From Aspidapion aeneum (taxonomy: Eukaryota; Arthropoda; Insecta; Coleoptera; Brentidae), in contig OY755046.1 of the NCBI GenBank assembly GCA_963576565.1, positions 68,787,719 through 68,851,718 of the forward strand: DNA of 64,000 bases, given 5' to 3'. The translations under genes and the position numbers were made by a program. The notes under the pieces were generated by a model. That model searched no databases. It worked only from the letters and a program-made list of their open reading frames with translations, and was not told the DNA's origin. Below, one piece after another: positions 1-64,000 of this stretch (its first letter is position 1; every line of letters starts with the position of its first letter).

Positions 1-160
1 GTACATTGTGATACATTTGATTTTACTTTATTTTATTTTTATTTTTATTTATTTTATTTTATGTTGGTGATTAATGTTAATATTTTTAAGTAGCTTCCTA
101 AATGAATTTGACGACTCAGGTATATATACACATATGCATAAATACTTTGTAATAAAAATA

Positions 161-194
161 TACTACTACTACTAATACTACTACTACTACTACA
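161..194. repeat. (ACT)n microsatellite
   Basis: A short run of ACT/TAC triplets with one interruption, in AT-rich sequence beyond the 3' end of the KMT5A gene. Confidence 0.9.
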
Positions 195-824
195 AGAATA
201 AAATAATATTTATGCATAAAAGTATAACCAATCAGGACATTTTATCTTAAGGGCCGCAAAGAGGATAGACTTATATCCATTGATATTGGTATTTTAAATA
301 TGTTTGCATTCTGCATCGTAAGGTACCGTAAGTATTGCAATAATACGTACTATATGGAAATAATATGCATATGTCTTTGAAAGCAACCAATCAGGTCTTT
401 TTTGCTTAAAGGCCCCAAGGCCCTCATGTTTGCATCATGAATAGGCAGTTACCGTGAGTATTGGAATATTATGTATATGCTCACCGCCTCCACAGACTTA
501 ACGGCTTTAGGAAATTTTAATTATTTTATAGTTCCCCTTTATGTTAGATACTTTTTCCGTAAAAACGTTATTTCAAAACCCTGCAAAATCTAGGACCAAG
601 TCCAACTTTCACAGTTATAATTTTTTTTGTAAGAAATTGAATTCTTTTGAAAAACTATTAAGGTTTACAAGATGCTTTCTTTTTTGTTTAGAAAAAACAA
701 TAGAAAACAATTGACAAAATGAAAAAGACAATAAAAATCCTTTCCTCTAGTGCCACTGTTACCTAAATGCTAAAATATTCGTTACTAGGAAAATATCTAC
801 GAAACTTAAAGTGGTGGTTTTGTC
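195..824. other. 3' flank of KMT5A, no gene seen
   Basis: AT-rich sequence downstream (minus strand) of the KMT5A stop codon. It should hold the 3' UTR, but no unambiguous polyadenylation signal could be chosen among the many A/T runs. No coding signal or clear repeat was recognised. Confidence 0.5.
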
Positions 825-890
825 TCAGTAAGCCAGCCACGGATGATGCTTGAGGGACTCCTTAGACCTGTCACCATAGTCGTACAGAAC
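825..890 (-). CDS. KMT5A: KMT5A terminal coding exon (SET C-terminus)
   Basis: Twenty-two codons including the TGA stop, encoding VLYDYGDRSKESLKHH then PWLAY. YDYGD is the C-terminal SET motif that completes the cofactor and lysine channel in SET8, and the short tail ending in HPWL is typical of SET8 proteins. The acceptor is a T-rich tract ending TAG at 893-891. The exon starts in phase 0, matching the GAG-GAG end of the preceding exon, so the joined reading is GEE-VLYDYGD. It is separated from that exon by a 1.56-kb intron nearly filled by a foldback element. Confidence 0.93.
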   Translation of the reverse strand, partial: VLYDYGDRSKESLKHHPWLAY

Positions 891-1084
891 CTAGTTAAAA
901 AGAAAAACAAAGTTGGTGCTAAAAAGCACAGGTCGTCTACGGTTTTTCCGCATCTCTATGTTCACATCACACTGCAGTTTTGTGATCTTCTTCGTAAAAA
1001 ATCGCCCGGCTAAGCGGACGTTTGTTAAAATCTCAAAACAAATCTTTTAAAAAAATTCAGTCTGCTACTCATCATTTAAAAAAT

Positions 1085-2441
1085 AGACTGGTGTACAGCG
1101 TGTCCCATTTTCGATGGGATTAAATGGGAAACTCGGTTATTATTAAAGATATCGATTTTCTAATTGCACCTTACCGTGCTATTTTTTTGAGACTTTAAAA
1201 ATGGTGTATAATCAGATTTTTGCTATAACCCGTGGTTCAGTTTTTTTTAAATATTGTTTAGTTTTTGAGATATGGTATTTATCATAAAAAAATTAAATAC
1301 GGACCTGGATTTTTTCACAACTATTTTCATTGGTTTCATACTATTATTATCTTAAAATGATAAAACTTTTTTGATTTAGGGTTAACAAACATATTTAATA
1401 TTTTAAAAAAAAATTTAGTCCGCACCTGAAAATTTCCAACGTAAATATTAATTAAAAATTGCGAGACACACTAGTTGAACAATTTTTAGTTTATATGTTT
1501 TGAAACGTTAATTAAAAAATTTATAAATAAAGTAAAAAACGTTAAAAAGTTACAATAATATCATAGTAATTATTTGATGGTACCACAGCAACTCATGAAA
1601 TTTACTTCAACATGGAAAAACAAACGCGTGGAATTGACATTGTCATTTTGCTTGTCATTTTTGTGATTGGCTCACTTAAAATTATTCTAAAATGGCTAAA
1701 ACAACAAAATCCCAATATTTAAACGGCAACAATATTTTTGTGCAAATGCGTTAAGAAAAATTACTCAAAAATACCTACAATGTCTTACACATAATGGCAA
1801 TCAATTTAAAGATTTATATCATTAAAGAAAAATTAGATATTATTTTTTTTGTATTTGTCGTAGACTTTGTTTCAAATAAATATTTGAATTACCGTAAAAC
1901 GTTAATTTGCTAAGTATCAAAACAGTTAAACTAAAAATCGTTCAACTAGCAATTTTTAATTTATATTTATGTTGGAAATTTCCAGGTTCGGACTAATTTT
2001 TTTTTTAAATATATTTTATTTAACCTTAAAACAAAAAATGTTTTTTTATTATTTTGTGATGAACCAATCAAAATAGTAATAAAAAAATCCAGGTCCGTAT
2101 TTTATCTTTTTATGATAAATACCATATCTCAAAAACTAAACAATATTTAAAAAAACTAATAACGTCATTATTTTCTTCTAAAAAAGTTGCCATAAAAAGG
2201 TTTTTACAGAATAAAAATATCTTGTAAAATAAGCGAGATATAAGAGATTATTAAAAATGCAATTTTTAGAAAAACTCCCTGTATTAGCAAAACTACGGGG
2301 TTTAGCAAAAATCTGATTACACGATTTTTAAGGGCTCAAAAAAAGAGCACGGTAAGGTGCAATAAAAAAATCGATATCTTTAATAATAACCGAGTTTCCC
2401 ATTTAATCCCATCGAAAATGGGACACTAATGGTGGACTAAT
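1085..2441. mobile_element. Long-TIR foldback element, copy 1
   Basis: The ends are inverted copies of GTGTCCCATTTTCGATGGGA followed by a further stretch including AACCGAGTTTCCCATTT and GATATCGATTTTC. The inverted relation continues inward over several hundred bases: the ACGGACCTGGATTTTT, TTTTTGAGATATGGTATTTA and TTGGAAATTTCCAGGT-type motifs all recur in opposite orientation. The element therefore folds into a long imperfect hairpin with a short central spacer. No transposase frame is present. It occupies almost all of the last KMT5A intron; its right end is about seven bases from the splice donor at 2453-2448. A second copy lies at 36147-38718. Confidence 0.85.
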
Positions 2442-2453
2442 AATGATACTTAC

Positions 2454-2598
2454 CTCCTCTCCAATTTTGATATTTCGGTTAGCAATCAGGACCAGTCTTG
2501 GTCGACCGTCAATCATGATCACCTTGGTCATCAAATTTCCATTTCTGGAATGGTTCACCAGCCGTCCCAGTCGACTTGTCTCTTTTGTCGCATCGATA
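2454..2598 (-). CDS. KMT5A: KMT5A SET-domain exon with NHS motif
   Basis: 145 bases: the first T completes a Cys codon with the previous exon, then 48 codons run through IDATKETSRLGRLVNHSRNG to NIKIGEE. RLVNHS is the SET pseudoknot motif (Asn-His contacts S-adenosylmethionine), and the Cys-hydrophobic-Asp-Ala-Thr lead-in is specific to the SET8 family. The donor GTAAGT is at 2453-2448 and the acceptor AG at 2600-2599 after a T-rich tract. The first ~20 coding bases belong to a motif that is repeated, decayed, in the upstream intron. Confidence 0.94.
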
Positions 2599-3075
2599 CT
2601 AAAAAAAAAGAAAGACAGATGTTATAATGAGTTAGAGATAGATGGGAAGCTGTGTTTGAGGTGACCTCGGCATATACTGTGGGGCCAATCGATTTGTCAC
2701 TAGTATCGCGTTAATATTGAAATCAAGAGAGAAAGGGATAGGTTACAATGGGTTAGAGGGAGAGGTGAAGCTGTGTTAGAGGTAACTTTGACATACATCC
2801 AGGCCAATAGATTCGTCTCGTTTGTCGCTTTAAGACAACCGAACAGAGAAAGATAGAGGTTCAAATAAGTTAGAGGGAGAGGTGAAGCTGTGTTTGGGGT
2901 GACCTCGACATACTGTGGGGCCGATCGATTTTTCTCTTTTCTCGCCTTGATACTGAAACGAAAAAAGAAAGACAGATGTTACAATGAGTTAGAGAAAGAG
3001 GTGAGCTTTTATTTAAGGTGACCTCTTGTGTCCCGTGAAGACTGAACCGAAGAGAGAAAGACAGAGGTTCAAATG
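2569..3075. repeat. Tandem repeat of ~118 bp overlapping the KMT5A exon edge
   Basis: Four diverged copies of a unit with a (CC)RATCGAYTTGTC-like start, GTGACCTCGRCATA, AAGCTGTGTTTG and AATGAGTTAGAG blocks start near 2577, 2685, 2804 and 2921. The first copy overlaps the 5' end of the SET exon, so the other copies include decayed versions of the exon start and its splice acceptor. No long reading frame is kept. Confidence 0.7.
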
Positions 3076-3281
3076 AGTTAGAGAAAGAAAGACAGATGCT
3101 TAGAGCAATAAAAAATATATTTATATTTTTTAAGGACAGAAGTTATACTGGGTTAAAAAGAGAGGTGAAGTGAAAAAAAAAACATAAAAAACAAAAAGAA
3201 AAGACCATACAATAAAAAAAAATTTTAAATTTTTTTAAAAATTCAAGAAAATAAAAACAATTTAAAAACACAATAACTTAC

Positions 3282-3472
3282 CAATACTGTTGGCCATTGT
3301 GCTTGAAGTAGTACATATAACACCCTGCGTTCTCGTTCTCCGCATAAATGGATTCTCTCTCCTTGGCTTCCATAATGTCCACCAACTGTCCAACGTATTC
3401 TACGACGTAATCACCTTTGTTGAATTCCTTGGCTGCTACTATGCCTCTACCTTTTTCCTCAAAAAATCGAAC
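3282..3472 (-). CDS. KMT5A: KMT5A exon, N-terminal half of SET domain
   Basis: 191 bases in frame from VRFFEEKGRGIVAAKEFNKG to GCYMYYFKHNGQQY plus two bases of a Cys codon. GRG is the S-adenosylmethionine-binding motif that opens the SET domain, and DYVVEYVGQLVDIMEAKERE matches the SET-N region of PR-Set7 proteins. The acceptor is TTTTCTTTATAG and the donor GTAAGT at 3281-3276. The phases (in 0, out 2) agree with both neighbouring exons. Confidence 0.94.
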
Positions 3473-3499
3473 CTATAAAGAAAACATAAAAAGACCTAC

Positions 3500-3850
3500 A
3501 AATGTTAGTCAACTAGTTAGCCGAATAGATCACAGATATATAGACTTATTGCCAATGTATATAGCGAAGCAACAACATCAATCACAATCCACGAAGGAAC
3601 CAAGCGAAGGCTCATAAGAAGAGGTGTCAGAGACAGGGTGACACAATATCTTCTAAATTATTGACAGTGCTTGAACCACCACATATGCTGATGATATCGT
3701 CTTAATAACAGACAAGAAAGAAGAACTGATAAAAATGCTGGAAGAACTGGATACAGCAGCTAAAAATATAGGCTTAACCTTAAACCAAAATAAAAGAGAA
3801 CAAGTAGAGGAATATATGTATATACCTGGAACAAATAGGGTGTTTAACAG
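3500..3850 (+). mobile_element. Non-LTR retrotransposon RT fragment
   Basis: A frame-broken piece of reverse transcriptase. Fragments read in order are ...YIDLLPMYIA, then TITIHEGTKRRLIRRGVRD (normally followed by QGDTISPKLF, which is deleted here), then YADDIVLITDKKEELIKML. YADD is the RT active-site motif and is intact. The domain order and wording match RT of RTE/Jockey-type insect non-LTR elements. It lies in the KMT5A intron between 3473 and 5233, antisense to the gene. Dead copy. Confidence 0.75.
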
Positions 3851-4175
3851 TAGTAAAAAATAAATATATATTTATTTTTAGATATCTCTTTAGGTCTTGG
3901 TAATGCTAAAAACAAACTTCTTTGTTTAATTTTTTCTCAAATTCATAGTCCTTTTAATTAAATAAATTCATTGAATTAAAACAATTAGCCACGTGATTCA
4001 AAACAGGCGGTCTACCAGTCAGCTGCGAGTGACGTCACAAAACAGTAAACGCCTCAAACGAACCTATTTTCTGTGTTATTTTCTTATGGATGGTAATGTT
4101 TGCTTTGGTTTAAAGTGCGAATTATCGTCCTAAATTAGATTTTATTTTGTGTTTTGCTTATAAAAAATATTTTCA

Positions 4176-4307
4176 ATGAAAAACGGATTCTCCAAAGCCG
4201 ATAGCTCGAACTTCCGAATGCTGCATTCCTTTATGGTGGCAGGCTTCTTTGCCAACAACAGTGATTTTTGTTATGCGGAATTTAGAAACGTTAAAATGTT
4301 GATGTAA
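4176..4307 (+). CDS. Short frame, possibly a transposon-derived exon
   Basis: ATG followed by 42 further codons: KNGFSKADSSNFRMLHSF, MVAGFFANNSDFCYAEF, RNVKMLM, then TAA. A GTAAGT donor overlaps the end (GAT-GTAAGT at 4304), so it could be a small exon rather than a complete frame. The balanced residue composition is unlike the low-complexity shadows around it and resembles short leaders seen in insect repeat families, but no function is recognised. It lies antisense in a KMT5A intron. Confidence 0.3.
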   Translation: MKNGFSKADSSNFRMLHSFMVAGFFANNSDFCYAEFRNVKMLM

Positions 4308-4494
4308 GTATTCGATGAGTTCTTTTGTATAGAACTGAAAGTTCTTTTATGATATTCTTCGCCTACTTTTACTCATTTAGATTTTGAGGTTAGGTTATAT
4401 TTAGTTTTTTTTGTTTAATATGCCATTTACAATAGATTCAATTAAATACCCAATCATTATTATTTTAAGCATTAAGAAACAATCAAAAACTGCA

Positions 4495-4720
4495 GGAGAG
4501 GGAGGCAAAAACTATACAACGACCAGCAATACTTGAAGTACTGCATAGGTTACACTGCATACTCCTGCGTAGGTACTGCCTAGTCCTGCCTTGTCTTGCA
4601 TATGCACTGCTCAGTCCTACATTTAGCCTGCATGTGCACTGCCTAATCCTGCATTTAGAGGTACTCCCTAGTCCTGCCTAATAACTGCCTAGCACCGTCT
4701 AAAAATGTGTACACCTTTCT
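4495..4720. repeat. Degenerate CTGCCTAGTC repeat cluster
   Basis: About ten irregularly spaced copies of TACTGCCTAGTCCTGC-like words (for example TGCCTAGTCCTGCC, TGCTCAGTCCTAC, TGCCTAATCCTGC). It resembles the TCCTGTATAG cluster at 46670-46960, and both are close to a GTGTACAC-type word. Confidence 0.6.
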
Positions 4721-5196
4721 GCCTATTATAGTTGTTCACCACTTGTAAAAAACATAACCTCAAAAATTTCATCGTCATTTACGAAATAGTTATATATATT
4801 ATAGACAACGTGAGAAAAATTAATAGAAGCAATTTAGTTATACTCACATCAAAGTGATCTTTATAAATGTAAAGTGAAGATGTATTAGATAAGGCCCTTG
4901 GGTCTTTTCGAGCAAGTTCTAGCCATTTTTTTCGTTCTTTTACGCTGTAGGCATATGAATAAATAGTTTTTCAGGTGTTTTTATGCTAGTATTCGAACAC
5001 TGAGGCACTATACACCACTTTTAAGACATTTTTTTACATAAAAAACAGTAAAAACAGAGACCAAAAACAAATAAACACTTGAATGCCGTGTATCTGTCCG
5101 CGAGTTTACTGCGCTGTGACGTCATTGCAACGCCATGCTAGAAATGAGCGTTTTAGCGGCAAATTCAAATCGGAAATTAGAAAACTTGATTTTAAA

Positions 5197-5230
5197 TTGA
5201 AGAAGGCTAAATAGATAGATAGATAGAATG
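5197..5230 (+). mobile_element. (GATA)n tail of a truncated non-LTR element
   Basis: TTGAAGAAGGCTAAATAGAT followed by a GATA repeat is the same 3' end seen, in reverse, at 9342-9375, where it is attached to RT C-terminal coding sequence. Here only about 34 bases are left. Its end is adjacent to the GTACAT splice donor of the KMT5A exon ending at 5234. Confidence 0.65.
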
Positions 5231-5233
5231 TAC

Positions 5234-5480
5234 CTCGAGACCGTCCTCAACATCCCTCCTCACCATCCTCTCCAGGGCCAGCTGTTTCTCTTCCAGGACC
5301 GTAGTCTTGGTTTTTCTAACGGACCTTCGTACAGGGAAGTACTCGGTAAGCTTGTGTTGCTGCGGCTGGTTGTTCTGATTGTTTTTCTGGCGATTGGTCG
5401 TGTTATCTTTGATAGAGTTGGTGGTCGTGCGGTTCGCGTCGTTGTTTCTCGCGTTGTTGAAAAGGTTGGTGTTGATCAAT
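5234..5480 (-). CDS. KMT5A: KMT5A exon preceding the SET domain
   Basis: 247 bases. The first A completes a Lys codon; then come 82 codons with an Asn/Gln/Thr-rich stretch (about 35 residues, NNARNNDANRTTTN and similar), then HKLTEYFPVRRSVRKTKTTV and a charged helix ending RDVEDGLE. K-x-T-(D/E)-(F/Y)-(F/Y)-PVRRS-x-RK is the diagnostic lead-in of SET8 proteins. The donor is GTACAT, weaker than its neighbours. The acceptor is TTTTTTTTGACAG. Confidence 0.9.
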
Positions 5481-7241
5481 CTGTCAAAAAAAACAAATTT
5501 TTGGTTTTTTAGGAGAGGGTCTATAGCAGTGGCAGCTGCTACATGGAGGGGAACGGAGCAGTGCTCTCCTAAAACTAGACAACAAACAGTATTTTTAATT
5601 GATTTATTAAAAAAAAGTTAAATCTTCCCTTACGACATGATTGTCTAGTTCTTTTTATTATCTGTGGTTAAGATCAAGCGATTAATTGGGTGAACTTTTT
5701 TAGCGTAAATAATTACAAGCCGGCAGCGCCGCGCGGGGCAAGGTTTCAATTTCACCCGTTTTTCAGCGGGGTATGGGTGGATGTTCTCGAGCCAAGGCGG
5801 GACGAATGTGTGTTTTAGTTTAAGTCGGCCATTATCATCGTGCGGAAACGTCCGTTGCCCTTCTACACGATGCCGGTGCTATCCTTAGTGAAGACGTATG
5901 AGTTTGTTTTGATTTGGGCTGTCAGTAGTAAAAAGCATTGCCGGTCGCGTGTCTTTGTTTTTGTTATCGTTTGTTTATAAAATGGAAATAAATACCGTCA
6001 ATTACATAATTAAATGTGGATGATTCTACCAAAAGAGAGCTATATGGATATCATTTTTGGTCATTGCCTTTAAATAACAGTACAGCACAGTAAACAATTT
6101 TGTTTTGTTAAATTTATGTAACTAATTGGGTGTAAGCTAAGAAACATTTATTTTCCCAAATTTTAGGAATTATTGCATAAAAATGCCAGAGGAATGAGGA
6201 CCAGAGGAATGAATTTTTTAATGGTTTTCCAATTTAAATCAAAATCTATTTAGACTACTTAACTTAAGTTTTATATAAACAAAGTTCCTATACTTTATTA
6301 TTTTAAAACAATCAACAAAAAAATTATACTATTGATATCAGTCGAATATTTACTTACCAGAGGAATGATAATTGAAGCGCTCCTTTTTGATTTCTCCGAA
6401 AAAAACTAATTTTCTGCCGAAAATAGAAAGATCTATAACTTAAACCAAACTAAAGTTGACATTATCTGTCAAAACTTGTCATCCTCACAAGTAAATTAGA
6501 TATCCAGGGCCGTCTCTTTCTCTAGAAATTAACCGGTGGTATTCACAAATATTGTGTTATTAAAAATGGAGCACGTTTAAAATTGTAAAATTTTCCGGGA
6601 AGATGTAAATTCGGATTTTCAAAAATATGACTGCAAACTTAAGTTTTATCAATTTTTTGATAAATAGTTAAGACTGGGCTAAATATTATTTATTAGGATA
6701 TTTTTTTCAATCTAAGTTTTTAATATTTGGTTTGGGACTACACCAAAGGAATGAGGTATTATTTGCTATGTAATAAAAAAAATTATAAACTTGCAATTTT
6801 TTTTATACATTAAACTCAAATGCTCCATAAAGAAAACATTTCGTTTTAAATTTTATAACTAAAGCTATGCTTCATTTGCAGTCTGTGTTTGAAAAATATG
6901 CATTCCCACTCCACAGCACCATGTGCAAATTTAAATACGTTGACATATGACTGTCGAATACAAATAAAATCGTTAGGCCCACATAGACCGGACCTAAAAA
7001 TCCAAAAAATTAACCAAAATTTTAGTGCAAGTAATAAAAAATTATAAGATGCTGAAAACTGGTTGTGCGGTTATGGAAAACGAAATGATTTTTTTTGGTT
7101 TATTTGTCTTATTATGAACAATCCACGAAGTGATCCTGCGTGGGTGGCAAAGGGCAAATAAACTGGACAGTATCAAATGCTTTTTTTAAATCTAAAAACA
7201 CAAGGCAAGTTTAACGAATTTTAAGCACCCTGCATACTTAC
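5481..7241. other. KMT5A intron, unassigned
   Basis: 1.76 kb. Part of it (about 5715-5965) is GC-richer than its surroundings and could be the 5' leader of an unrecognised retroelement. At 6180-6215 and 6355-6370 and near 6745 the word (CC)AGAGGAATGA / CAAAGGAATGAG recurs. No frame or family was identified. Confidence 0.4.
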
Positions 7242-7431
7242 TTTCTTTTTGCCTTCGGTGCTTCAGGTTGACTAATAATTAAAGTTTTTTTCGAGCCAAT
7301 CAGTTCCTCTGTAGGATCACTCCTCAACTCTATTCTGTGAGGTGTGGGGGGAGTTCCAGCGTTGCCGTCTAGTAACTTTTGACGCCTCGTCTGAATCTGG
7401 AGGGGCGTGGTTGGAACCACTGTAGCTGTAG
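7242..7431 (-). CDS. KMT5A: KMT5A upstream exon (disordered N-terminal part)
   Basis: 190 bases open in the one frame that joins in phase to the next exon: TATVVPTTPLQIQTRRQKLL ... PPTPHRIEL ... SQPEAPKAKRK, ending with two bases of a Lys codon before GTAAGT (7241-7236). The Pro/Thr/Lys-rich composition fits the disordered N-terminal region of SET8 proteins, which is poorly conserved, so the support here is splice sites and phase rather than homology. The acceptor TTTTTCTTTACAG is followed by two CTACAG hexamers, so in-frame six-base alternative acceptors are possible. It starts in phase 2, so the protein begins further upstream. Confidence 0.75.
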
Positions 7432-7560
7432 CTGTAAAGAAAAAAAAAACAAGTTGTTTTAGCTATCCAATACCATACGCGAAAATGGTATTCCGTAAAA
7501 CCCAAGATTTTTTTAGATATTTTCCGCATATTTTAGAAATAAAAAATAATAAAAGCTTTA

Positions 7561-8258
7561 AAAATTCATATTTTACAAGCTATATATTTTATTAACAAAA
7601 GCACCGAGTTGCAGTATGGTGGGACCATAGAGATCCGAAAAAACCACACCTTGAGTTAAGATTCACAAAAACGTCATTTAGCGAATTTTAAGGTAGGGAA
7701 TCTCATAAGGCTAATATGGCAAAACTTTGAAAATTCATATTTTACAAACTATATATTTTATCAACAAAAGCACCGAGTTGCAGTATGGTGAGGCCATATA
7801 GATGAGAAAAAACCACACCTTGAGGGTGAGATTCTAAAAAACGTCATTTAGCGAATTTTAAGGTAGGGAATCTCATAAGGCCAATATGGCAAAATTTTAA
7901 AAATTCATATTTTACAAACTATATATTTTATCAACAAAAGCACCGAGTTGCAGTATGGTGGGACCCTAGAGATCCGAAAAACCCACACTTGAGTTAAGAT
8001 TAATAAAAACGTCATTTAGTGAATTTTAGGGTAGGGAATCTCATAAGGCCAATATGGCAAAACTTTAAAAATTCATATTTTACATAGTATATATTTTATC
8101 AACCAAAGCACCGAGTTGCAGTATGGTGAGGCCATATAGATGAGAAAAAACCACACCTTGAGGTGAGATTCTAAAAAACGTCATTTAGCGAATTTTAAGG
8201 TAGGGAATCTCATAAGACCAATATGGCAAAACTTTAAAAATTCATATTTTACAACCAC
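7561..8258. repeat. 169-bp tandem repeat, block 1
   Basis: Four full copies plus a partial copy. The word AAAATTCATATTTTACA recurs at 7561, 7730, 7900, 8068 and 8237 (spacing 168-170), with GCACCGAGTTGCAGTATGG and ACGTCATTTAGCGAATTTTA at fixed places in each unit. Copies one/three and two/four share variants (GGGACC..GATCCG versus AGGCCATATAGATGAG), suggesting a dimeric unit. The same family reappears at 45224-45995. It lies between the 5'-most identified KMT5A exon and the SSNA1-like gene. Confidence 0.9.
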
Positions 8259-8412
8259 TGGATCAAAGTATAGCCAAGTTCTTCAATACACACACATTTC
8301 AAAATGAAAGTTTCATTTTTGAGTACTTGGTTATGATTTCAAAAATTTTTTAAAGGATTTGTGTAATACTGAGTTTTAAAGTAGTTTATTATGAAACTAT
8401 TAAAATCAAGTA

Positions 8413-8948
8413 CAGTGAAACCTCATATAAGCGGACGCTCATGGTTTCGTCGATTTTGTCCGCTTACTGGAGGTGTCCCCTTAAGAGAGAGAATTGCAAA
8501 ATTTTAATACACATTTATTATTAAAGCTAAGGACACTCATCGTAAACGCAAAATCTTGCTTGACGATGAGTGACCTTAATTAAAGCAGCACCAGTTCCGT
8601 CAAATAAAATATATTGTATATACGTCAAAAGTATTTAGTTTCCGCATTAAAACTGAAAGAGGTAATTCCCCGGCTGCAGAGTGCGTTGTTGCCAACATAC
8701 TACATAATATTTATGCCCATGTCGTACAGCGCTCCGTCCCGTTGTCAGAGGTTCGCGTCCGGTTAAGGGAGGTTTCAGAATTTTTTAACCAAAAAAAATT
8801 GTCCGTGGCCGGTTATTAGAGTGTCCGGATATAGGAGTGAATTTTACATGTAAAGAAATAGGCAAAAGCTTGGTTCCAACAAATTTGTCCGCCTAATGGG
8901 AGTGTCCGCTTAACAGAGGTGTCCTCAAAACGAGGTTTCACTCCCCTG
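8413..8948 (-). mobile_element. Tigger/pogo-type element, internally deleted
   Basis: Begins TA-CAGTGAAACCTC and ends GAGGTTTCACT(CCCC)TG-TA, with repeated AGCGGAC / GTCCGCTTA motifs in both terminal regions, as in pogo/Tigger elements, which insert at TA. The right part is the reverse complement of the first ~300 bases of the element at 29204-29810, so it is in opposite orientation. It keeps an internal stem ACTCATCGT/ACGATGAGT near 8539-8577. No transposase frame remains. It ends about 50 bases upstream of the presumed acceptor in front of the SSNA1-like first coding exon. Confidence 0.8.
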
Positions 8949-9047
8949 TATAAACACATGAATCTGACCCTGACGTATTTTTATTTCATTTTCAGTTCTG
9001 ACAATTAAAAAAAATACGATATTTTTTCCAAATTATAAAATGAAAAA
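8949..9047 (+). promoter_or_regulatory. 5' UTR/acceptor region of the SSNA1-like gene
   Basis: TTTTTATTTCATTTTCAG at 8978-8995 is a convincing 3' splice site 52 bases before the ATG, so the coding start probably lies in the second exon of the transcript, with an untranslated first exon further upstream. No TATA box or initiator could be assigned. Confidence 0.4.
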
Positions 9048-9251
9048 ATGGCAAATAGGGAATTCTTCGATAAAAAAGAATGCGTCGAGGAAAAGGGGAA
9101 GGTCTTGGATATAAATAATCAAGACATTGTGAAATATATGTGCAGTCTTCAAGATGAAAGAAATAATTTGTCCATTATAATCGAAAAACAGTATCTGGAA
9201 AGAAAAAATATCGAATCGGAAATTGAAAAATTGACCTACAAGCTGTGTTTG
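9048..9251 (+). CDS. SSNA1-like exon 1 (coiled coil)
   Basis: 68 codons from ATG: MANREFFDKKECVEEKGKV, then LDINNQDIVKYMCSLQDERN and EIEKLTYKLCL, ending at a GTAAAT donor. The pattern (N-x-x-IVKY-(2)-L-x-x-(E/K)RxxL ... E-x-EIEKLT-x-KL) follows the SSNA1 helix, in which YNNELVKCIEEL and VRQLTEKL occupy the same places. Without splicing the frame runs only three codons into the intron. An out-of-frame ATG eight bases upstream gives a short frame and is rejected. Confidence 0.8.
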
Positions 9252-9339
9252 GTAAATAAATAGTATTAGTCCCATTAGTCCACGGAACACCGGTCTATTT
9301 GTTAAGTCATAAGTCTATCCATGGCCCACTGTGTTATAG

Positions 9340-9590
9340 TCTATCTATCTATCTATTTAGCCTTCTTCAATCCATCTTTGGACCGCCAATATCTTCTTCT
9401 TTCTTATCTAGTTCCAGCGTGTTTCTTCAAATCGTCCGCTCATCTCATTTAGGGTCTTCCCCTACTTCTTTTATTTTCTCAATATCTCCAGTTTATGACT
9501 GGCAAATTTCCATTTTAATTTTGCTACTTCTCCTCTGACATCCCTTACTTTTGTTTTATTTCTTATCCATTCAACAGTAAAGTTTTGATG
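9340..9590 (-). mobile_element. 3' end of a non-LTR retrotransposon with (GATA)n tail
   Basis: On the minus strand the sequence reads WIRNKTKVRDVRGEVAKLKW, KFASH, RGRP and ADDLKKHAGTR with stops and frameshifts between, followed by TTGAAGAAGGCTAAATAGAT and a GATA repeat. These words are typical of the C-terminal end of insect RT proteins of the RTE-like/R2-like kind (RN..KV.D...R...LKW..AGH ... RRRGRP...W.DDL...AG). Dead copy in intron 1 of the SSNA1-like gene. Confidence 0.7.
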
Positions 9591-9593
9591 TAG

Positions 9594-10960
9594 AAAGTCT
9601 CTACACCAACGTGCCAATAAATGAGTCACTCAGTATCATTAAAAAAAAATTACAAACTGATGATACACTTCACGAGAGAACAACGCTATCGGTGGAGGGG
9701 GTGATGGATCTTTTGGAGCTCTGTCTCCGTAACTCTTACTTTCAAGTGAAAGATAAGTTTTACGCGCAAAATGATGGACTCCCTAATGGGTTCATCTCTT
9801 TCGCCAGTGGTAGCAAACATCTACATGGAGTGGTTCGAGGGCCATGCGATCAACACAGCAAGAGTCAAACCAAAACTATGGCTACGATACATGGATGACA
9901 CATTTATTATATGGCCGGAAAATGATGACGAACTACAAAATTTTCTACACCATTTAAACGGTATTCGACCAACAATCAAGTGCACCATGGAAATTGAAGA
10001 AGATTCGGCCTTACCTTTTTTGGATGTTCTTGTCAAACGATTAGACAGAAACACTCAAACCACTGTATATAGGAAACCTACACACACGGGACAGTACCTA
10101 AATTTTAAGTCTAATCATTCTGTTGCAACAAAACAAGGAGTTATAAGAAGTTTGTATTTGAGCCGTAAATATTTGTAGTAATAATGAAGAATTAACCACA
10201 GAAATTAACAACATTAAAAAGGACTTACAACAGAATGGTTATTCCGAGAAATTAATAAACTCAACGATATTTAAAATTAAAAATAAACTAAATGTACCAA
10301 ATTCTCAAAATAATAATCCGTTAGGTGTTATTAACATTCCATATGTTCAAGGGATTTCAGAAAACATAAGACGAATAGCTAAACACTATAATATAAAAAC
10401 AGTATTTTCTTCGGGAAATACGATAAGAAGTTTTGTAACTAAAACAAAACCAGACAATCCCTCAAATAATAAGGAATGTATTTACCAAATCCCGTGTGAG
10501 TGTGTAAATCATATGTAGGTGAAACGAAACGCCCTCTTCAGGTTAGAGTAAATGAACATCTAAAAAGTACCCAATTAGGGGATATTGAAAAATCCGGTTT
10601 AGCAGATCATGCTTGGTCAAATGATCACAGGATTCAGTGGTCAGAATCTAAAGTTTTACATAAGGAGTCGCATTGGCGAAAACGAAAGTTTATTGAAGCT
10701 GCGTATATAATGCAGAATAAAGAAGTTTTCAGTCAACCAAGCACGGACATACCAAACATATGGAAACCACTCCTTAAGGAAAACAGGCGTCTTAAGATTA
10801 AAAAAGGGGGCGGGCCGTCACACCTGACTGCACACCAAGTAGTATAAGTAGTAGCCTAGAGACTAGATTGTTTAGTTCACACTTGATAACGGTTAGAGAT
10901 ACTTACTAACCGAAACATCGTGTTTAAACAAAAAAAAAATAATAATAAATAAATAAACAC
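9594..10960 (+). mobile_element. Penelope-like element, RT plus GIY-YIG endonuclease, frame-broken
   Basis: Three frames read in order: VESLYTNVPINESL ... FYAQNDGLP (to ~9790); a one-base shift, then GSSLSPVVANIYMEWFE ... LWLRYMDDTFIIWPENDD ... ALPFLDVLV ... YRKPTHTGQYLNF (to ~10175); a shift, then CIYQIPCEC (10467-10499); a deletion, then KSYVGETKRPLQVRVNEH ... WRKRKFIEAAYI to a stop near 10845. YMDD is the RT catalytic box, and the YRKPTHTGQYL motif and SYVGETKR (GIY-YIG family) are hallmarks of Penelope-like elements. The three shifts show that it is inactive. The 3' end is an A-rich run near 10930-10960. It lies in intron 1 of the SSNA1-like gene, same strand. Confidence 0.88.
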
Positions 10961-11705
10961 AATGGAAGTCCGAAATTTTATTTCTAAGGATACATTGGTT
11001 ATACACTCCTTTCGTTTTGAGGTAGTGAGGATATTTTTGATTTTTTAATATGTAACTTAATTTAACAAATGCTGCCCAGGCCAATCTTACTCGTTTCTTG
11101 GTTTCAGCTCTTTGGTTTTCTTTTTGTAATTTAATAATTAGTCCCAGGGATATACAGGGTGTTCGGCACATGAACCGTCAAAATTTTTTGGGATATTGTT
11201 GGGGTCATTTGCTACCTTTTCAACCTTGGAACTTGGGTTCTTAGAGTCACGGCTAAAGAGATATAAATTTTTAATTTTTTTTTCTTAAATTATCCAAAAT
11301 CCCACCTTTAAACCCTCGTAAGCTTTTTATTAATGTCTGGAAAAGCACCATTTTTTTTTAAATTCTGTAATCTTATGCTACTTCAACTATTTTAGATTCT
11401 GATTTGTTAAAATTTATGTACCAAAGGGACATACAAGGTTTTTTATTGAAGAACATTAGTGGTTTTGTATGAAAGAAAGTCAAAAGGGACATACAAGGTT
11501 TTTTTATTAAAGAACATTAGTGATTTTGTGAATGAAAATCAATTTCAAAATTAAAAATTACAAAAAGTATCGACACTTGAACTTTCATATTTCTGTTATT
11601 TTCTATAACTCTCTTAACTTTGGATTCTTGGTAGTAGTAGTAAGAAAATATTATGGATAAAACGCGCCTTTTTTACGCTTAAAGTATAAAAATATTTTTT
11701 ATTTT
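10961..11705. other. Intron 1 remainder, possible ACAGGGTG element
   Basis: Contains ATACAGGGTGTTCGGCAC at about 11152, a start seen in many insect DNA-element families, but no matching inverted end was found. A 60-bp direct duplication with AAAGGGACATACAAGG lies at 11423 and 11483. Nothing else was recognised. Confidence 0.35.
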
Positions 11706-11707
11706 AG

Positions 11708-11925
11708 ATAAACAAAAGTCTAGCTCAAAGAATAAAAGCAAAAAGCAACTATGACAAAACAATCGAGGAAATAGAAACCAATTACGAACAGCTGGTTGAG
11801 GGATCGAGTGTTTTGAAAAAGATTTTGGAAAAACAACAAACACAACTCGATGACTTGATGAACAAAAAAACAGGAACCGAAGATAGTGAAACTACTGATG
11901 CGGTTAAGACCATATATGCTAGAAG
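11708..11925 (+). CDS. SSNA1-like exon 2 (end of coiled coil)
   Basis: 218 bases: INKSLAQRIKAKSNYDKTIE, EIETNYEQLVEGSSVLKKIL, EKQQTQLDDLMNKKTG, then TEDSETTDAVKTIYAR and two bases. It aligns directly with the second half of SSNA1 (N-x-(N/S)LA-(2)-I-x-(S/A)-(R/K)-(5)-TI-x-E-x-E-(3)-L-(3)-S-x-x-L). The acceptor is ATTTTATTTTAG and the donor GTAAGT at 11926. The SSNA1-homologous part ends about 25 residues before the donor. Confidence 0.85.
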
Positions 11926-12027
11926 GTAAGTATTGACTTATACAACAGTAACCCACCTATATTAAATTAATATTATTAATTTCTACATAATTATTTTCAT
12001 TGATTTGGATGGCCTAAAAGTAAATAT

Positions 12028-12035
<8 letters not shown>

Positions 12036-12094
<59 letters not shown>

Positions 12095-13074
12095 TTCACA
12101 ACGTTCTACGTCTTCCGATACCCAAACTCCACTCGTTTCTGTTTGCCCATAATTCATCTAGGCCTCTTATTCTTATTTCACTGTCTATTCCTTCTCTCCA
12201 GCTTCTCCTTGGCCGTCCTCGTTTTCTTCGGCCAGTTGGTTTCCATTGTAGTATTTGTTTAGATAGTCTTTCATCATTCATTCTTTGTACATGTCCGTAC
12301 CACACCAGTTGTTTTGTTCTTATATCATCCACTAAAGTACGTTCACCCATTGTCATAATTTTTCTTATTCTTTGATTTGTAACTCTTTCTCTTTTTGATT
12401 TCCCTGCTGCTCTTCTCCAATAGTCCATCTCCGTAGCGGAAAGCATTTTTTCTGTTCTATCCTTGATTGGCCATACTTCTGAGCTGTATGTAATAATACT
12501 TTTTACAATGGTGTTATATATAAGCTTTTTGTTATGTTTTGATATACTTTGGTCCCAAATTATTCCATTTAATAAAGTTATTGCTTTTCTTCCTTGTACG
12601 TTTCGATCTTTTATAGCTTTGTCTAGTGTTCCGTGAGCTGTAATTTTTAAACCTAAGTATTTATACTCATCACAGGAATGAATTCGCTGCCCAGTATTTA
12701 AGATTACATCCTGTTTCGTTCCACCGATACACATATACTCTGTCTTATTGAGATTAACCTCTAGTCCCCACTTATTGTACTCTTCTATTAGTTTTCCTGT
12801 CATATATTCGAGGTCGTCATAATCCTGAGCCACTACTATTTGATTATCGGCGAAACATAAAGTATACAAGGTGGTTTCGTCCAACAGAATTCCCATGTTT
12901 TGGCATTTTCTCTTCCATACTTTAAGGACATGTTCCAAGTATATCTTGAAGAGCGTAGGCGAGATACAGCAACCTTGTTTAAGACCTTTATTTACTTGAA
13001 AGCCTTTGGTTAGTTTTGCTTTTATTTTAACTTTTGCCTTACTATTGCGGTATAACTCTTTAATGGCCTTAATT
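12036..13074 (-). mobile_element. 5'-truncated non-LTR retrotransposon with (TA)n tail
   Basis: One open frame on the minus strand from ~13072 to 12096: GLKQGCCISPTLFKIYLEHV, LYTLCFADNQIVVAQDYDDL, NLNKTEYMCIGG, ... ELW and a C-terminal GIGRRRTL before the stop. The order is RT domains 4-7 then thumb. The active-site box reads FADN instead of FADD, so the catalytic Asp is lost. A short 3' end leads into an AT repeat (12031-12090). The insertion is flanked by a 13-bp direct repeat AATATTAAATATA at 12023-12035 and 13075-13087. It lies in intron 2, opposite to the host gene; 5' truncation is usual for this retroelement class. Confidence 0.9.
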
Positions 13075-13134
13075 AATATTAAATATAAGAAAATTAAAAT
13101 ATATTTTTTTCGTGAGCAAATTAATTTTTTTTAG

Positions 13135-13826
13135 TCCTCCTATGGCCGGTACGACCACGTCGGATCCAAACGACGACTGCGACTGCCCAAAGAATGTGGC
13201 GTCATCTGCGCTAGCGACCTCTTCCAGCATACAAACCGCGAAAATAAAAAGATCCAACCAGATTTCTCAGGAACAACCTACTAGAGACCTCGGGTGGGAC
13301 TTAAGACATGAATTCTTAATAAGTCAACTGTCGGTACCCACTACTGTTACGTCAACTATCACCAGAGATGAGAGGCGGGGGCCTGAAAAAGAATACTTAA
13401 AAAGCGAACAATCAATGGCCAGTACTGTGACGCCATCTAACACTAAAGATGAAAGGCGGAAGTCTGAAAAAGAAAAGTTGATGAGCGAACAGTCAGTAGT
13501 CACTACTAGAGTGTCCTCTATCATTAAAAATGAAAGACGAGGCTCTGATAAAGACTACTTGAGGAGTGAACAGTCAGTCACTACTGGAGTGCCATCTATC
13601 ATTAAAAATGAAAGACGAGGGTCTGATAAAGACTACTTGAAAAGCGAATCGTCAGTACACACTGGGGCGCCATCAGCAACAAAAAATGATGAGAATGAGT
13701 TCTTAAGAAGTGAAGCATCGGTACCAACTGCAGCGATGTCGTCGATTGATGCTTATACCCGTACCAATGGTTCGAATATTTCGACGACAAAGAAAGGCCG
13801 AAAAAGGTCCAGTGAGGGATCAAAAG
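13135..13826 (+). CDS. SSNA1-like exon 3 (26-27-residue tandem repeats)
   Basis: 692 bases, entered in phase 2 and left in phase 1 (GTATGT donor). It reads SPPMAGTTTSDPNDDCDCPK, a Ser/Thr-rich stretch, then about five repeats of a 26-27-residue unit of the form KNERRGSDKDYLxSExSV, and ends STTKKGRKRSSEGSK. The repeats are hydrophilic and predicted disordered; the Ser, Arg and Lys spacing suggests phosphorylation sites but this is inference. Decayed duplicates of the exon follow in the next intron. The extra length relative to SSNA1 begins here. Confidence 0.75.
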
Positions 13827-13889
13827 GTATGTTTTTTTATAGCAAAAAAAAATAATTTTAATATCTACATTAATTAAAACTACCGGGTG

Positions 13890-14418
13890 AGACGCCAAAA
13901 CCGCGAAAGTTAAAAGAACCAGCCCGATTTCTTAGGAAAAACCCACTGGGGACCAAGGGTGGGCGTCGAGAACTGAATTCTTGAAGAGTGAAACGTCGGT
14001 ACCCAGTAATGTGGCGTCATCTATCATCTATCGGGTCTGAAACAGAATACTTGAAAGCGAACCATCAATGGCCACTACTGTAACGCCATCTAATACCAAA
14101 AATGAAAGACGGGGGTCTTAAAGACTACTTGAGAAACGAAACGTCAATAGCCACTACTGTGCTGCCATCTATTATCAAACATAAAAGACGGGGGCCTGAC
14201 AAAGACTATTTGAGGAGTGAACAGTCAGTAGTCACTACTGGAGTGTCATTTATCATTAAAAATGAAAGACGAGGATCTGATAAAGACTAACTGAAGAGCG
14301 AATCGTCAGTAAACACTACTCGGGCGCCATCAGTAACAAAAGATGATGAGAAAGAGTTCTTAAAAAGTGAAGCATCGGTACCAACTACAGCGATGTCGTC
14401 GATTGATGCTTACCGTAC
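13890..14418 (+). pseudogene. Decayed duplicate of exon 3
   Basis: Starting at ACCGCGAAAGTTAAAAGAAC the sequence follows exon 3 from about 13238 onward (GATTTCT-AGGAA, GAATTCTT, TCGGTACCCA, AATGAAAGACG, AAAGACTACTTGA, GATGTCGTCGATTGATGCTTA). It carries frameshifts and stops (for example TCTTAAAGACTAC and GACTAACTG), so it is not coding. It stops at GCTTACCGTAC, where the 103-bp satellite begins. Confidence 0.85.
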
Positions 14419-15248
14419 ACTACTATTGTGTAGTATCATCTGAAACGCAAGGATATATAAAAAATTTTGAAATCCGAGCAACTTTTTTTTTGTCGAAAAA
14501 ATTAGGATCACCATAGCTTACACTACTATTGTGTAGTATCATCTGAAACGCAAAGATATATAAAAATTTTTGAAATCAGAGCAACTTTTTTTTTATCGAA
14601 AAAATTAGGATCACCATAACTTACACTACTATTGTGTAGTATCATCTGAAACGCAAAGATATATAAAAATTTTTGAAATCGGAGCAACTTTTTTTTTATC
14701 GAAAAAATTAGGATCACAATAACTTACACTACTATTGTGTAGTATCATCTGAAACGCAAAGACATATAAAAAATTTTGAAATCGGAGCAAACTTTTTTTT
14801 TATCGAAAAAATTAAGATCACCATAGCTTACACTACTATTGTGTAGTATCATCTGAAACGCAAAGATATATAAAAATTTTTGAAATCGGAGCAACTTTTT
14901 TTTTTATCGAAAAAATTAAGATCACCATAGCTTACACTACTATTGTGTAGTATCATCTGAAACGCAAAGATATATAAAAAATTTTGAAATCGGAGCAACT
15001 TTTTTTTATCGAAAAAATTAGGATCACCATAGCTTACACTACTATTGTGTAGTATCATCTGAAACGCAAAGATATATAAAAATTTTTGAAATCGGAGCAA
15101 CTTTTTTTTTTATCGAAAAAATTAAGATCACCATAGCTTACACTACTATTGTGTAGTATCATCTGAAACGCAAAGATATATAAAAAATTTTGAAATCGGA
15201 GCAACTTTTTTTTTATCGAAAAAATTAGGATCACCATAGCTTACACTA

Positions 15249-18200
15249 CTATTGTGTAGTATCATCTGAAACGCAAAGATATATAAAAAATTTTGAAATC
15301 GGAGCAACTTTTTTTTTATCGAAAAAATTAGGATCACCATAGCTTACTCTACTATTGTGTAGTATCATCTGAAACGCAAAGATATATAAAAATTTTTGAA
15401 ATCGGAGCAACTTTTTTTTATCGAAAAAATTAGGATCACCATAGCTTACACTACTATTGTGTAGTATCATCTGAAACGCAAAGATATATAAAAATTTTTG
15501 AAATCGGAGCAACTTTCTTTATCGAAAAAATTAGGATCACCATAGCTTACACTACTATTGTGTAGTATCATCTGAAACGCAAAGATATATAAAAAATTTT
15601 GAAATCGGAGCAACTTTTTTTTTATCGAAAAAATTAGGATCGCCATAGCTTACACTACTATTGTGTAGTATCATCTGAAACGCAAAGATATATAAAAACT
15701 TTTGAAATCGGAGCAACTTTTTTTTTATCGAAAAAATTAGGATCACCATAGCTTACACTACTATTGTGTAGTATCATCTGAAACGCAAAGATATATAAAA
15801 ATTTTTGAAATCGGAGCAACTTTTTTTTTATCGAAAACATTAGGATTACCATAGCTTACACTACTATTGTGTAGTATCATCTGAAACGCAAAGATATATA
15901 AAAAATTTTGAAATCGGAGCAACTTTTTTTATCGAAAAAATTAGGATCACCATAGCTTACACTACTATTGTGTAGTATCATCTAAAACGCAAAGATATAT
16001 AAAAAATTTTGAAATCGGAGCAACCTTTTTTTTATGGAAAAAATTAGGATCACCATAGCTTACACTACTATTGTGTAGTATCATCTGAAACGCAAAGATA
16101 TATAAAATTTTTTGAAATCGGAGCAACTTTTTTTTTATCGAAAAAATTAGGATCACCATAGCTTACACTACTATTGTGTAGTATCATCTGAAACGCAAAG
16201 ATATATAAAAAATTTTGAAATCGGAGCAACTTTTTTTTTATCGAAAAAATTAGGATCACCATAGCTTACACTACTATTGTGTAGTATCATCTGAAACGCA
16301 AAGATATATAAAAAATTTTGAAATCGGAGCAACTTTTTTTTTTATCGAAAAAATTAAGATCACCATAGCTTACACTACTATTGTGTAGTATCATCTGAAA
16401 CGCAAAGATATATAAAAAATTTTGAAATCGGAGCAACTTTTTTTTATCGAAAAAATTAGGATCACCATAGCTTACACTACTATTGTGTAGTATCATCTGA
16501 AACGCAAAGATATATAAAAATTTTTGAAATCGGAGCAACTTTTTTTTTATCGAAAAAATTAGGATCACCATAGCTTACACTACTATTGTGTAGTATCATC
16601 TGAAACGCAAAGATATATAAAAATTTTGAAATCGGAGCAACTTTTTTTTTATCGAAAAAATTAGGATCACCATAGCTTACACTACTATTGTGTAGTATCA
16701 TCTGAAACGCAAAGATATATAAAAATTTTTGAAATCGGAGCAACTTTTTTTTATCGAAAAAATTAGGATCGCCATAGCTTACACTACTATTGTGTAGTAT
16801 CATCTGAAACGCAAAGATATATAAAAACTTTTGAAATCGGAGCAACTTTTTTTTTATCGAAAAAATTAAGATCACCATAGCTTACACTACTATTGTGTAG
16901 TATCATCTGAAACGCAAAGATATATAAAAAATTTTGAAATCGGAGCAACTTTTTTTTATCGAAAAAATTAAGATCACCATAGCTTACACTACTATTGTGT
17001 AGTATCATCTGAAACGCAAAGATATATAAAAAATGTTGAAATCGGAGCAACTTTTTTTTATCGAAAAAATTAGGATCACCATAGCTTACACTACTATTGT
17101 GTAGTATCATCTGAAACCCAAAGATATATAAAAACTTTTGAAATCGGAGCAACTTTTTTTTTATCGAAAAAATTAGGATCACCATAGCTTACACTACTAT
17201 TGTGTAGTATCATCTGAAACGCAAAGATATATAAAAAATTTTGAAATCGGAGCAACTTTTTTTATCGAAAAAATTAGGATTACCATAGCTTACACTACTA
17301 TTGTGTAGTATCATCTGAAACGCAAAGATATATAAAAAATTTGAAATCGGAGCAACTTTTTTTTATCGAAAAAATTAGGATCACCATAGCTTACACTACT
17401 ATTGTGTAGTATCATCTAAAACGCAAAGATATATAAAAATTTTTGAAATCGGAGCAACTTTTTTTTTATGGAAAAAATTAGGATCACCATAGCTTACACT
17501 ACTATTGTGTAGTATCATCTGAAACGCAAAGATATATAAAAAATTTTGAAATCGGAGCAACTTTTTTTTTATCGAAAAAATTAGGATCACCATAGCTTAC
17601 ACTACTATTGTGTAGTATCATCTGAAACGCAAAGATATATAAAAAATTTTGAAATTGGAGCAACTTTTTTTTTATCGAAAAAATTAGGATCACCATAGCT
17701 TACACTACTATTGTGTAGTATCATCTGAAACGCAAAGATATATAAAAAATTTTGAAATCGGAGCAACTTTTTTTTTTATCGAAAAAATTAAGATCACCAT
17801 AGCTTACACTACTATTGTGTAGTATCATCTGAAACGCAAAGATATATAAAAAATTTTGAAATCGGAGCAACTTTTTTTTATCGAAAAAATTAGGATCACC
17901 ATAGCTTACACTACTATTGTGTAGTATCATCTAAAACGCAAAGATATATAAAAATTTTTGAAATCGGAGCAACTTTTTTTTTATCGAAAAAATTAGGATC
18001 GCCATAGCTTACACTACTATTGTGTAGTATCATCTGAAACGCAAAGATATATAAAAACTTTTGAAATCGGAGCAACTTTTTTCTTATCGAAAAAATTTGG
18101 ATCACCATAGCTTACACTACTATTGTGTAGTATCATCTGAAACGCAAAGATATATAAAAAATTTTGAAATCGGAGCAACTTTTTTTTTATCGAATAAATT

Positions 18201-19250
18201 AGGATCGCCATAGCTTACACTACTATTGTGTAGTATCATCTGAAACGCAAAGATATATAAAAACTTTTGAAATCGGAGCAATTTCTTTTTTATCGAAAAA
18301 ATTAGGATCACCATAGCTTACACTACTATTGTGTAGTATCATCTGAAACGCAAAGATATATAAAAATTTTTGAAATCGGAGCAACTTTTTTTTTATCGAA
18401 AAAATTAGGATTACCATAGCTTACACTACTATTGTGTAGTATCATCTGAAACGCAAAGATATATAAAAAATTTTGAAATCGGAGCAACTTTTTTTTATCG
18501 AAAAAATTAGGATCACCATAGCTTACACTACTATTGTGTAGTATCATCTAAAACGCAAAGATATATAAAAATTTTTGAAATCGGAGCAACTTTTTTTTTA
18601 TCGAAAAAATTAGGATCGCCATAGCTTACACTACTATTGTGTAGTATCATCTGAAACGCAAAGATATATAAAAACTTTTGAAATCGGAGCAACTTTTTTC
18701 TTATCGAAAAAATTTGGATCACCATAGCTTACACTACTATTGTGTAGTATCATCTGAAACGCAAAGATATATAAAAAATTTTGAAATCGGAGCAACTTTT
18801 TTTTTAACGAATAAATTAGGATCGCCATAGCTTACACTACTATTGTGTAGTATCATCTGAAACGCAAAGATATATAAAAACTTTTGAAATCGGAGCAATT
18901 TCTTTTTTATCGAAAAAATTAGGATCACCATAGCTTACACTACTATTGTGTAGTATCATCTGAAACGCAAAGATATATAAAAATTTTTGAAATCGGAGCA
19001 ACTTTTTTTTTATCGAAAAAATTAGGATTACCATAGCTTACACTACTATTGTGTAGTATCATCTGAAACGCAAAGATATATAAAAAAATTTGAAATCGGA
19101 GCAACTTTTTTTTATCGAAAAAATTAGGATCACCATAGCTTACACTACTATTGTGTAGTATCATATAAAACGCAAAGATATATAAAAATTTTTGAAATCG
19201 GAGCAACTTTTTTTTATGGAAAAAATTAGGATCACCATAGCTTACACTAC
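15249..19250. repeat. Satellite block A (source or copy of 21.2-25.2 kb)
   Basis: About 39 monomers whose private variants recur in order at +5952/5953: the CTGAAACCC variant at 17111 and 23063, TCATATAAAACGC at 19161 and 25114, TTGAAATTGG at 17650 and 23602. The first part (15.25-16.28 kb) also recurs at +5030. A 617-bp (six-monomer) tandem duplication lies inside (about 17914-19147). Confidence 0.85.
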
Positions 19251-21200
19251 TATTGTGTAGTATCATCTGAAACGCAAAGATATATAAAAATTTTTGAAAT
19301 CGGAGCAACTTTTTTTTTATCGAAAAAATAAGGATCACCATAGCTTACACTACTATTGTGTAGTATCATCTGAAACGCAAAGATATATAAAAAATTTTGA
19401 AATCGGAGCAACTTTTTTTTTATCGAAAAAATTAGGATCACCATAACTTACACTACTATTGTGTAGTATCATCTGAAACGCAAAGATATATAAAAAATTT
19501 TGAAATCGGAGCAACTTTTTTTTTATCGAAAAAATTAAGATCACCATAGCTTACACTACTATTGTGTAGTATCATCTGAAACGCAAAGATATATAAAAAT
19601 TTTTGAAATCGGAGCAACTTTTTTTTTTTATCGAAAAAATTAAGATCACCATAGCTTACACTACTATTGTGTAGTATCATCTGAAACGCAAAGATATATA
19701 AAAAATTTTGAAATCGGAGCAACTTTTTTTTATCGAAAAAATTAGGATCACCATAGCTTACACTACTATTGTGTAGTATCATCTGAAACGCAAAGATATA
19801 TAAAAATTTTTGAAATCGGAGCAACTTCTTTTTATCGAAAAAATTAGGATCACCATAGTTTACACTACTATTGTGTAGTATCATCTGAAACGCAAAGATA
19901 TATAAAAAATTTTGAAATCGGAGCAACTTTTTTTTTATCGAAAAAATTAGGATCACCATAGCTTACACTACTATTGTGTAGTATCATCTGAAAAGCAAAG
20001 ATATATAAAAATTTTTGAAATCGGAGCAACTTTTTTTTATCGAAAAAATTAGGATCACCATAGCTTACACTACTATTGTGTAGTATCATCTGAAACGCAA
20101 AGATATATAAAAAATTTTGAAATCCGAGCAACTTTTTTTTTATCGAAAAAATTAGGATCACCATAGCTTACACTACTATTGTGTAGTATCATCTGAAACG
20201 CAAAGATATATAAAAAATTTTGAAATCGGAGCAACTTTTTTTTTATCGAAAAAATTAGGATCACCATAGCTTACACTACTATTGTGTAGTATCATCTGAA
20301 ACGCAAAGATATATAAAAAATTTTGAAATCGGAGCAACTTTTTTTTTATCGAAAAAATTAGGATCACCATAGCTTACTCTACTATTGTGTAGTATCATCT
20401 GAAACGCAAAGATATATAAAAATTTTTGAAATCGGAGCAACTTTTTTTTATCGAAAAAATTAGGATCACCATAGCTTACACTACTATTGTGTAGTATCAT
20501 CTGAAACGCAAAGATATATAAAAATTTTTGAAATCGGAGCAACTTTCTTTATCGAAAAAATTAGGATCACCATAGCTTACACTACTATTGTGTAGTATCA
20601 TCTGAAACGCAAAGATATATAAAAAATTTTGAAATCGGAGCAACTTTTTTTTTATCGAAAAAATTAGGATCGCCATAGCTTACACTACTATTGTGTAGTA
20701 TCATCTGAAACGCAAAGATATATAAAAACTTTTGAAATCGGAGCAACTTTTTTTTTATCGAAAAAATTAGGATCACCATAGCTTACACTACTATTGTGTA
20801 GTATCATCTGAAACGCAAAGATATATAAAAATTTTTGAAATCGGAGCAACTTTTTTTTTATCGAAAACATTAGGATTACCATAGCTTACACTACTATTGT
20901 GTAGAATCATCTGAAACGCAAAGATATATAAAAAATTTTGAAATCGGAGCAACTTTTTTTATCGAAAAAATTAGGATCACCATAGCTTACACTACTATTG
21001 TGTAGTATCATCTGAAACGCAAAGATATATAAAAAATTTTGAAATCGGAGCAACCTTTTTTTTATGGAAAAAATTAGGATCACCATAGCTTACACTACTA
21101 TTGTGTAGTATCATCTGAAACGCAAAGATATATAAAATTTTTTGAAATCGGAGCAACTTTTTTTTTATCGAAAAAATTAGGATCACCATAGCTTACACTA

Positions 21201-24200
21201 CTATTGTGTAGTATCATCTGAAACGCAAAGATATATAAAAAATTTTGAAATCGGAGCAACTTTTTTTTTATCGAAAAAATTAGGATCACCATAGCTTACT
21301 CTACTATTGTGTAGTATCATCTGAAACGCAAAGATATATAAAAATTTTTGAAATCGGAGCAACTTTTTTTTATCGAAAAAATTAGGATCACCATAGCTTA
21401 CACTACTATTGTGTAGTATCATCTGAAACGCAAAGATATATAAAAATTTTTGAAATCGGAGCAACTTTCTTTATCGAAAAAATTAGGATCACCATAGCTT
21501 ACACTACTATTGTGTAGTATCATCTGAAACGCAAAGATATATAAAAAATTTTGAAATCGGAGCAACTTTTTTTTTATCGAAAAAATTAGGATCGCCATAG
21601 CTTACACTACTATTGTGTAGTATCATCTGAAACGCAAAGATATATAAAAACTTTTGAAATCGGAGCAACTTTTTTTTTATCGAAAAAATTAGGATCACCA
21701 TAGCTTACACTACTATTGTGTAGTATCATCTGAAACGCAAAGATATATAAAAATTTTTGAAATCGGAGCAACTTTTTTTTTATCGAAAACATTAGGATTA
21801 CCATAGCTTACACTACTATTGTGTAGTATCATCTGAAACGCAAAGATATATAAAAAATTTTGAAATCGGAGCAACTTTTTTTATCGAAAAAATTAGGATC
21901 ACCATAGCTTACACTACTATTGTGTAGTATCATCTAAAACGCAAAGATATATAAAAATTTTTGAAATCGGAGCAACCTTTTTTTTATGGAAAAAATTAGG
22001 ATCACCATAGCTTACACTACTATTGTGTAGTATCATCTGAAACGCAAAGATATATAAAATTTTTTGAAATCGGAGCAACTTTTTTTTTATCGAAAAAATT
22101 AGGATCACCATAGCTTACACTACTATTGTGTAGTATCATCTGAAACGCAAAGATATATAAAAAATTTTGAAATCGGAGCAACTTTTTTTTTATCGAAAAA
22201 ATTAGGATCACCATAGCTTACACTACTATTGTGTAGTATCATCTGAAACGCAAAGATATATAAAAAATTTTGAAATCGGAGCAACTTTTTTTTTTATCGA
22301 AAAAATTAAGATCACCATAGCTTACACTACTATTGTGTAGTATCATCTGAAACGCAAAGATATATAAAAAATTTTGAAATCGGAGCAACTTTTTTTTATC
22401 GAAAAAATTAGGATCACCATAGCTTACACTACTATTGTGTAGTATCATCTGAAACGCAAAGATATATAAAAATTTTTGAAATCGGAGCAACTTTTTTTTT
22501 ATCGAAAAAATTAGGATCACCATAGCTTACACTACTATTGTGTAGTATCATCTGAAACGCAAAGATATATAAAAATTTTGAAATCGGAGCAACTTTTTTT
22601 TTATCGAAAAAATTAGGATCACCATAGCTTACACTACTATTGTGTAGTATCATCTGAAACGCAAAGATATATAAAAATTTTTGAAATCGGAGCAACTTTT
22701 TTTTATCGAAAAAATTAGGATCGCCATAGCTTACACTACTATTGTGTAGTATCATCTGAAACGCAAAGATATATAAAAACTTTTGAAATCGGAGCAACTT
22801 TTTTTTTATCGAAAAAATTAAGATCACCATAGCTTACACTACTATTGTGTAGTATCATCTGAAACGCAAAGATATATAAAAAATTTTGAAATCGGAGCAA
22901 CTTTTTTTTATCGAAAAAATTAAGATCACCATAGCTTACACTACTATTGTGTAGTATCATCTGAAACGCAAAGATATATAAAAAATGTTGAAATCGGAGC
23001 AACTTTTTTTTATCGAAAAAATTAGGATCACCATAGCTTACACTACTATTGTGTAGTATCATCTGAAACCCAAAGATATATAAAAACTTTTGAAATCGGA
23101 GCAACTTTTTTTTTATCGAAAAAATTAGGATCACCATAGCTTACACTACTATTGTGTAGTATCATCTGAAACGCAAAGATATATAAAAAATTTTGAAATC
23201 GGAGCAACTTTTTTTATCGAAAAAATTAGGATTACCATAGCTTACACTACTATTGTGTAGTATCATCTGAAACGCAAAGATATATAAAAAAATTTGAAAT
23301 CGGAGCAACTTTTTTTTATCGAAAAAATTAGGATCACCATAGCTTACACTACTATTGTGTAGTATCATCTAAAACGCAAAGATATATAAAAATTTTTGAA
23401 ATCGGAGCAACTTTTTTTTTATGGAAAAAATTAGGATCACCATAGCTTACACTACTATTGTGTAGTATCATCTGAAACGCAAAGATATATAAAAAATTTT
23501 GAAATCGGAGCAACTTTTTTTTTATCGAAAAAATTAGGATCACCATAGCTTACACTACTATTGTGTAGTATCATCTGAAACGCAAAGATATATAAAAAAT
23601 TTTGAAATTGGAGCAACTTTTTTTTTATCGAAAAAATTAGGATCACCATAGCTTACACTACTATTGTGTAGTATCATCTGAAACGCAAAGATATATAAAA
23701 AATTTTGAAATCGGAGCAACTTTTTTTTTTATCGAAAAAATTAAGATCACCATAGCTTACACTACTATTGTGTAGTATCATCTGAAACGCAAAGATATAT
23801 AAAAAATTTTGAAATCGGAGCAACTTTTTTTTATCGAAAAAATTAGGATCACCATAGCTTACACTACTATTGTGTAGTATCATCTAAAACGCAAAGATAT
23901 ATAAAAATTTTTGAAATCGGAGCAACTTTTTTTTTATCGAAAAAATTAGGATCGCCATAGCTTACACTACTATTGTGTAGTATCATCTGAAACGCAAAGA
24001 TATATAAAAACTTTTGAAATCGGAGCAACTTTTTTCTTATCGAAAAAATTTGGATCACCATAGCTTACACTACTATTGTGTAGTATCATCTGAAACGCAA
24101 AGATATATAAAAAATTTTGAAATCGGAGCAACTTTTTTTTTATCGAATAAATTAGGATCGCCATAGCTTACACTACTATTGTGTAGTATCATCTGAAACG

Positions 24201-25203
24201 CAAAGATATATAAAAACTTTTGAAATCGGAGCAATTTCTTTTTTATCGAAAAAATTAGGATCACCATAGCTTACACTACTATTGTGTAGTATCATCTGAA
24301 ACGCAAAGATATATAAAAATTTTTGAAATCGGAGCAACTTTTTTTTTATCGAAAAAATTAGGATTACCATAGCTTACACTACTATTGTGTAGTATCATCT
24401 GAAACGCAAAGATATATAAAAAATTTTGAAATCGGAGCAACTTTTTTTTATCGAAAAAATTAGGATCACCATAGCTTACACTACTATTGTGTAGTATCAT
24501 CTAAAACGCAAAGATATATAAAAATTTTTGAAATCGGAGCAACTTTTTTTTTATCGAAAAAATTAGGATCGCCATAGCTTACACTACTATTGTGTAGTAT
24601 CATCTGAAACGCAAAGATATATAAAAACTTTTGAAATCGGAGCAACTTTTTTCTTATCGAAAAAATTTGGATCACCATAGCTTACACTACTATTGTGTAG
24701 TATCATCTGAAACGCAAAGATATATAAAAAATTTTGAAATCGGAGCAACTTTTTTTTTAACGAATAAATTAGGATCGCCATAGCTTACACTACTATTGTG
24801 TAGTATCATCTGAAACGCAAAGATATATAAAAACTTTTGAAATCGGAGCAATTTCTTTTTTATCGAAAAAATTAGGATCACCATAGCTTACACTACTATT
24901 GTGTAGTATCATCTGAAACGCAAAGATATATAAAAATTTTTGAAATCGGAGCAACTTTTTTTTTATCGAAAAAATTAGGATTACCATAGCTTACACTACT
25001 ATTGTGTAGTATCATCTGAAACGCAAAGATATATAAAAAAATTTGAAATCGGAGCAACTTTTTTTTATCGAAAAAATTAGGATCACCATAGCTTACACTA
25101 CTATTGTGTAGTATCATATAAAACGCAAAGATATATAAAATTTTTTGAAATCGGAGCAACTTTTTTTTATGGAAAAAATTAGGATCACCATAGCTTACAC
25201 TAC
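21201..25203. repeat. Satellite block A'' (near-identical copy of 15.2-19.2 kb)
   Basis: Matches block A with a constant offset of 5952-5953 and only scattered single-base differences. Its first nine to ten monomers are preceded by a further copy 922 bp upstream (the AGCTTACTCTACT variant is at 15341, 20371 and 21293). The near-identity indicates recent block duplication by unequal exchange, or an assembly duplication. Confidence 0.85.
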
Positions 25204-28200
25204 TATTGTGTAGTATCATCTGAAACGCAAAGATATATAAAAAATTTTGAAATCGGAGCAACTTTTTTTTTATCGAAAAAATTAGGATCACCATAGCTTA
25301 CACTACTATAGTGTAGTATCATCTGAAACGCAAAGATATATAAAAAATTTTGAAATCGGAGCAATTTCTTTTTTATCGAAAAAATTAAGATCACCATAGC
25401 TTACACTACTATTGTGTAGTATCATCTGAAACGCAAAGATATATAAAAAATTTTGAAATCGGAGCAACTTTTTTTTATCGAAAAAATTAGGATCACCATA
25501 GCTTACACTACTATTGTGTAGTATCATCTGAAACGCAAAGATATATAAAAACTTTTGAAATCGGAGCAACTTTTTTTTTATCGAAAAAATTAGGATCACC
25601 ATAGCTTACACTAGTATTGTGTAGTATCATCTGAAACGCAAAGATATATAAAAATTTTGAAATCGGAGCAACTTTTTTTTTATCGAAAAAATTAGGATTA
25701 CCATAGCTTACACTACTATTGTGTAGTATCATCTGAAACGCAAAGATATATAAAAATTTTTGAAATCGGAGCAACTTTTTTTTTTCTCGAAAAAATTAGG
25801 ATTACCATAGCTTACACTACTATTGTGTAGTATCATCTGAAACGCAAAGATATATAAAAAATTTTGAAATCGGAGCAACTTTTTTTTATCGAAAAAATTA
25901 GGATCACCATAGCTTACACTACTATTGTGTAGTATCATCTGAAACGCAAAGATATATAAAAATTTTTGAAATCGGAGCAACTTTTTTTTATCGAAAAAAT
26001 TAGGATTACCATAGCTTACACTACTATTGTGTAGTATCATCTGAAACGCAAAGATATATAAAAATTTTTGAAATCGGAGCAACTTTTTTTTATCGAAAAA
26101 ATTAGGATCACCATAACTTACACTACTATTGTGTAGTATCATCTGAAACGCAAAGATATATAAAAAAAATTTAATCGGAGCAACTTTTTTTTTATCGAGA
26201 AAATTAGGATCACCATAGCTTACACTACTATTGTGTAGTATCATCTGAAACGCAAAGATATATAAAATGTTTTGAAATCGGAGCAACTTTTTTTTTATCG
26301 AAAAAATTAGGATCACCATAGCTTACACTACTATTGTGTAGTATCATCTGAAACGCAAAGATATATAAAAAATTTTGAAATCGGAGCAACTTTTTTTTTA
26401 TCGAAAAAATTAGGATCACCATAGCTTACACTACTATTGTGTAGTATCATCTGAAACGCAAAGATATATAAAAATTTTTGAAATCCGAGCAACTTTTTTT
26501 TTATCGAAAAAATTAGGATCACCATGGCTTACACTACTATTGTGTAGTATCATCTGAAACGCAGATATATAAAAATTTTTGAAATCGGAGCAACTTTTTT
26601 TTTATCGAAAAAATTAGGATCACCATAGCTTATACTACTATTGTGTAGTATCATCTGAAACGCAAAGATATATAAAAAATTTTAAAATCGGAGCTACTTT
26701 TTTTTTATCGAAAAAATTAGGATCACCATAGCTTACACTACTATTGTGTAGTATCATCTGAAACGCAAAGATATATAAAATGTTTTGAAATCGGAGCAAC
26801 TTTTTTTTTATCGAAAAAATTAGGATCACCATAGCTTACACTACTATTGTGTAGTATCATCTGAAACGCAAAGATATATAAAAAATTTTGAAATCGGAGC
26901 AACTTTTTTTTTATCGAAAAAATTAGGATCACCATAGCTTACACTACTATTGTGTAGTATCATCTGAAACGCAAAGATATATAAAAATTTTTGAAATCGG
27001 AGCAACATTTTTTTTATCGAAAAAATTAGGATTACCATAGCTTACACTACTATTGTGTAGTATCATCTGAAACGCAAAGATATATAAAAAAATTTGAAAT
27101 CGGAGCAACTTTTTTTTTATCGAAAAAATTAGGATCACCATAGCTTACACTACTATTGTGTAGTATCATCTGAAACGCAAAGATATATAAAAAATTTTGA
27201 AATCGGAGCAACTTTTTTTTTATCGAAAAAATTAGGATCACCATAGCTTACACTACTATTGTGTAGTATCATCTGAAACGCAAAGATATATAAAAATTTT
27301 TGAAATCGGAGCAACTTTTTTTTTATCGAAAAAATTAGGATCACCATAGCTTACACTACTATTGTGTAGTATCATCTGAAACGCAAAGATATATTAAAAA
27401 ATTTGAAATCGGAGCAACTTTTTTTTACCATAGCTTACACTACTATTGTGTAGTATCATCTGAAACGCAAAGATATATAAAAATTTTTGAAATCGGAGCA
27501 ACTTTTTTTTTATCGAAAAAAATTAGGATCACCATAGCTTACACTACTATTGTGTAGTATCATCTGAAACGCAAAGATATATAAAATTTTTTGAAATCGG
27601 AGCAACTTTTTTTTACCATAGCTTACACTACTATTGTGTAGTATCATCTGAAACGCAAAGATATATAAAAATTTTTGAAATCGGAGCAACTTTTTTTTTA
27701 TCGAAAAAATTAGGATCACCATAGCTTACACTACTATTGTGTAGTATCATCTGAAACGCAAAGATATATAAAAATTTTTGAAATCGGAGCAACTTTTTTT
27801 TATCGAAAAAATTAGGAACACCATAGCTTACACTACTATTGTGTAGTATCATCTGAAACGCAAAGATATATAAAAAATTTTGAAATCGGAGCAACTTTTT
27901 TTTTATCGAAAAAATTAGGATCACCATAGCTTACACTACTATTGTGTAGTATCATCTGAAACGCAAAGATATATAAAAATTTTTGAAATCGGAGCAACTT
28001 TTTTTTACCATAGCTTACACTACTATTGTGTAGTATCATCTGAAACGCAAAGATATATAAAAATTTTTGAAATCGGAGCAACTTTTTTTTTATCGAAAAA
28101 ATTAGGATCACTATAGCTTACACTACTATTGTGTAGTATCATCTGAAACGCAAAGATATATAAAAATTTTTGAAATCGGAGCAACTTTTTTTTATCGAAA

Positions 28201-29076
28201 AAATTAGGATCACCATAGCTTACACTACTATTGTGTAGTATCATCTAAAACGCAAAGATGTATAAAAAATTTTGAAATCGGAGCAACTTTTTTTTTATCG
28301 AAAAAATTAGGATCACCATAGCTTACACTACTATTGTGTAGTATCATCTAAAACGCAAAGATATATAAAAATTTTTGAAATCGGGGCAACTTTTTTTTTA
28401 TCGAAAAAATTAGGATCACCATAGCTTACACTACTATTGTGTAGTATCATCTGAAACGCAAAGATATATAAAAATTTTTGAAATCGGGGCAACTTTTTTT
28501 TATCGAAAAAATTAGGATCACCATAGCTTACACTACTATTGTGTAGTATCATCTAAAACGCAAAGATGTATAAAAAATTTTGAAATCGGAGCAACTTTTT
28601 TTTTATCGAAAAAATTAGGATCACCATAGCTTACACTACTATTGTGTAGTATCATCTGAAACGCAAAGATATATAAAAATTTTTGAAATCGGGGCAACTT
28701 TTTTTTTATCGAAAAAATTAGGATCACCATAGCTTACACTACTATTGTGTAGTATCATCTGAAACGCAAAGATATATAAAAATTTTTGAAATCGGAGCAA
28801 CTTTTTTTTTATCGAAAAAATTAGGATCACCATAGCTTACACTACTATTGTGTAGTATCATCTGAAACGCAAAGATATATAAACATTTTTGAAATCGGAG
28901 CAACTTTTTTTTTATCGAAAAAATTAGGATCACCATAGCTTACACTACTATTGTGTAGTATCATCTAAAACGCAAAGATATATAAAAATTTTTGAAATCG
29001 GAGCAACTTTTTTTTTATCGAAAAAATTAGGATCACCATAGCTTACACTACTATTGTGTAGTATCATCTGAAACGC

Positions 29077-29201
29077 AACCACTAGGGACCAGGAACCAGC
29101 GAATCGAGAAATGAATTTTTGAAGAGTTAAAATAAAAGAAGGGAGTTCGAAAAAGACTGCTTAAGGAGAGAACCGTCAGTAGTCACTACTGAGCCGCCAT
29201 A
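29077..29201 (+). pseudogene. Exon-3 duplicate fragment right of the satellite
   Basis: ACCACTAGGGACCAGGAACC, GAATTTTTGAAGAGT and CCGTCAGTAGTCACTACTG follow the same part of exon 3 as 13956-14010 and 14200-14240. This fragment meets the last satellite monomer at GAAACGCAA and is cut on the right by the Tigger-type element. Confidence 0.75.
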
Positions 29202-29203
29202 TA

Positions 29204-29810
29204 CAGTGAAACCTCTCCTTGCGGACACCTCTATTAAGCGGACACTCCCTTTAGGCGGACAAGTTATTTGGAACCACGCTTTTACCTATTTGTTTACATG
29301 TAGAATTCACTCCTATAACCGGACACTCTAATAACCGGACGCGGACAATTTTTGTTTGTTAAAAATTTTTTAAACCTCCCTTAACCGGACGCGAACCTCT
29401 GACAACGGGACGAAGCGCTGCACAACATGGGCACAAATATTATTTAGTATGTTGGCAACAACGCACTCTGCAGCCGGGGAATTACCTCTTTCCGTTTTAA
29501 TGTATTTACAACATATTTTATTCGGCGGGGGCGGGACTGCTGTGTTTTATTTTTATTGTTCAATTGGGTAGTAAAAGATCTCTTTGAAATAGTGCCTAGT
29601 ACAAAACTTCTTAGTTTACGTGAAAAAAATGTTGTTAACGTTTCAGAGAAGGAACATCTATCAGCACGAAAGATCGCTAAAAAATTTAATATCGGAAAAA
29701 CTCAAGCAACAGAAATTGTTAATAAATATATATTGAAATTTCGCAATTCCCTCTCATAAGCGGACAAAATCGACGGAACCGTGAGTGTCCGCTTATGGGA
29801 GGTTTCACTG
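29204..29810 (+). mobile_element. Tigger/pogo-type element with transposase N-terminal fragment
   Basis: A 607-bp element with ends CAGTGAAACCTC and GGGAGGTTTCACTG flanked by TA on both sides (29202-29203 and 29811-29812). AGCGGACA motifs repeat in both terminal regions. At 29556-29759 an open frame contains LLSLREKNVVNVSEKEHLSA, RKIAKKFNIGKTQATEIV, a CENP-B/psq-type helix-turn-helix as at the N-terminus of Tigger transposases; the catalytic DDE domain is absent. It is inserted inside the decayed exon-3 duplicate. Confidence 0.9.
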
Positions 29811-29812
29811 TA

Positions 29813-29970
29813 TTATCAAAAATAAAAGACGGGGGTCTAAAAAATACTACTTAAGGAGCGAACAGTCAGTAGCCACTACTGGGGCGCCATCTATCGCCAA
29901 AATGAAAGACAGGGAATCTCAAAGACTAATTATTGAGGAACTAACCGTTAGTACCAACTTATAGATAAAG
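29813..29970 (+). pseudogene. Exon-3 duplicate fragment between two insertions
   Basis: ATAAAAGACGGGGGTCT, CTTAAGGAGCGAACAGTCAG, TAGCCACTACTGGGGCGCCA and AATGAAAGACAGGG are copies of the exon 3 coding repeat with frame breaks. Together with 29077-29201 and 30956-31010 it is one duplicate split by later insertions. Confidence 0.75.
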
Positions 29971-30955
29971 ATCAAATCAAATCAAATCAAAATTAGCTTT
30001 ATTAGTCAGAATACAATAGTATACATTGACAAAGCCTTGCTTATCTAAAGTACAAATATCCAACTAAAAGCTTTAAAACTATGGAGATACATTAATCCCT
30101 ATCAAAATAACAATAATAGAAAAACTAAATAAAGTTTAAAAATAAATTTAACTAACATTTGATGTACCTACTTTTAATTGCTAACGCTATAATTTTATTT
30201 AAGTTCAAATACAAAAATTGGCTTTATTAGTCAGTTTACCAAAGTAGACATTGACAAAAGCCTCATTTATCCAATTATAGTCTATTGAACACTAAATAAT
30301 TATTATTGATTTAAAATTATTTAAATAAAAAAAAAAGTCAAACAGTCAAACTTAAAACTATATAAAAATCGGTTAAAATAAGAAAAATCTAAAATTTGAT
30401 TAAAACATAACGACGCCAAAATTTAAATTCAATGAAAATTATTGATTTAAAATTATTTAAAATAAAAAAAGTAAGTCAAACTTAAAACTATAGATAAAAA
30501 TTGGTAAACACAATAAAAAGCTAAAACTTAATTAAAACAAAACGACGTCAAAATTTACATTCAATAAAATCAAAACCCCACGATCTGTGTCAGATTTTGT
30601 CAGATAAACCTAAATATAAAAATAAATAGTTTCAGTCAGCAAAGTATTCTTCCAAAGTATAGTAAGCTTTGCTCGCTAAAAAATCTTTTGTTTTTCTTCT
30701 AAATTTCCCTAGATTTTTTATTTCTCGAAACTCAACTGGCAAATGATTAAAAAGCTTTTTTCCATTGTAAATAAATGAGTTTTTAACCAAAGTTGAGCGA
30801 GGTATAGGAAGATTAAGAGTAAAAGTATTACGAGTGTTATACTGTCTAGGTAATAATAATTCATGACGATTCTTTTTAAACATTAAACATACAGTTTCTA
30901 AAATAAAAATACAACACAAAGTTAAAATTCTATGCCTCAAAAAAAGAGGCCTGCA
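29971..30955 (-). mobile_element. Jockey-superfamily retrotransposon 3' end
   Basis: The minus-strand frame 30940-30632 reads ILTLCCIFILETVCLMFK, RQYNTRNTFTLNLPIPRSTL, VKNSFIYNGKKLFNHLPVEF, FLASKAYYTLEEY and a stop: the C-terminal end of RT proteins of Jockey/CR1-like insect elements. The 3' UTR contains a duplicated GGCTTTATTAGTCAG segment and ends in an ATCAA/TTGAT repeat (29971-29995 on this strand). It is flanked by the 8-bp direct repeat AGATAAAG (29963-29970 and 30956-30963). 5'-truncated. Confidence 0.85.
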
Positions 30956-31010
30956 AGATAAAGGGAGAAAGTCTACAAAAAAGCTGTTGAGAAACGAAAC
31001 ACACTGGTAG
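30956..31010 (+). pseudogene. Last fragment of the exon-3 duplicate
   Basis: AAGCTGTTGAGAAACGAAAC continues the exon-3-type repeat (compare CTTGAGAAACGAAACGTC at 14130) after the retroelement insertion, shortly before the acceptor of exon 4. Confidence 0.55.
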
Positions 31011-31031
31011 CATTTTTTGTGTTTTTTTTAG

Positions 31032-31127
31032 GATCCTTAGGAACAAAAACTGCTGATTCGATTATAAAAAATTTAAAAGTCAAAATATCAACCGAATCTG
31101 AGGTGGGCGAAGAAACTACTCAACAAG
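31032..31127 (+). CDS. SSNA1-like exon 4
   Basis: 96 bases after a GTGTTTTTTTTAG acceptor; with the last G of exon 3 it reads GSLGTKTADSIIKNLKVKIS, TESEVGEETTQQ, then G before GTACCT. The donor is weak. Phase 1 on both sides. No family recognised; support is phase, splice acceptor and coding-like composition. Confidence 0.6.
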
Positions 31128-31224
31128 GTACCTTACCTCAATAATTAATACCAATCTAGTAACTGTAACTTAATAAATTTAAAAAAAGAAAAATATAAAT
31201 AATTTGAAAAAACATTTTTTGCAG

Positions 31225-31284
31225 ATAATGTGGTTTCTGATATCCCAATAAGTGATTACTCAACAATAAGTGAAGGTGGAATAG
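31225..31284 (+). CDS. SSNA1-like exon 5 (small)
   Basis: 60 bases after ATTTTTTGCAG: DNVVSDIPISDYSTISEGGI plus one base, ending at GTAAGG. Phase 1 on both sides. Short and acidic/hydroxyl-rich; could be an alternative exon because skipping it keeps the frame. Confidence 0.5.
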
Positions 31285-31297
31285 GTAAGGAACAATA

Positions 31298-32056
31298 AAG
31301 AGTTTTTTCTACAAGCGTGCGGAAAGTGTTACTTTTCCGCACGTATTTTAGGTTTAAAAAGTATTTTTTCTATAAGCGTGCGAAAAAGTCCACTTTTCCG
31401 CACGCATTTTAGTGTAGAAAGTGCCACTTTTCCGCACTAGTGCGGAAAAATATTTTTTCCGCACTAGGGCGGAAAAGTAAATTTGTTAAAAATTAGACCG
31501 TTCAAAATACATTTGTATCTTTCCTAGCACACGAAATATCCTAAAAATATTCAAATTGACTAAAATTCTGCTATATTTTCAATATTTTCGATAAAATAAA
31601 GTTTTCAGTAAAATAGGTTCAAATTATAAGTTTTAAACCTCCCCGGTATAAATATCGTCATTGTCAATGTCAAACAACAATGAACACTAGTGGTTTTAGA
31701 TTTGGCATCTTAAATCACCATAGCAACAAAGTACAAACAAACTGTCAAAACAAAGCCAATTTTGCAGATACAAGCGTCTTTTGAATTCTTCAAACAAAAA
31801 AATCAGATTTTCAATGGATTCTTCGGACGAAGATCTACCCCAGTCAGTTCTAGAAGCCGCTAGAATGTGAATAATAATAATTGATTTGATTAAAACGTTT
31901 TGAATATAAATAATTTCACGCTTATAGAAAAAATAGTGTACCTAACTCGTGCGTAAAGTGTCTTTTCCGCACTTGATTGCTGGCCAAACTCCGCTATCGC
32001 GTCGTTTGGCCATCTGCAATCGCGTGCGGAAAAGAGGCACTTTCCGCACTAGTTAG
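31298..32056. mobile_element. Crypton-like non-autonomous element, fragment 1
   Basis: Both ends are crowded with GTGCGGAAAAGT / ACTTTTCCGCAC in either orientation (31310-31480 and 31950-32056). In the middle, at 31814, a short frame MDSSDEDLPQSVLEAARM starts like the N-terminus of insect Crypton-type tyrosine recombinase proteins (acidic ...LP..VL.AA..). A related fragment at 33596-33955 has the continuation. Family assignment is tentative. Confidence 0.5.
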
Positions 32057-32514
32057 GTAAACTAACTTAACTAACTTAAGAATCGGTACCTTAATATTAC
32101 TTTTTTCGGTGTCCTTAACTGTCCAAATAGTTTTCAAAAACCGGCCATGTCAAGGTTTTAATGTTTTAAATCCGCATGGCAACGATTATACAATACAAAC
32201 ACAGTATACCAATTAAAAAATAGTAATGACAAATCGGCTTTCCCGCCAAATATTTTTAGCGCCACACCCGGTACTTTTAGTTCAGGACAACAGCTCCGCG
32301 ATGGCGCTATCCCAGCAGAAAATGCACCGTTAAGCCCTGTATCCTGCGTGTCTTTAAATGCCTTTTGGAATTTGAATTTGTCAAGCACTTTATGTGCACA
32401 TAGATAAAACCAAGATAAAACTCATAAAACTTGTCAAATTTGTTTTGCGCGAAGATTTTTTTTATGTTCGCGAAGCGAATTTTGTTCACATTCTCTTGAG
32501 ATGAAAATCCAAAA
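32057..32514. other. Intron 5 segment, unassigned
   Basis: Moderately GC-rich patch at 32220-32350 (AGCGCCACACCCGGTAC, GATGGCGCTATCCC) with no long frame and no visible inverted ends. Nothing recognised. Confidence 0.4.
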
Positions 32515-33035
32515 AATACTCTGCCAATATATGGGCCCCTAAGCTCACACTAGGTACTATAGTTATAGTTTACGTGTGACCTAATATAACTAAAAACTGA
32601 AATATATTTTATTCAATTCCAGACTAAATTACCTTTTGATTGATACCACACAAGCCATGTTTTGACTTAAACTCAAATTTTTAAAATCTACCCCCACCCT
32701 TAAAAAAAACAAAAACTAAAATGTATTTTGTTAAACTACTGACTCAATTACCTTTCGTTTGATATCACACACGCCATATTTTCACTTAAACTCTAATTTT
32801 TGAAATATACCCCCACACTTAAAAAAAAAAAATTAAAATGTATTTTGTCTAACTCCAGACTCAAGTACCTTTCGTTTGATATCACACACCCTTTTATTTG
32901 GTTTGTGTTCGGTGGATTTTGTTCATTTTTAAATGGGACTATCTCGACCCAAGACCCAGCCTAGGTACCAAATTTCATTAAAATCGGCCAAGCGGTTTTT
33001 GAGTTATGCGCGTTGGTCGTTACAGACAGACATAC

Positions 33036-33076
<41 letters not shown>

Positions 33077-33077
33077 T

Positions 33078-33123
<46 letters not shown>

Positions 33124-33298
33124 GGCGCAATAAAAAAGTTTCAAAATCATCTGAAACGCAAAGATATATAAAAATTTTTGAAATCGGAGCAACTTTTTTT
33201 TTCTCGAAAAAATTAGGATCACCATAGCTCACACTACTATAGTATAGTATATGTGTGAGCTAACTCACACTACTATAGTATAGTATATGTGTGAGCTA
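32515..33298 (+). mobile_element. Hairpin-ended (ACAG)n element 1
   Basis: Left end ACTCTGCCAATATATGGGCC then a hairpin AGCTCACAC...GTGTGACCT; two to three copies of a ~119-bp internal unit (GACTCAATTACCTTTCGTTTGAT); a constant block with GGGACCATCTCGACCCAAGA and CGGTTTTTGAGTTATGCGCG; an (ACAG)n run at 33022-33123; then a segment equal to one satellite monomer (from ATCATCTGAAACGCAAAGAT to CACCATAGCTCACACTACT) and a terminal hairpin ending GTGTGAGCTA. The terminal hairpin is present twice in tandem (33227-33262, 33263-33298). No protein is encoded; frames through the ACAG run are artefacts. Confidence 0.85.
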
Positions 33299-33595
33299 AA
33301 ATCGGTGTGTTTGCGTTTTATCATGGGAAAGTGAAATCTTGCAGAGCGATTATCTCCCTCAAAAAAGATTTAGAATGAGAGGTGCTTGTTGAGTTACGGT
33401 TCGGTTCGGTGTAAGTGTAGTAGTTTTTTTTTGTATTCATACTAATACTTATGATTAAAATAATTTATTATTTTATTATGCAAAAAACCATTTTTTTGGA
33501 CTTTGTTTTTTGACATAATTTTATTATCTTTCAAAAAACAAAGATTGTCAACAAAAAATTGAGAACTAACTGACCTGTATAATAATATACAAGGA

Positions 33596-33955
33596 GCAGA
33601 GCGCAAAAATTAGTTCAAACAAACAGCTATGAGATGGCGCTGTTGAAATTTCATTAATTGTATTAAGAGTTTAACATGGGAGTGTCCAATCTATTTCTAT
33701 GGTTAGTAATCTGTGAATACAAACTTAAAAGTTATAAAATGCACTCGATAGCCTGTGACGAAAATCTTCCAGAATATATTCTAAATACAGCAAGAGACCT
33801 TGACCTTCTTCCGGCAAAATCTAAAGCAAGGTATGAACATTTTCACGAACTGGTGCAAGGAATAGCAAGTTAATAAACATTTTCCGCACGCTCGAAGAAA
33901 AAATAGTGTTCCCGGAAAATTTCTGTGACACTTTCCGCACTTGTTAGGAAATATA
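33596..33955 (+). mobile_element. Crypton-like fragment 2
   Basis: A short frame from ATG 33739 reads MHSIACDENLPEYILNTARD, LDLLPAKSKARYEHFHELVQ, GIAS, stop. The -LP--I--AA/TARD...LLP-KSK-RYE pattern is the conserved N-terminal region of insect Crypton-like proteins. Downstream lie ACATTTTCCGCACGCTCG and CACTTTCCGCACTTGTTAGG, the same end motif as the 31.3-32.1 kb element. The catalytic recombinase domain is absent. Confidence 0.5.
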
Positions 33956-34100
33956 CTATTACCAATTTTAGTACCCGTCAATTAAAAAATCAAACAAGTT
34001 TTCGTGGCTAATCGGGTAGAAAAAGTTTTGTCTCTCTCGTATTTTTCCGTGGGTAGCTTGAAAGCTTATCTGCACGGGGGTCCAAGATATAATGGACACC

Positions 34101-35394
34101 TACCCATTAAACACAAAAACATTTTAATAACGTCAAAATAATGTATAAGTTAAAAACATAACGTTAAAGAAGCTTAATAACCCGTTTTCTGACGTTAGAA
34201 AAATAATCTTATGTTAGTATAACGTTTTTTTAAAGTGTTTTTCGAACTATAAAAAAATATTGATTTTTAACAGTGAAAAAGAAATGTTTTTCTAACATTG
34301 AAAAAATAAATGTATTTTTTCCAAATATCTCTAAAGATAACATAAATAACGTAAATAAAACTCTTCTATTTTGGAAACGCAGGGCAGCAACAGTCTGTTA
34401 AACTTTTCGTGAACTCGACACTCAGTAAAGGAAATTCGGATCCGTAGCTTCTGAAAATAAAATTTAAAATTATATGTAAACAATAATTTTGTAGTAAGTG
34501 CCTCGCTCTCGTTCTCATTAATTCTCAAGTGATTACAAGGCAAACAATATTCAACTGAATTGCTCGTTTGAAATTCGCACTCTGATCGGATGGGGTCCCG
34601 TGCCGAGGCATTCGTTTGGTCCCGCTGCGAGGCTTGCGAATTCTGTCTCAAATGAATACGCGGCTTAAGGTCCGGCGGCTAATCATTCGCGGTGAATTGT
34701 CGCATTCCCTGTCTGATTAACTGTTAAGTAGGTATGCGATATTCCATACAAAACAATTTTTTTACTCTTGTTTACTTTTCTTACCTAATTTTGTGATGCT
34801 TCATTTAAATCACTGCATACATATTTGTTATTCTTTAACTATACCATCTCTTCCACACAACTGGTGTATATTCCTATCTAAATATGTATTCACTATTATT
34901 ATTAATAATTGTGCTTTTAATTTGCTATGTTTTTACTACAAGTAAATATTTTAACCAAAATTGCACAAATTGTATCTGTTACCGACTCGCATGAACTCGC
35001 AGCGAAATGCAATTAAAAATGAGATGGCTCGTTCTGGTAGTGGAACTATGCGGCAGCGCCCTCTATAGTATCATTTTTTTTAATGTTTAAAAAACAAAAC
35101 ATTTATTAGCTTCATATCTTAAATTCAACGTTAGAAATGAGATCTAGGAAAAACATAATAAAAATAACCATATATTGATGGTATTATTTTTAATAAAATT
35201 ATGGTTTTTTAAATATTGGTTTCTTAACGTTATTAAGAAATATATTTTTGGTAATGCTTTTACATGAAATTTTCGTTAGGATGTCAAAAGTTGACTTAAT
35301 TTTAACACAAATTTGTGCTAGAAAAAAAACATTTTTTTTTCAACATTTATTTAACGTTTTTTACGATTTTGTGCTTAGTGGGTAATAAGTGACA
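34101..35394. mobile_element. TIR element with TACCCAnTAA ends
   Basis: Left end TACCCATTAAACACAAAAAC and right end (reversed) TACCCACTAAGCACAAAATC, each continuing into ACGT-rich sequence (AATAACGTCA / AAAAACGTTA), give imperfect inverted ends of about 35 bp. The 1.29-kb interior has several AACGTTA words and a GC-rich stretch (34540-34700). No transposase frame. Confidence 0.6.
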
Positions 35395-36146
35395 GTTAAC
35401 TGTTTAGTCCTTATGGAACTCCTCAGAACACTGTTTGGTCAATGTGACACCCTTGCGAGCTAATTAGACTGTTTTGTCTCTCATACTCAGGGTCACTGCA
35501 TCCTGGAAGTGTGGCGTCACACCAGGCTTCCAGGATACCGTCACCTTAGTCTATTTCTCAGCAGAAGCGCCATCTGCCAAAATACGAGAGAAACTAGAAC
35601 AGCAGGCGAGTAATAAAAAGCTATATCGATCGACGACAAGATCGATTGAAAAGAGAGAATCCATCCGTGACCTTCGACAGCACATTATCTTGTAGGTCAG
35701 ATCAACGCTGATTGCGTTTTTCCAACCTTAAAGACGTCAGCGTCGGTCAGCGGAATTTTAAGCCAAATAAATATTAACAAACGTAAATTTTAGAGGTTTA
35801 GTTAGACAGACGGACAAACAGAGCGACTGAAAACTGAAATAAAATTCTAATCATAAAAACGCCTAGTATCCGAAAGGATTTTTAAAAATTGGACTATAAC
35901 AATACTTTTAGTCTACAGTACACCAGTCTATTTTCGAAGTGAAAAGTAACAGTCTAAATTTTCTTAAATAGCTTAATTTTGCCGAAACGCCCAACTTTTT
36001 CCTCTATGAAAATTCTTGAAAGTGATTCCTTCCATTCGACCTGTAGGACAATGATGCCATTTACTTTCAAACACATTTTTTAAACCACAGGAAAAAAAAT
36101 TGTCGGTTATTGTAATTATTGTTTTCAACGGCTAGGAAGGTAAAAA
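35395..36146. other. Intron 5 segment with one strong small hairpin
   Basis: At 35498-35544 ATCCTGGAAG and CTTCCAGGAT form a 10-bp perfect stem around GTGTGGCGTCACACCAGG, itself partly palindromic. The rest is unassigned intron DNA. Confidence 0.6.
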
Positions 36147-38718
36147 TAGACTAGTGTACAGCGTGTCCCATTTTCGATGGGATTAAATGGGAAACTGGGT
36201 TATTACTGAAGATATTGATTTTCTGATAGCACGTTTCCGTGCTCTTTTTTTGAGCCCTTAAAAATGGTGTAATCAGATTTTTGCTATACCCCGTAGTTTC
36301 GCTAATACAGGGAGTTTTTGAAAAAATTGCATTTTTAATAATCCCTTATATCTGGTTTATATATTTTTATTCTGTAAAAACCATTTTATGCCAATTTTTT
36401 TAAATATTGTTTAGTTTTTGAGATATAGTATTTAACATAAAAAAATTAAATACGGACCTGGATTTTTTTAATACTATGTTGATTGGTTTTATGATATTAT
36501 TATCACAAAATAAAAAATTAATATTTTTTGGTTTAAGGTAAAAAAATTTAATATTTCAAAAAAATTATTTTAGTCCATACCTGGAAATTTACAACATAAA
36601 TATAAAGTAAAAATTGCTAGTTGACCGATTTTTAGTTTAACTGTTTTGATACTTAGCAAATTAAAATGGTTTTACGTTAATTTCCAGACAAAGTCTACGA
36701 CAATAACAAAAAAGAAATGAATTAAAATATGAACTAATTTTTCTTTAATGATATAAATGTTTAAACTGATTGATTATGAGTAAGACATTTGGCATTTTTG
36801 AGTAATTTTTCTTAACGCATAAAAATATTTCAGCCATTTAAATATTGGGATTTTGTCGCTTGAATAAAGCAGTCACAGTTTCAAAATCTGGACATGGTCG
36901 ATTTCTAGCAATTTTAGAATAATTTTGAGTGACTCGTTCACAAAAGTGACAAGTAAAATGACAATGTCAATTCCACGCTTTTGTTTTTCCATGTTAAAGT
37001 AAATTTCATGAGTTGCTGTGCTATCAAATAATTACTATAATATTTTTGTCACTTTTTAAAGTTTTTTACTTTATTTATAAATCTTTTAATTAAATGGTGG
37101 GTGTGCTTTCGGGCTGTTCGGCCGTCGTCGTTGGAAATTCGTTCTCGATGTTGACTGTTTGTCGGTTTCTCGAAGACTTTTAATTTATATTTACGTTTAA
37201 ATTTCCAGGTTCGGACTAATTTTTTTTTAAATATAAAAAAAATGTTTTAACCTTAAATTAAAAAAATATTAAAGTTTTATCATTTTAAGATAATAATAAA
37301 ACGTTCAGGTCCGTATTTAATTGTTTTATGATAAATACCATATCTCAAAAACTAAACAAACGTATTAGCGAAACTACGGGGTTTAGCAAAAATCTGATAA
37401 CACCATTTTTAAGGGCTCAAAAAAAGTGCACGGTAAGCCCAACTAACATTTATAGTAGCGGCTACATGTTCTAAAGGCTTTGCTACTTTCTTATAGTAGA
37501 AATGTGGTGATCCCAACCAAAATTTGTTACTTTTTAGTTCTAACTACTATTTAGTATCAGGAAATAGTAGATGTTTCGTAAAAACGACCCTCTAAACTAC
37601 TTCATAGGATTGTTTCTTGATAGTCGATTCTAATAGTCTTCTCTACCACAATAGGACGTTGCTAAAGTTTTACTTTCTTTTTAGTCGTTATTTCGTAGTC
37701 GCCCTGACTTTTATATCCTACTTAATTACCACTAGAAAGTTAAGCTTCATTGGAGTCCCAAACAAGTGTATCCGACAACTACATTATAACTTTAATTTTT
37801 ACCACAAAAGTTTGTGTCATCATAGTAACATCTGATGTAACAATGTAGACAAAATAACTTTTTGGATCAACTTTAAAGCCGCAACTACTTTCAAGTAACC
37901 TTTTCGACTATCAGGGAATATAGTTTGGGACGCCATGTTTTTATGTAAGAAAGAAAATTTAATATTTTTGTTGTCGTTTTATGAGCTCATATTAAAGAGC
38001 CATACTATTTTATAAACAAATTAGTTGAAGCTTACCAAAAATGCTCTTCTTAAGCACCATTTGTTGGAGTTAACTGTCGATTATGAAAACATAACCTCCA
38101 AAATCACAACACAAAAATTCCATCAGCTACCAGAAAACGGCTCAATTTTACGGGCGCACCGGTTTTTTGCAATATATATAATGCATGTTATACAAAAAAC
38201 TTTGCGTCGCACTCGAATTTTGATCCTCTGCTCGTAAATTCTCACACTTTTGGATAACATAGTTCATATTATAACCATAACCAAACAAAAAAACTAAGCG
38301 AGTCTGTTTACTGTTGTGTCCACCATATTGTGTAACAATTCTACCAAAAAGAAACGATTATATTATTTGCAACTACATCGCAACTTTTATGCCATTACGG
38401 AAAAAAAACAGCCTCTACGACGTAGTAGATACCTGGCAACGACGTAGTAGTGTAGTTGTTACTACAGTGACTTTAAACACTTGGCCAAGTAGTTATAACC
38501 AGAAATTGGTTCCCCACTTAGGGAATTATAACGTCGCTGTATGGTATACTGAGACGTAGCGGGAGTACGTTGCGGTTACTTTTAAGAAATTCTTTCTAGT
38601 TGGGGTTTCGTCGTTACAACTTTAATTGTTTGTTGGGCTAGGTGCAATCAGAAAATCGATATCTTTAATAATAACCGAGTTTCCCATCGAAAATGGGACA
38701 CGCTGTACACTGTGGACT
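36147..38718. mobile_element. Long-TIR foldback element, copy 2 with nested insertion
   Basis: Same family as 1085-2441: left ATAGACTAGTGTACAGCGTG and right (reversed) ATAGTCCACAGTGTACAGCG, with the CCCATTTTCGATGGGA, GGTCCGTATTTAATT and TTGGAAATTTCC-type blocks inverted between arms. About 1.36 kb of element plus a 1.2-kb nested element (37436-38639). Here the right end is complete, whereas copy 1 lacks the GCTGTACACTGT part. It ends about 100 bp before exon 6 of the SSNA1-like gene. Confidence 0.85.
37436..38639. mobile_element. Nested TIR element inside foldback copy 2
   Basis: Copy 1 reads CACGGTAAGGTGCAA without interruption at the matching place (2349-2364); copy 2 reads CACGGTA, then 1204 bp starting AGCCCAACTAAC and ending GTTTGTTGGGCT, then AGGTGCAA. 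The ends are inverted repeats (11 of 12). The interior is rich in scattered TAGTAG/CTACTA words, as expected of subterminal transposase sites, and has no long transposase frame. The target duplication is at most one or two bases by this comparison. Confidence 0.8.
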
Positions 38719-38823
38719 ATTTCCTTGACGAGGAAAGTAAAACCATATAGGAATATTACATAAATGAGTAAAACCTGTTTGAAATAACCAAAAAAAAAAA
38801 AAACTATTAACCCCCACCCCCAG

Positions 38824-39006
38824 CAAAATCAGAATTATATGACGAACCCCCCCAACTGAGACCTGAAAGTGAAGCGAAATTGCGAGAAAGTTACTTTAGA
38901 GCGAAGATGGGAATCATGGAGTACAATCCTAAACAATATATTGGAGTGGGAGAAATCAAGTCCGAGAATCTGGATACTTTGAATGAAATTAATACAAGAT
39001 CTGTAG
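38824..39006 (+). CDS. SSNA1-like exon 6
   Basis: 183 bases after an ACCCCCACCCCCAG acceptor: AKSELYDEPPQLRPESEAKL, RESYFRAKMGIMEYNPKQYI, GVGEIKSENLDTLNEINTRS, V plus one base, donor GTAAGT. Balanced composition with aromatic residues makes this the best conserved-looking part of the tail, probably a folded or helical binding segment; no family recognised. Phase 1 both sides. A hairpin-ended element begins 48 bp downstream. Confidence 0.7.
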
Positions 39007-39053
39007 GTAAGTTGTACAGCGGGGACTTTAAAATTGCCGCCCTCGAAAATAAA

Positions 39054-39467
39054 ACACTCTGCCAATCTATGAGCACCTAAGCTCACACTTGGTACTATAG
39101 TAATAATAAAATAACTAAAAACTCAATTACCTTTCGTTTGATACCACACAAGCCATGTTTTGACTTAACCTCTAATTTTTGAAATCTACCCCTACCCTTT
39201 TATTTGGCTTTTCAAATGGGACCATCACGGCCCAAGACCCAGCCTAGGTACCAAATTTCATTGGAATCGGACAAGCGGTTTTTGAGTTATGCGGGTTGGT
39301 CCTTACAGACAGACAGATATACAAACATACAGACAGACAGAGCGACAAAAAAGTTTCAAAATCATCTGAAACGCAAAAATATATAAAAATTTTTGAAATC
39401 GGAGCATCTTGTTTTTTCTCGAAAAAATTAGGATCACCATAGCTCACACTACTACTATACTATAGTA
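39054..39467 (+). mobile_element. Hairpin-ended (ACAG)n element 2, short
   Basis: ACTCTGCCAATCTATGAGC start, one internal unit, the GGGACCAT..GGCCCAAGACCCAGC block, a short ACAG tract (39307-39342), the satellite-like segment (CATCTGAAACGCAAAAATAT) and a damaged terminal hairpin (AGCTCACACTACTACTATAC). Confidence 0.8.
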
Positions 39468-39508
39468 AAAACTAAAATCATAATATTTTTGAAAATAATA
39501 CTCTTTTA

Positions 39509-40197
39509 AATACTCTGCCAATCTATGGGCACCTAAGCTCACACTGGGTACTATAGTTATAGTGTATCTACGTGAAAGCTAATATAACTAAAAACTGAAG
39601 TATGTTTTATTGAACTCCAGACTCAATTACCTTTCGTTTGATACCACACAAGCCATGTTTTGACTTAAACTCTAATTTTTCAAATCTACCCCCACCCTTT
39701 TTTTTTAAACTAAAATGTATTTTGTTTAACTCCAGACTCAATTACCTTTCGTTTGATATCACACACGCCATATTTCCACTTAAACACTAATTTTTGAAAT
39801 TTACCCCCCTTTTTTTTTAAAATAAACTAAAATGTATTTTGTTTAACTCCAGACTCAATTACCTTTCGTTTGATATCACACACGCCATATTTCCACTTAA
39901 ACACTAATTTTTGAAATTTACCCCCCCTTTTTTTTTTAAATAAACTAAAATGTATTTTGTTTAACTCCAGACTCAATTACCTTTCGTTTGATATCACACA
40001 CGCCATATTTTTTGATAAACTCTAATTTTTGAAATCTACCCCCACCCTTTTATTTGGCTTGTGTTCGGTGGATTTTGTTCATTTTTAAATGGGACCATCT
40101 CGACCCAAAACCCAGCCAGGGTACCAAATTTCATTAAAATCGGGCAAGCGGTTTTTGAGTTATGCGCGTTGGTCGTTACAGACAGACATACAGACAC

Positions 40198-40240
<43 letters not shown>

Positions 40241-40241
40241 T

Positions 40242-40275
<34 letters not shown>

Positions 40276-40414
40276 GGCGCAACAAAAAAGTTTCAAAATC
40301 ATCTGAAACGCAAAGATATATAAAAATTTTTGAAATCGGAGCAACTTTTTTTTTCTCGAAAAAATTAGGATCACCATAGCTCACACTACTATAGTATAGT
40401 ATATGTGTGAGCTA
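39509..40414 (+). mobile_element. Hairpin-ended (ACAG)n element 3
   Basis: Complete member: left hairpin (AGCTCACACTGGGTACTATA...), four internal ~117-bp units (GACTCAATTACC near 39620, 39735, 39852 and 39970), constant block, (ACAG)n at 40178-40275, satellite-like segment and terminal hairpin ending GTGTGAGCTA. Located in intron 6. Confidence 0.88.
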
Positions 40415-40609
40415 AAAGTAGTTTAAAACAAACCTAATTAATAAAAAAAACAAAAATATTTTTTACAGTTTTTTTTTAAATAATACTAAAAAGGAGTTTT
40501 TCAAAAACTAAATTGAAAAAAAAACTAAACAAACTTTTTTAGAAAAATTTATTCTTTTAAACTATTTTTTTAAAAATATGTTTAATACACGATATAAACA
40601 AAATTACAA

Positions 40610-40730
40610 TCCTACACCTCGTCGGCGCGGCGGCGAATTGTCCTTGCGGCAAATCGGTCCGAAGCAAATCAGCTACGGCAAATTGGCCGCGGAGAATCGG
40701 CGGCGGCGAATTGTTCCATCCCCACCGTAA
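40610..40730. repeat. GC-rich degenerate ~21-bp repeat before exon 7
   Basis: GGCGGCGAATTGTCC, GCGGCAAATCGGTCCG, ACGGCAAATTGGCCGC, GGAGAATCGGCGGC and GGCGGCGAATTGTTCC are versions of one unit. The patch is sharply GC-rich in an otherwise AT-rich intron and ends about 25 bp before the exon 7 acceptor. Confidence 0.7.
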
Positions 40731-40756
40731 AGTACTCTATTTTATTTGTGTTTTAG

Positions 40757-40864
40757 AAACAGTTCGACATAACTCCAAGGCCCAGATTGAAGAAGAAAAA
40801 CGTAAAAAAAGAAAACAGTATATTCAGCAGAAGATGTCAGACGCCCTAGGGGCCCTGGGCTATA
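40757..40864 (+). CDS. SSNA1-like exon 7 (charged helix)
   Basis: 108 bases after TTGTGTTTTAG: ETVRHNSKAQIEEEKRKKRK, QYIQQKMSDALGALGY plus one base, donor GTAAGT. A strongly charged segment, probably a single helix, with a basic KRKKRK cluster that could act as a nuclear/centrosomal targeting or microtubule-binding element (inference). Phase 1 both sides. Confidence 0.65.
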
Positions 40865-41129
40865 GTAAGTGTAACCGTTTTTTTGAAAACAGTTTTGAAA
40901 AATCAGTTTTCACAACTTTTTTGTAAAACAGTTTTTTAGAAAGCAATTTATTCAAAAAACAATTTTTTGAAAAAGAAAAATTTTGATAAAAAAGTGTCAA
41001 TTTTTTTTAAAAGCAATTTTTTTGATCAGAAATTCCTTTGATTTTTCGGACAGGTTAGGATATGTTTGCGATCAATTTATGGTTAGGATAACACCGATTT
41101 GAAATTCTCAACAGAATTAAATAATTTTT

Positions 41130-41802
41130 TAGTTCACACTACTACTATAAATAGTGGGAGCTATAGTGATCCTAATTTTTTCGAGAAAAAAGTTGGTTCG
41201 ATTTAAATTTTTTTTAAATATCTTTGCGTTTCAGATGATTTTGAAACTGTATGTCTGTCTGTCTATAACGACCAACGCGCATAACTCAAAAACCGCTTGC
41301 CCGATTTGAATGAAATTTGGTATCTAGGCTGGATCTTGTGTCGAGATGGTCCCATTTAAAAATGAACAAAATCCACCGAACGCAAACCAAATAAAAGGGT
41401 GGGGGTAGATTTAAAAAATATGAGTTTATGTGAAAATATGGCGTGTGTGGTAATTGAGTCTGGAATTAAACAAAATACATTTTAGTTTATTTTAAAAAAA
41501 GGGTAGTGGTAGATTTCAAAAATTAGAGTTTAAGTGAAAATATGACGTGAGTTATATCAAACGAAAGGTAATTGAGTCAGGAGTTAAACAAAATACATTT
41601 TAGTTTTTTTTAAAAGGGTGGGGGTAAATTTCAAAAATTAGAGTTTAAGTCAAAACATGGCTTGTGTGGTATCACAACAAACGTAATTGAGTCTGGAATT
41701 GAATAAAATATATTTCAATCTTTAGTTATATTAGCTCACACGTACACTATAACTATAGTACCTAGTGTGAGCTTAGGTGCCCATATATTGGAAGAGTATT
41801 TT
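41130..41802 (-). mobile_element. Hairpin-ended (ACAG)n element 4, reversed
   Basis: Reads in reverse: AGTTCACACTACTACTATAA, ATAGTGATCCTAATTTTTTC, CTTTGCGTTTCAGATGATTT, a very short GTCT run (41250-41265), CAACGCGCATAACTCAAAAA, the internal units and finally CCCATATATTGG AAGAGTATTT. Opposite orientation to elements 1-3. Confidence 0.85.
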
Positions 41803-42001
41803 AATCTACCCCCACCCTTCTTTTCGACTTGTGTCCGGTGGATTTTATTCATTTTTACATTGGGACCATCTAGAGCCAAAACCCAACCTAAGTAGCAAAT
41901 TTCATTAAAATCGGGCAAGTAGTTTTTGAGTTATGCACGTTGGTCGTTACAGGCAGACATACAAAGAGACAGACAGACGGTGCGACAAAAAAGATATATA
42001 A
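41803..42001 (+). mobile_element. Hairpin-ended (ACAG)n element fragment 5
   Basis: Central block only (CCCCCACCCTT, GTGTCCGGTGGATTTTATTC, TTTTTGAGTTATGCACG, CAGACATACAAAGAGACAGA), stopping at AAAAAAGATATATAAA, where element 6 begins. Confidence 0.8.
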
Positions 42002-43057
<1,056 letters not shown>

Positions 43058-43081
43058 AAATGTTGAAATCGGATCAACATT

Positions 43082-43718
43082 TAGCTCACACCTATACTAT
43101 ACTATAGTAGTGTGAGCTATGGTGATCCTAATTTTTTCGAGAAAAAAAAAGTTGCTCCGATTTCAAAAATTTTTATATATCTTTGCGTTTCAGATGATTT
43201 TGAAACTTTTTTGTTGCGCCGTCTGTCTGTCTGTCTGTATGTCTGTCTGTCTGTCTGTCTGTGTGTCTGTATGTCTGTCTGTAACGACCAACGCGCATAA
43301 CTCAAAAACCGCTTGGCCGATTTTAATGAAATTTGGTACCTAGGCTGGGTCTTGGGTCGAGATGGTCCCATTTAAAAATGAACAAAATCCACCGAACACA
43401 AACCAAATAAAAGGGTGGGGGTATATTTTAAAAATTAGAGTTTAAGTGAAAATATTTCGTGTGTGATATCAAACGAAAGGTAATTGAGTCCGGACTTTAA
43501 CAAAATACATTTTAGTTTTTGTTTTTTTTGTAAGGGTGGGGGTAGATTTCAAAAATTTGTGTTTAAGTCAAAACATGGCTTGTGTGGTATCAAACAAAAG
43601 GTAATTTAGTCTGGAGTTGAATAAAATATATTTCAGTTTTTAGTTATATTAGCTCACACGTACACTATAACTATAGTACCTAGTGTGAGCTTAGGGGCCC
43701 ATATATTGGCAGAGTATT
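43082..43718 (-). mobile_element. Hairpin-ended (ACAG)n element 7, reversed
   Basis: Starts TAGCTCACACCTATACTATA, then the reversed satellite-like segment, (CTGT)n, constant block, internal units and ends CCATATATTGGCAGAGTATT. It forms a large inverted repeat with element 6 around a 24-bp centre. Confidence 0.9.
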
Positions 43719-43779
43719 TTTTTCTAATGTTTGACATGATCACCATAGCTCACACTACTTATAGTATGTATACAGGATG

Positions 43780-44370
43780 TCCCAAAAATATACTGACAAA
43801 CTGTAAGGGGAGGTAGGGGCCATCAAAATAAACGTTTCTTGTCCCATAAACATGAGCCGTTTGGGCTCTAGGGCAAAAAAAATGTTTTGGTACTTTTTTG
43901 CGCATTATTTGAATCACTGTGTACAGTGCAGTTTACTCATTAATTTGTTTATTAATAAATGAATTATTGTTTACAATAATTGTTCATGTCATTTTTCACA
44001 TAACCTCAAAATGTTCGAAAAAAATGAAAAAAACATTATTTTATTTTATTTTTTGTTTATTATTCAGAGTTTTAGTTTTAGACATTTTTATGGACTATGA
44101 CTTTTCTGTATGTCATTTTTTCTCCAACGTCAGCTTTCGATGGAAATCGCAATAATACGATTCCCTGCCCCTTTTTACCCCCCCTAACCGAACCCGCAAC
44201 GCCCCTGCTCACGGATTTATAATTTTTTTAACTTCGTTTTTCGCCGCTCTACAATTTCCAATGCTTCCTGTTAATAATTTTCTTTTTTTTTACTTAAAAT
44301 ATGACAAAAAAATGTTTGTTTTGATGGCTCCTGCTACCATCCCTGACAGTTTGTCCGTATATTTTTGGGA
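43780..44370. mobile_element. MITE with ~60-bp TIRs next to the last exon
   Basis: Left arm TCCCAAAAATATACTGACAA, ACTGTAAGGGGAGGTAGG, GGCCATCAAAATAAAC; reversed right arm TCCCAAAAATATACGGACAA, ACTGTCAGGGATGGTAGC, AGGAGCCATCAAAACAAAC. The right end is 21 bp upstream of exon 8, so the element's edge lies where the branch point/polypyrimidine tract of intron 7 would be. Short interior frames are not convincing as genes. Confidence 0.85.
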
Positions 44371-44391
44371 TAATTTGTGACTTTTTTGTAG

Positions 44392-44564
44392 CTGAGAATC
44401 GAGTTTCATATTCACCAAAACCACACAACAACCACGAATATAAAGATGACAAAGTACAAAACCCAGAAAATAAAGATGACAAAGTAAAAAATCAAGAAAA
44501 TAAAGATGACAAAGTACAAAACCTAGAAAATAAAAATGGCACAGATGGAAAAAGTAAAGATTAG
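44392..44564 (+). CDS. SSNA1-like exon 8 (terminal, Lys/Asp repeats)
   Basis: 173 bases after GTGACTTTTTTGTAG: TENRVSYSPKPHNNHEYKDD, then a 10-residue unit ENKDDKVQNP / ENKDDKVKNQ / ENKDDKVQNL, then ENKNGTDGKSKD and TAG. The 30-bp DNA repeat explains the protein repeat. Highly hydrophilic, alternating charge. The phase agrees with exon 7. Confidence 0.68.
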
Positions 44565-44666
44565 AAGGGGAAATGGAAAAAAACTTGGATTTTGTATTAA
44601 AAAATATTGTGTGTCTGTTTAAAAGTTAAAGCTTTTAAGTCTTGTAATTTAAATTAACAAAAGTTA

Positions 44667-44672
44667 AATAAA
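44667..44672 (+). terminator. Polyadenylation signal AATAAA
   Basis: AATAAA about 100 bp after the stop codon in GTTAAATAAAATCACTTG. Likely 3' end of the SSNA1-like transcript. Confidence 0.6.
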
Positions 44673-44731
44673 ATCACTTGAAATGTGCCTAAAAAGCTCT
44701 TATTTTTATGGTAAATAATTTATTTTGTTAA

Positions 44732-44988
44732 CCCTTAAGTAGTCGCTATGGCGTAAAAAGTACGCCACTCGATCTAGAAACCATCCAACGTCTAACTCGG
44801 CGCTCTTTTCTTTCTTTTTTGATTATTTATCTGTATTTTAGGAACTATTAGTCTATATATAAATATGTATTGTTTTATTAAGTGAAAATAAATAAAGAAA
44901 ATCTAACATTTTCATATTTTTCTTAGTGGCGTACACAATACGCCAAGCGGCTATCTGCGTAAAAAAAAATCATAGCAACTATTAAGGG
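44732..44988. mobile_element. piggyBac-like MITE
   Basis: CCCTTAAGTAGTCGCTATGG at the left and, reversed, CCCTTAATAGTTGCTATGAT at the right, 257 bp apart, with TTAA directly left (44728-44731); the right flank ATAA is one change from TTAA. CCCT ends at TTAA are typical of piggyBac. Inner GGCGTA/TACGCC words are also inverted. It lies about 60 bp beyond the polyadenylation signal. Confidence 0.75.
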
Positions 44989-45024
44989 ATAAAAAAATCC
45001 AAAATCCCCCCCAGATAAAAGTAA

Positions 45025-45223
45025 CCACCAAGCGCGGATTTAAGGGGGGTAACGTGGTAATTAACCCCCCCATCCTTGAAACAAATAAATGCTCTTTGAG
45101 TTAATAAACGAAGGGCTTAACAGAAAATTACCCTCCCTTAAAAAAATAAATGCACAAATATTTTTTTGTTGAGAATTACCCCCCCCCCCCCGTTAGATTT
45201 ATACCCAGATCCGCGCTTGGTGG
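45025..45223. mobile_element. 199-bp MITE with perfect 15-bp TIRs
   Basis: CCACCAAGCGCGGAT at 45025-45039 and ATCCGCGCTTGGTGG at 45209-45223 are perfect inverted ends; just inside are G-rich and C-rich runs (GGGGGGTAA; a run of about 14 C at 45180-45192). It abuts the first unit of the 169-bp repeat. Confidence 0.85.
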
Positions 45224-45995
45224 GACCGTAGACATGCGAAAAAACCACGCTCAGAGTTAAGTTTCGGAAAAACGTCATTTAGAAAATTTTAGGGTAGGGA
45301 ATCCCTTAAGAACAAAATGGCCAAATTTTGAAAATTCATATTTCAAAAACTATACAGTTTAACAACAAAAGCACCGAGTTACAGTAAAATGGGGCCATAG
45401 TAATGCGAAAGAAGCACACCCTGAGTTAAGATTTGGAAAAACGTCATTTAGCGAATTTTAGGGTAGGGAATCCCATAAGACCAACATGGCTAAACTTTGA
45501 AAATTCATATTTTAAAAACTATACAGTTTATTAACAAAAGCACCAAGTTGCAGTATGGTGGGGCCATAGAGAGGCGACAAAACCACACCCTGAGTAAAGA
45601 TTTGAAAAAACGTCATTTAACAAATTTTAGGCTAGGGAACCCCTTAAGAACAAAATGGCCTAACTTTGAAAATTCCTATTTGAAAAACTATACAGTTCAT
45701 TAACAAAAGCATCAAATCGCAGTATGGTGGGGCCATAGAGATGCAAAAAAAACCACACCCTAAGTTAAGATTCAGAAAAACATCACTTAGTGAATTTTAG
45801 GCCAAATTTCGTTTTTCCCTATACAGTATGGTGGGGCCATAGAGAGGCGAAAAAACCACACCCTGAGTAAAGATTCTAAAAAACGTCATTTAGCGAATTT
45901 TAGGTCTAATTTTGAAAATTCATATTTCACAAACTATACAGTTTATCAACAAAAGCATCGAGTTGCAGTATGCACCCTAAGTTAAGAATTTTGAT
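45224..45995. repeat. 169-bp tandem repeat, block 2
   Basis: Four to five diverged units of the family at 7561-8258: GCACCGAGTTRCAGTA, AACGTCATTTAGCGAATTTTA, GGGTAGGGAATCCC, GAAAATTCATATTT recur at about 168-bp spacing, with shortened units at the right end. Confidence 0.9.
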
Positions 45996-46420
45996 AATCT
46001 ATACATGAGTGAGCGGGTGAGTGGCAATTTTGATGTTTTTTGAAATTTTGTAACTACTTTACTACTTTATGGAATTCCATGAAACTTGAAGGGGTTGTTA
46101 ACTCTATGAAGGTCTATGACTGTGCAAAATTTGAGTTTTCTAGCTCATTCCGAAGTAGAGTTTTAGATAGGTCAAATATCGGCTGAAATGTTTCAAGAAA
46201 AGATGGTATGGCGCCCGAACTTGGCGAGCACTGCCGTGTCCTCAGATTATATATGATAAATTTCTCCTTAAATAAGAGATTATCTTTGAACCATTAAAAT
46301 ATTAAATATGTTAATGCTCTGAACTGAGAACTGCCAACGCAAACTGCATAAATTATGTGTAAGCCAATCATTAAAACCATTTTCTGCATTTATCCATTTG
46401 GTTTTATATGTTTTTAGGTT
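45996..46420. other. Unassigned flank with a tRNA-Lys-like primer-site word
   Basis: No gene seen. TGGCGCCCGAAC at 46209-46220 equals the first 12 bases of a tRNA-Lys(UUU)-type primer-binding site, but no LTR ends or gag/pol frames flank it. Probably chance or a worn remnant. Confidence 0.3.
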
Positions 46421-47110
46421 AAGGTTGGTTCAGCCTCATAAATTACATATTAACTTAACTTACCCTAAGCCAAATTAGACCAACTTAAAAGATGTTTTTG
46501 TAAAAAGTGTTGTTTTTCTACTTAGGAAGGCTTCTAAAGGCATAAAATAAAATGTTTAAAGAAAATACAAGTGAAAATCTATAGAAAAATTGTAAAAATA
46601 GAGAAAATTTTCTCTTAAGCATCGAAGAAATAACCGAGGGGTGATCAGCTGAACCAAATTTGTACACCATCCTACAGGACTTGTATAGTCCTTTACAAGT
46701 CCTGTATAGTCCTGCCTGTGGGGTCCTGTATAGTCCTGTGGCTAAAAAAGTGCCCATAAAAAATTCGCAACCAAAACAAAACAAAAAGATCCTCACGTCT
46801 TCAATCGCGTTTTTCGTAGAGAGCCGATTTGCCTTTGCCGGCCCTAGTACTTCCTAATCATGCTTAAGGCACTCTTAGGAGCCAGTACCCTCGAGGTCCT
46901 GTATAAGTCCTGTATAGTGCTGTGGAGTCCTATGGGGTCCTGTAGAAAAATTTGTACACATACTGTGGGCAGCTGATCATCCTTCGGAAATAACTGAACC
47001 TTTTTGATGTCTTAAGTCAGTTAAATTTGGCTTAGGGTAAGTTAATGTAAGTTAATTTAATTTAATCTAATGTAATTTATGAGGCTGACCTCACCTTTAC
47101 CCAGGGCTTC
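46421..47110. mobile_element. Nested foldback element
   Basis: Outer arms: TTCAGCCTCATAAATTACAT ... CTTACCCTAAGCCAAATT (46431-46485) is inverted at 47020-47090 (AAATTTGGCTTAGGGTAAGT ... ATGTAATTTATGAGGCTGA). Inner arms: TGATCAGCTG at 46642 and 46971, with TTGTACAC and CTACAGGAC words inverted inside them. Between the inner arms are clusters of a TCCTGTATAG decamer. No protein. Confidence 0.8.
46670..46960. repeat. TCCTGTATAG decamer clusters
   Basis: Two clusters (46675-46740 and 46895-46945) of GTCCTGTATAGTCCTGTGG-like words separated by about 150 bp of other sequence, within the nested foldback. Similar in style to the repeat at 4495-4720. Confidence 0.7.
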
Positions 47111-47830
47111 AGTAAACTGCTTTTCTTATAACACTTTTAAAAATAAATCCAAAATCAAAACTAAAAACTGAACTTAACCTAACATTTAAGAATACTCACA
47201 TTTAACCATCTTTCCGTGGATTTTTTCGTGGTTGTTCGTTGTTTCTAAACTGGAAAATGCAGTGGAAAGTCGGGAAATAGTGAAAATGCACTGAAAGATC
47301 CCCTGGAAAAATTTTCCAATAATAATTTTAAAAACATGCAAATGATAGGAACGTTGAAAAAACTGTAGGTAAAAACTGACTTAATTTAAATATTTCTCAC
47401 ATCCTAGCAACTTTTTTTAGAATTTTTTTTGTAAATATTAAATTTGTTTTTATTCCGACATTTTGAAATTAATGGCGGATAAAAGTCAGCTGTTGATTAC
47501 GCGGGAAATTTAAACTGTCTTAATTTTTTCCTGTTTTCATGATTTTCTTGACGATTTTGATGTTATTTAACGCATTCATAAGAATCTTTTGTATTTTAGA
47601 AAGATATCTACAAAAGTTTTTTCTTGTAATTCTTGAAATCAGAACAAAATCAAACATAAAAAAATTATCAGGCTCTACGGACATACCCGTGAAGCGAGCA
47701 ACAAGAAGACCTACTCTAAAAATTTACAGTCGACCAGTAAATTGGTATTTATTCTCTATGACACTGACATATTTTAAAACAGTGATAAAAATTGCAGCCA
47801 AATGTTGTCCTGGTTGTACTAATTGCTAAA
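47111..47830. other. Intergenic, unassigned
   Basis: AT-rich. The plus strand has a 96-codon open frame at 47539-47829 (contains VKRATRRPTLKIYSRPV and ends KCCPGCTNC), but it has no recognised domain, no good start context and a hydrophobic AT-driven first half; it is not called as a gene. Confidence 0.4.
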
Positions 47831-50800
47831 GAGGTTAAGAGGTTTCACCGAAAATGTAATTCAGAAAAATAATACTGACTACCTTTTATTGTTTATGCCA
47901 TATCCTAACTCTCCATTCCTCGTAGTAGTCCAGGAGAATTAAAAGACAAATGTAAAAAAAATTCAGAATAAAAACTAAAAGAGGTCTCACCGAAAATACA
48001 CCTCAGAAAAATAATAATGACTGCCCTTTATGGTTTAGGGTATATGCTAACTCTCGACTCCCCGTAGTAGTCCGGGAGAGTTGGCCGAAAAACGTAAAAA
48101 AATTACAAAATAAAAACTAAAATAGGTTTTACCGAAAATACACCTCAGAAAAATAATACTGACTGCCCTTTATGGTTTATGCTATATGTTAACTCTCCAC
48201 TCCCCGTAGTAGTCCGGGAGAGTTGGCCGAAAAACGTAAAAAAATTGCAAAGTGAAAAGTAAAAGAGGTTTCACCGAAAATACACCTCAGATAAATAATA
48301 CTGACTGCCCTTTATGGTTTATGCTATATGCTAACTCTCCACTCCCCGTAGTAGTCCGGGAGAGTTGGCCGAAAAACGTAAAAAAATTACAAAATAAAAA
48401 CTAAAAGAGGTTTCACCGAAAATACACCTCAGAAAAATAATACTGACTGCCCTTTACGGTTTAGGGTATATGCTAACTCTCGACTCCCCGTAGTAGTCCG
48501 GGAGAGTTGGCCGAAAAACGTAAAAAAATTACAAAATAAAAACTAAAAGAGGTTTTACCGAAAATACACCTCAGAAAAATAATACTGACTGCCCTTTATG
48601 GTTTATGCTATATGTTAACTCTCCACTCCCCGTAGTAGTCCGGGAGAGTTGGCCGAAAAACGTAAAAAAATTACAAAATAAAAACTAAAAGAGGTTTCAC
48701 CGAAAATACACCTCAGAAAAATAATACTGACTGCCCTTTACGGTTTAGGGTATATGCTAACTCTCGACTCCCCGTAGTAGTCCGGGAGAGTTGGCCGAAA
48801 AACGTAAAAAAATTACAAAATAAAAACTAAAAGAGGTTTTACCGAAAATACACCTCAGAAAAATAATACTGACTGCCCTTTATGGTTTATGCTATATGTT
48901 AACTCTCCACTCCCCGTAGTAGTCCGGGAGAGTTGGCCGAAAAACGTAAAAAAATTGCAAAGGGAAAAGTAAAAGAGGTTTCACCGAAAATACACCACAG
49001 ATAAATAATACTGACTGCCCTTTATGGTTTATGCTATATGCTAACTCTCCATTCCCCGTAGTAGTCCGGGAGAGTTGGCCGAAAAACGTAAAAAAATTAC
49101 AAAATAAAAACTAAAAGAGGGTTCACCGAAAATACACCTCAGAAAAATAATACTGACTGCCCTTTATGGTTTAGGGTATATGCTAACTCTCCACTCCCCG
49201 TAGTAGTCCGGGAGAGTTGGCCGAAAAACGTAAAAAAATTACAAAATAAAAACTAAAAGAGGTTTTACCGAAAATACACCTCAGAAAAATAATACTGACT
49301 GCCCTTTATGGTTTATGCTATATGTTAACTCTCCACTCCCCGTAGTAGTCCGGGAGAGTTGGCCGAAAAACGTAAAAAAATTGCAAAGGGAAAAGTAAAA
49401 GAGGTTTCACCGAAAATACACCACAGATAAATAATACTGACTGCCCTTTATGGTTTATGCTATATGCTAACTCTCCATTCCCCGTAGTAGTCCGGGAGAG
49501 TTGGCCGAAAAACGTAAAAAAATTACAAAATAAAAACTAAAATAGGTTTTACCGAAAATACACCTCAGAAAAATAATACTGACTGCCCTTTATGGTTTAT
49601 GCTATATGTTAACTCTCCACTCCCCGTAGTAGTCCGGGAGAGTTGGCCGAAAAACGTAAAAAAATTGCAAAGTGAAAAGTAAAAGAGGTTTCACCGAAAA
49701 TACACCTCAGATAAATAATACTGACTGCCCTTTATGGTTTATGCTATATGCTAACTCTCCACTCCCCGTAGTAGTCCGGGAGAGTTGGCCGAAAAACGTA
49801 AAAAAATTACAAAATAAAAACTAAGAGGTTTCACCGAAAATACACCTCAGAAAAATAATACTGACTGCCCTTTACGGTTTAGGGTATATGCTAACTCTCG
49901 ACTCCCCGTAGTAGTCCGGGAGAGTTGGCCGAAAAACGTAAAAAAATTACAAAATAAAAACTAAAATAGGTTTTACCGAAAATACACCTCAGAAAAATAA
50001 TACTGACTTCCCTTTATGGTTTATGCTATATGTTAACTCTCCACTCCCCGTAGTAGTCCGGGAGAGTTGGCCGAAAAACGTAAAAAAATTGCAAAGTGAA
50101 AAGTAAAAGAGGTTTCACCGAAAATACACCTCAGATAAATAATACTGACTGCCCTTTATAGTTTATGCTATATGCTAACTCTCCACTCCCCGTAGTAGTC
50201 CGGGAGAGTTGGCCGAAATACGTAAAAAAATTACAAAATAAAAACTAAGAGGTTTCACCGAAAATACACCTCAGAAAAATAATACTGACTGCCCTTTACG
50301 GTTTAGGGTATATGCTAACTCTCGACTCCCCGTAGTAGTCCGGGAGAGTTGGCCGAAAAACGTAAAAAAATTACAAAATAAAAACTAAAAGAGGTTTTAC
50401 CGAAAATACACCTCAGAAAAATAATACTGACTGCCCTTTATGGTTTATGCTATATGTTAACTCTCCACTCCCCGTAGTAGTCCGGGAGAGTTGGCCGAAA
50501 AACGTAAAAAAATTGCAAAGGGAAAAGTAAAAGAGGTTTCACCGAAAATACACCACAGATAAATAATACTGACTGCCCTTTATGGTTTATGCTATATGCT
50601 AACTCTCCACTCCCCGTAGTAGTCCGGGAGAGTTGGCCGAAAAACGTAAAAAAATTACAAAATAAAAACTAAAAGAGGGTTCACCGAAAATACACCTCAG
50701 AAAAATAATACTGACTGCCCTTTATGGTTTAGGGTATATGCTAACTCTCCACTCCCCGTAGTAGTCCGGGAGAGTTGGGCGAAAAACGTAAAAAAATTAC

Positions 50801-52901
50801 AAAATAAAAACTAAAAGAGGTTTTACCGAAAATACACCTCAGAAAAATAATACTGACTGCCCTTTATGGTTTATGCTATATGTTAACTCTCCACTCCCCG
50901 TAGTAGTTCGGGAGAGTTGGCCGAAAAACGTAAAAAAATTACAAAGTGAAAAGTAAAAGAGATAAATAATACTGACTGCCCTTTATGGTTTATGCTATAT
51001 GCTAACTCTCCACTCCCCGTAGTAGTCCGGGAGAGTTGGCCGAAAAACGTAAAAAAATTACAAAATAAAAACTAAAAGAGGTTTTACCGAAAATACACCT
51101 CAGAAAAATAATACTGACTGCCCTTTATGGTTTATGCTATATGTTAACTCTCCACTCCCCGTAGTAGTCCGGGAGAGTTGGCCGAAAAACGTCAAAAAAT
51201 TACAAAAGAAAAACTAAAAGAGGTTTTACCGAAAATACACCTCAGAAAAATAATACTGACTGCCCTTTATAATTTATGCTATATTTTAACTCTCCACTCC
51301 CCGTAGTAGTCCGGGAGAGTTGGCCGGAAACGTAAAAAAATTACAAAGTGAAAAGTAAAAGAGGTTTCACCGAAAATACACCTCAGATAAATAATACTGA
51401 CTGCCCTTTATGGTTTATGCTATATGCTAACTCTCCACTCCCCGTAGTAGTCCGGGAGAGTTGGCCGAAAAACGTAAAAAAATTACGAAATAAAAACTAA
51501 AAGAGGTTTCACCGAAAATACACCTCAGAAAAATAATACTGACTGTCCTTTATGGTTTAGGGTATATGCTAACTCTCCACTCCCAGTAGTAGTCCGGGAG
51601 AGTTGGCCGAAAAACGAAAAAAAATTACAAAATAAAAACTAAAAGAGGTTTTACCGAAAGTACACCTCAGAAAAATAATACTGACTGCCCTTTATGGTTT
51701 ATGCTATATGTTAACTCTCCACTCCCCGTAGTAGTCCGGGAGAATTGACCGAAAAACGTAAAAAAGTTAGAAAATAAAAACTAAAAGAGGTTTCACCGAA
51801 AATACACCTCAGAAAAATAATACTGAGTGCTCTTTATGGTTTATGCTATATGTTAATTCTCCACTCCCCGTAGTAGTCCGGGAGAGTTGGCCGACAAACG
51901 TAAAAAAATTACAAAATAAAAACTAAAAGAGGTTTCACCGAAAATACACCTCAGAAAAATAATACTGACTGCCCTTTATAATTTATGCTATATTTTAACT
52001 CTCCACTCCCCGTAGTAGTCCGGGAGAGTTGACCGAAAAACGTAAAAAAATTACAAAATAAAAACTAAAAGAGGTTTCACCGAAAATACACCTCAGAAAA
52101 ATAATACTGACTGCTCTTTATGGTTTATGCTATATGTTAACTCTACCTGCCCTTTATGGCTTATGCTGTATGTTAACTCTCCACTCCCCGTAGTAGTCCG
52201 GGGGAGTTGGCCGAAAAACGTAAAAAAATTACAAAATAAAAACTAAAAGAGGTTTTACCGAAAATACACCTCAGAAAAATAATACTGACTGCCCCTTATG
52301 GTTTATGCTATATGTTAACTCTCCACTCCCCGTAGTAGTCCGGTAGAGTTGGCCGAAAAACGCAAAAAAATTACAAAATAAAAACTAAAAGAGGTTTCAC
52401 CGAAAATACACCTCAGAAAAATAATACTGACTTTCCTTTATGGTTTATGCTATGTGCTAACTCCCCACTCCCCGTAGTAGTCCGGGAGAGTTGGCCGAAA
52501 AACGTAAAAAAATTACAAAATAAAAACTAAAAGAGGTTTCACTGAAAATACACCTCAGAAAAATAATACTGACTTTCCTTTATGGTTTATGCTATATGTT
52601 AACTCCCCACTCCCCGTAGTAGTCCGGGAGAGTTGGCCGAAAAACGTAAAAAAATTACATAATAAAAACTAAAAGAGGTTTCACCGAAAATACACCTCAG
52701 AAAAATAATACTGACTGCCCCTTATGGTTTATGCTATATGTTAACTCTCCACTCCCCGTAGTAGTCCGGTAGAGTTGGCCGAAAAACGTAAAAAAATTAC
52801 AAAATAAAGACTAAAAGAGGTTTTACCGAAAATACACCTCAGAAAAATAGTACTGACTGCCCTTTATGGTTTATTCTATATGTTAACTCTCCACTCCCCG
52901 T
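47831..52901. repeat. 142-bp satellite array, about 36 copies
   Basis: Unit: GAGGTTTCACCGAAAATACA, CCTCAGAAAAATAATACTGA, CTGCCCTTTATGGTTTATGC, TATATGYTAACTCTCCACTC, CCCGTAGTAGTCCGGGAGAG, TTGGCCGAAAAACGTAAAAA, AATTACAAAATAAAAACTAA. The CCCCG position is spaced 142 bp (48063, 48205, 48347, 48489). Each unit has an AACTCTCC/GGGAGAGTT stem around the CCCCGTAGTAGTCC loop. Variant types (CTCGACTCC with TTTAGGGTA; GTTTTACCG with TGTTAACT; CAGATAAATAAT with GCAAAGKGAAAAG) alternate in two- and three-unit cycles, a higher-order pattern. Right-hand units are more diverged. Confidence 0.97.
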
Positions 52902-53069
52902 CTTTGCATGATAAGTTTTGATAGAAAAAATACCACGGTTATTTAAAAAGTCCCTGACTGTAGAAAAATACTAAAATACATTACAGTTGTTATAAATTAC
53001 ATTACAGTTGTTATAAATAACTTAACAATAAACACAAACTTTTGCCGTTCAGTTTTTTAACGACAATAA

Positions 53070-53117
<48 letters not shown>

Positions 53118-53218
53118 TACTATTTTAACTATAATAATTGACAACTTTAATACTAAAAAATAGTATAAAAAATATAGTTTAATACTAAACATGTAATAAA
53201 CCTGACGTGCTAAGTAAG
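52902..53218. other. Junction between satellites with (TA)n microsatellite
   Basis: Unique-looking AT-rich sequence with a (TA)n run at 53073-53117 and a duplicated ACATTACAGTTGTTATAAAT (52980-53020). Confidence 0.8.
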
Positions 53219-56200
53219 AATTGTAAGCACAAATTTCACAGGTGCGTAAAAAAATTCAGAAAATCAGTTTTTAGTTTTACACCAACTTTAGGAAATAAGA
53301 AGCCATAGCAAAGAGGAAACCATTTTCACTATCCTTTGCCAGTTGTAGAAAAACAGAATAGTTCCAGCAATTCTGAGAATAAATATTGCATTTCAACATA
53401 TTTAAATTCATAGGTACTTAGAGTACATTATCACAGTCAAGTTAACATTCAGTAAATTAATCTTTTAATTTTTTAACAGGTCCACAGGTTTTTGAGAAAC
53501 CAGAAGCCAAAGCAAAAAGAAAGCCATTTTATATTCTTAGAATCAGTCTGTATTTTGCCATTTGTGCAAACCAAATTTGATGTGTACAAAAATGTAAGAA
53601 CAAAAATTGCAGGTACTTAGAGTACTTAATCACAGTCATGTGAAAAAATTCAGAGAATCAGTCTTGTATTTTGTCAGCAGCTCCACAAGTTTTGAAAAAC
53701 TTGAAGCTAGAGGAAAGAGGAACCTATTTTGACTATATTGGAGATCACCAATATGAAGTTACAAATTTCAAGAACACAAAATTATAAGCACAAAACTTCT
53801 AGGTACTTAGAGTACTTAATCACAATCATGTGAAAATTCAGGCAATCAGTCTTATATTTTGTCACCAGCTCCACAAGTTTTTCAGAAACTTGAAACTAGA
53901 GCAAAGAGGAAGCCATTTTGACTATCCTTTACCAATTGTGGTGACGTAGGATAATCTCAGGAATTCAAACAATTCTGAGAATCAGTCTGGCATTTTGTCA
54001 TCTTTGCAAAATAACCTCTAGAATGAACATCATCAATATAACGATACAAATTTCTAGTGCACAAACTTGTAAGCACAAAACTTCTAGGTACTTAGAGTAC
54101 TTAATCACAGTCATGTAAAAATTCAGGGAATCAGTCTTGTATTTTGTCACCAGCGCCAAAATCTAATGAGAGACTTGAAGCTAGAGGAAAGATGAAGCCA
54201 TTTTGAATATCCTTTACCAGTTGTAGTGACGTAGAATAATCTCAGAAAATCAAAAATTTCTGAGAATCAGTCTTGCATTTTGCCATCTTTGCAAAAATTA
54301 CCTCTAAACTTAGCATCATCAATATGGCGATACAAATTTCAACTGTATAAAATTGTAAGCACAAAACTTGTAGGTACTTAGAGTACTTAATCACAGTCAT
54401 GTAAAAATTCAGGGAATCAGTCTTATATTTTGTCACCAGCTCCACAAGTTTTCAGAAACTTGAAACTAGAGCAAAGAGAAAGCCATTTTGACTATCCTTT
54501 ACCAATTGTGGTGACGTAGAATAATCTCAGGAATTCAAACAATTCTGAGAATCAGTCTGGCATTTTGCCATCTTTGCAAAATATCCTCTAGAATGAACAT
54601 CATCAATATAACGATACAAATTTCTAGTGCGCAAAATGTAAGCACAAAACTTCTAGGTACTTAGAGTACTTAATCACAGTCATGTAAAAATTCAGGGAAT
54701 CAGTCTTGTATTTTGTCACCAGCTCCACAAGTTTTTGATAAACTTGAAACTAGAGCAAAGAGGAAGCCATTTTGACTATCCTTTACCAATTGTGGTGACG
54801 TAGAATAATCTCAGGAATTCAAACAAGTCTGAGAATCAGTCAGGCATTTTTCCATCTTTGCAAGATAGCCTCTAGAATAAACATCATCAATATAACGATA
54901 CAAATTTCTAGTGCGCAAAATGTAAGCACAAAACTTCTAGGTACTTAGAGTACTTAATCACAGTCATGTAAAAATTCAGGGAATCAGTCTTGTATTTTGT
55001 CACCAGCTCCACAAGTTTTTGATAAACTTGAAACTAGAGCAAAGAGGAAGCCATTTTGACTATCCTTTACCAATTGTGGTGACGTAGAATAATCTCAGGA
55101 ATTCAAACAAGTCTGAGAATCAGTCAGGCATTTTTCCATCTTTGCAAGATAGCCTCTAGAATAAACATCATCCATATAACGATACAAATTTCTAGTGCAC
55201 AAAATTGTAAGCACAAAACTTCTAGGTACTTAGAGTACTTAATCACAGTCATGTAAAAATTTAGGGAATCAGTCTTATATTTTGTCACCAGCTCCACAAG
55301 TTTTCAGAAACTTGAAACTAGAGCAAAGAGAAAGCCATTTTGACTATCCTTTACCAATTGTGGTGACGTAGAATAATCTCAGGAATTCAAACAATTCTGA
55401 GAATCAGTCAGGCATTTTGCCATCTTTGCAAAATATCCTCTAGAATGAACATCATCAATATAACGATACAAATTTCTAGTGCGCAAAATGTAAGCACAAA
55501 ACTTCTAGGTACTTAATCACAGTCATGTAAAAATTCAGGGAATCAGTCTTGTATTTTGTCATCAGCTCCACAAGTTTTTGATAAACTTGAAACTAGAGCA
55601 AAGAGGAAGCCATTTTGACTATCCTTTATCAATTGTGGTGACGTAGAGTAATCTCAGGAATTCAAACAAGTCTGAGAATCAGTCAGGCATTTTTCCATCT
55701 TTGCACGATAGCCTCTAGAATGAACATCATCAATATAACGATACAAATTTCTAGTGCACAAAATTGTAAGCACAAAACTTCTAGGTACTTAATCACAGTC
55801 ATGTAAAAATTCAGGGAATCAGTCTTGTATTTTGTCATCAGCTCCACAACTTTTTGATAAACTTGAAACTAGAGCAAAGAGGAAGCCATTTTGACTATCC
55901 TTTACCAATTGTGGTGACATAGAATAATCTCAAGAATTCAAAAAAATCTGAGAATCAGTCTGGCATTTTGCCATCTTTGCAAAATAGCCTCTAAACTGAA
56001 CATCATCAATAGAACGATACAAATTTCAAGTGCACAAAATTGTAAGCACAAAAATTGTAAGCAAAAAAATGGTAGGTATTTAGAGTACTTAATCACAGTC
56101 ATGTGAAAATTTAGGGAATCAGTCTTGTATTTTGTCACCAGCTCCACAAGTTTTTGATAAACTTGAAACTAGAGCAAAGAGAAAGCCATTTTGACTATCC

Positions 56201-57360
56201 TTTACCAATTGTGGTGACGTAGAAAAATCTCAGGAATTCAAACAATTCTGAGAATCAGTCTTTCATTTTGCCATTTTTGCAAAACAGCCTTTTTAATAGC
56301 ATCATCAATATATAGATACAAATTTCAAGTGCACAAAATTGTAAGCACAAAACTTCTAGGTACTTAGAGTACTTAATCACCGTCATGTGAAAATTTAGGG
56401 AATCAGTCTTGTATTTTGTCACCAGCTCCACAATTTTTTGAGAAACTTGAAGCTAGAGGAAAGAGGAAGCCATTTTGACTATCCTTTACCAGTTGTAGTG
56501 ACGTATAATAATTTCAGAAAATCAAAAAATTCTGAGAATCAGTCTTGCATTTTGCCATCTTTGCAAAATTACCTCTAAACTTAGCATCATCAATATGACG
56601 ATACAAATTTCAACTGTATAAAATTGTAAGCACAAAACTTGTAGGTACTTAGAGTACTTAATCACAGTCATGTGAAAATTTAGGGAATCAGTCTTGTATT
56701 TTGTCACCAGCTCCACAAGTTTTTGATAAACTTGAAACTACAGCAAAGAGAAAGCCATTTTGACTATCCTTTACCAATTGTAGTGACGTAGAATAATCTC
56801 AGGAATTCCAAAAGTTCTGAGAATCAGTCTTTCATTTTGCTATCTTTGCAAAACAGCCTTTTTAATAGCATCATCAATATAATGATACAAATTTCAAGTG
56901 CGCAAAATTGTAAGCACAAAACTTATAGGTACTTTGAGTACTTAATCACAATCATGTAAAAATTCAGGGAATCAATCTTGTATTTTGTCACCAGCTCCAC
57001 AAGTTTTTGATAAAAAACTTGAATTCAGAGCAAAGAGGAAGCCATTTTGACTATCCTTTACCAATTGTAGTGACGTAGTAGTAGTCCTTCATTTTGCCAT
57101 CTTTGCAAAATAGCCTTTTTTGATTGAGCATCATCAATAGGAGTGCTTGAAATTGTAAGCACAAAACTTGTACTTAGAGTACTTAATCACAGTCATGTAA
57201 AAATTCTGAAAATCAGTGTTACATTTTACCATCTTTTCAAAATAGCCTCTATACTGAACATCATCAATATGACGATACAAAATTCAATGCAACATTGTAA
57301 GCACAAACTTGTAGGCACTTAGAGTACTTAATGTATTTTGCCATCAACTCAACAAAATTT
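53219..57360. repeat. 284-bp satellite array, about 14 copies
   Basis: Unit words: AATCAGTCTTGTATTTTGTC, ACCAGCTCCACAAGTTTTTG, GAGCAAAGAGGAAGCCATTT, TGACTATCCTTTACCAATTG, GTGACGTAGAATAATCTCAG, TGAGAATCAGTCTGGCATTT, AACATCATCAATATAACGAT, GGTACTTAGAGTACTTAATC. ACCAATTG/ACCAGTTG recurs at 53931, 54216, 54501, 54785, 55069 (284-285 bp). Within a unit GAATCAGTCTkGnATTTTG occurs twice about 140 bp apart, so the unit is an old dimer. Outer units on both sides are the most diverged; some units have lost GTACTTAGAGT. Confidence 0.95.
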
Positions 57361-58470
57361 TAAGCCACCACTACCTTATTGAAAGAGGAGATTTTTTTTC
57401 ATCTCTGCAACCATATTAGCACCACCTTTTAAGAAAGAGGAGATTTTGTTTGCCTTTATGAGCATCACTTTTCAGGAAAGAGGAGAGCTTTTTCGTCTCT
57501 GCCACCATAAGCACCACTTTCCAAGAAAGAGGAGATTTTATTTGCCTTTGCCACCTTCAGTTTTGCCACCATTAGTACCACCAAAGCTCCACCAGCACCA
57601 CCAGCGTAGAAGATTTTAGAAGAAAATGAATAAGAGATGATGAAAAGAGAAGAGAATTTTTAGAAGCAAAACAGAGAAGATTTTTTCCCCTAGTTAACTG
57701 AGGAAACGTGATTTTAGCTATTGTTTACAAGCCAAATTAACATGCCAATATATATCAATAAGAACCAAAAATTGGCATGTAAATATTACACGATGAAAAT
57801 ACATCAAAAAAACTTATTTTATAATATATATAAATAAACCTAATAATATAACAGACGGCTCTTAGCCTTTGAAAAACTTGCTTGCATATTGGCATAAATG
57901 TACTTAAACATTTTTTAAGTAAACCATTTTAGGTTTCTATAATACTAATAGAATTTAGGACTTCAGTTAGAACATTCCATTTTTAGAAATGCTTTTTAGT
58001 AAGAAGAGAAAAGATTTTTCTGTAACAAATAGATATTTTCTGTTTTGCCATCAGCATAACCAGTAATTTGTGAAAAGGAAGATTTTTTCCATTCTTCACC
58101 AACATCAAGAGATATCTGAAGAGAAAGATTAGTTTTCTGTTTCACCACCAGCACCACCATTTTGTCAGTATCATCAGCATTTTGTGAAATAGCAGATTTG
58201 TTCATCTTTTCACAAGATTCAAGAGTTATCAGAAAAGGAAGATGTTTATATGATTCTTCGCCAACACCACCATCTATTTGTCGAAGATTTGCATTTGTCT
58301 TGCCAACAGCACCAAAAGTTATCATACCCGAGGAGATTTTTTCTGTTTTCCCAGCTATTTAATAAAGAGAAAGATATGAGCAGAAGAGAGAAGAAGACCA
58401 CCCAGAGATAATTTGTGCCACCACACCATTTTCATTTTCAATAAATAAACCAAAATGCCAGCAAGCAAGT
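57361..58470. repeat. Degenerate GAAAGAGGAGATTTT/CCACCA repeats
   Basis: Irregular ~57-bp units (GAAAGAGGAGATTTTTTT, CATCTCTGCCACCATAAGCA, CCACTTT) at 57370-57600 and a looser version at 58000-58400 (AAAGGAAGATTTTTTCCAT, CAGCACCACC). A minus-strand open frame of 109 codons at 57996-58325 follows the repeat and has no recognised domain. A 10-bp perfect stem ACATGCCAAT/ATTGGCATGT lies at 57739-57781. Confidence 0.65.
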
Positions 58471-58548
58471 TTTTGTCTGTTTACAACATTTTGTTAATTC
58501 TAGGATTATGTTAAAAAATGTAAGCAACTTGCCATTAGATACTTGTAG

Positions 58549-58912
58549 GGTGACCAATTACACTATTAAGGTGGTTCCAGGTTTCGCCATACATTTCTGT
58601 TATATAATTCCATAATTTCCTTTTGTATAATATTACAAAATCTTGTTGGAATTTTCGTTATCTTTTATCGCCATAAGTACCTCAGCATAATATAAACCCT
58701 TTACATCATTTAATGGAACCAACCTTTCGAAAAAAGAAAATTTCATTTTAAAATTGGTACAAATCAAGTTAAGTATCTACAAGCTTTTACATCACAGAAA
58801 ATATACTGGCCTATGACCAAAATATCTGAAATGTTACTTTGAACGATACTTATAAATCTGTAAAACATTTTTTGCCCAATTCGGTTTATTTTCTTGTAAT
58901 GGTCACCCTTAG
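58549..58912. mobile_element. Small MITE with TAGGGTGACCA ends
   Basis: TAGGGTGACCAATTAC at the left is inverted as GTAATGGTCACCCTTA at the right, about 364 bp apart. AT-rich interior, no protein. Related by its AGGGTG end style to the element at 62733-63560. Confidence 0.6.
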
Positions 58913-59100
58913 AAAAATAAAATAAAAAATATAGTGTTTTATTAGATATACATCACAATGCCACAACTATTCCGCTAATCTGTCAAGTTGTCACCGGCGA
59001 TAATCCAGGGACATTTTTTTATACATTTTATTAGAGAAAATCACTTTTCCACTTTGTTATTTATGTATATAAATTTTAACTATTTATATAGTACAACCAT

Positions 59101-59427
59101 TACCCAATGAAAACTCTTTCATATAGGTCTCCAATTTTGGACCCTTTGTTAATTTTTTCACCATATTTTTCCACCAAGAATTTTTTATATCGCCGGTGTA
59201 TTTTTGATTAGTTTAAAGAAGCTCTAAATTTTGCAGCCACTTTTGAAAACATCATACAAATATTACCCAATGAAAACTCTTTCATATAGGTCTCCAATTT
59301 TGGACCCTTTGCTAGTTTTTTCACCATATTTTTCCACTAATAATTTTTATATCGCCGGTGTATTTTTTGTTATTAGTTGTAAGAAGCTCTAAATTTTGTA
59401 TCTACTTTTTCCAATTTTATGGTCAAA
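59101..59427. repeat. 163-bp direct tandem duplication
   Basis: TACCCAATGAAAACTCTTTC at 59101 and 59264; both units go on with ATATAGGTCTCCAATTTTGG, ACCCTTTG, TTCACCATATTTTTCCAC, TATCGCCGGTGTATTTTT and AAGCTCTAAATTTTG. Confidence 0.9.
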
Positions 59428-60526
59428 TCTTTACACCATTTTTTTTAAGTTAGCACATAAAGTACGGGCTTGTCTATTTCTTAATTCAGGGAATATTAAA
59501 TCATCAAGGACTTTAGAAAAAAATTTAAGTACTAAATTTGCAACACTAGAATCCTTGTAACTGTTTATTGCCAGATGATCAAAAATTCATAGAGGATTTA
59601 CCCGACTACACAAGGTACGAAGAAGAAAATTAATAGATATAAGAATCCTGTAGTCGGTTTTCTTTATGGCCCAGTCTAGAAATAGAAATTGCAGGATGAT
59701 CAAATGTTCGATCATGTCGGGTTTTGTTTATTGGCCAATGAGAAGATAGATGAGAAGTCTCAATTTGTTGTAGATAAATATGCATGTCTCTGGGCCATAA
59801 TTATCCATGATTTTATAAGTGACAACAGTCAGATTATTGCATTATAAGTTTCTTTTGATGTAGAAGAGAAAACCCCCGACTTATGAGAATTCTAGCAATT
59901 CTAACCATATGATAGAAGATTTCATAATAGAGAGCTTTTTTATAACAGAAGGTGGACTAAGATATTAGAAAATCTAGACTATAAAAAGTCTTCACTTTGA
60001 GAATTCATATAAAATGTTTATAATATTTGAGGATTGCTGAACCATTGAATTTTTATTTTTTAAATAATACTTTTTAGGCTTTCTAAATTAAAACCTATAT
60101 CTGTTGCAAGTATTCTAAGAAAATACTTTTGTTTAATTAAATAGGTACTTAAAAACGAAGTGCCAAAGATTGCTGGCTTAAAACTTCGAAATCCATTTGG
60201 GAATAAAAAAAATGTTGGCCCAACTCATAGACTTTTAGTAATTAGGGAAATTTTAGTAAGCTGTTGTTTTTAACTGTGAACAAATCGATACATCAGCCCA
60301 ACCAATTTTACCAAAGATATTAGCACTCAATTCAAGCATTCAAAGATTTTAAAAATCGTGTTTATTTTGAAAAAAAACCAAAGTTGAAACTCAAAATCGA
60401 GTCAAAAACTTAGGGGGTGCGTGGGGCCAAGCGACAACTTTAAATATACATTTTATCATTCGATTTAACCAAAGAACTCAACAAATTCAAAAAAACATTC
60501 GGTCCATTCCTCATTCAGTTACTTAC
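59428..60526. other. Intergenic or intron, unassigned
   Basis: AT-rich; no frame or repeat recognised apart from a repeated CAGATGATCAAA / CAGGATGATCAAA near 59572 and 59692 and a run containing GGGGGTGCGTGGGGCC at 60413. Confidence 0.4.
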
Positions 60527-60562
60527 CGTCACTTTGACGTTGTTAATTTCACCCATTTCCAT
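60527..60562 (-). CDS. Possible first coding exon of an unknown minus-strand gene
   Basis: ATGGAAATGGGTGAAATTAA onward reads MEMGEINNVKVT (12 codons, phase 0) directly into GTAAGTAAC, a strong donor. The sequence before the ATG (TTTAAACTAAAA) is an acceptable start context. No later exon could be linked; the sequence to the left is occupied by satellites. Rests only on start plus donor, so it may be chance. Confidence 0.28.
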
Positions 60563-60785
60563 TTTTAGTTTAAATAACCCAAGAGTGGTGACTATGGGTG
60601 ACATTTTACACTATTACCATAGAGTAATACATACTACTATAAAGTAGTTTTACCTTATGCTTTTAAAACGCCATCTACATCTCCTTTTTGGACTTAGAAG
60701 AATAATAAATCGCTTTACCATTTTCTAAGGCTTCTATGTATTTATTTGAAGATGGCTTATATATACAGGGGTACTTTTCACCACA

Positions 60786-61040
60786 GAAAAGTCACCCTCT
60801 TCTGTGCTTTCAGTACGAGGTACTGTAACAGCGAGTCACTCTCTTCTGTGGTGGTACTGTACACACCGCCATTTGCCGACACCTAGTGCCGGGGAACCGA
60901 ACCGCAGCCCAAAGAAGAGTCACCCTCTTCTGTGTTTTCAGTACGAGGTACTGTTACAGCGAGTCACTCTCTTCTGTGGTACTGTACACACCAACATTTG
61001 CCAACGTTAACGTCGGGGATGAGTAGGGCCGCAGCCCATA
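60786..61040. repeat. 128-bp tandem duplication, CTCTTCTGTG-rich
   Basis: Two copies of GTCACCCTCTTCTGTG, TTTCAGTACGAGGTACTGT, ACAGCGAGTCACTCTCTTCT, GTACTGTACACACC, ATTTGCC start at about 60786 and 60914. Each has the palindrome CAGTACGAGGTACTG. Frames through it are by-products. Confidence 0.85.
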
Positions 61041-62732
61041 AAATATGGCTTTATGCCTTATTTATACAGGGTAATTATACAGGGAAATTATATAGTTATT
61101 CCCTCCCCCCACCCGTTTTAAACAACAAAAGCTACTTTTGCTTTTCAATTTGCAAAATTATTTAATTGATTGAGTTTAATTATGTTTAGATAAAAAATCA
61201 GAAATGCCCAGAAATGACAAAATGACAGAGTATAACCATAATGCGATTTTTTTTTGTTCGCAATATAGGATACAAGAAATGGCTACGGATATTAGATTAA
61301 ATTTGTAGCGCTCTGTGATTTTTTATTTCAAATCATTTTATTTTTTCAAACTCGCTAGTGCCCCAAAAACTAAATTTTTATTATTTTTTATTATTTAAAA
61401 TTTTTTACAACCCCTGAATCCTTTACCCAAAATCAAGCCTAAACATGGTTAAGATCAATAAGATCTTGTTTCTTTTTTTAAAATAAGTTTGGGCATGTTG
61501 AATCTAAGGCTTAATAACTCAGTAGAAACCGACTGGACCAAATTGACGAATGTCACAAATCATTTGTACAGCATTTTTTCCCATATTTTCCTATTTTTAT
61601 TTAAAATTGTGGACCAACTATATATTTTCCCTTTTATATAAAATTGTACCATCCCAGATATATCAAAAATACATGGTAGCACCTCTTTTTTTGCGTCGGG
61701 GGTTGTAAACATAGATATAACACAGGAAAAATTATCACAAATACAAAAAGATCCAAGAACAAAGAAATCAGTGGCGTACAAAAGGTAGGAAAAGGATATA
61801 CATACTCAATAAACCCATTCACATTTTTAAGGAAATGAATGAACTAATTTCCAAAGGATTTTCATTAGGATTTATGATTCCCTCTAAAACTAGAGATATA
61901 TAAGTAAGAGAGGATGCAGTCAGAGTAGCTTTTTTTTAGATTCTATTAAAGTTGGTCTATACTCAACTTCTTTATAGAGAGGATGCAGTACGCCACTGGA
62001 TTTTTGTCATCTGGAACTTTTAACAGTTATTTTAAAGGAATTCTATGTTTATTTTAAGTACTTTTTTATCAATTATAGGGACAAATGTCACACCCGTTAA
62101 TAGTGGCGGCCCTTTTTTTATTTTATGGTACCCCTATACCTTTTGAAGAATATTTCTCTAGTTTGTTTTTTTAACAAACTTTTAATTAAAAACTTGTTTC
62201 GTAGTTTTTTTTTCTCATGTCTTTTTTTTTACATCTTTACAATGTTTCAATTACTACAAACTATTTTTGTAGTTTTATTTTCCCATGTCATTTTTCGACT
62301 TGTGTACAATACTTCGATTGCAGATAGGTACCTTTAACCATATTACCAATTTCTGGGAACCGCCACTATATAGGTTTATTTTTAAATTTAATATCATGTG
62401 GAATGTCATAATCCAGGGGGAATATATAATCCATTTCTGTGGAAAAGTGCAATTATCCTAAACAGGCACATAGGCGTAGTTAAGGAATACAAAATTAACA
62501 ATACTATACCAATTTGTTTAAAAATATGCAGGTATCTATAAACACCTATTGTTTTTTTGAAACTTTTTCATATAAGTCTCTAAACGTCTCCTTTGCATAA
62601 GACGTAATTTTTTTTTAAAATAACGGGTGTGACAGATCAGAGGGGGGTTTTTAGACAAGCCCTTTTTGACAGAAAGCTTCATAAGTTGTGACAAATTGCA
62701 ATAATATATCATTAATTGACACTACTACCATA
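61041..62732. other. Intergenic, unassigned
   Basis: AT-rich. GAGAGGATGCAGT occurs at 61908 and 61977 flanking a 70-bp segment. Several short hydrophobic open frames on both strands (61560-61822, 62125-62337) are T-rich low-complexity and are not called as genes. Confidence 0.4.
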
Positions 62733-63560
62733 TTAGGGTGGTTCAGAACATTTTAGGGTTACCATCAGTTGCTTGCTTTGCTCGGAACCATACACACATT
62801 TATTTTGCGTAACGGTACCATTTCTTTCTTGATCCAAAAATAAATGTCGATTTTAGTAGATTTTTAGACATAATAGTTTTTTTTAGGTATCGTTTTTGTG
62901 TTGGTCCGAGCAAAAAACTCATTTTTAAAACAGTTTTATAAACTAGTTTTTTAATATTTGGAATTAATTTTATTTCTAATTCCAGTCTTTCTTTTGTTAA
63001 ACCTTCCATTTGCCAAAATTGCAAATTTATCAATTTAAACATTTTTAGGGACTTTTAATATTATAAGTCCTATTTTTTGTACGTAGGGATGGTAACCCTT
63101 ACACCTAACTCGTTTAACTAGAATCTAGTGTTTTTTTTTTAAGTTTCATCCCATTTTTAGATCTTCATAATTTAAGACCTACATTTTAGGTATGCATTGC
63201 ATTGCATACTTTGATAATTTTATACCAATTTTTTTGTTAAAAAAACAATCTAGAGCCTTTCTTTTTTAAGATTTACCCAATTTTGTAATTTTCCCAACTA
63301 CGGAAAAACTTGTGTGACGTAAACTTGTATGTCCATTTTATACGTCACCAGGGGCACCGGCGATCTTCAGGGATTAAAGAAGAAGGAATTTTTACCTCCA
63401 TTCTTTTTTTTATAAGTTTCCAGATTTACAACTCAAAATAGAGTCAGTACTAGGAACATATTTATATATAGGTAGGGTTAATTCAAAATAACTTTGCATA
63501 GATCGCCGGTAAGCGTAGTTGGGATTTTTTTGTAATTTACCTAGTTCTGAACCACCCTTA
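62733..63560. mobile_element. TIR element with TTAGGGTGGTTCAGAAC ends
   Basis: TTAGGGTGGTTCAGAAC at the left is inverted as GTTCTGAACCACCCTTA at the right (63544-63560). 828 bp, no transposase frame. CACCGGCGAT and ATCGCCGGT words inside also occur at 58990-59360. Confidence 0.7.
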
Positions 63561-64000
63561 GCTTTAAAGAAAATGACAAGCTACTTACAATCCTTAACAT
63601 AAACCAACCTGAACTGAGCTTTTTTGCAGGACTGCGTCGTGATATAAAAAGTTTCTGGGGCGACCCAAAATATTATTCACCTTTATTTTCATATAGAAAA
63701 TTAATAACATCTATATAAAATTATCAAAATTTGTTAAGTAAAATTAACAATATTTGCATATATAACTTATATTTGACCCTCAATATTTTCTCAAGACTAC
63801 AGCCCTGCTTATTAGGCGTTATAATTTTCGACACGCGAGTTTTATATGTCATTGTCATTGTCAGTAGGATGAGAATGATGAGATGAGAATCATGGATAAT
63901 AATGGAACATATTAGTGGCGTAGCCTGTTACACTGGAATATACATATTATTAGCTTTGTTGTTGCTTGTAAGGATGTTGTCTTCCAGAAATAGAAGAAAT
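63561..64000. other. Window edge, unassigned
   Basis: AT-rich; no coding exon, RNA gene or repeat recognised. Confidence 0.4.

Follow-up and report, generated by a model that had tools for sequence, protein, structure and literature searches.

How a satellite array is related to the transposable elements in its neighbourhood, which of the two came first and where the change took place are questions raised by a 64,000-nucleotide stretch of the Aspidapion aeneum genome (here the window), in which each unit of a 103-bp satellite array matches one end of dispersed elements. A preliminary description had proposed that the end of a transposon was turned into a satellite within one gene.

The satellite array in the window

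The described array of about 14.7 kb is real, as TRF placed it at 14416-29078, with a 103-bp row over 14416-27426 (96% matching); rows with periods of 206 and 309 extend to 29078. Between 144 anchors lie 143 units with 73 distinct sequences, most of them 103 bp (n = 85) or 102 bp (n = 35) long and the others 101 (n = 10), 104 (n = 9), 105 (n = 1) or 84 bp (n = 3). The array is situated between the end of copy 2 of a host repeat and the apparent start of a third copy, and both of its edges are mid-unit breaks against non-element DNA (Table 1). The window array reads as a secondary copy, a piece of satellite flanked by repeated blocks in a gene-like region.

Table 1. Positions of the array, its internal blocks, the host repeat and the HINE copies in the window.
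Feature	Position	Strand	Remarks
103-bp satellite array	14416..29078	+	143 units between anchors; edges break inside a unit, at unit positions 0 and 35
Approximate block, 39 units	15255..19255	+	36/39 identical to the unit 58 places (~5.95 kb) further on; ends approximate
Stretch with three 84-bp short units	27367..28031	+	anchors 27367, 27555, 27947
Host repeat block, copy 1	13233..13764	+	~80% like 13898-14418
HINE copy 1	32518..33302	- (canonical strand)	5' hairpin duplicated in tandem at 33228-33299
HINE copy 2	39056..39468	-	5' hairpin truncated
HINE copy 3	39512..40417	-	
HINE copy 4	41127..41800 (approximate)	+	older, ~12% from other ends; CTCGAA present; not in the preliminary description
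HINE copy 5	42005..43060	-	lies within the core T-run of a second, truncated HINE; (ACAG)n at 42553-42918
HINE copy 6	43080..43714	+	head to head with copy 5

The dispersed elements look like HINEs

From their structural features the dispersed elements look like HINEs (non-autonomous Helentrons). Full young copies carry sub-terminal inverted repeats at both ends, AGCTCACAC directly after the 5' T-run and GTGTGAGCT before the 3' end, and their layout is core, (GTCT)n, body and then 1-4 central repeats of ~118 bp, with the microsatellite lying to the left of the central repeats, an order also known from oyster HINEs. A short imperfect palindrome at the 3' side, CCATATATTGG (CCATAGATTGG in two copies), is located ~7 bp before the terminal T-run. 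In a few cases insertion into a T-run was observed: copy 5 lies in that of another HINE core, and the HINE at two arrays on contig C10 has entered the T-run of a satellite unit. DINE-1/HINE elements and Helentrons (PMC4067079) likewise have sub-terminal inverted repeats, central repeats, a microsatellite and a 3' palindrome, and their T-rich insertion sites may be a further common feature; a 5'-end satellite is not among the features in those parts of that account that bear on element structure. The 3' sub-terminal repeat of young copies stops ~25 bp before the terminal T-run; for mite elements a distance of ~38-60 bp to the 3' terminus is given there, so the two differ unless the entire 3' hairpin is included. 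A search with Helitron_like_N (PF14214) gave 32 matching stretches in the genome, of which some fall within open frames (1,846 and 2,454 aa), and no match in any of 14 control genomes. Loci with open frames for this domain include C70:25767-26318 and C8:37667014-37667397. Exact element-end 35-mers were found 23,210 times in the genome (1.29 Gb).

All five element ends reported earlier for the window are present, and we add a sixth, older copy on the other strand (copy 4). The doubled terminal hairpin of element 1 is an exact 36-bp tandem duplication. It had been regarded as an intermediate on the way to the satellite; its duplication unit is a different one, and it is no step towards the 103-bp unit. 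Nor do the young element ends of the window appear as ancestors caught mid-process, since they form a homogeneous set (mean distance 0.020).

The unit and the 5' end of the element

The preliminary description took the unit for the last ~100 bp of the elements. The match to an element end was upheld, but the canonical strand of the HINE is opposite to the strand used there, and the unit would thus correspond to the 5' hairpin region of the HINE and not to its last bases. A second claim, CTCGAA in the elements against ATCGAA in the array, largely held: in the window and 21 fetched loci (L031-L051) CTCGAA was found in 8/8 element-attached cores, a count that excludes an inverted and truncated HINE core in L043, while 1,418 of the 1,494 other cores have A at the same site (T in 34, C in 10 and G in two, with 30 not scored). 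A ninth element-attached core, on contig C1, reads A. The array hairpin, said to be shortened, is not shortened inside: compared with the element hairpin of copy 5 it shows three substitutions as far as AGTAT, and what is missing is the outer arm alone. Of the consensus sequences over 83 core columns from 18 sampled array stretches (up to 40 units per stretch), 13 equal the young HINE consensus except at the C/A site and five differ at one further site.

Genome-wide spread of the satellite

Exact unit junctions occur 24,010 times genome-wide, in arrays at several loci on C1, C2, C4 and C6-C11, one of which has ~234 units. The satellite was therefore not born in the window's gene as had been proposed, and the mid-unit edges of the window array against non-element DNA also speak against it. 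Of 19 arrays sampled, 14 are situated in the distal 10% of the contig that carries them. On C1 (227 Mb), 30 exact junctions were found among the matches listed, all within one 4.7-kb stretch. That one founder-type junction is common to ~24,000 units suggests that the satellite arose once and was dispersed through the genome. A junction built from the common young hairpin had no match genome-wide; a second origin by that route was rejected, and the result fits one founder type. A 30-mer used to look for relatives gave no match in either the prokaryote or the viral contig collection.

Joints between arrays and HINEs

On C1 (21189360-21189690) a HINE body, a short ACAG run, GACGGCGCAACAAAAAAGTTTCAAA and the core continue directly and unbroken into the array junction. 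On the opposite side of the unit, an exact 27-mer in which the terminus is fused to the array-type hairpin is present twice genome-wide, at C9:69596550 and C10:15479284, and in both cases this is the first unit of an array. The C1 array thus has a body-side boundary in register with a single-copy element, and the C9 and C10 arrays have such a boundary at the terminus, the pattern expected if the 103-bp segment was duplicated in place. With one array running in register into an element and two beginning with a true element terminus, the derivation of the satellite from a transposon end is borne out. No array with HINE boundaries on both sides was seen: the terminus side of the C1 array and the far end of the C10 array at 15.5 Mb are other DNA, and for the C9 array the part covered was the terminus side. 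Among 26 array edges examined, three continue in register into a HINE, four abut a broken, inserted or inverted HINE and 19 meet other DNA. Exact matching genome-wide gave no solitary HINE that combines the array-type hairpin with the terminus; as a dispersed family, the founder type is hence not observed.

Origin of the satellite

We consider it quite probable that a 103-bp segment of a variant HINE 5' end was duplicated in tandem and grew and that arrays were re-inserted widely, the window array being a secondary piece. The founder would be a HINE copy that differs by A instead of C in the core and by three substitutions in its hairpin, in which the segment from inside the 5' hairpin to the core end would have been duplicated between two AT dinucleotides; the AT repeat at the joint is 2 bp only and may be due to chance. 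The first duplication probably arose by template switching at the hairpin or by aberrant rolling-circle replication of the 5' end. The tandem region would then have grown to tens or hundreds of units, at least partly through duplication of large blocks, as seen in the window array, presumably by unequal exchange or slippage. From the edges it appears that array pieces were re-inserted at many places, mostly after breaking at scattered points of the unit.

A possible though somewhat doubtful alternative is that a circle of HINE 5'-end DNA, its 3' terminator lost, gave rise by aberrant rolling-circle replication to a concatemer that was then inserted, which would overlap with the origin favoured here, as the two differ only in the source of the first units. 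Such a model has been described for plant Helitrons (PMC12628747, PMC8268682, as far as these treat it), Helitron-type proteins (PF14214) are encoded in the genome, and the array at C10:1.41-1.436 Mb has on its 3' side one HINE remainder with microsatellite, body, three central repeats and 3' end. However, that array joins the remainder via a 14-bp filler, a joint found once in the genome, and the prevalence of other DNA at array edges (19/26) also argues against this model. Moreover, the unit is without the outermost 5'-end bases and is therefore not a simple 5'-end repeat; a complete 5' end in every unit, as in plant-type arrays, was not found, with two outermost-base fusions versus 24,010 junctions without.

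A further model, in our judgement rather unlikely, treats entire arrays as HINE cargo, carried to new sites by read-through that starts at a HINE upstream of them. The arrays at C10:1.41 and C10:1.96 Mb have an identical HINE-array joint and distinctive 3'-half variants while differing in the DNA beyond the HINE 5' end and in central-repeat numbers, and the terminus-bearing C9 and C10 arrays have a common flank of 102 bp (97%), after which they diverge. Segmental duplication with later rearrangement accounts for the same data, however, and the joint at the opposite end of the C10:1.41 array occurs nowhere else in the genome, so that a common far end is not demonstrated. A common scar as proof of a mobile composite was rejected, with one match in the genome. 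Likewise unlikely is the wider notion of the array as a mobile HINE part, in which arrays of tens of kb would move with a terminus or by read-through from an upstream HINE, the units keep a partial terminal hairpin, and rolling-circle transposition would spread and lengthen the satellite near chromosome ends.

The reverse direction, in which a HINE captured a pre-existing satellite unit that became its 5' end, draws on a tree built from eight element ends and 93 satellite units, a sample of the 1,494. The preliminary description had looked to such a tree for an array nested within the element ends; instead, seven of the eight element ends group as a single clade (96/91) within a star of unresolved satellite units, which by that earlier wording would count against the proposal. 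Read literally, the tree is contrary to a change from element to satellite, but with 61 of 81 inner branches open it decides nothing on direction, which rests on the junctions and one older HINE copy. Satellites are also more diverse within array stretches (0.028-0.059) than the seven young element ends (0.020), although the low diversity of the latter is compatible with a recent burst. Against capture, the unit includes part of the HINE's own 5' hairpin, arrays meet the element in register on either side, and the 12%-diverged HINE at 41127 already has a core with C, the non-satellite state; we regard it as very unlikely. That the window array was born in place from a local HINE, later lost, is least credible of all: six HINE copies do lie ~3-14 kb from it, but its units share the genome-wide A state and junction, are no nearer to young element ends (0.042) than to other array stretches (0.033-0.048), and end mid-unit against host DNA on both sides.

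Relation to known systems

It is already known that parts of Helitrons and Helentrons become satellites, and the present case is a clear member of this group with unusually informative junctions. Satellite units are likewise carried by HINEs, non-autonomous Helentrons, of Crassostrea gigas; the arrays there may have element boxes on one side, on both or on neither, and several of the elements carry GTCY-type microsatellites in the left flank (PMC7492417, PMC8268682). As far as these accounts go, the oyster unit is the central repeat, with ~29 units in the longest array of the set, whereas here the unit is 5' hairpin plus core, one array reaches ~234 units and the ~118-bp central repeats stay at 1-4 copies. 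Plant Helitron arrays (Xiong et al. 2016, as relayed in passages of PMC12628747 and PMC8268682) have many 5' ends and a single 3' end, with several to several hundred repeats. Amplification of the 5' side with a single 3' end is similar to what is seen at C10:1.41 Mb, but here the 103-bp unit lacks the outermost bases, and its joint with an animal HINE is in register. In Drosophila virilis, repeats internal to Tetris (TIR-220) turned into satellite arrays (PMC4079207); transposon parts gave rise to satellites there too, although Tetris, by the description excerpted from that source, is a foldback-like element with terminal inverted repeats and not a HINE. The change from transposon to satellite is often argued from sequence likeness; here the joints themselves are visible, on C1, C9 and C10.

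In the window, no Rfam family was found at gathering score, and a Pfam search of its open reading frames gave no family for five of six. The closest named matches to the reverse transcriptase in the window are mostly beetle proteins, the first from Coccinella septempunctata.

The satellite unit and the proposed HINE 5' end

TRF analysis found a tandem array with a 103-bp unit at 14416-29078 of the window, so the array proposed in the preliminary description is real. It comprises 143 units, of which 85 measure 103 bp, 35 measure 102, 10 measure 101, nine measure 104, one measures 105 and three measure 84; 73 sequences are distinct, and the mean pairwise likeness is 0.956. A run of 39 units is repeated 58 units downstream, with 36 of the 39 identical; barring an assembly error, this block was duplicated recently.

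All five dispersed element ends named in that description were found in the window, together with a sixth, older end at about 41127-41800. On the other strand from the one used there, a full copy starts with a T-run, a AGCTCACAC...GTGTGAGCT hairpin, a core of about 85 bp and (GTCT)n, and continues with the body, one to four repeats of about 118 bp, a second hairpin carrying the same sub-terminal repeat as the first, CCATATATTGG and CAGAGTATTTT. Sub-terminal repeats, a microsatellite, central repeats and a 3' palindrome are among the parts listed for DINE-1/HINEs in PMC4067079, and the elements look like HINEs. T-rich insertion sites are also listed there. The spacing of the 3' sub-terminal repeat is unlike that given there for mite elements. 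In oyster HINEs, according to PMC7492417, the left flank holds the microsatellite and the palindrome follows the right sub-terminal repeat, and the elements were oriented by this pattern. On this reading the satellite unit would correspond to the HINE 5' end, from inside the hairpin to the end of the core. The earlier derivation of the unit from the last ~100 bp of the element holds as to an element end, but that end would be the 5' one in the HINE orientation.

One HINE copy has inserted into the T-run within the core of another. The genome holds 32 stretches matching Helitron_like_N, some within long open frames, and 0 of 14 control genomes gave a match. A nearly pure (ACAG)n run of 366 bp (42553-42918) lies inside a HINE; in the other window copies it measures about 60-100 bp.

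Boundaries between arrays and the single-copy element

The array hairpin aligns to that of HINE copy 5 (42005-43060) as far as AGTAT, with three substitutions. The joint between units reads ...AGT-AT-CATCTG, as compared to ...AGT-AT-ATGTGTG on one side of the element and AA-AT-CATCTG on the other, and the 2-bp AT repeat could be chance. At 21,189,360-21,189,690 of contig C1, a HINE body, a short ACAG run and a complete core pass into an array without break, and this attached core carries the satellite state A (ATCGAA) of the diagnostic site. Arrays at C9:69,596,550 and C10:15,479,284 start with a genuine HINE terminus, TTTTAGCTCACAC, and in the whole genome the exact 27-mer joining terminus and array-type hairpin occurs only at these two places. 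Taken together, the C1 and the C9/C10 arrays show the tandem region in register with the single-copy element at both boundaries, but no array was seen to combine the two, the C9 array being followed only to 69,610,999; the far edges of the C1 and C10:15.5 Mb arrays adjoin other DNA.

Helentron-borne satellites have been published, as have arrays flanked by element parts on both sides, on one or on neither, and the amplification of 5' ends by a rolling-circle process (PMC7492417, PMC8268682, PMC12628747). This kind of Helentron satellite is already known; the junctions here are unusually good. The titles and abstract openings listed in searches of an open library contained no animal satellite built from a HINE 5' hairpin plus core, which is weak evidence of novelty since subscription papers mostly fell outside the search.

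Direction of the change

The argument for direction is carried by the junction evidence. The described difference between element and array cores was borne out, with the element state C (CTCGAA) in 8/8 element-attached cores of the window and 21 other loci and A in 1,418 of the 1,494 others; the attached core on C1, which is additional to these, has A. Since the 12%-diverged HINE copy at 41127 carries C, this is likely the older state, a view depending on a single copy. In 13 of 18 sampled array stretches, the consensus across 83 core columns is that of the young HINEs save for the C/A site, and in 5 it differs at one further site.

A tree built from 93 sampled satellite units plus 8 element ends did not resolve, 61 of its 81 inner branches being open. 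The preliminary description expected an array clade nested inside the element ends; instead, seven of the element ends group in a single clade (96/91) inside the satellite star, with the old copy placed elsewhere. This is the topology named there as refuting, and the tree would read against the element-to-satellite idea. It counts for little here, because an alignment of about 85 columns is too short to settle the branching and the seven young ends, at a mean distance of 0.020, have the look of a recent burst.

Spread and abundance of the arrays

Distances within array stretches (0.028-0.059) are similar to the between-stretch mean (0.047), so a stretch-specific consensus is almost absent. We compared 26 edges (21 array edges, the two of the window, and L052, L053 and L054), not counting gaps <600 bp inside stretches. 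Three run in register into a HINE (L049, L052, L053), four adjoin a broken, inserted or inverted HINE (L031, L033, L034, L043) and 19 meet other DNA, at breakpoints spread over many positions of the unit. The majority of sampled arrays, including that of the window, therefore resemble fragments that broke off and were joined in elsewhere. L054, L042 and the window edge at 29078 break at nearly one unit point (CTGAAACGCA or one base on), which could be chance among 26 edges.

Two C10 arrays (1.41 and 1.96 Mb) have an identical HINE-array joint and differ in the DNA beyond, and the C9 and C10 terminus arrays have 102 bp of flank in common (97%) before diverging. Arrays moved as HINE cargo would yield such shared joints and flanks, and segmental duplications would yield the same; the joint at C10:1,435,934 is single in the genome and adds no further support for a mobile composite. 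In the arrays L046 and L047 (C10:67.1 and 68.3 Mb), a 91-93-bp variant of the unit is abundant.

An exact element-end 35-mer matched the genome 23,210 times (11,543 + 11,667; reversed-pattern control 0) and the exact array junction 24,010 times (8,231 + 15,779; control 0). At 103 bp per junction this amounts to some 2.47 Mb (0.19% of the 1.286-Gb genome), which is a minimum since exact matches alone were counted. Junction strands are uneven by about 2x, as against even element ends, and a few very large arrays could explain the bias. Among the first 100 junction places listed, 30 fall on C1 (227 Mb), all within 21,189,678-21,194,339, and the next on C2; isolated exact junctions thus do not seem to be dispersed along C1. 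The distal 10% of the respective contig holds 14 of 19 placed arrays (binomial 7e-7 vs 20%), in a sample neither random nor independent, as it was drawn from the best-scoring minus-strand matches, the window and the first listed junction places, and some arrays are close neighbours. The C1 array, outside these 19, lies at about 9% of its contig.

Site of the window array and neighbouring repeats

The left neighbour of the array is the second copy (13898-14418) of the duplicated host block, the first being 13233-13764. To the right lies a stretch weakly similar (77% over 53 bp) to the sequence from 13943 on, which may be the start of a third block copy; on that reading, comparison with the first copy suggests that the array replaces about 190 bp. 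As no Pfam family matched the ORF at 13073-13855, the earlier placement of the array within one gene is plausible at most.

Features of the window outside the 103-bp array
Feature	Position	Description
Host block	13233-14418	coding-like block made of 78-81-bp repeats and present in two copies (about 520 bp, 80% alike)
Repeat	29205-29813	inverted-looking ends CAGTGAAACCTC...GAGGTTTCACTG
Second large tandem array	47837-52901	142-bp unit, about 36 copies; 426-bp period fits too
Third tandem array	53744-57078	284-bp unit, about 12 copies
169-bp repeats	7552-8254 and 45218-45801	
Retroelement pieces	9581-10847 and 12096-13130	

The second retroelement piece has a reverse transcriptase domain, and its closest named relatives include beetle proteins; the first has no Pfam match and presumably resembles Penelope. 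Part of the repeat with inverted-looking ends shows 91% likeness to 8645-8942 and 89% to the edge of the C8 array (L041). At the left end of L031, sequence that by eye resembles the 169-bp repeats lies beside the HINE.
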